Shown piece after piece: positions 1-36,536 of a stretch of DNA of 36,536 nucleotides. A program made the translations under genes and the position numbers. The notes beneath the pieces are model-generated. The model saw only the letters and a list, made by a program, of their open reading frames with translations. It was not told the DNA's origin and made no database searches. The stretch is from Verrucomicrobiota bacterium (GTDB lineage: Bacteria; Verrucomicrobiota; Verrucomicrobiia; Opitutales; Opitutaceae), in the NCBI GenBank assembly GCA_030601755.1, contig JAUWBF010000032.1:1-36536 (forward strand), written 5' to 3'. How positions within the stretch are numbered: position 1 is the first letter of the stretch; each line of letters opens with the position of its first letter.

Positions 1-1
1 C

Positions 2-94
2 TTCGAATGGATCGAGGCCTTCTACAACCTGCGCCGCCGCCACTCTTCAATCGGCAACCTTTCGCCGATTGACTTCGAAAACCTGAAAAACTGA
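2..94 (+). mobile_element. IS3-family transposase (OrfB), C-terminal end only
   Basis: The frame is open from the window edge to a TGA at 92-94 and gives 30 residues beginning FEWIEAFYN and ending SPIDFENLKN. This is the characteristic C-terminus of IS3-family OrfB integrases, downstream of the last catalytic Glu of the DDE domain: an aromatic-rich helix, then RRRHSSIGNLSP. The rest lies upstream of the window. After the stop, about 45 nt remain (95 to about 140) that plausibly hold the right end of the element; the glycosylase reading frame resumes at about 142. The exact terminus cannot be fixed without the left end or a reference copy. Confidence 0.85.
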
Positions 95-141
95 AAACTA
101 TCCCGCTGCGCACCAAGTCCACTTTTCGAGGGCAATCCCAC

Positions 142-366
142 GGGGTGGGGGAGAAGGTGGCCGACTGCGTGTTGCTCTTCGGCGGGGGCAAGCTGGAGGC
201 GTTTCCCGTGGACACGTGGATCATCAAGGTCATGAGCCGCCACTACGGGCTCGACGGCTGGAGCCCGGCGCAGGTGGCCCACTTCGGCCGCGCGCACTTC
301 GGCGCGAGCGCAGGTCTGGCGCAGCAGTTCCTCTTCGCGTGGGAGCGGGCGCAGGGGCGGGGTTGA
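142..366 (+). pseudogene. 8-oxoguanine DNA glycosylase-type (HhH-GPD) fragment, 5' part lost
   Basis: The frame encodes GVGEKVADCVLLFGGGK followed by AFPVDTWI and an alpha-helical C-terminus, stopping at TGA 364-366. In OGG1-type glycosylases the hairpin GVGxK holds the catalytic lysine (K249 in human OGG1) and the VPVD segment holds the catalytic aspartate; both are present here. Everything upstream, about two-thirds of a normal 280-320 aa protein including the OGG N-terminal domain and most of the HhH-GPD core, is absent. The frame becomes recognisable at 142, about 47 nt after the transposase stop, so an IS insertion into the gene is the simplest explanation. A GTG at 145 could initiate a 73-residue peptide, but such a fragment should not work as a glycosylase. 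Confidence 0.8.
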
Positions 367-381
367 GGCGTGGTCGCCGTT

Positions 382-411
382 CGTGGCACAGGCATTCCTG
401 CCTGTGCCACG
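382..411. repeat. Perfect 13-bp-stem hairpin, TTCC loop (variable-stem family)
   Basis: Positions 382-394 pair perfectly with 399-411 around the loop TTCC. The centre CATTCCTG recurs in hairpins with unrelated stems at 2624-2645 and 32465-32486, and with the reverse-complement loop at 2680-2701 and 12860-12881. It lies between the convergent glycosylase remnant and the transglutaminase gene. There is no T-tract, so it is not a classical intrinsic terminator, though it could block readthrough or protect mRNA ends. Confidence 0.85.
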
Positions 412-426
412 TGCCGCCGCTACGTT

Positions 427-1302
427 TCACACCCGCTGCATGTGCACCGCGACGGAGAGCTTTTCGGTATGGGTGCCCTTGAAGACGCCACGGGTGGGCG
501 TGCTGTCGAGGTAGTCGCGGCCGGAGGCGACAAACACATGGCGTTCGCCGGCCACGCAGTCGTTGGTCGGGTCGAGCGGCCACCAAAAGCCGCCGGGCAA
601 AAACACCTCGACCCACGCATGGCTCTCACTCGCGCCGATGAGCTTGGGGGCCTTGGCGGCCTCGGAGGCGAGGCGTTGCGTCTCCGTTTCGATGTAGCCG
701 GCCACGTAGCGGCAGGGGATCTCCGCCGAGCGCAGCACCGCGATCATCACCTGCGCGAAGTCCTGGCACACGCCGGCCTTTTGCTGGAGCACGGTGGTCA
801 CGGGCGTGTCGATGCGCGTGGAGCCGGGCTTGTAGGCGAGGTTGACCTTGATCCAGTGGTTGAGCCGCAGGAGCGATTCGCCGAGCGGCTGGGCGGGCTT
901 GAAGAGCTTGTTGGCCAGCCGATGCACGGGCTCCGACATGGGGATGGCCGGCGACGGCATCAGGTATTCGAAGAGCTTCAGCCGTTCGCTGCGGTAGATC
1001 TGGCGCGCCTCCGAGATGCTGATGTCGAGCGCGGCCGCGGGCGGGGGCACGTCGAACGTCTCCACCTCGGACACGCTTTCGAGCAGCAGCGAGCGGTGGC
1101 GATGCACGATCGAGAGCGCCTCCACGGTGTTGCCGAAGTAGTCGGTGTAGGTGTGGATCTTGCCGTCGGGCCGCGACACCAGCTCGCGCGAGATCAGCCG
1201 CTGGTGGTTGTCGGTGACCGGCGTCAGCCGCGCCTCCATGAACGACTCCGAGGCCGTGCCGGCGTAAGCGTAGAGCGTGCGATGCCTGATCTGAAAACGC
1301 AT
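427..1302 (-). CDS. Transglutaminase-like cysteine protease family protein
   Basis: A 291-residue protein starting MRFQIRHRTLYAY, the typical opening of the N-terminal domain found on many bacterial transglutaminase-like proteins. The papain-like triad is visible in the C-terminal half: Cys in GVCQDFAQ, His in ESHAWVEVF and Asp in PLDPTND. There is no signal peptide, so a cytoplasmic location is likely. ATG at 1302 is preferred to longer in-frame starts because homology begins at MRFQ and GAGGGG lies about 6-10 nt upstream. In other bacteria such genes often sit beside alpha-E or circularly permuted ATP-grasp proteins in peptide-ligation clusters; no such partner is here. The substrate is unknown: peptidase, cross-linker or amidase are all possible. 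Confidence 0.85.
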   Translation of the reverse strand: MRFQIRHRTLYAYAGTASESFMEARLTPVTDNHQRLISRELVSRPDGKIHTYTDYFGNTVEALSIVHRHRSLLLESVSEVETFDVPPPAAALDISISEARQIYRSERLKLFEYLMPSPAIPMSEPVHRLANKLFKPAQPLGESLLRLNHWIKVNLAYKPGSTRIDTPVTTVLQQKAGVCQDFAQVMIAVLRSAEIPCRYVAGYIETETQRLASEAAKAPKLIGASESHAWVEVFLPGGFWWPLDPTNDCVAGERHVFVASGRDYLDSTPTRGVFKGTHTEKLSVAVHMQRV

Positions 1303-1523
1303 GGGTCCCCTCGTCGGCGCGTCCTCAACTCCGTCCGGTGCCGGCACGCGGATGCCGGGCAAGGCTGGGGGAACGGAATGAATCGGCTCGCATAAAAGGG
1401 CACGCTGAGCGGCGCGACGTTGGCTGGCAATCGGGGAAACGCATCGTCGCGCCACTACGCAAGTCGCATGCCTGCGCGCTGGGTTGACAGGCGTTCGTGT
1501 CTCGGCGATTCTGGCCAACCGCC
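1303..1523. promoter_or_regulatory. Divergent promoter region, transglutaminase gene / ribB
   Basis: This 221-nt gap separates divergent genes. A perfect -35 hexamer TTGACA lies at 1484-1489, followed 17 nt later by a weak -10 candidate GATTCT at 1507-1512, which would leave a very short ribB leader. I looked for the conserved segments of an FMN (RFN) riboswitch, common upstream of rib genes, and did not find them. The promoter call is tentative because -10 matches only 3 of 6 consensus positions. Confidence 0.3.
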
Positions 1524-2618
1524 ATGGGCACCGACTCCTCCAATCCCTTTGATCCGGTTGATGAAGCCATCCAGGACATCGCCGCCGGCAAGCTCGTGAT
1601 CGTCACCGACGACGAGGGCCGTGAAAACGAGGGCGACCTCGTCATGGCCGCCTCCAAGGCCACCGCCGAGAACGTCAACATGATGATCCGCCACGCCCGC
1701 GGCCTGATCTGCGTGCCCACCACCGGCGCCCAGCTCAAGCGCCTCGGCATCAATCCCATGGTGCAGGAAAACCGCGAGTCGCACCGCACTGCCTTCACCG
1801 TCTCGGTCGACGCCACCGACGGCATCACCACCGGCATCAGCGCCTACGACCGCTACAAGACGATCTCGATCCTCGCCAACCCCGACGCCCGTCCCGAGGA
1901 GCTCGTGCAGCCCGGCCACATCTTCCCGCTGCGCGCCCGCGACGGCGGCGTGCTCGAGCGTGCCGGCCACACCGAGGCTGCGGTCGACCTTTCCCTGCTC
2001 GCCGGCCAGCACCCGAGCGCAGTCATTTGCGAGATCCTCAACGATGACGGCACCATGGCGCGCCTGCCGGAGCTGTTGAAGTTTAAGCAGCAGTTCGGCC
2101 TCAAGATGATCTCGATCGCCTCGCTGATCGAGTATCGCCACCGCCGCGAGCGCCTCGTCGAGTGCGTCTGCACGCGCCCCTTCGCCAGCGAGTTCGGCGA
2201 CTTCCAGCTGCACGTCTTCCGCAGCAAGGTCGACAACCGCCACCACCTCGCCTTCACCCTCGGCGAACTCGGCCCCGAGCCCACCCTCGTGCGCGTGCAC
2301 AGCGAGAACCTCCTCAGCGACGTCTTTCGCCTGCGCGGCGCCGACGGCCACCTGCAACTGCCCGCCGCCATGCAGGCCATCGCCGCCGCCGGCCGCGGCG
2401 TCGTCCTCTACATGGAGCACGCCCAGGGCGGCGCGCAGATCATCAAGGCCCTCGACGACGACCAGCACACCCGCATGTCCTTCCGCGACTACGGCACGGG
2501 CGCGCAGATCCTCGTCGCCCTCGGCCTCTCGCGCATCCGCCTGCTGACCAACAAGCCCCGCAAGGTCGTCGGCCTCGACGGCTACGGCCTGGAGATCGTC
2601 GAACAAGTCAGCCTGTAA
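1524..2618 (+). CDS. ribB: 3,4-dihydroxy-2-butanone 4-phosphate synthase with degenerate GTP cyclohydrolase II domain
   Basis: 364 residues. The N-terminal 200 are a complete RibB domain that makes 3,4-dihydroxy-2-butanone 4-phosphate from ribulose 5-phosphate for riboflavin synthesis: DDEGRENEGD at 29-38, HARGLICVP, HRTAFTVSVD, GITTGISAYDR and ERAGHTEAAVDL are all present. The C-terminal part aligns with GTP cyclohydrolase II but is inactivated: the zinc-cysteine segment that in E. coli RibA reads HSEC...RCDCG is HSEN...RGADG here, and the catalytic RQEGRxIGL segment is YMEHAQGGAQII. All three zinc cysteines are therefore gone, and only RibB activity is expected. ATG at 1524 is chosen over GTG at 1497, which only adds residues lying before the conserved domain. 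ribH and nusB follow, an arrangement common in bacteria. Confidence 0.93.
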   Translation: MGTDSSNPFDPVDEAIQDIAAGKLVIVTDDEGRENEGDLVMAASKATAENVNMMIRHARGLICVPTTGAQLKRLGINPMVQENRESHRTAFTVSVDATDGITTGISAYDRYKTISILANPDARPEELVQPGHIFPLRARDGGVLERAGHTEAAVDLSLLAGQHPSAVICEILNDDGTMARLPELLKFKQQFGLKMISIASLIEYRHRRERLVECVCTRPFASEFGDFQLHVFRSKVDNRHHLAFTLGELGPEPTLVRVHSENLLSDVFRLRGADGHLQLPAAMQAIAAAGRGVVLYMEHAQGGAQIIKALDDDQHTRMSFRDYGTGAQILVALGLSRIRLLTNKPRKVVGLDGYGLEIVEQVSL

Positions 2619-2706
2619 ACGGAGAACGGACATTCCTGTCCGTTCCTTTCGTGGGCGTGCGCGCGCTTGGCTTCGGCACGAGCGGACAGGAATGTCCGTT
2701 CTCCGT
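2619..2706. repeat. REPIN-like inverted doublet of TTCC-loop hairpins
   Basis: A perfect 24-nt inverted repeat (2619-2642 and 2683-2706) is separated by 40 nt. Each arm itself contains a hairpin: 2624-2632 pairs with 2637-2645 around TTCC, and the mirror copy at 2680-2701 has loop GGAA. The loop core matches the hairpins at 382-411, 12860-12881 and 32465-32486, but the stem sequence (GAACGGACA) is different. The element lies immediately after the ribB stop in the ribB-ribH gap. Confidence 0.9.
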
Positions 2707-2795
2707 CTCTTCGCCCGCCCTCCATTCCGCCGCCCCGTGGAAAATGGGTTGCGGCCCCGCGTCGCGGGCGGCACATCTTGCGGTCCTTCTTTGTC

Positions 2796-3269
2796 ATGAG
2801 CCTCGACGCGCCCAAGCCCACGGACATCAACGCAGCCGGATTCACCCTCGGCATCGTGGCCGCGCGCTACAATCCCGAGCTCGTCGACGCCCTCGTGGCC
2901 CAGGTCGCGGACACCTTTCGCGCCGCCGGCTGCACCGACCTCGCCATTCACCGCGTGCCCGGCTCGCACGAGCTGCCCACCGCCGCGCAGCTCCTGATCG
3001 AGTCGCGCCCCTTCGACGCCGTCGTCGCCCTCGGCGTGGTCATCCGCGGCGACACCATCCACTACGAACTCGTCTCCGAGGCCGCCACCAACGGCCTGCT
3101 GCGCGTCGCCCTCGACACCCGCGTGCCCGTCATCGCCGGCGTCGTCGCCGTCGAGAACCGCAAGCAGGCCGAGGACCGCTGCACCGGCCCCATCAACCGC
3201 GGCGCCGAGTTCGCCCGCGCCGCCCTCGAGATGGCCGCCCTCAAACGCACTCTTCCCAAACACCGATGA
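2796..3269 (+). CDS. ribH: 6,7-dimethyl-8-ribityllumazine synthase
   Basis: 157 residues of the lumazine synthase family, which condenses the RibB product with 5-amino-6-ribitylaminouracil in the penultimate step of riboflavin synthesis. Family landmarks are VPGSHELP, GVVIRGDTIHYELV (substrate and phosphate binding) and the C-terminal NRGAEFARAALEMA. The length is usual for icosahedral or pentameric enzymes. ATG 2796 is selected because the conserved fold begins about 16 residues later; the in-frame upstream extension runs through the repeat and is Arg/Pro-rich, as expected of non-coding sequence. Its TGA overlaps the nusB ATG (ATGA at 3266-3269), implying translational coupling. Confidence 0.95.
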   Translation: MSLDAPKPTDINAAGFTLGIVAARYNPELVDALVAQVADTFRAAGCTDLAIHRVPGSHELPTAAQLLIESRPFDAVVALGVVIRGDTIHYELVSEAATNGLLRVALDTRVPVIAGVVAVENRKQAEDRCTGPINRGAEFARAALEMAALKRTLPKHR

Positions 3270-3715
3270 GCAAAGCCCTCTTCGCCCAGCGCCGCGACTG
3301 CCGCGTCGCCGCCATGCAATATCTCTACGCCTGGAGCATCAACGATCCGGCCAACCTGTCCGACGACCTGCGCGTCTTCTTCGAGGACAACTGCGAGCAT
3401 CCGCGCGACCACTACGCCTTCGCCGAGGAGCTCATCCAGGGCGTCATCCTCAACCAGTCTGAGGTTGACGGCCGCATCCGCGCGCTCGCCCACAACTGGG
3501 AGTTCGACCGCATCGCCAAGATCGACCTCGCCATCCTGCGCCTCGCCATCTTCGAGATGATCCATCGCAAGGACATCCCGCCGGTCGTCTCCATCAACGA
3601 GGCCATCGACCTCTCCAAGCAGTTCTCGAATCCCGACTCCAAGCGCTTTATCAACGGCATCCTCGACCGCCTGAAGGACCAGCTCGGCCGCGACGCCCGC
3701 AAGACCGAGGCGTGA
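3266..3715 (+). CDS. nusB: Transcription antitermination factor NusB
   Basis: 149 residues, all-alpha NusB fold. NusB joins NusE (S10) on boxA RNA to prevent premature termination, notably in rRNA operons. Typical features are an N-terminal RRDCRVAAMQYLYAW, the central WEFDRIAKIDLAILRLAIFEM, and the strongly conserved PPVVSINEAIDLSKQF followed by FINGILDRL. The start overlaps the ribH stop by four bases. The ribH-nusB order is widely conserved across bacteria. Confidence 0.95.
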   Translation: MSKALFAQRRDCRVAAMQYLYAWSINDPANLSDDLRVFFEDNCEHPRDHYAFAEELIQGVILNQSEVDGRIRALAHNWEFDRIAKIDLAILRLAIFEMIHRKDIPPVVSINEAIDLSKQFSNPDSKRFINGILDRLKDQLGRDARKTEA

Positions 3716-3726
3716 ACGGAACCGGA

Positions 3727-3913
3727 GTTTTAACGCAAAGGCGCAAAGACGCGGAGGCTCCCAAGTCAATGTTCCCGAAAGCCACACCCTTGCGTCCTTT
3801 GCTCCTTGGCGACTTTGCGTTAAAAAAATCCGTGGGGCTATCGCTGGTCGGCGACCGCGTCGAAGGGTCTGAAAACCTTTGCGATCTCCGCGCCTTCGCG
3901 TCTTTGCGTTAAG
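3727..3913. repeat. RCGCAAAG-octamer repeat element(s) between nusB and ftsY
   Basis: GTTTTAACGCAAAG at 3727-3740 continues as tandem octamers of the form RCGCAAAG and is answered by the inverted end CTTTGCGTTAAAA at 3813-3825. A second inverted copy runs at about 3876-3913 and ends CTTTGCGTTAA, only 4 nt before the ftsY ATG. Related elements are at 6085-6194, 28686-28865, 32170-32200 and, degenerate, at 32424-32458. The gap holds no other gene. Confidence 0.85.
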
Positions 3914-3917
3914 ACCC

Positions 3918-4865
3918 ATGTTCGGCCTGTTCAAAAAGTTTAAGGACGGTCTCTCGAAGACCTTCACCGCCATCGGCGACAAGACCCGCGGGCTCTTCGG
4001 CGGGCGCAAGATCGACGCCGCCTCGCTCGACGAGCTGGAGGAAGCGCTCTACACCGCCGACTTCGGGGTCGAGACCACCGAGGAAATCCTCGCCGAGATC
4101 AAGACCGCCTACCGCAAGGACCCCGAGCTCAAGGGCCGCCGTGCCGCCGAGATCGGCGCCAACGTGCTCACCCGCGTGCTCACCGGCAGCGAGGCCGAGC
4201 TCCGCGACGGCCTGCCCGTGCCCGCCGCGCTCCCTGCCGGCGAGACCGGCCCCACCGTCATCATCATGATCGGCGTCAACGGCTCGGGCAAAACGACGAC
4301 CACCGCCAAGCTCGCCTGGCTGCTCAAGCAGCGCGGCAAGTCCGTGCTGGTGGCCGCCGCCGACACCTTCCGCGCCGCCGCCGTCGAACAGCTCAAGAGC
4401 TGGGCCACCCGCCTCGACATCGAGATCGTCGCCAGCCACACCGGCGCCGATTCCGCCGCGCTCGCCTTCGACGCGCTGCAGGCCGCCAAGAGCCGCGGCC
4501 ACGACTACCTCATCATCGACACCGCCGGCCGCCTGCACACCAAGAGCAACCTCATGGAGGAGCTCGCGAAGATCCGCCGCGTGCTGCAAAAACTCCAGCC
4601 CTCGGCCCCGCACCACTCCTGGCTGGTCGTCGACGGCTCGCTCGGCAGCAACTCGATCGAGCAGGCCCGCGTGTTTCACAAAAACTTCGGCCTCACCGGC
4701 CTCGTCGTCACCAAGCTCGACGGCACCAGCCGCGGCGGCGCGGTCGTCGGCATCTGGCGCGAACTCAAGCTCCCCATCGCCTACGTCGGCCTCGGCGAAC
4801 AGCCCGACGACCTGCAACCCTTCGAGGCCGACAACTACGCCCGCGCCGTATTTGGTTTGGAATGA
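3918..4865 (+). CDS. ftsY: Signal recognition particle receptor FtsY
   Basis: 315 residues. FtsY is the SRP-GTPase that docks SRP-ribosome complexes at the inner membrane for co-translational insertion. A short basic/aromatic N-terminus (MFGLFKKFKDGL) replaces the long acidic A domain of E. coli FtsY. Then come the helical N domain and the G domain: P-loop GVNGSGKT at 119-126, DTFRAAAVEQL from 149, DTAGRLHTKSNLMEEL, TKLDGTSRGGAVVGI and the C-terminal GLGEQPDDLQPF. The start is fixed by homology. It has no recognisable Shine-Dalgarno sequence, because the octamer repeat runs to within 4 nt of ATG. Confidence 0.96.
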   Translation: MFGLFKKFKDGLSKTFTAIGDKTRGLFGGRKIDAASLDELEEALYTADFGVETTEEILAEIKTAYRKDPELKGRRAAEIGANVLTRVLTGSEAELRDGLPVPAALPAGETGPTVIIMIGVNGSGKTTTTAKLAWLLKQRGKSVLVAAADTFRAAAVEQLKSWATRLDIEIVASHTGADSAALAFDALQAAKSRGHDYLIIDTAGRLHTKSNLMEELAKIRRVLQKLQPSAPHHSWLVVDGSLGSNSIEQARVFHKNFGLTGLVVTKLDGTSRGGAVVGIWRELKLPIAYVGLGEQPDDLQPFEADNYARAVFGLE

Positions 4866-4912
4866 CAAGGTGGACCGTGACCTCCGGGCGCGGTCGGCAG
4901 GCTGATGGTTTT

Positions 4913-5061
4913 AGAGTATTTAAAATAAAGTCGTAGCCGTTTTGGGTGGAGCGGCTTGTCCCCAAGACGCTCGTTTGACGTGATGAACGTCTCCCGAACG
5001 CGTTGAGGACAACGCGTTCCACCTTCAAACAAAGCGGCTACAGTTTTATTTTAAACGCTCT
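4913..5061. repeat. 149-nt palindromic element, related copy at 16639-16701
   Basis: The element lies between convergent ftsY and the lipoprotein gene. Its ends are imperfect inverted repeats (AGAGTATTTAAAATAAA against 5043-5061), followed inward by GTAGCCG (4933-4939) and CGGCTAC (5035-5041), the same GTAG/CTAC bracket as the doublets at 12735 and 26765. Inside is a 9-bp hairpin, 4996-5004 with 5011-5019, around GAGGAC. A 32-nt block (4952-4983) is repeated identically, inverted, at 16639-16670. The remainder of this 273-nt gap shows no gene. Confidence 0.8.
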
Positions 5062-5087
5062 GGACGGCGCTCGGAGATCGCCGTCCA
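5061..5087. repeat. 9-bp-stem hairpin
   Basis: TGGACGGCG (5061-5069) pairs with CGCCGTCCA (5079-5087) around a 9-nt loop. It directly follows the palindromic element at 4913-5061 in the same convergent gap and may help terminate transcription from either side. No T-tract follows. Confidence 0.6.
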
Positions 5088-5138
5088 CCCAAAGAGGCTG
5101 CGGCATTATTAAAACGCGTGGCGCGGTCCCGTCGCCAA

Positions 5139-5450
5139 TCACTGCCGGGCCGCGTTGAGCGCGGCCCGGTCGTAGACCACGCCCTCCACGAAGCCCTTGT
5201 AGGCGCTCTCCTTCACGGTCATCGGCGGGTATTCGCGGCCCGACTCGACGCCCTTGAAGAACACCTCGTATTTGGGGTCGATGCGCTTCTTGATCGGATG
5301 CCCGAAGCGGTCGCACTCGCCGGTGTTCACCAGCTCGCCCTGCGTGTAGGTCTTGGTCAGCACCTTGTAATGGAAGTCGGGCTTCTCCGACCGGTCGCAA
5401 CCGGCGAGGAGCAGGAGTCCGCAGCAGAGCATGATCAGGCGCGCCAACAT
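5139..5450 (-). CDS. Small predicted lipoprotein, function unknown
   Basis: 103 residues beginning MLARLIMLCCGLLLLAGC, a lipoprotein signal peptide with a good lipobox (LLAG before Cys18). The protein is therefore expected to be lipidated and membrane-anchored on the periplasmic side. The mature part is charged (DFHYKVLTKTYTQGELV, RIDPKYEVFFKGVESG) and matches no family I recognise. It lies 74 nt downstream of the FKBP isomerase gene on the same strand, so the two may be co-transcribed. ATG at 5450 gives the complete signal peptide; no clear Shine-Dalgarno sequence is seen. Confidence 0.75.
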   Translation of the reverse strand: MLARLIMLCCGLLLLAGCDRSEKPDFHYKVLTKTYTQGELVNTGECDRFGHPIKKRIDPKYEVFFKGVESGREYPPMTVKESAYKGFVEGVVYDRAALNAARQ

Positions 5451-5524
5451 GCGTAAGTTCTGAACAAAACGTAAAATGGGCGTCAAGCCTTCCGCCAGCC
5501 CGCCCAAATGACGTTTGCGCGGGC

Positions 5525-6058
5525 TTACTTGAACTCCAGCAGCTCGATGTCGAAGACCAGCGTGGCGCGCGGGGGGATCTTGCCGCGGATGCCCTTGGGG
5601 CCGTAAGCCAGCCAGTAGGGGATGATCAGCGTGCGTTTTTCGCCCGCGGTCATGTCCATGATGGCAAGATCCCAGCCGGCGATGACCTTGTTTTCGCCGA
5701 CCACGAAGGTGAAGGGCGCGCCGTGGTCCGCCGAGCTGTCGAAGGGCGCGCCGTCGATGAACGTGCCGGTGTAGTGCACGGTGGCGAGCTGACCGCGGCG
5801 GGGCTTGGCCTCGCCGTCGCCCGGGCGGGTGATCACGTAGCGCATGCCGTCCGCGGTCTCGGCGGCGCCCGGCCAGCGGGCGGCGAGGACCGTCAGGTCG
5901 TGCGCGGACCACGGACGGGACTGGTCGGCGAGCGCCAGCCGCATGGCCGCGTTGATCGGCTCGCCGGGGTTCTTGCGGGCGAACATGCCGGAGCGCACCA
6001 CGATGGCGATGGTGGCGAGCACGACGCCGAGCAGGAGCAGATAGAAAAAGCTGCGCAT
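5525..6058 (-). CDS. FKBP-type peptidyl-prolyl cis-trans isomerase, membrane-anchored
   Basis: 177 residues. An N-terminal hydrophobic helix (about residues 4-22) anchors the protein, leaving an FKBP domain from about residue 85 in the periplasm. FKBP signatures are GQLATVHYTGTFIDGAPFDSS, FVVGENKVIAGWDLAI, MTAGEKRTLIIPYWLAYG and the terminal PPRATLVFDIELLEF. FKBPs catalyse proline isomerisation and often act as folding chaperones. The start at 6058 avoids a longer in-frame start whose extension is translated from the adjoining octamer repeat and is plainly spurious. The lipoprotein gene follows in the same direction. Confidence 0.92.
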   Translation of the reverse strand: MRSFFYLLLLGVVLATIAIVVRSGMFARKNPGEPINAAMRLALADQSRPWSAHDLTVLAARWPGAAETADGMRYVITRPGDGEAKPRRGQLATVHYTGTFIDGAPFDSSADHGAPFTFVVGENKVIAGWDLAIMDMTAGEKRTLIIPYWLAYGPKGIRGKIPPRATLVFDIELLEFK

Positions 6059-6084
6059 GGATTCGAGGGAGGGACGGAGGCGGA

Positions 6085-6194
6085 GTTTTAACGCAAAGGC
6101 GCGAAGGCGCAAAGGCCGCGGAGAAAATGAAGACGGATAGAACATCGCCAGAGACTCTTGGCGACCTCCGCGCCTTGGCGTCTCTGCGTTAAAA
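6085..6194. repeat. RCGCAAAG-octamer element, 110 nt, inverted ends
   Basis: GTTTTAACGCAAAG (6085-6098) begins a run of octamers with R-CGCRAAG spacing. The opposite end reads GTCTCTGCGTTAAAA in inverted orientation and closes at 6194. This is the compact version of the elements at 3727 and 28686. It fills the gap between ppnP and the FKBP gene, both on the minus strand, and no promoter stands out. Confidence 0.85.
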
Positions 6195-6214
6195 TCAGGC
6201 TGAACGAACTCGCC

Positions 6215-6550
6215 TCAGACCGCCGGCAGGAAGCTGCAGATGTATTCGCAGATGCCGTCGGCGACCTCGATGGTGAAGCCGGAGTTGCCCGCGACCTCAA
6301 AGAGGGTGCCGGCGGGGTAGGCGGTCGTGGTGGTCTGGCCGTCGAGGGTCACGCGGCAGGCGCCGGCGACGATCTCCATGCGCTCGGGGGCGCCGGTGCC
6401 GAAGTGGTAGGAGCCCGGGTAGATGAGGCCGAGGGTCGTCTTTGAGCCGTCGGTGGCGATGAGGGTGTGGCTGACGACCTTGCCGTCGAAGTAGATGTTG
6501 GCCTTGGTCAGCGCGGTGACGCCGTTGAACTGGGTCGGGATGGTGGACAT
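6215..6550 (-). CDS. ppnP: Pyrimidine/purine nucleoside phosphorylase PpnP (DUF1255)
   Basis: 111 residues, a single-domain cupin-like protein of the PpnP (formerly YaiE/DUF1255) family, which phosphorolyses a broad range of nucleosides to base and ribose 1-phosphate. Family features are NIYFDGKVVSH near the N-terminus, LGLIYPGSYHFGTGAPERMEI, the VTLDG turn, YPAGTLFEVAGNSGF and the closing CEYICSFL. The length is slightly above the 94 aa of the E. coli protein because of a short N-terminal extension. It is transcribed away from the small-protein/nucleotidyltransferase pair. Confidence 0.9.
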   Translation of the reverse strand: MSTIPTQFNGVTALTKANIYFDGKVVSHTLIATDGSKTTLGLIYPGSYHFGTGAPERMEIVAGACRVTLDGQTTTTAYPAGTLFEVAGNSGFTIEVADGICEYICSFLPAV

Positions 6551-6669
6551 GGTGGGTGTGAAAACGAGGGTCCAGCGTGAGCCGCGCGCCGCGCGGGTGT
6601 CGATGCGGGAGTTGCGCGGCGGGCAATTGAACTTGGCTGTGGTTTCCTCGCCGGGTAACTTGCACGCCT

Positions 6670-6867
6670 ATGGGAGACATCGCTCAGATCTACGAAGAGG
6701 CCCGGCGCGCGGGCATTGATCTGGAGTTGTTGGACAGCAACCTGGCCCTGCCGGTGAAGGAGCGCTGGCGCCTGCACGACGAGGCGGTAAATCTGGCGGA
6801 GGCCCTGCGGGGCGGCCTTATCAGTCACAATGCAAAATCTCACCCGACTGCTGGAACGGCTCGCTGA
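6670..6867 (+). CDS. Small protein upstream of nucleotidyltransferase (antitoxin-like candidate)
   Basis: 65 residues, mostly helical and acidic: EEARRAGIDLELLDSNLALPVKERWRLHDEAVNLAEALR. From memory, short proteins with the pattern D-x-x-L-L-x-x-N-L-x-L-x-x-x-E-R-x-x-x-H are often encoded directly before nucleotidyltransferase-fold genes, but I know of no assigned function. Its 3' end overlaps the next gene by 38 nt in another frame, so the two are almost certainly co-translated. The last 12 or so residues (SHNAKSHPTAGTAR) lie in the overlap and probably carry little constraint. Confidence 0.7.
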   Translation: MGDIAQIYEEARRAGIDLELLDSNLALPVKERWRLHDEAVNLAEALRGGLISHNAKSHPTAGTAR

Positions 6868-7315
6868 AGCCGGAGTCGATTTTGTTATTGTCGGAGGGTT
6901 CGCGGCGGTGACCCACGGGTCATCCTACCTGACTCGCGACGTGGATATCTGCGCGGTGCTGACGCCGCAAAACGTTGCGCGCTTGCGGCAAGCACTGGCC
7001 GATTGGAATCCGCGCCACCGCATGACGCCGCAGAAGCTGTCGTTCTTGGATTATCCGGCCGGCGATCAGCCGTTGAAGAACCTGTATTTGGAAACCGATG
7101 CCGGGGTGGTCGACATACTGTCCTCGGTCTTGGGCGTGGGTGATTTTGAACGTCTTAAGTCCACGGCCGACCAAGTGGAAGTCGATGGACGCACTTACGC
7201 AGTGATGTCACTTCGTGACTTGGTCCAGGCCAAGGAAGCGCTGGGGCGCGAAAAGGATCTGCTTACGGCCAAGGAATTGCGGGCTATCGCCGCCAAGCGG
7301 GGCGAACGCTTGTAA
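6830..7315 (+). CDS. Nucleotidyltransferase-fold protein (DNA polymerase beta-like/AbiEii-like)
   Basis: 161 residues. The N-terminal half shows the minimal nucleotidyltransferase core: VIVGGFAAVTHGSSYLTRDVDI, with the GG..A..HG helix and a D-x-D metal pair (DVDI), then a third candidate acidic residue in AGVVDIL. The C-terminal half (SLRDLVQAKEALGREKDL) is helical, as in AbiEii and related proteins. Toxins of this fold can nucleotidylate tRNA or proteins, whereas solitary members may be housekeeping; the role here is unknown. Base composition looks less GC-rich than its neighbours, hinting at horizontal acquisition. It ends 14 nt from the convergent SIS gene. Confidence 0.8.
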   Translation: MQNLTRLLERLAEAGVDFVIVGGFAAVTHGSSYLTRDVDICAVLTPQNVARLRQALADWNPRHRMTPQKLSFLDYPAGDQPLKNLYLETDAGVVDILSSVLGVGDFERLKSTADQVEVDGRTYAVMSLRDLVQAKEALGREKDLLTAKELRAIAAKRGERL

Positions 7316-7329
7316 AGCCCGACTGAGCT

Positions 7330-8055
7330 TCACCCGATCAGCTTGCTCAGGCGGGTGCGGTATTTTTGGGAGAGGGCGATGTTGGCCTCCATGCCGCCGG
7401 GGATGTTCTGGCTGGTGACGACGGGCAGCGTGTGGCCGCCGGCGACGAGCAGGTCGACGACCTCGAGCATGAGCAGGTTGAGCAACGTGCAGCCGATGAA
7501 GGTGGACGTGGGGCCGGCCATCATGCCGGGGGCGACCTCGACGATGGCGTCGCCGGTGACGCCGAGGTTGTCGAGCGTGTGGTCGGCGATGGCGTGGAGG
7601 TTTTGGCCGCCGGGGTGCACGGTCTTGGCGGTGGAGCTCATGGCCACGGAGGTGAGGCCGATGACGGTCATGCCCTTCTGTTTGGCGTAGAGCGCGACCT
7701 CGATGGGCGAGGCGTTCTTGCCGGAGTTGGAGATGACAATGATGGTCTCGCCGGCCTTCATGCCGTAATGGTGATCGTGGCGTTGGGCGAGGCGGGTGCC
7801 GTAGCCGACGACGTTTTCGCTAAAACCGTAGCCGGGGTCGAAGAGGCCGGTGACGGGCATGAGTCCGCCGGCGCGACCGATGATCTCGCGGGCGATCATC
7901 TCGGAGTGACCGGAGCCGAAGGTGTGCAGCACGCCGCCGGCGGCGATGGCCTCGGCGATCTTCGGCGCGGCGGCGGCGATGACGGGGGCGTTGATCTCGC
8001 GGGCACGCGCCAGCATGGCGTTGGCGGCGTCAAAGTAGCGGTCGGCGGAACGCAT
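7330..8055 (-). CDS. SIS-domain phosphosugar-binding protein (UPF0309-like)
   Basis: 241 residues of the sugar isomerase (SIS) fold. The phosphosugar-binding segments are GGVLHTFGSGHSEMIAREI and TIIVISNSGKNASPIEVAL, followed by an N-terminally contributed active-site helix pattern. The arrangement RAGGLMPVTGLFDP is typical of the UPF0309 group of SIS proteins, thought to act in amino-sugar or polyol-phosphate metabolism; no substrate has been assigned with confidence. No transport or kinase genes are adjacent to identify the pathway. It starts at 8055 and lies 84 nt downstream of the LpxR-like gene on the same strand. Confidence 0.85.
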   Translation of the reverse strand: MRSADRYFDAANAMLARAREINAPVIAAAAPKIAEAIAAGGVLHTFGSGHSEMIAREIIGRAGGLMPVTGLFDPGYGFSENVVGYGTRLAQRHDHHYGMKAGETIIVISNSGKNASPIEVALYAKQKGMTVIGLTSVAMSSTAKTVHPGGQNLHAIADHTLDNLGVTGDAIVEVAPGMMAGPTSTFIGCTLLNLLMLEVVDLLVAGGHTLPVVTSQNIPGGMEANIALSQKYRTRLSKLIG

Positions 8056-8139
8056 AAAATTGAATTTCTTAGTTTCTATGGGTGAGCGGCTAATGCGGTT
8101 TGTAACTTATTAAGTGACAAATTCGGCAGGGCGGGGACT

Positions 8140-9195
8140 TCAGTAGAAGTAGCTGAGGCTGATCGAGCCGAAGACCTGCTCGTCGCGCTGGCCTTCGAAT
8201 TCCTTGGTGCGGAGGGCCTGGGCGTAGGTGAGCTGCAGGTGGCGGGTGCCGATGGCGATGCCGCCGACGAGGTCGGCGACGAAGGGCTTTTTGTCGATGG
8301 AGGGGCTGTGCTCGAAGGTGTTTCCGTCGAGGGTGATGTCGCGGGCCACTGCGCGGCCGTCGACCGAGCCGAAGAGCCAGATGCCGAACCTTTCGCGGCG
8401 GCCGGCGTTGGAGTCGCCGGTGGGGCGGATGAGGCTGGTGCCGAAATCGGCGGGCAGGTGGTAACCAAAGCGCACCGAGCCGCCGGCGTTGGCGTAGGTG
8501 AAGACGTTGCCGAGCGAGAAGCCGGCGTGGGGGATCAGGTCCGCGCCCCAGCCGGTGCGCGCGCCGTCGGTGGAGAGGCGCCACTTGCGTTCGTAGACGA
8601 GGTTGAGGCCGGGCTCGTTCTCGAGCTGGTTGTCCCAGCCCTTTGCTGTATCCACGTTAATGATACGGTGAAAGCCGTTCTGCACCTGCTCGCCCAGGGC
8701 CCAGGGGCCGACGACGCCGAGCTGGAGCTCCCAGGTGTCGAGGGTGGCGAGGGCGCGGTCATCACCGGCGGGGCGGTAGGACTGGAACATGACGCCGGCG
8801 TAGAGCCACGCGGCGTAGGGGCGGTCGGCGGACTGGGGGGCGGGGTTCTGGGTATCCTCGGGGGTGTAGATGTTTTGGCCGATGGAGAAGCCGATCTTGG
8901 GCGCGGCGTCGCGGGGGAGGAGGGGCTCGAGGCGGTTGGCGATCTCGCGGACGGGGGCGGGGACCTCGTCGGCCTCGAAGCCGCGCAGGTCGGTGGTGAG
9001 CGCGGTGAGCTTGAAGCCGTTGGTGTAGTTGCGGTCGGTGCCGGCGAAGAACTTGTCGTTCTCGGTGTAGAGCGAGATCGAGCCGAAGCGCAGGCGGGCG
9101 TCGTCGGCCGGCGTCATGGGCTCGGCGGCGAGCGCGGCCAAGGGAAGCGCGCCGAGGGCGGCGAGCAGGCGGAGGTGGGGCAGGCTGATTTTCAT
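8140..9195 (-). CDS. Lipid A deacylase LpxR family outer-membrane protein
   Basis: 351 residues with a signal peptide (MKISLPHLRLLAALGALPLAALAAE) and a C-terminal Tyr/Phe ending (SISLSYFY) typical of outer-membrane beta-barrels. LpxR/DUF2219 landmarks are YTENDKFFAGTDRNYTNGF (Asn-Asp pair and TD.xYTNG), ADRPYAAWLYAG and HAGFSLGNVFTYANAG, corresponding to the active-site Asn, Asp, Thr and His described for Salmonella LpxR, which removes the 3'-acyloxyacyl group of lipid A. The ATG overlaps the stop of the upstream methyltransferase gene (ATGA at 9195-9192), so translation is probably coupled. Activity on lipid A is inferred from family membership. Confidence 0.87.
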   Translation of the reverse strand: MKISLPHLRLLAALGALPLAALAAEPMTPADDARLRFGSISLYTENDKFFAGTDRNYTNGFKLTALTTDLRGFEADEVPAPVREIANRLEPLLPRDAAPKIGFSIGQNIYTPEDTQNPAPQSADRPYAAWLYAGVMFQSYRPAGDDRALATLDTWELQLGVVGPWALGEQVQNGFHRIINVDTAKGWDNQLENEPGLNLVYERKWRLSTDGARTGWGADLIPHAGFSLGNVFTYANAGGSVRFGYHLPADFGTSLIRPTGDSNAGRRERFGIWLFGSVDGRAVARDITLDGNTFEHSPSIDKKPFVADLVGGIAIGTRHLQLTYAQALRTKEFEGQRDEQVFGSISLSYFY

Positions 9196-10100
9196 TGGGC
9201 GGATTGCCAGCGACCGTAGATGCCGCAGGGGAGGACCTTGCCGTCGGCCTCGATGGGGATGCCGACCTCGCCGCCGGTGATGGTGCCGGGGTGGTCGGTC
9301 ATGAGCTCGGTGAGGAGATTGACGACCACGGTGGGTGAGAGGCGGGCGGTGTAGGCGTTGATGAGAAAGAAGACGGGTTTGGGACTGAGCAGCTCGCGGC
9401 ACTCGCGCAGGAGTTCCCAGAGGTGTTCCTCGAGCTTCCACATCTCGCCGCCGGCGCCGCGGCCGTAGGTGGGCGGATCCATGATGATGGCGTCGTAGGT
9501 GCGGCCGCGCTTGATCTCGCGGCGGACGAACTTGAGGCAGTCGTCGACGATGAAGCGGATGGGCGCGTCCTTGAGGCCGGAGAGCGCGGCGTTTTCCTTG
9601 CACCACTTGACCATGCCCTCGGCGGCGTCGACGTGGCAGACGGACGCGCCGGCCTTGGCGGCCGCGCAGGTGGCGGCGCCGGTATAGCCGAAGAGGTTGA
9701 GCACGTTGACCTCGCGGCCGGCGGCGCGGGCGGCCTTGATGCGTTCGGAGCACCACTCCCAGTTGACGGCCTGCTCGGGGAAGAGGCCGGTGTGCTTGAA
9801 GCTGGTGGGGGAGATGCGGAGCTTCAGGCCGAGCGGCTGGTATTGGATGGTCCAGTGCTCGGGCAGGGGACGGCGAAACTCCCAGCGGCCGCCGCCTTTT
9901 TCGCTGCGGTGGTAAAAGCCGTCCCAGTCGCGCCAGTCCTTGCCGCCGTGGCGGGGCCAGATGATCTGCGGGTCGGGGCGCACGAGGTTATACTCGCCCC
10001 AGCGCTCCTGCTTCATGCCGCGACCGCAGTCGAGCAGGCGGTAGTCCCGCCAGCCGTCGGCGGTGATGAGGGCGGAGCGTTGAATTTCAGCGGTCGACAT
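9192..10100 (-). CDS. Class I SAM-dependent methyltransferase (RlmI/RlmK-like)
   Basis: 302 residues. The Rossmann SAM-binding segment NLFGYTGAATCAAAKAGA, the acidic loop HVDAAEGMVKWCKENAAL and the catalytic DAIIMDPPTYGRG (DPPxY) match the C-terminal catalytic domain of 23S rRNA methyltransferases of the RlmI/RlmK group. The N-terminal about 110 residues (WGEYNLVRPDPQIIWP, HWTIQYQPLGLKLRISPTSFKHTGLFPEQ) are a family-typical RNA-binding-like extension. ATG 10100 is preferred to the longer 10154 start, whose extra residues are Arg-rich and overlap the divergent promoter region. Its target nucleotide is not known. Confidence 0.87.
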   Translation of the reverse strand: MSTAEIQRSALITADGWRDYRLLDCGRGMKQERWGEYNLVRPDPQIIWPRHGGKDWRDWDGFYHRSEKGGGRWEFRRPLPEHWTIQYQPLGLKLRISPTSFKHTGLFPEQAVNWEWCSERIKAARAAGREVNVLNLFGYTGAATCAAAKAGASVCHVDAAEGMVKWCKENAALSGLKDAPIRFIVDDCLKFVRREIKRGRTYDAIIMDPPTYGRGAGGEMWKLEEHLWELLRECRELLSPKPVFFLINAYTARLSPTVVVNLLTELMTDHPGTITGGEVGIPIEADGKVLPCGIYGRWQSAQ

Positions 10101-10210
10101 GAGAGCGATCAAGCAACGCCGCCGGCCGAACCGTGTCCAGCGCCGAACGGGCATGGGATTTTTCCCTCAGGGTTGACTCATGCGCTCGGAGTCAAATGGT
10201 GGCGGCAATC

Positions 10211-11251
10211 ATGCGTCTCCCAGACACCTTCAAATCCCTTGTCGCCCTGGCCGCCGTCGGCGCCGCCTCCGTGCTGATCGCCGACACCGTGACGGTCAAA
10301 GACGGTTCCAAGCTCGTCGGCACCGTGACCAAGATCGACGCCGGCTCGGTCACACTCGAGACGGCCTACGCGGGCAAGATCACCATCAAGCAGTCCGAGA
10401 TCGTCAGTCTCGACACCACCGAGCCGATGGTGGTGCGCCTCGCCGGCGGCACGACCATGGCCGGCACGCTGAGCACCACGCCCTCGGGTGACGTGTCCAT
10501 CCAGGGCGAGGACGGCACCATCACGACCAAGGTCGAGAAGATCGCCACCACCTGGGAGCCGGGCACCACCGATCCGGCCGTGGCCGCGCTCCAGCCGAAG
10601 TGGGGCTATCAGGCCTCGGTCGACGTGACGGGCAAGACCGGCAACAGCGAGGAGCTCGGCACCCGCGTCGGTTTCACCGCCACCCGCACCACCTCCAAGG
10701 AGACGCTCAAGGTCTACACCGCCTACAACCGCCAGGAGACCAACGGCACGAAGTCCGCCGACCAGTTCAAGCTCGGCTTCGATTACTCCAAGCTCTTCAC
10801 CGAGCGCGCCTCGTGGTATCTGCGCGACGAGGGCGGCTTCGACCGCGTCAAGGACATCGACTACTACAACGTCGCCGCGACCGGTCTCGGCTACGACTTC
10901 ATCAAGCGTCCCGTGCAGACGCTCACCGGCCGCGTCGGTCTTGCGCACCGCTTCGAGAACTACGGCAACCCCGCCACCGACGACGTAAACTCCGCCGGTA
11001 TCGATTTCGCGGTGATCCACGACTACACTTTCTCGAACGCCAAGCTCCACAACGAGCTCGGCCTCATCCCGGCGTTCAACGACTTCGCCAACTACCAGGC
11101 GCGCCACGACTCCTACTACGAGATGCCGCTTGGCGCCGGCTTCTGGAAGCTGCGCGTCGGCATAACCAACGACTACATCAGCCAGCCCGGTCCCGGCGTC
11201 GAGAAACTCGACACCACCTACTACACCCGCCTGTTGCTGGACTGGCGGTAA
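10211..11251 (+). CDS. DUF481 family outer-membrane beta-barrel protein
   Basis: 346 residues. A signal peptide (MRLPDTFKSLVALAAVGAASVLIA) precedes an N-terminal beta-rich region (VKDGSKLVGTVTKIDAGSVTLETAYAG, like a small Sm-fold stretch) and a DUF481 barrel from about residue 145: QASVDVTGKTGNSEELG, repeated antiparallel strands with aromatic girdles, ending YYTRLLLDW. DUF481 proteins are outer-membrane proteins of unclear function, often salt- or stress-induced. An in-frame ATG at 10196, with GGAG just upstream, would add MVAAI; 10211 gives a cleaner signal peptide. A strong hairpin follows the stop. Confidence 0.85.
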   Translation: MRLPDTFKSLVALAAVGAASVLIADTVTVKDGSKLVGTVTKIDAGSVTLETAYAGKITIKQSEIVSLDTTEPMVVRLAGGTTMAGTLSTTPSGDVSIQGEDGTITTKVEKIATTWEPGTTDPAVAALQPKWGYQASVDVTGKTGNSEELGTRVGFTATRTTSKETLKVYTAYNRQETNGTKSADQFKLGFDYSKLFTERASWYLRDEGGFDRVKDIDYYNVAATGLGYDFIKRPVQTLTGRVGLAHRFENYGNPATDDVNSAGIDFAVIHDYTFSNAKLHNELGLIPAFNDFANYQARHDSYYEMPLGAGFWKLRVGITNDYISQPGPGVEKLDTTYYTRLLLDWR

Positions 11252-11282
11252 TCGGCCGACTCGTCACCGATCATCCCTCACC

Positions 11283-11312
11283 GAAGGCCGGCCTTGCGCC
11301 GGCCTTCGTCGT
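11283..11312 (+). terminator. Intrinsic-type terminator after the DUF481 gene
   Basis: GAAGGCCGGC (11283-11292) pairs perfectly with GCCGGCCTTC (11298-11307) around CTTGC, followed by GTCGTTTT. The stem starts 31 nt after the TAA at 11249-11251. The T-run is short and begins 3 nt after the stem, so efficiency may be moderate. Confidence 0.75.
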
Positions 11313-11357
11313 TTTCGCGTTGGCCGCGCCGCGGGTTCGCGACAGGCTGGTGTCACC

Positions 11358-11798
11358 GTGCCCCGCATCGCCGTTTTCTCCGATACCCACGACCACTTCC
11401 CCGCCAACCTGCCCGGGCTCATGCGCGGGGCCGACGAGCTCTGGCACCTTGGCGATGTGTGCGATCCCGACACGCTTGATGACTTCCTCGCGCTGGGCGT
11501 GCCTCTGACCGTCGTGCAGGGCAACTGCGACGCCGAGCCCTCCTGGCCGCTGCGCCGCCGGCTGGAGCGCTGCGGTCACGTCTTTCACCTCGAGCACATC
11601 CCGCCGCGCCACGCGCCGCCCGGCGCGCGCTTCGTGCTGCACGGCCACACCCACGTGCCGCGCGACGAGACTGATCCGCTCGGCGTGCGCTGGCTCAACC
11701 CCGGCTGCATCACCGCCCCGCGCGGCGCCGGCCGCAGCTTTGCCTGGCTCGAACTCGCCGCCGGCGAGGAACCTCGCTGGCAACCGGTGTGGTTGTAG
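11358..11798 (+). CDS. YfcE/MJ0936-type metallophosphoesterase
   Basis: 146 residues from a GTG start. The calcineurin-like phosphoesterase motifs are in order: FSDTHDH (D-x-H), HLGDVCD (GD), VQGNCD (GNCD/H) and LHGHTHVP (GHxH). This is the small single-domain YfcE group, dimetal phosphodiesterases active on model phosphodiesters with unclear physiological substrates. The GTG is used because the first beta strand (PRIAVFSDTH) begins directly after it and no ATG is available. It lies 106 nt downstream of the DUF481 gene and after its terminator, so it probably has its own promoter. Confidence 0.88.
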   Translation: MPRIAVFSDTHDHFPANLPGLMRGADELWHLGDVCDPDTLDDFLALGVPLTVVQGNCDAEPSWPLRRRLERCGHVFHLEHIPPRHAPPGARFVLHGHTHVPRDETDPLGVRWLNPGCITAPRGAGRSFAWLELAAGEEPRWQPVWL

Positions 11799-11874
11799 CC
11801 CGCGGGCGCGGCCGCACGGTCGCGCCGGGCCGCCGCTGGCTGCGGCGTTGCCTCGCGCGAAGGCATGCGCTGGC

Positions 11875-12702
11875 ATGCCCGTCATGCAAACCCGACTCCG
11901 TATCCGTCCGGCCATGACACTCCTCGCGGGCTTCGTCACCACCGCCGCCGCCCTGTTGGCCACGGCGTCGCCCGTCCGCGCCGCGGCCAACGACGAACTG
12001 CGCCAATGGTCGACCATCGACGCGTTGCTCAAGGGGCACTACGACGGCGTGGTCACGCTCGGCGAGGCGCGCAGCGCCGGCGACTTCGGCCTTGGCACGC
12101 TCGAAGCGCTCGACGGCGAGCTGCTCATCGTCGACGGGCGCGCCTACCAGATCGACTCGACTGGCGCGGTGCGCGAGCCGGCCGACGCGACGCCGCTGCC
12201 GTTCGTGGCGGTGACGGGTTTCGAGGCTGATGTCGTCTTCGACGTGCCGGCGGGGCTCGACATGGCCGTGTTGCAGGCGCGCGTGGAGGCCGCGCGCGTG
12301 TCGCCCAACTACGTCTATGCCGTGCGTGTGACCGGCGCCTTCGCCTCGGTGAAAACCCGCAGCGTGCCGCGCCAGACCAAGCCCTATCCGCCGCTCGCCG
12401 AGGTCGTGAAGACGCAGAGCATTTTTAACTTCGCCGACACGCGCGGCGTGCTCGTCGGCTTTGTGTGCCCGGGCTGGGTGCGCGGGCTCAACGTGCCGGG
12501 TCATCACTATCACTACCTGACCGACGCGCGCGACGGGGGCGGGCATGTGCTCGGCCTCGTCACCGGCGAGGGCGTGCGCGTTGAACTCGACCTGACGCCG
12601 GACTTCGCGATGCGCCTGCCGGTCAACGCGGACTTCGGCGCGCTCGACCTGACCGAGGACCGCGCCGCCGAGCTGCACGCCGTCGAGTCGGACCGGCGCT
12701 GA
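11875..12702 (+). CDS. budA: Alpha-acetolactate decarboxylase, predicted exported
   Basis: 275 residues. The decarboxylase converts alpha-acetolactate to acetoin. The body is clearly this family: STIDALLKGHYDGVVTLGE, GDFGLGTLEALDGELLIVDG, NYVYAVRVTGAFASVKTRSV, FVCPGWVRGLNVPGHHYHYL (zinc histidines) and the later DGGGHVLGL. It has an N-terminal signal peptide (RIRPAMTLLAGFVTTAAALLATASPVRA), so a periplasmic or extracytoplasmic location is expected. No acetolactate synthase or acetoin dehydrogenase gene is nearby. Start choice is uncertain among ATGs at 11875, 11884 and 11914; the last would shorten but not remove the hydrophobic leader. Confidence 0.9.
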   Translation: MPVMQTRLRIRPAMTLLAGFVTTAAALLATASPVRAAANDELRQWSTIDALLKGHYDGVVTLGEARSAGDFGLGTLEALDGELLIVDGRAYQIDSTGAVREPADATPLPFVAVTGFEADVVFDVPAGLDMAVLQARVEAARVSPNYVYAVRVTGAFASVKTRSVPRQTKPYPPLAEVVKTQSIFNFADTRGVLVGFVCPGWVRGLNVPGHHYHYLTDARDGGGHVLGLVTGEGVRVELDLTPDFAMRLPVNADFGALDLTEDRAAELHAVESDRR

Positions 12703-12734
12703 GTCCGCGAAGGTGGGGCGGCTTGTTCGGATTC

Positions 12735-12831
12735 GTAGGGGCTTTGCTTGCAAAGCCCGTTGAGCACCGGCTCGCCGGTGGAGCCGTTCTTGCCTATGGC
12801 GACAAACGGGCCGAGCGAGCTCGGCCCCTAC
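12735..12831. repeat. 97-nt REPIN-like doublet bounded by GTAG ... CTAC
   Basis: GTAG (12735-12738) is followed by a 9-bp stem, 12739-12747 with 12750-12758 and loop TT. The distal end has another 9-bp stem, 12808-12816 with 12819-12827 and loop GA, then CTAC (12828-12831). A 7-bp hairpin, CACCGGC/GCCGGTG (12765-12780), sits in the middle. The element at 26765-26861 has the same total length and order of parts. The gap is between the convergent budA and histidine-kinase genes. Confidence 0.9.
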
Positions 12832-12859
12832 GTTCAAAGGCATGCGAAAGACCAAACCG

Positions 12860-12881
12860 GGGCGGGCAGGAATGCCCGCCC
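12860..12881. repeat. 9-bp-stem hairpin with GGAA loop (variable-stem family)
   Basis: GGGCGGGCA (12860-12868) pairs perfectly with TGCCCGCCC (12873-12881). The loop GGAA is the complement of the TTCC loop seen at 382-411. The same stem with the opposite loop orientation is at 32465-32486. It lies 10 nt beyond the stop of the convergent histidine-kinase gene. Confidence 0.85.
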
Positions 12882-12891
12882 TCCTGGCGGC

Positions 12892-14454
12892 TCAGCCGCG
12901 GGCGCGGTCGAGCAGGCCGCGCGCGGCGTGCAGCAGCGCGCTGAGCGCGTAGGGTTTGACCAACGCGGTCTGCGCGTCGGCGGGCAGGGCGGGGAAGGGA
13001 TTGGCGCCCGAGCTGGAGGTGCACAGCACGCACAGGCCGGGGCGGTCGGCGCGCAGGCGGCGGACCAGCGCCTCGGCGGCGGCGTGGCGGTGGGCGGGGT
13101 CGACGATCACCAGGTCGACGGGCAGGGGTTGGCGTTCAATCAACGCGACCGCGGCGGCGGGCGTCTCGACCGGGTGCACGCGGTAGCCGTCGGCGGTGAG
13201 GATGCCGGCGAGCATCTTGCGCACGACTTCGTCGGCCTCGATGAGCAGCACGGTCTCGCGGCCCTTGGTCGAGGGCAGCGGCGCGAGCGCGCCGGAGAGC
13301 GGGGCGGCCTGGCCGCGCACGCGCGGGAAGCGCAGGGTGAAGGTCGTGCCGGCGCCGAGCGCGCTGCGCACGGCGATGTGGCCGCCGCTCTGCTGCACGA
13401 TGCCGTAGACCAGCGCGAGGCCGAGGCCGGTGCCGCGGCCCTCGTCCTTGGTGGTGAAGAACGGCTCGAAGAGATGGGCCTGCGTCTCGGTGTCCATGCC
13501 GGAGCCGTTGTCGGCGACGGTGAGCTCGACGCAGGCTCCGCGCGGGCCGTCGCCGACGCCGCCGCGCTGCGGGGCGCGTTGCGCGGTGCCGAGGGTGACG
13601 GCACCGCCGGGCGCGAGCGCGTCGCGGGCGTTGACCACGAGGTTGACGAGCACCTGTTGGAGCTGGGCCGGGTCGACGCGCAGGTTGGCGTCGCCGGCGG
13701 CGAGCCGCAGGTGCAGGTGTTTGTCGGGGCCGAGCAGGCGGCCGAGGATGTCGGCGTTGTCGCGCACGAACTGGTCGAGGCGCACGACCTGCGGCGAGAG
13801 GGTCTGGCGGCGGCTGAAGGCCAGCAGGCGGCGCACGAGCGCGGTGGCCTTTTGCCCGGCCTGGTGGATCTCGTGCAGCTGGCGGGCGGCGTGGCGGCGC
13901 ACGGCGGGCAGGCCGGCCATGATCTCGCAGTAGCCGTTGATGACCGAGAGCAGGTTGTTGAAATCGTGCGCGACGCCGCCGGCGAGCCGGCCCACGGCCT
14001 CGAGGCGCTGGGCGTGGAGCAGGTCCTCCTGCAGACGCTGCTTGGCGGTCATGTCGTGGTAGGTGGCCACGAGGTGCGCGGGACGGCCGCGCGCGGCGGG
14101 CAGCAGGCCGACGGTCCACGATGCGTAGAGCCGGGAGCCGTCGCTGCGCTTGAGGTGACCTTCGCCGCGCAGCACGGGGTCGCCGGGGCCGGCGGTCTTG
14201 AGCCAGCGGCGAAGCTTGGTCGAGGCGTCGCGCTCGACGTGGAGAAACTGGTGCCCGCGGCCCACGAGACTGGCCGCGCCGTGACCGCTCATGGTCTCGA
14301 AGGCGGCGTTGGCGTGCACGATGGGCAGGCCGCCGCGGCCGGGCGCGTTGGCCAGCAGGAGCACGCCGTCGCCGAGCGCCTCGAGGGCGGCGGCGAGTTG
14401 CTCGACGGAGGGCGGGCGGCGCTTGGGCCGGGCGGTGCGGGCGACGGCGGGCAC
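12892..14454 (-). CDS. PAS hybrid sensor histidine kinase with C-terminal receiver-like domain
   Basis: 520 residues, no membrane segment, so a cytoplasmic sensor. A PAS domain occupies about residues 20-140 ([33 protein letters not shown]). HisKA follows with the phosphorylatable His163 in [11 protein letters not shown]. HATPase motifs are N-box [11 protein letters not shown] (about 270-280), [23 protein letters not shown]. From about residue 395 is a receiver-like domain ([38 protein letters not shown]) that keeps the candidate phosphoacceptor Asp and the Lys but has an unusual HRHAAA where MPGMDG is common. The GTG start at 14454 lies 2 nt after the pdxH stop. No response regulator is adjacent. 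Confidence 0.87.
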
Positions 14455-14456
14455 GG

Positions 14457-15095
14457 TCAGGGGGCCAGACGTTCGACGTGCCAGGAACCGTCCGCGCCGC
14501 GCCGGTAGCGCAGGCGGTCGTGCAAGCGGTTGCGCCGGCCCTGCCAGAACTCGACGCTGTCGGGCACGACGCGGAAGCCGCCCCAGTTGGCGGGCAGCGG
14601 CACGACCTGCCCGGCGAACTTTTGCTCATGGGCCTTGAGCGAGTCCTCGAGCACCTTGCGGTCGGCGATGACCGCGCTTTGCGGCGAGGCCCACGCGCCG
14701 AGCTGGCTGCCGTGCGGGCGGCTGTGGAAATACGCGTCGCTCTCCTCGCGGGAGATTTTCACGACCTTGCCCTCGACGATCACCTGGCGCTCCATCGGCA
14801 CCCAGGGGAAGGTCAGCGAGGCGCGCGGGTTGGCGGCGAGTTCGCGGCCCTTGCGGCTGTCGTGGTTGGTGAAAAACGTGAACCCGCGTCCGTCGAGGCC
14901 CTTGAGCAACACCACGCGCGAGGACGGCAGGCCGTCGGGGGTGGCCGTGGCGAGCACCATGGCGTTGGGCTCGTTGAGCCTGGCCGCCTCGGCTTCCTGG
15001 AACCACCGCTCGAATTGCCGGAACGGGTCCTTGGCGAGGTCCTTTTCGAGGAGCCCGGCGAGCGTGTAGTCTTTGCGAAGGTCGGCCAGTGACAT
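14457..15095 (-). CDS. pdxH: Pyridoxamine 5'-phosphate oxidase
   Basis: 212 residues, the usual PNPOx length. The FMN enzyme oxidises pyridoxine or pyridoxamine 5'-phosphate to pyridoxal 5'-phosphate, the last step of vitamin B6 synthesis or salvage. Characteristic segments: DPFRQFERWFQEAEAA, AMVLATATPDGLPSSRVVLLKG (FMN phosphate binding), FFTNHDSRKGRELAANP, SRPHGSQLGAWAS and WGGFRVVPDSVEFWQGRRNRLHDRLRY at the C-terminus. The following histidine-kinase gene starts 2 nt after its stop, so they are probably one transcript, without an obvious functional link. Confidence 0.95.
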   Translation of the reverse strand: MSLADLRKDYTLAGLLEKDLAKDPFRQFERWFQEAEAARLNEPNAMVLATATPDGLPSSRVVLLKGLDGRGFTFFTNHDSRKGRELAANPRASLTFPWVPMERQVIVEGKVVKISREESDAYFHSRPHGSQLGAWASPQSAVIADRKVLEDSLKAHEQKFAGQVVPLPANWGGFRVVPDSVEFWQGRRNRLHDRLRYRRGADGSWHVERLAP

Positions 15096-15232
15096 GGTGT
15101 GTTTCCCCTAGGTATGGTGGCGGTGGTGCGGGTGTCAAAAAACAACCTTTGGCCAAAGCCGCCGGCGGACAAGCCCGCGCCCGTTTTCCGGCCTCGCCTG
15201 CCGCGCCGCCGGCCTGCTTGGCTGGTCGCACC

Positions 15233-16474
15233 ATGACGCCCGCCGACCACATCGACGCCCACGCCGGGGACCTGTTGCAAACGCTGCGCGACCTCGTGCG
15301 CGTGCCCACGGTCAACCCGCCGGGTGTCGATTACGACGGCGTCACGCGCCTGCTCGTCGCCGAGCTCAAGCGCGCCGGTCTGCGCGCCCGCCGCGTGCGC
15401 GTGCCGGCCGCGCTGGCGGCGAAACACCTGTCGCCAGAGGACCGCCGCCACCCGCGCTACAACGTGCTGGGCTTCCTGCCCGCGAAGGGCGCGAAGAAGA
15501 CCCTCCACTTCAACGCCCATTACGACGTCGTGCCCGTATCCGGAAACTGGCGACACGACGGCCCGTTCTCCGGCGAGACGGAGCGCGGCTGGATTTACGG
15601 ACGCGGCACGGCCGACATGAAGGGCTCCATCGCGTCGTTGCTGGCGGCCCTGCGCGCGCTGCGGGCGACCGGCGTAGCGCCGTTGATGAACATCGAGGTG
15701 TCCTTCACCGCCGACGAGGAGACCGACTCGGCGCTCGGCGCGGAGTGGGTCGTGAAGAACGCCCCGATCAAGCCCGACTACGCCGTCGTCATGGAGGGCG
15801 GCGAGGGCGCCGAGGTCTGTTGCGGCCACAACGGCGTCGTCTGGCTCGAGGTCACCGTGCGCGGCAAGGCCGCCCACGGCAGCCTGCCGCACCTCGGCGT
15901 CAACGCCCTCGAAAAAATGTCCGCGCTGGTGATGGCGCTCGAGGAGCACAAGCGCGAGCTGGCCGCGCGCGTGTTCGTCACGCCCGCCGGCGCCGAGATG
16001 CGCCCCACGCTCAACCTCGGCGGCGTGTTTTCCTCCGGCGAGGGCGGCAAGATCAACACCGTGCCGGCGCTCGCGCGATTCTCCATCGACCGGCGCGTGC
16101 TGCCCGTCGAGACCGCCGCCGCCGCCGAGAAGGAGCTGCGCGCCTTCCTCGCCGCCGCCGCGCGCCGCATCCCCGGCTGCCGCATCACCGTGGCCAAGGT
16201 CTCCGAGAACCACCCGTGCTACACGCCGCCCGAGCATCCGTTCTTCGCCGCGATGGCGGAGTGCGTCGGCGCCGTGCGGCGCAAGCCCACGCGTTTCGAC
16301 GTGTCGCGCGGATTCAACGACATGCACTTCTTCTCACACGTGCTCAAAATCCCCGTGGTCGGCTACGGCCCCGGCGGCGACAACTGCCACGCCGTCGACG
16401 AGCGCGCCTCGGTGAAGGAACTGCTCGCGTCGGCGAAGATCTACGCGCGACTGCTGACGACTTTCGCGGGCTGA
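15233..16474 (+). CDS. M20-family metallopeptidase (ArgE/DapE-like)
   Basis: 413 residues. Two-zinc M20 deacylase/peptidase: HYDVVPV (first metal His and catalytic Asp), GRGTADMKG (bridging Asp), SFTADEETDS (catalytic Glu/Glu), VVMEGGEG (metal Glu) and the distal CHAVDER (metal His). A dimerisation lid domain begins near VTVRGKAAHGSLPHLGVNAL. The family includes acetylornithine deacetylase, succinyl-diaminopimelate desuccinylase and carboxypeptidases; none of the diagnostic pathway neighbours is present, so specificity is open. There is no signal peptide, so it is probably cytoplasmic. ATG at 15233 is used, as the preceding in-frame stretch is not conserved-looking and starts in the divergent promoter gap. 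Confidence 0.9.
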   Translation: MTPADHIDAHAGDLLQTLRDLVRVPTVNPPGVDYDGVTRLLVAELKRAGLRARRVRVPAALAAKHLSPEDRRHPRYNVLGFLPAKGAKKTLHFNAHYDVVPVSGNWRHDGPFSGETERGWIYGRGTADMKGSIASLLAALRALRATGVAPLMNIEVSFTADEETDSALGAEWVVKNAPIKPDYAVVMEGGEGAEVCCGHNGVVWLEVTVRGKAAHGSLPHLGVNALEKMSALVMALEEHKRELAARVFVTPAGAEMRPTLNLGGVFSSGEGGKINTVPALARFSIDRRVLPVETAAAAEKELRAFLAAAARRIPGCRITVAKVSENHPCYTPPEHPFFAAMAECVGAVRRKPTRFDVSRGFNDMHFFSHVLKIPVVGYGPGGDNCHAVDERASVKELLASAKIYARLLTTFAG

Positions 16475-16533
16475 GCGGGCGTCGGACGCGGTTTGTGTGG
16501 GTTGGTTCTGCTTTGATCAGCTGGCCCGCCCGT

Positions 16534-16609
16534 GTAGGCCGCCTGCTTGCAGGCGCGATGGGGGGTATCGGACGGGGGCGTCGAACGCGCCTGCAAGCAG
16601 GCGGCCTAC
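16534..16609. repeat. 76-nt REPIN-like doublet with perfect 24-nt inverted repeats
   Basis: The first 24 nt (16534-16557, beginning GTAG) are the exact reverse complement of 16586-16609 (ending CTAC). Each arm folds into a 7-bp stem with a TT or AA loop (CGCCTGC type). A half-copy of the arm core is at 29722-29735. The gap lies between the convergent M20 and histidine-kinase genes. Confidence 0.9.
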
Positions 16610-16638
16610 CATCGACCCCAACGTTCGAGAAGCGTGCG

Positions 16639-16701
16639 TCACGTCAAACGAGCGTCTTGGGGACAAGCCGTCCCGCCCAACATGGCCACGATTTTATTTA
16701 A
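16639..16701. repeat. Inverted partial copy of the 4913-5061 element
   Basis: Positions 16639-16670 equal the reverse complement of 4952-4983 over 32 nt, and similarity continues, with mismatches, through the A/T-rich end (ATTTTATTTA) to 16701. It directly follows the doublet at 16534-16609. This 256-nt convergent gap therefore holds two repeat types and no gene. Confidence 0.8.
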
Positions 16702-16730
16702 GCCGCATTGGCGTGCCGGTGTCCGCACCG

Positions 16731-17987
16731 CTACGACGCGCCTTGATCGGCGGCCGCACTCGCATCAGCACCCGCGTTGGCGACCGCCGGTAATATGATC
16801 GTGAATACGGTTCCGCGCCCCGCCTCCGACTCCACGGTGATCGAGCCGCCGTGCTTCTTGATGACCGCGTAGACCGTGGCCAGGCCGAGGCCGGTGCCCT
16901 TTTCCTTGGTGGTGAAAAACGGCTCCCAGATGCGCGGCAGCACCTCGGCGGGGATGCCCGGGCCGTTGTCGCGGATGGTCACTCGCACCACCGGCCCGTC
17001 GAACGGCGTGCCCGAGGCCGCGCCGCCCCAGCCCTGCTGGTTGATCGCGCTCACCTCCAGCGCGCGGCCGGGCGCGTCGCCCATGGCCTGCACGGCGTTG
17101 ACGCAGAGGTTGGAGATCACCTGATCCATCTGCACGGGGTCGGCCTTCACCGGGAGCAGGTCGGGCGCAAGATCGAGATTGAGCGCGACGTTCGAGTGCA
17201 CCACCGCGCCCTTCGCCGCCTCCGCCACGAGCGGGCCGATGACCAGCGTGCGCAGTTGCGGCGCCGAGCCGCGGGCGAAGGACAGCAGGTTCTTCGACAA
17301 CTCCTGCGCGCGCCATGCGGCGGACTCGATGGCCGCGGTGCGCTTGCCCGCGTCGGGCGGCAGCTCGGCGGACTTCATGCGCAGTATGGCGGTGTTGCCC
17401 AGGATGATCGTGAGCAGGTTGCCGAAGTCGTGCGCCACGCCGCCGGCCAGCATGCCGAGCGACTCCAGCCGCTGCGCGCGCGCCGCCCGCTCGCGCTCCT
17501 CGGCCAAGGCCTTCTCGGCGGCACGGCGCTCGGTGATGTCGGTGAACACCCCGAAGATGCCCACCGGCGCGCCGGACTCGTCGCGGATGATGTCCGCCCG
17601 CACGAACGCCGGCACCGTCCGCCCGTCCTTCGTGCGCACCTCCGTCTCGCCGTGCCAGGAGTTGCCCGCGCGGATGCTCGCATGGATCTCCGCCGCGACC
17701 TTCAGGTCGGCGAAGAGCACGCCGACCTCCGGCACCGCGTTGAGCTCCTCCACCGTGTAGCCGAACAGCTGCATGTGCGCGCGGTTGTGATAGACCGAGT
17801 TGCCCTCGAAGTCGCCGATGCCGATCGCGTCCGAGGCGCTTTCCACCGCCTGGCTGATGCGCGCCAGCGTCAGCGCGGTGTGCTCCAGCTTGCGCCGCGC
17901 GCGCCGATGATGCCACGCGCTCCACCCCCACCCGCCCATCAGGAGCGCGGCGATCAGCCAGGGAATTGTTGCGACAAGCGGCGGCAT
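16731..17987 (-). CDS. Membrane-anchored PAS sensor histidine kinase
   Basis: 418 residues. One N-terminal membrane helix (about 6-24) has almost no periplasmic part, so it anchors rather than senses outside signals. A PAS domain with PAC (about 45-155) includes SVYHNRAHMQLFGYTVEEL and GIFGVFTDITERRAAEKAL. A short coiled linker leads to HisKA with His186 in GGVAHDFGNLL. The ATPase domain has the N-box SNLCVNAVQAM, DNGPGIP, and EPFFTTKEKGTGLGLATVY. There is no receiver domain, and no response-regulator gene is adjacent. Its kinase core resembles that of the hybrid kinase at 12892-14454. The 3' end is within the convergent repeat-filled gap. Confidence 0.88.
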   Translation of the reverse strand: MPPLVATIPWLIAALLMGGWGWSAWHHRRARRKLEHTALTLARISQAVESASDAIGIGDFEGNSVYHNRAHMQLFGYTVEELNAVPEVGVLFADLKVAAEIHASIRAGNSWHGETEVRTKDGRTVPAFVRADIIRDESGAPVGIFGVFTDITERRAAEKALAEERERAARAQRLESLGMLAGGVAHDFGNLLTIILGNTAILRMKSAELPPDAGKRTAAIESAAWRAQELSKNLLSFARGSAPQLRTLVIGPLVAEAAKGAVVHSNVALNLDLAPDLLPVKADPVQMDQVISNLCVNAVQAMGDAPGRALEVSAINQQGWGGAASGTPFDGPVVRVTIRDNGPGIPAEVLPRIWEPFFTTKEKGTGLGLATVYAVIKKHGGSITVESEAGRGTVFTIILPAVANAGADASAAADQGAS

Positions 17988-18158
17988 GAGGTGTTTCCTC
18001 TACGCAAGGGACGTTCTCCAAATATTCAAAGAGCAATCGCCACGCGTGCCGGCGTCTTTAGCACAAAGCCGCCGCCCGCAGCACAGCGCCGACCGCCCCG
18101 GCCATTCGCCCTTGTTTCGTCCGGAGCGGTTCCGCATCGTCCGCCCCATCTTACACCC

Positions 18159-19571
18159 ATGAAAATCAACGCCACCCTCACCCCGGCCAAGCTCCAGAAG
18201 AAACTGGACCGCGTGTTCGAGCTCGCGGGCCAGAAGATCACCTCGATCAACAAGTCCTGGGACCCCTCCAAGGGCACGCCCGTCTTCACCATCAAGGGCA
18301 AATACACCTCGCGCGGCTGGACCGAGTGGACGCAGGGCTTCCAGTTCGGCATGGCGTTCCTGCAGTTCGACGCCACCGGCGACGAGTCCTTCCTCGCGCT
18401 CGGCCGCGAGAAGACCCTCAAGCACATGGCCTCGCACGTCTCGCATGTCGGCGTGCACGACCACGGCTTCAATAACGTCTCCACCTACGGCAATCTCCGC
18501 CGCCTGATGCTCGAGGGACGCATCCCCTACAACCAGGACGAGATGAACTACGCCGAGCTCGCCCTCAAGGTCTCCGGCGCCGTGCAGGCCGCCCGCCACG
18601 CCACCACCAACCAGACCGCCCCCTGGTCGCCCGTGAAGGGCTCGCCCGGCGTCGTGCCCTCCGGCTACGTCTACTCCTTCAACGGCCCGCAGTCCCTCTT
18701 CGCCGACACCATCCGCTCCATGCGCGCCCTCGTCGTCGCGCACCAACTCGGTCACGTGCTCATGGGTGAGGGCGACAAGCCCATCAATCTCCTCCACCGC
18801 GCCGTCGAGCACGCCGCCACCACCGCCCGCTACAACGTCTTCTTCGGTCAGGGCCGCGACAGCTACGACGTGCGCGGCCGCGTCGCCCACGAGTCCGTCT
18901 TCAACCGCAACGACGGCCAGTTCCGCTGCCCCTCCTCGCAGCAAGGCTACTCGCCCTTCACCACCTGGACCCGCGGCGCCGCCTGGATCATCTGCGGCTA
19001 CGCCGAGCAGCTCGAGTTCCTCGACACCGTCAAGGGCCGTGACCTCGACGCCGTCGGTGGCCGCCGCGCCGTCACCAACCTCCTCCTCGAGACCGCCCGC
19101 GCCACCGCCGACTACTACATCGACGGCTACACCGCGCTCGACGGCATCCCCTACTGGGACAGCGCCGCGCTCAACTGGGCCGCCATGGGCGACATCACCA
19201 AGAAGCCCGCCGATCCCTTCAACGCCTACGAGCCCGTCGACAGCTCCGCCGCCGCCATCACCGCGCAAGGCCTCATCCGCCTCGGCCTCTGGCTGCAAAA
19301 CAACGGCGACGCCAAGGCCGGCAAACGCTACTACCAAGCCGGCCTCACCGTCGCCGAGTCGCTCTTCTCCGACACCTACCTGTCGGCCGATCCCAAGCAC
19401 CAGGGCCTGCTCCTGCACAGCGTTTACCACCGCCCCAACGGCTGGGACCACATCCCGAAGGGGCAAAAAGTCCCCTGCGGCGAGGCCTGCATGTGGGGCG
19501 ACTACCACGCCATGGAACTCGCGCTCCTCATCAAGCGCATCGGCGAAAAGAGCTACCTCACGTTCTTCTAA
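18159..19571 (+). CDS. Glycoside hydrolase family 88 (unsaturated glucuronyl hydrolase-like)
   Basis: 470 residues, longer than the 370-400 usual for the family. GH88 enzymes remove unsaturated uronic acids from oligosaccharides released by polysaccharide lyases, by hydrating the vinyl-ether bond. Landmarks: VHDHGFNNVSTYGNL (the HDxGF catalytic aspartate region), the SSQQGYSPFTTWTRGAAWIICGYA segment, GIPYWDSAA, PVDSSAAAITAQGLIRLG and GEACMWGDYHAMELAL. There is no obvious signal peptide, suggesting that oligosaccharides are processed in the cytoplasm. ATG 18159 is preferred because upstream sequence is antisense to the divergent kinase. It has a strong terminator downstream and no lyase or transporter neighbours. 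Confidence 0.88.
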   Translation: MKINATLTPAKLQKKLDRVFELAGQKITSINKSWDPSKGTPVFTIKGKYTSRGWTEWTQGFQFGMAFLQFDATGDESFLALGREKTLKHMASHVSHVGVHDHGFNNVSTYGNLRRLMLEGRIPYNQDEMNYAELALKVSGAVQAARHATTNQTAPWSPVKGSPGVVPSGYVYSFNGPQSLFADTIRSMRALVVAHQLGHVLMGEGDKPINLLHRAVEHAATTARYNVFFGQGRDSYDVRGRVAHESVFNRNDGQFRCPSSQQGYSPFTTWTRGAAWIICGYAEQLEFLDTVKGRDLDAVGGRRAVTNLLLETARATADYYIDGYTALDGIPYWDSAALNWAAMGDITKKPADPFNAYEPVDSSAAAITAQGLIRLGLWLQNNGDAKAGKRYYQAGLTVAESLFSDTYLSADPKHQGLLLHSVYHRPNGWDHIPKGQKVPCGEACMWGDYHAMELALLIKRIGEKSYLTFF

Positions 19572-19581
19572 AAAACGCCGC

Positions 19582-19643
19582 TTCGTGGCACAGGCATGGC
19601 CGACTGTCGGGCTGCGCCCTCGAAACCTGCCTGTGCGCTCGGC
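19582..19643. repeat. Degenerate relative of the 382-411 hairpin
   Basis: After the GH88 stop, a CGTGGCACAGGCA-type arm like that at 382-394 recurs, followed some 40 nt later by the complementary TGCCTGTGC. The TTCC loop is replaced by about 30 nt of unrelated sequence, as if the hairpin had been expanded or interrupted. Confidence 0.5.
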
Positions 19644-19670
19644 GTCAAAGTCCGTTCCCCTCCTTCAACC

Positions 19671-19700
19671 AATCCCGCCTCCGTCGAGGCGGGATTTTTT
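19671..19700 (+). terminator. Strong intrinsic terminator of the GH88 gene
   Basis: AATCCCGCCT (19671-19680) pairs perfectly with AGGCGGGATT (19687-19696) around CCGTCG, directly followed by TTTT (19697-19700). It is the clearest rho-independent terminator in the window, 100 nt after the GH88 stop. Confidence 0.92.
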
Positions 19701-19765
19701 GCGACGTGGTGGACGCCTCTTGCCCGTGCTCCGCGTCCCCGCCTCGCCATGAGAAGGCGCGCCGT

Positions 19766-20497
19766 TCAGCGACCGGCTTCGCGCCGGTAGGTATAACTCT
19801 CCCGCCCGGTCAACGGCTCGGAGCGATGGATCTCCTGGCCGTTCTCCGTCAGCACCAAGCGACCTTTGAAATCCGTCGGCAGTCCGGTGAGCGTGAACTC
19901 CACGATATGCTGCCCCCGTAGCACTCCGGAATAGTATTTTGGCGTCTCCACCAGCTCCACGCCGCTGGCATTGAACTTGATGACGATCTTCCAATCACCG
20001 CGCGGAAAATCTTCCGCAAAGGTGAAGCCCAGTTGTCGGTCGGGCGGCCCCTTCCATCCTAGGTCCGTGGTGCGTCGGCCTGCCAGCAGATAACCTCCGC
20101 CCGCCTGCACATAGGGAATCGTCGCCTCCACGCTCGCACGCCCTTGCCGGCTGGCTACGCGGATCACGCCCAGTGGCTTGGCGCTCAGTTCGATCTTACG
20201 CCCGTTGTAGACATTGGGGCGGCTGATATCCACGATGTCGGGCAGTCGATCAACGCTGACCGTCGCCTCACCCTCCGCTGGTATCAACCCCGCCAGCCCC
20301 GCATGGGCCGCTTGCCGGTCCTCCAAAGAAAGCCCTTCGGTGTGCGTGAGCGCGACCAGTCCGTCCACGTCGGAGGCCTTGATCGCCCGATCCACCGCCG
20401 CCGCCAGCTCCTGCGGAGTCGACGGGATCGGCGTCCCGCAGGCCACGCCCGCCATCCAGACCATGCTCGTGAAGGTGAACCATAATAAGCGCGTCAT
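19766..20497 (-). CDS. Exported hypothetical protein
   Basis: 243 residues from ATG 20497. The N-terminus MTRLLWFTFTSMVWMAGVACGTPIP is a signal peptide; the Cys suggests a lipoprotein, but the lipobox (GVAC) is weak and cleavage after VACG is also possible. The mature part starts with a helical segment (TPQELAAAVDRAIKASDVDGLVALTHTEGLS), as in proteins that count or gate small repeats, then beta-rich sequence with several aromatic strands (GDWKIVIKFNASGVELVETPKYYSG). I recognise no family. It is 49 nt downstream of ligA on the same strand and probably co-transcribed; no functional tie to ligase is evident. Confidence 0.7.
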   Translation of the reverse strand: MTRLLWFTFTSMVWMAGVACGTPIPSTPQELAAAVDRAIKASDVDGLVALTHTEGLSLEDRQAAHAGLAGLIPAEGEATVSVDRLPDIVDISRPNVYNGRKIELSAKPLGVIRVASRQGRASVEATIPYVQAGGGYLLAGRRTTDLGWKGPPDRQLGFTFAEDFPRGDWKIVIKFNASGVELVETPKYYSGVLRGQHIVEFTLTGLPTDFKGRLVLTENGQEIHRSEPLTGRESYTYRREAGR

Positions 20498-20546
20498 ACG
20501 GCCATGACGTCCAAGCGACCGCCTTTGTGTCAAACCCGGTCGCATA

Positions 20547-22700
20547 TCACTCCGCCTCGCCCAGTCGCTCGGTCAACGCCGCCTCGTCGATCACCGTGAT
20601 CCCGCGTTCGCGGGCCGACGCCAGCTTCGCGCCCGCGTCCTCGCCGGCCACGACCAGTGTCGTGCGTTTGGTCAGGTTGGAATCGACCCGCGCGCCCGCC
20701 GCCTCCAGCCGCCGCGTCGCCTCGGTGCGCGTCCAACGCTGTAACCGTCCCGTCAATACAACCGTCTCGCCGGCGAACGCGCCCGCGTTCGCTGTCGCCT
20801 CTCCTTTCGCGGTGCCGACGCCGAACTTCGCCAGCGCCGCCAGCTCGACGCGCACCGCCGGCTTCGCCAGGTGCTCGGCCACCGCGTCCGCGACGCCTTC
20901 GTCCAGGCCCGCCGCGGCCAACGCCGCGCGATCGGCCGACAACAACGCGGCCCAGTCCGGCGCCGCCTTGGCCAGCGCTTCCGCCCGACCCGCGCCCACG
21001 CCGGGCAAACCCAATCCGCCCAGCACCGCCGGCCACGGCGCGCTCCGGCTCGCCGCGATGGACGCCAGCAGCTTGTCCGCCGAACGCTCGCCGATACCCG
21101 GCAACGCCAGCAGGTCGGCGCGTTCCAGCCGGTAAAGCTCCGCCAGCCCGCGCACCTTGCCGCTCTCCACCAGCGCCGCGATGGTCGCCGGACCCAGCCC
21201 CGTGATATCCACGCCGTTTTTCGACGCGAACCACTCCACGCGCCGCGCCAGCACCGCGGGACACGCGTCGTTCACGCAACGCAGCAGTCCGACGCGTCCC
21301 CCGCCTCCCGCCTCGTCCGCCTCCGCCGCCACCTGCCCGCCGCAGGCCGGACACACTTCCGGCGGCATCCACGGTGCCGCGTTCGCCGCACGCCGCGAAC
21401 GGTCCACGCCCACGATGGCCGGGATGATCTCGCCGGCTTTTTCCACCCAGACCGTGTCGCCGATCCGCAGGTCGAGCGCGACGATCTCGGCCGGGTTGTG
21501 CAACGTCGCCCGCGCCACCCTCGAACCGTCCAGCGTGATCGGTTCCAGTTCAGCCACCGGCGTCAGCACGCCCGTGCGGCCCGCCTGCCACGTGATGCCG
21601 ACCAGCCGCGTCGCCGCCCGTTCGGCGGGGAATTTGCGCGCGATGGCCCAACGCGGCGTGGCCGGCCCGGTTCCCAGCCGTTCCTGATCGGCGGTCAGCT
21701 CCAGCTTCACGACCACGCCGTCGGTCGGAAAACCCAACCGCGCGCGTTCGTCGCGCAACGCATCGACCGCCGTCCGCAGTTCCGTCCAGCCCTCGCCGGT
21801 GCGCGCCCCCTCCACCACCGACAGACCCCACGCGCGCAGCATCCCGGCGAAATCGCCCAGCGACGCCGGCCGCGCCGACGCCGGTTCGACCGCGCCCCAG
21901 GCGTAGCAGACCAGGGACAGCCGCCGTCCCGCGTTGGTCGCCGGATCGAGCGCCTTCACGCTGCCCGCCGCCAGATTACGCGGATGCGCAAAGACCGGCT
22001 CGCCCGCCGCCTCGCGCTCACGGTTGAGCCGAGCGAACTCCTCCAGCCCGAGGTAAATCTCGCCGCGGATCTCGATCAACGCCGGCGCTTCGTGCTCGAT
22101 CGCGAGCACTTCCGGCGGGGCGCACAACGCGCGCACGTTAGCCGTGATGTCGTCCCCCTCCTCACCGTCGCCGCGCGTGACCGCGCGCGCCAGCCGGCCG
22201 TGTTCGTAAACCAAACTCACCGCGATGCCGTCGAACTTCGGCTCGACCCGCCAGGCGATCTCGTCGCGTCCGAGGGTGCCGCTCGCCCGCGCATAAAACG
22301 CCGACAGCTCCGCGTCCGAATATGCTTTGTCCAAGCTCAGCATCGGCGCTCCGTGCCGCCGCTTGGCAAAACCCTCCGCGCGGTCGTCGCCGATCTTTTC
22401 GCCGGCCACGCCGCCCGCCGCGCCACCGTCACCCATGCCCTCCGTGCCGCCGCCACCCCTGTCGCCAAAATCCGGATACGCCTGTTCGAGCCGTCGCAGC
22501 TCGGCCTTGAGCGCGTCGTAGGCCGCGTCGCTGATCTCCGGCGCGTTTTTGCGGTAATACAGCTCGTCGTGGTGGGCGATCTCCCGCCGCAGTTCGAGGA
22601 TGCGCGCGTGGTCCGTCGGACTGGCGGCGAGGGCACCGCTCAAGAACAGCACGAGCGTCACGATCATCAGCCATGGTGGTGTTCGCGTGTGTTTCCGCAT
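20547..22700 (-). CDS. ligA: NAD-dependent DNA ligase with N-terminal hydrophobic leader
   Basis: 717 residues. The Ia domain (ELRREIAHHDELYYRKNAPEISDAAYD) binds NMN; the nucleotidyl-transfer lysine is K155 in EPKFDG; RGDGEEGDDIT and the OB-fold follow. Four zinc cysteines are in CPACGG and CVNDACP, then helix-hairpin-helix repeats and a C-terminal BRCT domain (GAFAGETVVLTGRLQRWTRTEATRRLEAAGARV). All catalytic parts look intact. Oddly, the N-terminus MRKHTRTPPWLMIVTLVLFLSGALAASPTDHARI reads as a signal peptide or membrane anchor where LigA normally begins straight with the Ia helices; alternative starts within the hydrophobic stretch are only GTG or TTG codons. A Gly-rich insert (GGGGTEGMGDGGAAGGVAG) lies between the Ia and adenylation domains. 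Confidence 0.88.
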   Translation of the reverse strand: MRKHTRTPPWLMIVTLVLFLSGALAASPTDHARILELRREIAHHDELYYRKNAPEISDAAYDALKAELRRLEQAYPDFGDRGGGGTEGMGDGGAAGGVAGEKIGDDRAEGFAKRRHGAPMLSLDKAYSDAELSAFYARASGTLGRDEIAWRVEPKFDGIAVSLVYEHGRLARAVTRGDGEEGDDITANVRALCAPPEVLAIEHEAPALIEIRGEIYLGLEEFARLNREREAAGEPVFAHPRNLAAGSVKALDPATNAGRRLSLVCYAWGAVEPASARPASLGDFAGMLRAWGLSVVEGARTGEGWTELRTAVDALRDERARLGFPTDGVVVKLELTADQERLGTGPATPRWAIARKFPAERAATRLVGITWQAGRTGVLTPVAELEPITLDGSRVARATLHNPAEIVALDLRIGDTVWVEKAGEIIPAIVGVDRSRRAANAAPWMPPEVCPACGGQVAAEADEAGGGGRVGLLRCVNDACPAVLARRVEWFASKNGVDITGLGPATIAALVESGKVRGLAELYRLERADLLALPGIGERSADKLLASIAASRSAPWPAVLGGLGLPGVGAGRAEALAKAAPDWAALLSADRAALAAAGLDEGVADAVAEHLAKPAVRVELAALAKFGVGTAKGEATANAGAFAGETVVLTGRLQRWTRTEATRRLEAAGARVDSNLTKRTTLVVAGEDAGAKLASARERGITVIDEAALTERLGEAE

Positions 22701-23002
22701 GGACAAGGCTGTTGCATAAATCCGGCCAAACGGCGCCCGCGTTTCCTCTTTCCGCCGCCACGCCCATGCCCGCCCTGCGCGCCTTCCCGCGACAACCCAA
22801 GGTCCAGGTCTCCATGTCGGCAAAGAGTAACCTATTGGGTTACTCTTGGGCGTTTTTCAGAGGTGAGGCGGTGGCCTAAAGAGTAACCCAATAGGTTACT
22901 CTTTGCCGGAGGCGGCGGGGCGTGGGTGGGGCTGGCGGGGAGTGCGGGGCGGGGTTTTTTGCACTTTCGGCGAGGGGCGATGGGTGGCAGGGTGGGGGTT
23001 CC
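22701..23002. promoter_or_regulatory. Divergent region between ligA and the PHP gene
   Basis: This 302-nt gap contains no convincing gene. It holds the inverted doublet at 22819-22907 and then a G-rich block with six runs of 3-4 G (22917-22920, 22924-22926, 22928-22931, 22937-22940, 22946-22949, 22951-22954) followed by TTTTTT at 22955-22960, 43 nt before the PHP start. Promoters for both divergent genes must lie here but I cannot pick hexamers with confidence. Confidence 0.6.
22819..22907. repeat. 89-nt doublet of inverted AT-richer palindromes
   Basis: The 29 nt at 22819-22847 are the exact reverse complement of 22879-22907. Each arm is itself a palindrome: AAGAGTAACC and GGTTACTCTT (10 bp) around TATTG in the left arm and around CAATA in the right arm, so even the loops are mutually complementary. 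The sequence is much less GC-rich than its surroundings. It lies between the divergent ligA and PHP genes. Confidence 0.92.
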
Positions 23003-23833
23003 ATGTCCGTGCCGCTGCTTTACGAGTCCCACTGCCACACGCCTCTCTGCAAACATGCCGTCGGCACGCCCGACGAGTATGCGACCATGGCGGGGTTGCG
23101 CGGGTTCAAGGGCATCATCTTCACCTGCCACTGCCCGCTGCCGGGCGGGTTCGCGGCTGACGTGCGCATGGCACCGGAGGAGTTCGACGCCTACGCGGAG
23201 ATGATCGCGGCCACGCGCGCGCGGTTCGCGGGGCGCGTCGACGTGCGGCTTGGGTTGGAGAGCGACTTTTATCCGGGCGTCGAGTCGTGGCTGGAGGAAC
23301 TGCACGCGCGGCATCCGCTCAACCACGTGCTGGGCTCGGTGCATTACCAGATGCAGGACTACCGGCTGCGGTTTCAGCGGGGCGACGCGTTCGACTACCA
23401 GCAACTTTACTTCGAGCACCTCGCGCTGTCGGCCGAGAGCGGGCTCTACGACACGCTGGCGCATCCGGACCTCATCAAGAACGACTCGCCGCGCGAGTGG
23501 GATTTTGAACGCATCCGTCCGCACATCGAGCGCGCGCTGGACCGCATCGCGGCGACCGGCGTGTCGATGGAACTCAACACGAGCGGTCTGCTCAAGGCGC
23601 TGCCCGAGATGAACCCGAGCCGCGACATGCTGGCGTTGATGAAGGCGCGCGACATCCCGGTGGTGATCGGGGCGGACGCGCACCGGCCCGAGCGCGTGGG
23701 CGACCGTTACGGCGAGGCGCTCGAGACGCTCGCCGACATTGGCTACACGGAGGTCGGCTATTTCCTGGAGCGCAAACGCCACAACGTCGCCATCGCCGAC
23801 GCGCTGGCGTCGTTGAAGCGCGCGCCGTTGTGA
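23003..23833 (+). CDS. PHP-domain phosphoesterase (histidinol-phosphatase HisJ-like)
   Basis: 276 residues. The PHP metal-binding motifs are in order: YESHCHTPLC (H-x-H), IIFTCHCPLP, GLESDFYPG (E), VLGSVHYQ (H), TLAHPDLIK (H) and GADAHRPERVG (D-x-H) near the end. This spacing resembles HisJ-type histidinol-phosphatases, which dephosphorylate L-histidinol phosphate in histidine synthesis; other PHP hydrolases share it, and no his genes are nearby. The ATG at 23003 begins directly before the first beta strand and follows a G-rich stretch (GGGTGGGGG) that may act as the Shine-Dalgarno sequence. Confidence 0.88.
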   Translation: MSVPLLYESHCHTPLCKHAVGTPDEYATMAGLRGFKGIIFTCHCPLPGGFAADVRMAPEEFDAYAEMIAATRARFAGRVDVRLGLESDFYPGVESWLEELHARHPLNHVLGSVHYQMQDYRLRFQRGDAFDYQQLYFEHLALSAESGLYDTLAHPDLIKNDSPREWDFERIRPHIERALDRIAATGVSMELNTSGLLKALPEMNPSRDMLALMKARDIPVVIGADAHRPERVGDRYGEALETLADIGYTEVGYFLERKRHNVAIADALASLKRAPL

Positions 23834-23883
23834 TCGTTGGGCTGCCGGCGGCTACCGGGCGGGCGGGTTGGCCGGTCAGCCTG

Positions 23884-23904
23884 GCGCCGGTTGCAAACCG
23901 GCGC
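23884..23904. repeat. 9-bp-stem hairpin between convergent genes
   Basis: GCGCCGGTT (23884-23892) pairs perfectly with AACCGGCGC (23896-23904), loop GCA. It lies in the 85-nt gap between the convergent PHP and pyk genes. No T-tract follows in either direction, so any terminator role is conditional. Confidence 0.8.
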
Positions 23905-23918
23905 TCCTTGGGGCCGGC

Positions 23919-25352
23919 TCAGCGCACGGTGCGCAGCTGGATGCTGTCGACGAGGCGGTCGTGCGAGAGGATGTCGGTGACGACGATGAGCTTGTCGCCG
24001 ATCTTCACCTCGCCGAGGTCGACGAGCAGGGAGATGGCCTTCGAAATGGTGTCGTTGGGATCGGACTCCAGCTCCATCAGGAGCGGGATGACCGAGCGCA
24101 GCAGGCGCATCTGGCGGAGGGTGGTCACCGAGTTGGTGATGGCGAAGATGGGCGCGCGGGTGGGGCGCATGGCGGCGAGGCCCTGCGCCATGAAGCCCTG
24201 GCGGGTGAAGGTGAGCAGCTTGGAGCCCTCCATCTCGTGCGCGAGGTGCACGGCGGAGCGGAGCAGGTTGTGCTTGTCGCCGGTGAGCAGGTCGGGGTCG
24301 GCGAGATCGAACGGGCCCTCGCTCTCGATGCGGCGGGAGATCTTGTCGAAGATGGCGACGCACTCGAGGGGGTATTTTCCGACGGTGGTCTCGCCGGAGA
24401 GCATGACGCAGTCGGCCTTCTCGTAGACGGCGTTGGCGACGTCGGTGATCTCGGCGCGGGTGGGCATGGGCGAGCTGATCATCGACTCGAGCATGTGGGT
24501 GGCGATGATCACGGGCTTGCCGTGGTGGAAGCAGCTCTTGACGGCGCGGCGCTGGATGACGGGCAGGTCCTCGAAGGGGCACTCGATGCCGAGGTCGCCG
24601 CGGGCGACCATGAGCGAGTCGCACGCGTCGATGATCTCGTCGAGGTTCTCGATGGCGGACTGGTCCTCGATCTTGGCGATGATCTTGGCCTTGGAATTAT
24701 TGGCCCGGAGAAACTCGCGGAGGGTCTCGATGTCGGCGGCCGCGCGCACGAAGGAAAGGGCGACGAAGTCGATGCCTTCCTCGATGCCGACGAGGGTGTC
24801 GCCGCGGTCCTTCTCGGTGAAGGAGGGCAGGTTGACCTTCACGCCGGGGAGGTTGATGTGGCGGCGCGAGGTGAGCTGGCCGGCAGTGAGGACCTTGCAG
24901 CGGATGCGGGCGTTTTTCTTGTCGAGCACCTCGAAGCGCATGAGGCCGCTGTCGACCAGCACGATGTCGCCGACGTGGATGTCGTTGATGAGGTCCTGGT
25001 AGTTGACGTTGACCGAGCGGACTTCCTCGCCGCCGTCCTTGTCGCCGGGCTTGACGGTGAAGTCGAAGGTCTCGCCCTCCTTCAGCTCGATGGGGGCCTC
25101 GACGTCGCCGGTGCGGATCTCGGGTCCCTTGATGTCCATCATGATGGCGACCTCGCGGCCGATCCGGGCGGAGACGGCGCGGATGCGGCGGATGATCATG
25201 CGGGTCCACTCGTGGTTGGCGTGCGCCATGTTGAGGCGGGCGACGTCGGCCCCGCCGGAGATGATTTTCTCCAGCATGGCCTCCTCCATGGTGGCCGGTC
25301 CGAGGGTGAAGACGATCTTGGTGCGACGGAAGTGGTCGATGGACGTTTGCAT
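23919..25352 (-). CDS. pyk: Pyruvate kinase
   Basis: 477 residues. Pyruvate kinase transfers phosphate from phosphoenolpyruvate to ADP in the last step of glycolysis. Conserved features: TKIVFTLGPAT at the N-terminus, ARLNMAHANHEW, IMMDIKGPEIRTGDV, the B-domain (LKEGETFDFTV to INLPGVKVNLP), AKIEDQSAIENLDEI with the catalytic Lys, VARGDLGIECP, the signature region ATHMLESMISSPMPTRAEITDVANAV and DCVMLSGETTVGKYP. The C-terminal regulatory domain is present. Notably MAHANHEW replaces the usual NFSHGxHE. ATG at 25352 is chosen because the alternative upstream start adds 20 residues that are not conserved. Confidence 0.95.
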   Translation of the reverse strand: MQTSIDHFRRTKIVFTLGPATMEEAMLEKIISGGADVARLNMAHANHEWTRMIIRRIRAVSARIGREVAIMMDIKGPEIRTGDVEAPIELKEGETFDFTVKPGDKDGGEEVRSVNVNYQDLINDIHVGDIVLVDSGLMRFEVLDKKNARIRCKVLTAGQLTSRRHINLPGVKVNLPSFTEKDRGDTLVGIEEGIDFVALSFVRAAADIETLREFLRANNSKAKIIAKIEDQSAIENLDEIIDACDSLMVARGDLGIECPFEDLPVIQRRAVKSCFHHGKPVIIATHMLESMISSPMPTRAEITDVANAVYEKADCVMLSGETTVGKYPLECVAIFDKISRRIESEGPFDLADPDLLTGDKHNLLRSAVHLAHEMEGSKLLTFTRQGFMAQGLAAMRPTRAPIFAITNSVTTLRQMRLLRSVIPLLMELESDPNDTISKAISLLVDLGEVKIGDKLIVVTDILSHDRLVDSIQLRTVR

Positions 25353-25440
25353 GCAGGGTCCGACACTGCGCGAAGCATGCCAACCGGCAAGCGCCCGATT
25401 AGACAAATTCACGTGACGATGCGTGGCGCTAATGGGGCGC

Positions 25441-26238
25441 TTAAGCCAAGTCGATGAACGGCGTGCGTCCGCCCGGCGCCACGATGGAAAACAGGCAGCC
25501 GACGCGCCGGCGCAGGTTGGCGAGCGCGGCCTCCACGGCGTCGAGGCTGTTGCAATCGCGGCTCAGGTGGGTGAGCAGCACGTGCCGCCAGCGGGGGCTG
25601 GCCACGGCCTCGAGCAGCTCGCGCATGCCGTCGTTGGAGAGGTGTCCGTGGCGGCCGGCGATGCGCTGCTTGGTGGACCAGGGGCGCTTGAGGTCGGCCT
25701 CGAGCAGGCGCGGGCAGTGGTTGGCCTCGATGGCCACGGCGTCGACCTCGCGGATGCGGTCGTGCACGTGGTGCGGCACGTGGCCGAGGTCGGTCAGCCA
25801 GGCGATGCTGCGGCGCGGCGTGAACAGGTCGCCGTCGCCCGCCGCGAAGACGTAGCCGACCGGGTCCTGCGCGTCGTGCGGCAGGGAAAAGGTGTCGATC
25901 TCCAGATCGCGAAAACGAAACCGCGCGCCCGTCTCGAAGCGCTGCCAGTCGGGCGTGTGGCTGAGCTTGGCCTGCACCGCGCGCGCGGTGGCGTGGTTGG
26001 CGAAGACCTTGATGTGGGGAAACTTTTTCAGGCCCTCGACGCCCGCCACGTGGTCGCCGTGTTCGTGGGTGATGAACACCGCGTCGACCTTGGCGAGGTC
26101 CTCGCCCGCCTCGTGCACGAGCTGCCGGAGCTTGCGCCCCGAAAAGCCCGCGTCGATGAGCACGCGCGCGCCGGCCGTGCACAGCAGGGCGCTGTTGCCC
26201 TCGCTGCCGCTGCCCAGAATACAAAAACGCATCGCCAT
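25441..26238 (-). CDS. Metallo-beta-lactamase-fold hydrolase (YycJ/WalJ-like)
   Basis: 265 residues. N-terminal MRFCILGSGSEGNSALL is the hallmark of the YycJ/WalJ subgroup of MBL-fold exonucleases or hydrolases. Metal motifs: THEHGDHVAGV (HxHxDH), a further His in SLPHDAQD, and the region EANHCPRLL and LTHLSRDCNS near the C-terminus. B. subtilis YycJ-type proteins have been linked to double-stranded DNA exonuclease activity and cell-wall regulation; which applies here is unknown. ATGs at 26238 and 26232 (MAM...) are both possible; homology suggests MRF at 26232. There is no clear Shine-Dalgarno sequence. It lies 88 nt upstream of pyk on the same strand. Confidence 0.88.
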   Translation of the reverse strand: MAMRFCILGSGSEGNSALLCTAGARVLIDAGFSGRKLRQLVHEAGEDLAKVDAVFITHEHGDHVAGVEGLKKFPHIKVFANHATARAVQAKLSHTPDWQRFETGARFRFRDLEIDTFSLPHDAQDPVGYVFAAGDGDLFTPRRSIAWLTDLGHVPHHVHDRIREVDAVAIEANHCPRLLEADLKRPWSTKQRIAGRHGHLSNDGMRELLEAVASPRWRHVLLTHLSRDCNSLDAVEAALANLRRRVGCLFSIVAPGGRTPFIDLA

Positions 26239-26370
26239 GGGGCCGGTTTCTAGGGGCCCTGTGCGGCAGCACAAACCGAAAGCCGCGCCAGGTCCGTTCA
26301 GGCCTTCGATGGTCGCGGGAAAAACTTGGCAAACCGTATGCTGATCAGGTGCGTGCAACTGATCACACCT

Positions 26371-26751
26371 ATGAGCCTCCTGAATCTTCAGCGTCTGGTG
26401 CTCAACGTCTCCGACCCCGAGGCCGCGGCCAATTGGTATCGCCAACACCTTGGATTGAAAGACTCCGAGCCCGCCTGCGCGGACGGTCGCTCGGTGTGCT
26501 TGGCCGGCCGCTCGCGGGTGGCCCTCGTCGACCTCTGGCCGGAAGCCCCGGAGCACGGTGCCCGCCAGCAGTTTCGCCGTGGTTTTCAGCAACGCCTCAC
26601 CGTCTACGCGGACAATCCCATGCACGACGTCTTCCGCCTGCTCTCGGTCGGCGCCAAGGACCTGCGCAAGTCTGACGAGGGGCTCCTGCTGACAGATCCG
26701 TTTGGTCTCGAGTTGCTTGTCGTCCGCGATCCCGTGGCCAGCGCGGCCTGA
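26371..26751 (+). CDS. VOC-fold (glyoxalase/dioxygenase superfamily) protein
   Basis: 126 residues. It opens LQRLVLNVSDPEAAANWYRQHLGLKDSEP, the classic first beta-alpha-beta module of vicinal oxygen chelate proteins, and has a second module ending TDPFGLELLVV. Metal-binding residues usual for glyoxalase I are not all evident; a C-terminal Glu (DPFGLELLV) is present but the first His is replaced, so it may bind ligands without catalysis. ATG at 26371 begins at the domain; an in-frame ATG at 26326 adds a poorly conserved stretch. It is divergent from the MBL hydrolase gene. Confidence 0.75.
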   Translation: MSLLNLQRLVLNVSDPEAAANWYRQHLGLKDSEPACADGRSVCLAGRSRVALVDLWPEAPEHGARQQFRRGFQQRLTVYADNPMHDVFRLLSVGAKDLRKSDEGLLLTDPFGLELLVVRDPVASAA

Positions 26752-26764
26752 GTCGTCTGCGCGC

Positions 26765-26861
26765 GTAGGGGCCGAGCAAGCTCGGCCCGTCACCGTGCTC
26801 CGGTGGGTGAACGTCTTTTCGCGTGACAACGCTCGACGGGCCGCGCGAGCGCGGCCCCTAC
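26765..26861. repeat. 97-nt REPIN-like doublet bounded by GTAG ... CTAC
   Basis: GTAG (26765-26768), a 9-bp stem with loop AA (26769-26788), a middle with a small CACCG/CGGTG hairpin (26791-26805), another 9-bp stem with loop GA (26838-26857) and CTAC (26858-26861). Length and plan equal those of 12735-12831. Stem words differ (GGGCCGAGC and GGGCCGCGC here, GGGCTTTGC and GGGCCGAGC there) yet every stem is perfectly paired. It lies in the gap between the VOC and PTPS genes. Confidence 0.9.
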
Positions 26862-26938
26862 GGTTGGGCCGCCCGCCGGCGGCGCAAACCCCGCGCCGGC
26901 GTTGACCAGCGGCGGGTTTTCCCCTCTGTTGGCCCCTC

Positions 26939-27430
26939 ATGCCGAAAAAGTCCGTCAAGTCGAAGTCCGCCGCCAAGCCCGTGGTCCGTCCCCTCAAGGG
27001 CACGGTCTACATCACGCGCCAGGTGCACTTCAACTCGGCCCACCGGCTCCACAACCCGACCAAGAGCCAGAAGTGGAACGTCGAGCACTACGGCCTCTGC
27101 ACCAACCCGCACTGGCACGGGCACAACTACGTGCTCGAGGTCACCCTCGCCGGCGAACCCGACCCCGAGACCGGCTATATCATGGACCTCGGCGCGCTCA
27201 AAAAACTCCTCCACGAGCACATCGTGGACAAGTGCGACCACCACAACCTCAACGACGAGGTCGACTTCCTCCGCGGCGTCATCCCCTCCACCGAAAACCT
27301 CGTCATCGCCTTCTGGAACGAACTCGCGCCGCACATCCCCGCCGGCCGCCTCCACTGCGTGAAACTCTTCGAGACTCCGCGCAACTTCGCCGCCTACTAC
27401 GGCCCCGACGCCGCCCCGCCCGCCGTCTGA
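26939..27430 (+). CDS. 6-pyruvoyl-tetrahydropterin synthase-like protein
   Basis: 163 residues. After a basic, low-complexity N-terminal tail ([21 protein letters not shown]) comes a PTPS/QueD fold: zinc histidines in FNSAHRL and HWHGHNY, the candidate catalytic Cys in [14 protein letters not shown], DxHHNLN (CDHHNLND), [14 protein letters not shown] and the substrate-anchoring Glu in FETPRN. The CxNPxxHGHNY and STEN segments resemble animal-type PTPS, which makes 6-pyruvoyl-tetrahydropterin from dihydroneopterin triphosphate, more than short QueD enzymes. The next gene encodes FolE2, which makes that substrate, and an SDR follows. The alternative is 6-carboxytetrahydropterin synthase for queuosine, but no other que gene is here. 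Confidence 0.87.
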
Positions 27431-27453
27431 CCCGCCTTACATCACCATCAATT

Positions 27454-27475
27454 TGGACGGACACGCATCCGTCCA
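27454..27475. repeat. 8-bp-stem hairpin upstream of folE2
   Basis: TGGACGGA (27454-27461) pairs with TCCGTCCA (27468-27475), loop CACGCA. It lies in the 110-nt gap between the PTPS and folE2 genes. Stem-word and setting resemble other hairpins in the window, though the loop is different. Confidence 0.6.
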
Positions 27476-27540
27476 CCCGCCGCCGGACGTTGTTATCGTC
27501 ACCCAACTTGCCGGCGGCCGCGAAAACCAAAAAAAACGAC

Positions 27541-28662
27541 ATGTCCAAGTCCGTCTCCAAAGCCGCCGCCTCCGCGAAACCCGCGGTCGCGCCCACCGCC
27601 GCCAAGGCCTCCCGCGCGAAGCCCGCCGCGAAGAAAACGCGGTCGCCCGCGGCCCCCGCCGCCATCGCCGTCGCGCCAACCGCATCCGCCGCGCGGCGAG
27701 CCATGTATCTGCACCGATCCGGCGGCGCCGCGCCTCGCCTCGCCCGCGCGCCCTACGACGCCGCCTTCCGGCCCGACGCCGCCTACCACGCCGCGCTGCC
27801 CGACATGATGCGCGCCGAGGACGCCATCCAGGGGGCGCCCGTCGCCATCCAGCAGGTCGGCGTCTCCAACTTCAAACTGCCGCTCAAGTTCCGCGACCGC
27901 TCCGGTCGTATCCACACGCTGGAGGCATCGGTCGACGGCACCGTGTCGCTCGACGCCAGCCTCAAGGGCATCAACATGAGCCGCATCGTTCGCTCCTTCT
28001 ACGAGCACCAGGACGACGTCTTCACCCTCGATCTGCTCAAGCGTATCCTGCAAAAATATCGCAAGCAGGTCGTCGCCCTCGACGCGCGCCTGAAGCTCTC
28101 CTTCAGCTACCCCATGCTGCAGACCGCGCTGCGCAGCGGCCTCTCCGGCTGGCAGTATTACCAGGTCGCCTACGAAGGCGTGGTCGGCGCCGACGGCGTT
28201 TTTCGCAAGTTCATCGAGTTCGACTTCGTGTATTCGTCCGCCTGCCCGTGCAGCGCCGAACTCTCCGAGCACGCCCGCGACGTGCGAGGCGTTTACTCCA
28301 TCCCGCACAACCAGCGTTCCGTCGCCCGCGTGCGCGTCGAGGTCGCCGCCGGCGCCCGCCTCGGTCCCGAGGATCTGCAAAAACACTGCCTCGCCGCGCT
28401 CAAGACCGAGACCCAGGTCATGGTGAAGCGCGAGGACGAGCAGGCCTTCGCCGAGCTCAACGGCGCGCACATCAAGTTCGTCGAGGACGCCGCCCGGCTC
28501 GTTTACCGCGAGCTCGCGTCTGACAAACGCATCGCCGACTTCCAGGTCGCCTGCGCCCACCTCGAGTCGCTCCACTCGCACGACGCCGTCAGCGTCATCT
28601 GCAAGGGCGTCCCGGGCGGCATGAAGGCCGACTTCGCCGACTTCCGCTCCCTCGTCCGCTGA
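27541..28662 (+). CDS. folE2: GTP cyclohydrolase IB (FolE2/COG1469)
   Basis: 373 residues. The catalytic part from about residue 86 ([11 protein letters not shown], then [13 protein letters not shown]) matches type IB GTP cyclohydrolase, which converts GTP to 7,8-dihydroneopterin triphosphate for folate and related pterins and is not strictly zinc-dependent, unlike FolE. Landmarks: [15 protein letters not shown] and [22 protein letters not shown] with the active-site Cys (C235 of the C-P-C pair). An 85-residue N-terminal extension, rich in Ala, Lys, Ser and Pro over its first 53 residues, is unusual for this family; an internal ATG at 27700 would remove most of it. The gene follows the PTPS gene by 110 nt and is likely in the same operon. 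Confidence 0.9.
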
Positions 28663-28685
28663 TTTTTCAGCACGCGGACGGGTTT

Positions 28686-28865
28686 GTTTTAACGCAAAGA
28701 CGCGAAGGCGCAAAGAGACGCAAAGTCAGAAAGTTAGGGCCGCGGGGTTGCGACTGTAAATAGTAGCGCAGGCTTCCAGCCTGCCATCGTTTAAAACGGC
28801 AGGCAGGATGCCTGCGCTACACCAACCTTTGCGAACTTTGCGTCTCTGCGCCTTTGCGTTAAAAC
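28686..28865. repeat. 180-nt RCGCAAAG-octamer element enclosing a GTAG/CTAC doublet
   Basis: The outer ends GTTTTAACGCAAAG (28686-28699) and CTTTGCGTTAAAAC (28852-28865) are perfect 14-nt inverted repeats followed by tandem octamers. Nested inside is a 58-nt doublet (28763-28820): GTAGCGCAGGC and its inverse GCCTGCGCTAC at the ends, a 6-bp stem GCAGGC/GCCTGC around TTCCA. The octamer element encloses a member of the other repeat class. It occupies most of the folE2-SDR gap and no gene is present. Confidence 0.88.
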
Positions 28866-28889
28866 TCCGACTTCCTTTAGCCTCATCCC

Positions 28890-29612
28890 ATGCCTTCCGC
28901 TCCAAAACGCCCTGTCATTCTGATCACCGGTGCCTCGCAGGGCATTGGCGCGGCCATCGCCAAGGTCTTCGCCAAGGAGATTCCCGCTGCCCGCCTCGCG
29001 CTCGTCGCGCGCAATGCCGCCAACCTCGCGAAGGTCGCCAAGGCTTGCGAGAAGCTCGGCGCCACCGCCGCGACCTTTCCGTGTGACGTCACCGACGCCG
29101 ACGAGGTCGCCCGCCTCGCCGCCGCGGTCGAGGTGCGCTTCGGCCGCGTCGACACGCTGATCAACAACGCCGGCGTATTCGCGCCTGCGCCTTTCCTCGA
29201 GACCAGCATCGAGCAGTTTGACTCCATCGTTTCGGCCAACCTCCGCAGCGCCTTCCTGCTCACGAAGGCCTTCCTGCCGGCGATGGTGGCGCGCAAGTCC
29301 GGCGACGTGTTCTTCATGAGCTCGATCGCCGGGCTCGACGCCTACCCGCAGAGCAGCGCTTACTGCGCGGCCAAGTTCGGCGTCACTGGTCTGGCCAAGG
29401 TCGTCCGTGCCGAGACCCGCGACACCGGCGTGCGCGTGTGCACGGTGTGCCCGGGCGCGACCTGGTCGCCCTCGTGGTCATCGAGCGGCGTGGAGCCCGA
29501 GCGCATCATGCCGGCCGAGGACATTGCCCGCGCCTTCCTCGACATCTACCGCCTCGGCCGCAACACCGTCGTCGAGGAGATCGTCCTCCGCCCCCAGCTC
29601 GGGGACCTCTGA
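28890..29612 (+). CDS. Sepiapterin reductase-like short-chain dehydrogenase (SDR)
   Basis: 240 residues. Classical SDR: cofactor loop ILITGASQGIGAAIA, NNAG, catalytic Ser in MSSIAG, Tyr-x-x-x-Lys in YCAAKFGV. From memory, the C-terminal region (MPAEDIA followed by a segment with TVVEEIVLRP) and CPGATWSPSW closely recall the Chlorobaculum tepidum sepiapterin reductase, which makes L-threo-tetrahydrobiopterin; this is recollection, not an alignment. With FolE2 and PTPS just upstream it would complete the three-step pterin pathway. A repeat-filled gap of 227 nt separates it from folE2, so co-transcription is likely but not shown. Confidence 0.85.
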   Translation: MPSAPKRPVILITGASQGIGAAIAKVFAKEIPAARLALVARNAANLAKVAKACEKLGATAATFPCDVTDADEVARLAAAVEVRFGRVDTLINNAGVFAPAPFLETSIEQFDSIVSANLRSAFLLTKAFLPAMVARKSGDVFFMSSIAGLDAYPQSSAYCAAKFGVTGLAKVVRAETRDTGVRVCTVCPGATWSPSWSSSGVEPERIMPAEDIARAFLDIYRLGRNTVVEEIVLRPQLGDL

Positions 29613-29631
29613 GGTTTTTTCGGAAGGGTGC

Positions 29632-29660
29632 CCACGAAAGGCACGAAAAGGCACTAAACG
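29632..29660 (+). repeat. CACGAAAGG-type short tandem repeat
   Basis: Three roughly 9-nt units (CACGAAAG, GCACGAAAA, GGCACTAAA) follow the SDR stop. They have the same kind of periodicity as the RCGCAAAG octamers with a different unit. A CACAGAG-type counterpart occurs at 32233-32250. Confidence 0.55.
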
Positions 29661-29695
29661 TTTCGGAAGCTGTAGCGTTGGCCGTCCCCGGCCAA
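29661..29695. repeat. GTAG-tagged hairpin, near-copy at 32371-32406
   Basis: GTAG at 29672-29675 is followed by the stem TTGGCC/GGCCAA (29678-29683 with 29690-29695) around GTCCCC. The 35 nt including the upstream TTTCGGAAGC are repeated with a few mismatches at 32371-32406, where GTAG has become GCAG. No CTAC end is evident, so it looks like half a doublet. A second half-hairpin (GCCTGC/GCAGGC, 29722-29735) lies downstream in the same gap. Confidence 0.7.
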
Positions 29696-29766
29696 TTTCC
29701 GGGCTGCCGATCTCGTGGGCTGCCTGCTTGCAGGCGCGATGGATTCAGACGCCATCCGCGGGTTTG

Positions 29767-29794
29767 ACACTGACGGACAATTGTCCGACGGTGT
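29767..29794. promoter_or_regulatory. Probable autoregulatory operator of the Phd/PIN pair
   Basis: A 28-nt inverted repeat, 12 of 14 positions paired, with the perfect 14-nt core CGGACAATTGTCCG (29774-29787), ends 4 nt before the antitoxin ATG. TTGACA at 29764-29769 overlaps its left edge and may be the -35 hexamer, although no good -10 follows. Phd/YefM antitoxins bind such palindromes to repress their own operon, so an operator is the natural reading. Confidence 0.65.
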
Positions 29795-29798
29795 GCGC

Positions 29799-30116
29799 AT
29801 GGTCTCCTTTATCTCCATGCGCGAACTGTCGAAACAGCCGGGGCAGGTTTTGAAACAGGTCAGGACCAAGGGACCGCAGGTCATCACGCAAAACGGCACG
29901 CCCGCCGCCTACCTGATTCCCGCCAGCGGGCAGGGGATCGAGGCCGATCTGGATGCCGTGCGCCGGCTGCTCCTCGGGCGTGCGCTGGACGCCGCGCAGG
30001 CCGAGGCCGCGCGCAGCGGCGCATCTGAGCTGACCGAGGTCGAGATCGCTGCCGAGATCGCCGCCGCCCGGGGTGATCGCCGTAAGCGCAAGTCGACCAA
30101 GACCGCCCGCAAATGA
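29799..30116 (+). CDS. Phd/YefM-family antitoxin
   Basis: 105 residues. The N-terminal 50 residues (MVSFISMRELSKQPGQVLKQVRTKGPQVITQNGTPAAYLIP) are the DNA-binding Phd/YefM fold: beta strand, helices, then the sequence QVITxNGxPxAxL. The C-terminal half is helical and charged, ending in a basic RRKRKSTKTARK tail, and would wrap the toxin. Start at 29799 is chosen because the domain begins there, directly after the palindrome; the longer in-frame start is translated repeat. The TGA overlaps the next ATG (ATGA at 30113-30116), the common coupling of antitoxin and toxin. Confidence 0.88.
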   Translation: MVSFISMRELSKQPGQVLKQVRTKGPQVITQNGTPAAYLIPASGQGIEADLDAVRRLLLGRALDAAQAEAARSGASELTEVEIAAEIAAARGDRRKRKSTKTARK

Positions 30117-30511
30117 GGCCGGTTTGGGTGCTGGATACCAACGTGGTCGTGTCCGCCGCGTTGACCGCCGGAGGCACTTGTGACCAAGTGATGCGTGCCG
30201 CCATTGAGGGGCGGGTGGTCTTGGCGTGGAGTGCGCCTATGCTGGCCGAATACCGTGAGGTCTTGCTTCGGCCCAAGTTCAAGTTCAGCCCGTCGACGGT
30301 CGCCGCGCTGTTATCTGCCTTCGACGCAGCGCATCAGGTCCCCGTGGGCGCTGCGCCCGAGCTGCCCGACCCCGACGACGAAGTTTTTCTGGCAGCCGCC
30401 TTGGGCACGCCCGATCGGATACTAGTCACCGGCAACGCCGCGCATTTCCCCGCCAAGCTCTGTCGTCCCGCCAAAATTCTTACGCCCGCCGCAGCGCTCA
30501 AGCTGCTGTAG
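30113..30511 (+). CDS. PIN-domain toxin (VapC-like, COG1569 type)
   Basis: 132 residues. PIN ribonuclease fold: first acidic residue in VLDTNVVVSA, Glu in APMLAEYREVLLRPKF, the acidic group in LPDPDDEVFLAAAL and a final TGNAAHFP, where many PIN proteins have a T(R/G)(D/N)xxxF. These residues bind the Mg/Mn ions for RNA cleavage, commonly of tRNA or rRNA. The four-base overlap with the antitoxin gene and no other neighbours argue for a typical type II toxin-antitoxin operon. Its target is unknown. Confidence 0.9.
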   Translation: MRPVWVLDTNVVVSAALTAGGTCDQVMRAAIEGRVVLAWSAPMLAEYREVLLRPKFKFSPSTVAALLSAFDAAHQVPVGAAPELPDPDDEVFLAAALGTPDRILVTGNAAHFPAKLCRPAKILTPAAALKLL

Positions 30512-30628
30512 GCCTGCGGCGTCGCCCTGAACCCGCCGCGAACTCCGCGGAACTATAAACACGTCAGCGGCTTGTAACGCTCGCGGCGTTGCATTTGCCG
30601 GCGCGGGTCTCTACGGCTTCGCGCCGAC

Positions 30629-31186
30629 ATGATCATCACCCTGGTTATCCTCGGCGTGGCGGCGTTCATCGCGTTCGCCCTCTACAACAGCCTCGTCGGA
30701 AAAAAGAACCGCGTCGAAAACGCCTTCGCGTCCATCGACGTGTATTTGAAAAAACGCTACGACCTCATCCCCAACCTCGTCGCCTCGGTGAAGCAATACA
30801 TGCAGCACGAGTCCGAGACGCTCACCAAGGTCACCGAGATGCGCGCCCGCGCCACCTCCGGCTCGCTCAGCAGCGACGAGAAGGTCGCGCTCAACAACCA
30901 GCTCGGCAAATCCATCGGCGGCATCATGGTCGCGGTCGAGGCCTACCCCGAGCTCAAGGCCGACACCGGCTTTCAGCAGCTCCAGCGCGCGCTCAACGAG
31001 ATCGAGGAACAGCTCGCCGCCTCGCGCCGCGCCTTCAACGCCGCCGTCACCGACTTCAACAACGCCGTCGAGATGTTCCCCACCAACATCCTTGCCGGCA
31101 TGATGGGCTACACCCGCCGCGAGCTGCTGGTGACCGCCGAGCGCGAGCGCCAGAACGTCGACGTGAGCGATCTCTTCAAGCGCTGA
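30629..31186 (+). CDS. lemA: LemA family protein
   Basis: 185 residues with the standard LemA architecture: an N-terminal membrane helix (MIITLVILGVAAFIAFALYNSL), then a four-helix bundle with the family signature NAFASIDVYLKKRYDLIPNLV and the C-terminal NNAVEMFPTNILAGMMGY. LemA proteins are membrane-associated and of unclear function, linked in various bacteria to envelope stress or phospholipid remodelling. The DUF3137 gene starts 7 nt after its stop; the two genes occur together in many bacteria, suggesting a functional pair. Confidence 0.93.
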   Translation: MIITLVILGVAAFIAFALYNSLVGKKNRVENAFASIDVYLKKRYDLIPNLVASVKQYMQHESETLTKVTEMRARATSGSLSSDEKVALNNQLGKSIGGIMVAVEAYPELKADTGFQQLQRALNEIEEQLAASRRAFNAAVTDFNNAVEMFPTNILAGMMGYTRRELLVTAERERQNVDVSDLFKR

Positions 31187-31193
31187 CCCGGCG

Positions 31194-32150
31194 ATGGCCG
31201 ACACCCACGACTTCGACGCCTTTTTCGCGACCGAGCTTGCCCCGCGCCTGCACGCGCTGGAGGCCCGCCGCAAGAAGGCCAACCTCCACGGCGCCTGCTG
31301 CGTCGGCCTGCTGCTCGTCATCGGCGTGATCGCCCTGCTTGTCGGCGAGCGCGGGCTCTGGGCCTACGTGCTGCTCGGCATCGCGGCGCTGGTCTTCGCG
31401 GTGCTCGGCGTGAGTGCGCGCGGCTCGCTGCGTGACGACTTCAAGCGCGACATCGTGTCGGCCGTGGTCCGCCACTTCAGCCCCGAGCTGCGCTACTCGC
31501 CGAAGCACTGCGTCAGCCGCGCGCGTTTCACGGACGGCCGCCTCTTCACCAAGGGCATCGACCGCTACCGCGGCGAGGACCACGTCGGCGGCCGCATCGG
31601 CGCGACCCAGTTCGAGTTCTCCGAGGTGCATGCCGAATACAAGACCGTGCACCGGACCAAGAACGGCACGCGCACGCAGTGGCACACGATATTCAAGGGC
31701 GTCTACTTCATCGCCGACTTCAACAAGGCCTTCTCCACGCGCACGGTGGTGCTGCCCGACACCATGGAGCGCGTATTCGGGTTTCTCGGACAGACCCTGC
31801 AGTCGATGAACTTCACCCGCGGTGAGCTCATCAAGCTCGAGGACCCCGAGTTCGAAAAAGCCTTCGCCGTGTATGGCGACGACCAGGTGGAGGCCCGCTA
31901 CATCCTCACGCCCGCGCTGATGGAGCGCATGCTGAAGCTCCGCGCCAAGACCGGTGGTTCGATCTACTTCGCGTTTGTGGATTCACAGGTGCACGTGGCG
32001 ATCTCGACGTCCAAGAACCATTTCGAGCCCAGCCTCTTCGGGTCGCTGCTCAACCCCGCCAGCATCCGCGAGTATTACCAAGACCTTGCCCTGATCACCG
32101 GCATCATCGAGGACCTGAATCTCAACACCCGCATCTGGACGAAGGAGTGA
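31194..32150 (+). CDS. DUF3137 family membrane protein
   Basis: 318 residues. Two adjacent membrane helices lie near residues 32-70 (ACCVGLLLVIGVIALLVG, YVLLGIAALVFAVLGVSA), the rest being cytoplasmic or peripheral: FTKGIDRYRGEDHVGGRIGATQFEFSEVHAEY and HTIFKGVYFIADFNKAF are typical of DUF3137, which in many genomes follows lemA. No enzymatic motif is evident. The 7-nt spacing to lemA implies coupled expression; a role in membrane stress is only inferred. Confidence 0.88.
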   Translation: MADTHDFDAFFATELAPRLHALEARRKKANLHGACCVGLLLVIGVIALLVGERGLWAYVLLGIAALVFAVLGVSARGSLRDDFKRDIVSAVVRHFSPELRYSPKHCVSRARFTDGRLFTKGIDRYRGEDHVGGRIGATQFEFSEVHAEYKTVHRTKNGTRTQWHTIFKGVYFIADFNKAFSTRTVVLPDTMERVFGFLGQTLQSMNFTRGELIKLEDPEFEKAFAVYGDDQVEARYILTPALMERMLKLRAKTGGSIYFAFVDSQVHVAISTSKNHFEPSLFGSLLNPASIREYYQDLALITGIIEDLNLNTRIWTKE

Positions 32151-32763
32151 GGGGGGGCTTGGTGGCTGAGTTTTAACGCAAAGACGCAAAGGCGCTAGGG
32201 CCGCAAAGGAAGGCCGCAGAGTTTCGGATTGGGTCACAGAGAGCACAGAGCTCGGATTGTTCTCCCACCTGCCCAGAGGGCGCCCGGTTCGGTCACCCTT
32301 TCGCTACGCTTCAGGGTAAATCGTCGCGATTTACCATCTACGCCTCACGGCTTCGTCAGAGCTGCACAGAGTTCCGGAAAACTGCAGCGTTGGCCGTCCC
32401 CGGCCAAGTTGATCGGGCGAGAGGTTTTAACCGCAAAAACCGCGAATGGGCGCAAAAGTCCGGAGGGCGGGCATTCCTGCCCGCCCCGCTAGGAATCGGC
32501 CACAGTGGATTCCCGCAGGGCCGTCGTTTGACGACGACCGCAGGCTGACAGGCTCACCATCTGAACGAAGCTCTTGGTTTGGCGGAGGGGTTACTGATGC
32601 GAGCGCGCCTGGGGCAGCGGAGCCGTCACCACGAAAGGTTATCGAGGTTACGGTTTTGGCTGAATACTTGGGTAACTTTGCTGGATTTCAGGGCGTATAA
32701 AATTTCAAGCCTATGTAAATGCGAGTATTGCCAATGATGTGGCGACTTCGAGAACCTCGCAGT
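32151..32763. other. 613-nt repeat-rich non-coding region before the helicase genes
   Basis: No convincing gene is seen. In order: an octamer repeat GTTTTAACGCAAAG (32170-32200); a CACAGAG repeat (32233-32250); a 9-bp palindrome GGTAAATCG/CGATTTACC with loop TCG (32315-32335); the near-copy of 29661-29695 (32371-32406); a degenerate TTTTAACCGCAAAA repeat (32424-32458); the TTCC hairpin (32465-32486); and a CGTCGT/ACGACG hairpin (32522-32536). The last 150 nt are less GC-rich and have TATAAA at 32696-32701, a candidate -10 for the helicase transcript, but no clear -35. Confidence 0.75.
32465..32486. repeat. 9-bp-stem hairpin with TTCC loop (variable-stem family)
   Basis: GGGCGGGCA (32465-32473) pairs perfectly with TGCCCGCCC (32478-32486) around TTCC. 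The stem word equals that at 12860-12881 and the loop equals that at 382-411, linking the family across 32 kb. Confidence 0.88.
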
Positions 32764-34557
32764 ATGAACGATCCGGCCGCCCGCCATGAAGCCCTCGTTT
32801 TGCTGCAAAACGAACTCGGCCGGTTCGTTGTCGAGGAGCACACGCTGCAACGCGACAGCTTGCGCCGCCTCTGGGCCAGTCCCGTCGAGGATCGCGTGAC
32901 CGAGGGGCGGTGCATCGCCGATCTCACCGTCGTCGCCCAACCCACGCCCGGACACTGGGTGCTGCAGTGCGCGGGCAACGACTCGCGTTTTCGCGAAGGC
33001 GATCTGGTCCGTCTCAGCCGCGGCGACCCGCAGTTGCCGTTTATGGAGGCATCGATTTTGGCCGCCGGCGACACCCGCATCGAGGTCCTCGCGTGGCGAA
33101 CCTACGGCGAGACCGCCTGCGCCGTCGGTCAGTCGGGCATCTGCGCCGACGAATCGTTCATCGACCTCGAGGCCCGCTACCTGGCCGCCATCGACGACCT
33201 CGGCAAAACCGACATCGGCCGGGAGATTGTTCTGCCGCTGCTTGGAGGGAAATTGGGCGTCTCGGTGGACGCCACCACCTTTGACGATGTCTCCACACAG
33301 CCGGAGTTCGATCAACTCAACGACCGCCAGCAGGAAGCCGTCGCCAACGCCATCGCCAGCGACACGTGCTGGCTCATCCAAGGCCCGCCCGGCACTGGCA
33401 AGACCCACGTGCTCGCTTGGATGATCGGCGATCTGCTCAGGCAAAACCAACGTGTCTTCGTCACCAGCTTCACGCACCGCGCGATCAACAACCTGCTCGC
33501 CGCCGTCGCCGAGCGCGTGACCGAGCCCGGTCGCGTCGCCAAGATTGCCGCCTTCACCGACCCGACCCTCCCGGCCGCCGTCGAGCAACGCGAGCGCTTC
33601 TCCGAACTCACGCTCGCCAAACAGCACGACGGGCGCGGCTACGTCATCGGGGCTACGCCCTTCGCGCTGCGCTCCTCCCGGCTGGGACAGCGCGACTTCG
33701 ACACCATCGTGATCGACGAGGCCAGTCAGGTCACCGTGCCGCTGGCCGTCATGGCCATGCTCGCCGGTCGCAAATACATCTTCGCCGGCGACCACCAGCA
33801 ACTCCCGCCGGTCACGCTCAGCCGCTCCGCCGTCGAGGCCCGCTCGCTGTCGATCTTCGGTCGGCTCGTCGGTCGCGGACACGACACGCTGCTGACCACC
33901 ACCCATCGCTTCGGCGACGCCCTCTGCGCGTGGCCGAGCGACACGTTTTATCAATCCCGCCTCCGCTCCCACCCGCGCGTATCCAAACGGCAGTTACATC
34001 TCGCGCTCCCGCCACGAGGCGATCAGGTCTGGCACGCCGCGCTGGCCGCCGAGCCGGCCTGCGTTTGGCTGGCCGTCCCGCACCGGGGGTGTCGCTCCTA
34101 CGCACCCGAGGAAACGACCCTGCTGGTCGAGCTGTTGCGGGCCTTGCACGCCGGCGGACTCGATTGGGAAGACATCGGCGTGGTGGTGCCGTTTCGCCGA
34201 CAGGCCCGGTTTTTGCGTCGTCGGCTGGCGTCAAAATCGCCCGACCATACGCCGCCCGCCGCGCTGGTCATCGATACCGTGGAGCGGATGCAGGGCCAGG
34301 AGCGCGAGGTCGTCTGCGTGTCCTTCACCACGTCCGATCCCGACTTCGCGCACCGGTTGCGGGAGTTCCTTTTCCTGCCCCAGCGCCTCAACGTCGCCGC
34401 CACCCGCCCGCGCTCCAAGCTCATCCTGCTGGCCAGCCCCGAACTCCTCGACTACGCGCGGTCTTCGCCCGACGACGACCTCTGCGCCGCCTTCGTCTCC
34501 TTGCTCGAGTCGGCTCACCGCATCGACATTCCTTTGCCGGAACAGTCACCGCTCTAA
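32764..34557 (+). CDS. SF1B-type DNA/RNA helicase (UPF1/DNA2-like)
   Basis: 597 residues. The helicase core has LNDRQQEAV (Q motif, 186-194), Walker A GPPGTGKTH (207-215), TSFTHRAINNLL (Ia), VIDEAS (motif II, DEAS at 318-321), GDHQQLPPV (III, 342-350), VVVPFRRQARFLRRRL (IV), DTVERMQGQEREVVCVSF (V) and NVAATRPRSKLILL (VI). This is the UPF1/DNA2-like group. The first 180 residues precede the core and have no recognised family; TTTHRF replaces the usual QYRM segment. ATG 32764 is used; 32719 is an alternative that adds 15 residues of doubtful coding. A second SF1 helicase follows 81 nt downstream, suggesting joint function. Confidence 0.88.
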   Translation: MNDPAARHEALVLLQNELGRFVVEEHTLQRDSLRRLWASPVEDRVTEGRCIADLTVVAQPTPGHWVLQCAGNDSRFREGDLVRLSRGDPQLPFMEASILAAGDTRIEVLAWRTYGETACAVGQSGICADESFIDLEARYLAAIDDLGKTDIGREIVLPLLGGKLGVSVDATTFDDVSTQPEFDQLNDRQQEAVANAIASDTCWLIQGPPGTGKTHVLAWMIGDLLRQNQRVFVTSFTHRAINNLLAAVAERVTEPGRVAKIAAFTDPTLPAAVEQRERFSELTLAKQHDGRGYVIGATPFALRSSRLGQRDFDTIVIDEASQVTVPLAVMAMLAGRKYIFAGDHQQLPPVTLSRSAVEARSLSIFGRLVGRGHDTLLTTTHRFGDALCAWPSDTFYQSRLRSHPRVSKRQLHLALPPRGDQVWHAALAAEPACVWLAVPHRGCRSYAPEETTLLVELLRALHAGGLDWEDIGVVVPFRRQARFLRRRLASKSPDHTPPAALVIDTVERMQGQEREVVCVSFTTSDPDFAHRLREFLFLPQRLNVAATRPRSKLILLASPELLDYARSSPDDDLCAAFVSLLESAHRIDIPLPEQSPL

Positions 34558-34638
34558 CCCGACCCGCGCACAAAACGACTCTGTCGTTCCGCTACATCTC
34601 TGAGCGCCGCCGACACCTTCTAACTCACCATTCGCGTC

Positions 34639-36536
34639 ATGGCCCGTGTTCTTCCTGATCCGCTCGTCGGCACTTTTTCCTCCGGCGTCCACCGCGTCTA
34701 TCGCGCGCTGCGGGCCATTCCGGGCGACGACCTGCTCGTCTGGGTCGGCCTGCCCTTCGCCGGCGCCGAGGACCGCCCCGACTTTCTGGTGGTGCATCAG
34801 GACTCGACCGCGTTCGTCCTGTCCGTTTCCCCCGAGACCGACGCCGACATCGACGAGCACCTCAACGGCGGCCTCTTCGCCGACCCGGCCAAGCCGCCCG
34901 TGCCCCCGCCGGGCGAGGCCCGGCTTGCCCGCATCCGCGGCTTCATCGCGCAGGCATTGGGCGATGGCTCGGTGAACGCAGGCGGTTCGGTCACGACCAT
35001 GGCCTCCGCGGTCTACGGGCTGCTGCTGTTTCCAAACGCCGCCCACGCCACGGTCGCCCAGCTCTGGCCGGACAATCCGCACGAGGGCTGTCATTGGCTG
35101 GGCGACGATTACCTCTCCGCCCCAAAGCTCGCCGCCTGCCTGCGTAAGCTCGCCACCGGCGGCCTCGAGGAACGCCAGCTCGCCCTGCTGCGGTCGCACT
35201 TCACACCCGAGACTGTGGTGCCGCCGCGCTTTTCACCGCGCGCGCCCATCCGCCGCGACGTCGCCGCCGGCCTCTCGCCCATGCTGCTTTCTTACGATCA
35301 GGAAGCGTGGGCCAAGAACCGCCTGCACCTGCCCGACGAGCAGCTTGAGGTCGCCGAGGCGCAGGCTCCCTACGGCGGCGCGTCGCTCGTGACCGGCGTG
35401 GCCGGCAGCGGCAAGTCCCTCGTGCTCCTCTTCCGCGCCTGCACCCAGGCCCGCCTGCATCCCGAGAGCCGCGCGCTCGTCATCACGCACAACCAAGCCC
35501 TGCGCCGCGAGCTGGAGGACCGTTTCGGCGAACTGGGCAACCCGCCCAACGTCGTCTGGCACACGTTTCACTCGTGGGTCTTGTCCGAGCTGCGTAACCA
35601 GAAATTTGATACGCGTGAGATCGTGCAATACGCGAAGCGTGACGCGCTCATCGCCGAGGCCGTCGGCTGGGACGGCGCGCCGGTCGACTCCCGCCGAGTC
35701 GCCTTCCTGCGCGACGAGTTCGACTGGATGCAGGACCAAGGCCTGTCCGCCCGCGCCCGCTACCTCGAGGCCGACCGCGCCGGACGCGGCGGCGCGCTCT
35801 CGCCGCAGCAACGCGCGCGCATCCACGACATCTACCTGCGCTACTCCGCCCGCCTCGACGAGCTGCGCGCCGAGGACTGGTCGGGCCGCGCGTTGCGGTT
35901 TTTCAGCCTGCTCGAACGCGGCGACCTGAGACCCTCCGCCTTCGACTATATCTATGTCGACGAGGCCCAGTTCTTCGCACAGGTCTGGCTGCGCGCGCTA
36001 CAGCACTACCTGCAACCGCTCTCCGGACGCCTGTTGCTCGCCGCTGATCCCACGCAAGGCTTTCTCAAGCGCCGCCAGTCCTGGCTCGCCTGTGGCATCG
36101 ACCTGCGCGGCCGATCGACCCGGTTGCGCCGCGCCTACCGCAACACCCGCGCGATCCTCGCCTACGCCGCCGCGTTTTATCGGGCGCGCCTCGGCGACGA
36201 CGAGGAGACCGACCTCAACCTCCCCGGTCCCGACGAGTTTGCGACCGCGCCCGACGGACCCGCCCCGCGGCTCATCCCGCTCGCGTCGCGACAGGACGAG
36301 GCCAGCCGCCTCATCAACGAAATCCACGCCTACCTGCGCGACGGCGGCGAGCCCGGCTCGATCTTGGTGCTGACCGGCACAGGCCTTGGCGCGACCGCGA
36401 CGCTTGAGGCGCTCGTCGCCGAGTTCGGTGCCGGCCGCGTGGCCAAGGCCAAGGACCCCATCCGCCCCGGATGCATCCGGGTGAGCGGTCTCGACGCGGC
36501 CACCGGTCTGGAAGCGCCGGTGGTGTTTTTGATCGG
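34639..36536 (+). CDS. NERD-like/UvrD-family helicase, 3' end beyond window
   Basis: At least 632 residues from ATG 34639, open to the last base. Residues 1-80 resemble a NERD nuclease-related domain (VHRVYRALRAIPGDDLLVWVGLPF, DFLVVHQDSTAFVLSVSP): D48 is present, but the [E/Q]xK triplet expected about 14 residues later reads SVS, so the nuclease looks inactive. The helicase part has Walker A GVAGSGKS (253-260), the motif Ia-like VITHNQALRREL, DEAQ (441-444) in IYVDEAQFFAQVW, a motif III-like AADPTQGFLKRRQSW and LRRAYRNTRAIL (IV), all of UvrD/Rep type. The C-terminal motifs lie beyond the window. The upstream SF1B helicase gene makes this a two-helicase locus. Confidence 0.85.
   Translation, partial: MARVLPDPLVGTFSSGVHRVYRALRAIPGDDLLVWVGLPFAGAEDRPDFLVVHQDSTAFVLSVSPETDADIDEHLNGGLFADPAKPPVPPPGEARLARIRGFIAQALGDGSVNAGGSVTTMASAVYGLLLFPNAAHATVAQLWPDNPHEGCHWLGDDYLSAPKLAACLRKLATGGLEERQLALLRSHFTPETVVPPRFSPRAPIRRDVAAGLSPMLLSYDQEAWAKNRLHLPDEQLEVAEAQAPYGGASLVTGVAGSGKSLVLLFRACTQARLHPESRALVITHNQALRRELEDRFGELGNPPNVVWHTFHSWVLSELRNQKFDTREIVQYAKRDALIAEAVGWDGAPVDSRRVAFLRDEFDWMQDQGLSARARYLEADRAGRGGALSPQQRARIHDIYLRYSARLDELRAEDWSGRALRFFSLLERGDLRPSAFDYIYVDEAQFFAQVWLRALQHYLQPLSGRLLLAADPTQGFLKRRQSWLACGIDLRGRSTRLRRAYRNTRAILAYAAAFYRARLGDDEETDLNLPGPDEFATAPDGPAPRLIPLASRQDEASRLINEIHAYLRDGGEPGSILVLTGTGLGATATLEALVAEFGAGRVAKAKDPIRPGCIRVSGLDAATGLEAPVVFLI

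Follow-up and report, generated by a model that had tools for sequence, protein, structure and literature searches.

Paired change in the hairpin stems of a probable REPIN family in an Opitutaceae genome

Two 97-nt elements in a 36.5-kb stretch of Opitutaceae DNA, referred to here in its entirety as the window, very probably represent a single REPIN family, that is, non-autonomous mobile hairpin pairs of the RAYT type within the GTAG superfamily, with movement judged from homology to TnpA-REP systems. Variation in the stems of these hairpins falls mainly in a middle triplet (hereafter the word), with the foot (GTAG-GGGC) and the tip (C-TY-G) nearly fixed.

Read directly from the sequence, REPIN 1 (12735-12831) is a 97-nt inverted (head-to-head) doublet of GTAG REPs with the words TTT and CGA. 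Its left unit (12735-12758, plus strand) consists of GTAG (12735-12738) followed by GGGCTTTGC-TT-GCAAAGCCC, with stem arms at 12739-12747 and 12750-12758 around a TT loop (12748-12749). A 49-nt spacer (12759-12807) leads to the right unit (12808-12831, minus strand), where GTAG (12831-12828) precedes GGGCCGAGC-TC-GCTCGGCCC. REPIN 2 (26765-26861), an inverted doublet of the same length, combines the words CGA and CGC. GTAG (26765-26768) opens its left unit (26765-26788, plus strand), and the stem GGGCCGAGC/GCTCGGCCC encloses an AA loop (26778-26779) that is the reverse complement of the usual TT, i.e. an inverted loop; beyond a spacer again of 49 nt (26789-26837), the right unit (26838-26861, minus strand) reads GTAG (26861-26858), then GGGCCGCGC-TC-GCGCGGCCC. 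Both elements carry GTAG at each outer end, reading inward on the respective strand, and all four stems are perfect 9-bp helices with 2-nt loops; the preliminary description of two REPIN-like doublets of this build was correct to the base. These four units, forming two inverted doublets, compare with a mean of 0.005 units and no doublets in 200 dinucleotide-preserving shuffles of the window.

Each spacer contains a mid-spacer hairpin, CACCGG-CTCG-CCGGTG (12765-12780) in REPIN 1 and CACCG-TGCTC-CGGTG (26791-26805) in REPIN 2. This CACCG-type hairpin had been put forward as part of the common plan; it is present in both copies but, with spacers compared by eye, is not constant across the family. 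The spacer of REPIN 1 has its kin in loci L004, L103, L106, L111, L116, L125 and L136, and REPIN 2 shares a spacer subfamily with L014, L115 and L117. Because the two elements fall in different subfamilies, the earlier term "twin" holds for their plan and not for nearest kinship. REPIN 1 lies downstream of a gene with an alpha-acetolactate decarboxylase domain (PF03306; 11740-12702, plus strand), and a gene for a PAS/histidine kinase/receiver protein (12892-14454, minus strand) converges on it. REPIN 2 is preceded by a glyoxalase-like protein gene (26326-26751, plus strand) and followed by a 6-pyruvoyl tetrahydropterin synthase-like gene (PF01242; 26939-27430, plus strand). Other palindromic elements were also seen in the window. 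A further inverted doublet, of 58 nt, occupies 28763-28820 (GTAG-CGCAGGCT-TCC-AGCCTGCC ... GGCAGGCA-GGA-TGCCTGCG-CTAC), and its unit gave nine matches in the fetched loci of the same genome and the window. GTGG-tagged hairpins make up a 77-nt inverted doublet at 4946-5022 (GTGGAGCGGCTTG-TCCC... and GTGGAACGCGTTG-TCCT...), and a double-foot element at 383-410, GTGGCACAGGCATTCCTGCCTGTGCCAC, is one hairpin with GTGG at both ends.

A strict doublet pattern (GTAGGGGC, 40-100 nt, GCCCCTAC) found 55 doublets in the 3.55-Mb source genome, and none when read backwards. With up to two stem mismatches per arm and a required GGGG start (the foot's final base counted in), the fetched loci of this genome yielded 59 doublets versus 12 single units. 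The unit consensus is GTAG GGGC NNN GC TY GC N'N'N' GCCC, often followed by GTT. Of 118 doublet arms, 115 have GTAG as the foot and the other 3 have GCAG; all 12 singles have GTAG. This separate count supplies the true feet, since in the 48 arms used for covariation below the foot was set by the script and its conservation there is no result. Words in the 118 arms were CTC (41), CGA (24), CTT, TTC and CGC (11 each), TTT (10), GTC (4), CGT (2) and four seen once each, and loops in 130 arms were TC (77), TT (42), TG (5), AA (3), GA (2) and TA (1). The two features by which REPs of the GTAG superfamily are recognized were found here: a GT[AG]G tetranucleotide stands directly at the foot of a palindrome, and the units are dispersed in many copies mostly outside genes, with 4 of 59 doublets inside a predicted gene.

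The 97-nt length common to both window elements is also the commonest in the family (14 of 59 doublets, with 98 nt in another 12), but does not extend to the family as a whole, which ranges from 62 to 104 nt. Lengths cluster at 66-67, 77-79, 87-92 and 95-100 nt. The clusters, near 67, 78, 88 and 97 nt, lie about one helical turn apart, and in a phase test over periods of 9.5-11.5 bp none of 2,000 random sets scored as high as the lengths in this genome. We rejected helical phasing as a general rule: the 21 lengths outside 95-100 nt gave a best period of 12.2, and lengths in relatives were lineage-specific (among the matches listed, 82 and 109 nt in genome G052, 101 in G050, 71-72 in G036, 57-60, 65 and 70 in G016, and 69 in G017). 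By an open reading frame choice based on GC3 rather than a gene finder, 30 of the 59 doublets lie between convergent genes, 21 between co-directional and 2 between divergent genes, and 4 are inside genes; 2 were assigned no context. This distribution agrees with the abstract of PMC3733652, in which REPs are usually located between convergent and unidirectional genes. On contig C16 of the source assembly (locus L020, 1652-1918), 67-nt doublets starting at 1652, 1752 and 1852 form a BIME-like tandem array with 100-bp spacing.

Pairing was assessed with no pairing filter in 50 of the 55 strict doublets, the set on which the unfiltered neighbor comparisons below are also based. In their 100 arms, stem positions 5-9 held Watson-Crick pairs in 492 of 500 cells, and 83 arms had a perfect 9-bp stem. 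Among 48 distinct arms with at most two mismatches, the covariation score was 0.418 versus a shuffled mean of 0.156, with none of 500 shuffles as high and slid controls at or below 0.123. Mutual information within stems was 0.85, 0.95 and 1.22 bits at positions 5, 6 and 7, respectively; between the two arms of a doublet, the values at these positions (0.00, 0.04 and 0.12 bits) did not rise above shuffles. The covariation result upholds the proposal that stems change with pairing kept. Words combine about at random over all doublets (11 same-word doublets versus 11.6 expected), and a preference for heterodimers was rejected on this count; the CGA|TTT combination is associated with one spacer subfamily. 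An apparent G-U asymmetry between 5' and 3' arms was discarded, since the search pattern fixed the 5' arm.

Change in place was examined by comparing half-elements over the 26 nt next to the arm. In the filtered set (52 of 59 doublets, those of at least 86 nt), 56 pairs had at least 69% identity, of which 23 shared the same stem, 31 showed two-sided pair changes and 6 any one-sided change. The unfiltered strict doublets (47 of 50) gave 51 pairs at this threshold, with 20 identical stems, 29 two-sided Watson-Crick changes and 6 with any one-sided change; about 2.2 of these 51 pairs are expected by chance, and the pairs, drawn from 28 elements, are not independent. At 76% identity or more, 20 strict-doublet pairs comprised 11 with the same stem, 7 two-sided and 3 with any one-sided change, so that the two-sided excess is weaker among the closest half-elements. 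Loci L111 (word TTT) and L112 (TTC), with 85% identity over the adjacent 26 nt, provide an example. Selection against mismatched copies explains the maintenance of pairing, although the data do not separate selection on pairing from template switching, which is a possibility.

With template switching, a word change would arise in one step when a replicating hairpin copies a changed arm onto the other, and the RAYT would merely spread the results. We regard this as a tentative alternative, less probable than not. Loop inversion is named in PMC8794818 as a template-switching footprint, and of 130 arms five, spread over four different words, have an inverted loop (AA or GA). Where the loop starts with A or G, the second base is A in 5 of 5 arms versus 1 of 125 others (Fisher 2e-8), and one-base intermediates are almost lacking; one more AA loop was present among 42 arms of G052. 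These five inverted loops hint at template switching, in keeping with a tip of the CTTG type, the loop that PMC8794818 reports as over-represented among hairpins with instantaneous compensatory changes (2.43% versus 0.01%), and with the surplus of two-sided over one-sided changes. However, selection against mismatches predicts the identical two-sided excess, mismatched intermediates exist (e.g. TTC/GAG and CTC/AAG arms), and two of the AA cases have a common word and may be one event. The lack of excess same-word doublets offers no indication that one half of an element has been copied from the other. Moreover, PMC8794818 found enrichment of loop inversion only, and none of compensatory change combined with loop inversion; its authors themselves label their stem-maintenance evidence circumstantial.

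A stronger form of this idea appears doubtful to us: hairpins tipped with the highly stable C-TY-G would rewrite their own stems via template switching, with arm-to-arm copying, an occasional loop flip and drift of the mid-stem by whole pairs, and the transposase would police foot and tip alone. If so, the stem diversity of REPINs would be a by-product of replication, and bacterial genomes would hold in it a natural record of template switching. No title or abstract tying REP stem variation to template switching was found in the literature covered, which takes in few subscription journals. Also unlikely is an exchange of words among elements, either through recombination or through strand transfer of entire hairpin modules by a RAYT. 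Swapping accords with the small number of words (eight seen more than once), which are common to the subfamilies, and with the independent assortment of the arms of a doublet. Yet the words form a network linked by single-pair steps, and in 15 of the 56 related comparisons the difference is confined to one pair, as in-place change predicts.

Transposases of the expected type were sought in relatives. Strict doublets occurred in 26 of 95 genomes searched (source genome included). The RAYT of G052 is 100% identical to a RAYT of Geminisphaera colitermitum TAV2 and is enclosed by GTAG-GGGC-TTC-GC-TT-GC hairpins, which are built as in our family and carry the word TTC. In G050 and G002, the RAYT is situated between two full doublets. 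Thus, a cognate RAYT flanked by its own REP in the same genome, the arrangement that defines a REPtron, was seen in G052, G050 and G002 and not in the source assembly. A flank survey covered 32 named RAYT loci of 80 fetched. Within 350 nt, GTAG-GGG hairpins were found at 21 loci and GTAG-GG hairpins at 2 more; the remaining 9 of 32 had no such hairpin by the criteria used. The tip was C-TT-G or C-TC-G in 63 of 66 hairpins at the surveyed loci. At locus L259, from a Kiritimatiellae MAG, five hairpins (within 1310-2151) end in GACC instead of GCCC, producing a constant G-A mismatch at stem position 3. This is reminiscent of E. coli REPs, which have a conserved bulge.

Several lines of evidence identify the transposases of this clade as RAYTs (TnpA-REP). 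The best PDB match of their profile was TnpA-REP 4ER8 (E 1.6e-10), the NCBIfam REP_Tyr_transpos (NF047646) cut-off was passed by 3 of 3 members scanned, and DHxH, Y140 and N144-P145 were invariant in 5 of 5 aligned members, giving the HuH and Y-xxx-NP motifs of the group. A PP-x-EW tail and a Y-x-[FY]-x-NP motif are common to all five aligned members of the Opitutaceae clade. In a set of 37 genomes, strong clade RAYTs coincided with doublets at 140 bits (9 of 15 versus 0 of 22, p 4e-5). This association depends on threshold (p 0.02 at 80 bits), and when the four genomes with RAYTs that went into the profile or come close to it were set aside, it gave p 0.0019 at 140 bits and 0.14 at 80 bits.

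No cognate-clade RAYT was detected in the source assembly (152 contigs, 96.14% complete), where absence from the assembly does not equal absence from the cell. A RAYT search, as proposed in the preliminary description, was productive in relatives, with RAYTs flanked by GTAGGGGC hairpins, and unproductive in the source assembly itself. The PF01797 profile recovered three Y1 genes and NF047646 added those on contigs C6 and C55, for a total of five (C6, C55, C72, C125 and C22). Only C6 (68.8 bits) and C55 (31.3 bits) matched the cognate-clade profile, both weakly. C6 is flanked by GTGGATGCGG-type repeats and C55 by a different REP family, GT[AG]G-CCCCGAGC-GTGA. With such hairpins on both sides of its RAYT-like gene (locus L193, 1677-2552), C55 constitutes a separate REPtron-like locus. 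C72 and C125 display NHYH and YIHLNP motifs, which in Table 1 of PMC6006769 denote subclass 2.1, reported without REPs; C22 (NHFH, YIDLNC) has no exact row in that table and is nearest to 2.1/2.3. At the thresholds used, no GTAG hairpin was found beside C72, C125 or C22, the first two of which are at contig ends with one flank each missing. We hold these three genes to be unlikely mobilizers, given the motif subclass without REPs (C72 and C125) and no adjoining GTAG hairpin in the available flanks.

Hairpin copies can persist without a detected RAYT, as illustrated by G017. This 97%-complete genome has 16 strict doublets (L342-L354) and no Y1 transposase by the PF01797, NF047646 or A1 profile, and its doublets are an orphan REPIN population. 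The population of the source genome, with its diverged spacers, may likewise be an orphan after transposase loss. Best-partner spacer identity was 0.91 in G052 and 0.75 in G050, both with a RAYT, 0.71 in the source genome and 0.76 in G017; the notion that RAYT presence keeps spacers alike holds only in G052 and was rejected as a rule. We infer that a RAYT of this type spread the copies in the source genome.

It is very unlikely that the stem words represent separate specificities, each with its own RAYT, which would make the family a composite of several REP families. RAYTs and REPs have been reported to pair specifically and coevolve (PMC2817692; PMC6006769). Moreover, hairpin type was clustered on a tree of 21 of the 23 hairpin-bearing RAYT loci (L252 and L267 left out) and two genes of the source genome: with hairpin labels assigned by hand beforehand, there were 4 changes versus a shuffled mean of 10.9, with 0 of 200 shuffles as low. 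On the same tree the hairpin type of our family does not form one clade, appearing in two places with 2 changes. Against separate specificities, many doublets join arms of unlike words and the words combine about at random, albeit with CGA|TTT tied to one spacer subfamily; two or more words are present at 9 of the 21 RAYT loci with GTAG-GGG hairpins; the single RAYT of L259 has a doublet of words CGC and TTC on each side; and the source assembly contains no detected clade RAYT. Equally improbable is a primary role of the elements as transcription terminators or mRNA 3'-end stabilizers under RNA-level selection rather than as mobile DNA: the hairpins are GC-rich and close behind genes, 30 of 53 placed elements are convergent and 2 divergent, and some G-U pairs occur at stem positions 1-3, but these are one-sided because the search fixed the 5' arm, convergent and unidirectional intergenic sites are usual for REPs, similar hairpins enclose RAYT genes, and no Rfam family reached the gathering threshold in window positions 12000-27600. 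Terminators are not known to require a GTAG foot at both ends or a C-TY-G tip.

Movement of the family as REPINs, the preferred reading, would begin with single-stranded DNA in which both halves of a doublet form hairpins. A HuH tyrosine transposase of the REP-associated type would then read the GTAG foot with its GGGC base and the C-TY-G tip and cut alongside, and the doublet would be moved whole. Between foot and tip, the three stem pairs would act as a paired spacer only, and hence be free to change if both sides change together. The nearly fixed foot and tip, with a free, paired middle, fit published TnpA-REP determinants. In S. maltophilia, changes to GTAG impair or abolish cleavage, though binding tolerates them; one loop base is critical; and a stem mismatch harms cleavage, with stem sequence less important (PMC8266576). 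Further copies, excess covariation and RAYTs in relatives, the absence of which had been named beforehand as evidence against REPINs, were all found.

Collectively, these results describe an Opitutaceae REPIN family with a free mid-stem and a RAYT clade that accompanies such hairpins in relatives. Natural variation here separates the nearly fixed parts of a REP, foot and tip, from a part that needs only pairing. With dozens of copies per genome, the family offers material for testing the origin of compensatory changes in DNA hairpins, and intact hairpins with no detected cognate transposase bear on the persistence time of orphan REPIN populations.

The family is of a known kind, because GTAG REPs, complementary stem alternatives and heterodimers (PMC3733652) and compensatory changes in REPINs of Pseudomonas fluorescens SBW25 (Bertels and Rainey 2011, PMC3116915) have already been described. 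Di Nocera et al. 2013 (PMC3733652) reported sub-families in most GTAG families, distinguished by alternative but complementary residues in the stem, along with heterodimers (dimers of unlike stems or loops) in many; these observations contradict the preliminary view that the stem is conserved in known REPs. Opitutus terrae, described there as highly enriched in GTAG repeats, has GTAG REPs (including GTAG-17, -19 and -20) that, like ours, carry GTAG at one end of a 6-13 bp stem with loops often of the TY type. Also shared are complementary stem alternatives, head-to-head dimers, like or unlike and mostly 20-100 bp apart, and sites between or behind genes. Unlike those heterodimers, our family has no preference for unlike-word pairs. 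The comparison with the 24 families of PMC3733652 was by description and not by consensus sequences, and our family may be among them.

Like the SBW25 REPINs (PMC3116915), the family has the inverted REP doublet as its unit, with spacer length kept, spacer sequence drifting and compensatory changes. The SBW25 ends are highly conserved 16-mers, in groups with specific RAYTs, whereas our family has a variable mid-stem and no cognate RAYT detected in its assembly. Stenotrophomonas REPs (Nunvar et al. 2013, PMC3686654) similarly join GTAG straight to a perfect stem of 8-9 bp, and SM12, GTAGAGTCGAGCTTGCTCGACT, has the same GCTTGC tip. In Stenotrophomonas stem words mark separate REP classes, whereas several words occur in our one family; slightly different REPs at one rayt gene were noted there as well. 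As with TnpA-REP of E. coli, S. maltophilia and Marinomonas (PMC8266576; 4ER8), foot and hairpin would be read as a single strand, and in group 3 systems of PMC8266576 loop bases matter and stem mismatch harms cleavage, stem sequence less so. What sets the Opitutaceae clade apart from those TnpA-REPs in sequence is its Y-x-[FY]-x-NP motif and PP-x-EW tail. New here are the pattern of fixed foot, fixed tip and free middle, transposase loci with several words, and the five inverted loops.
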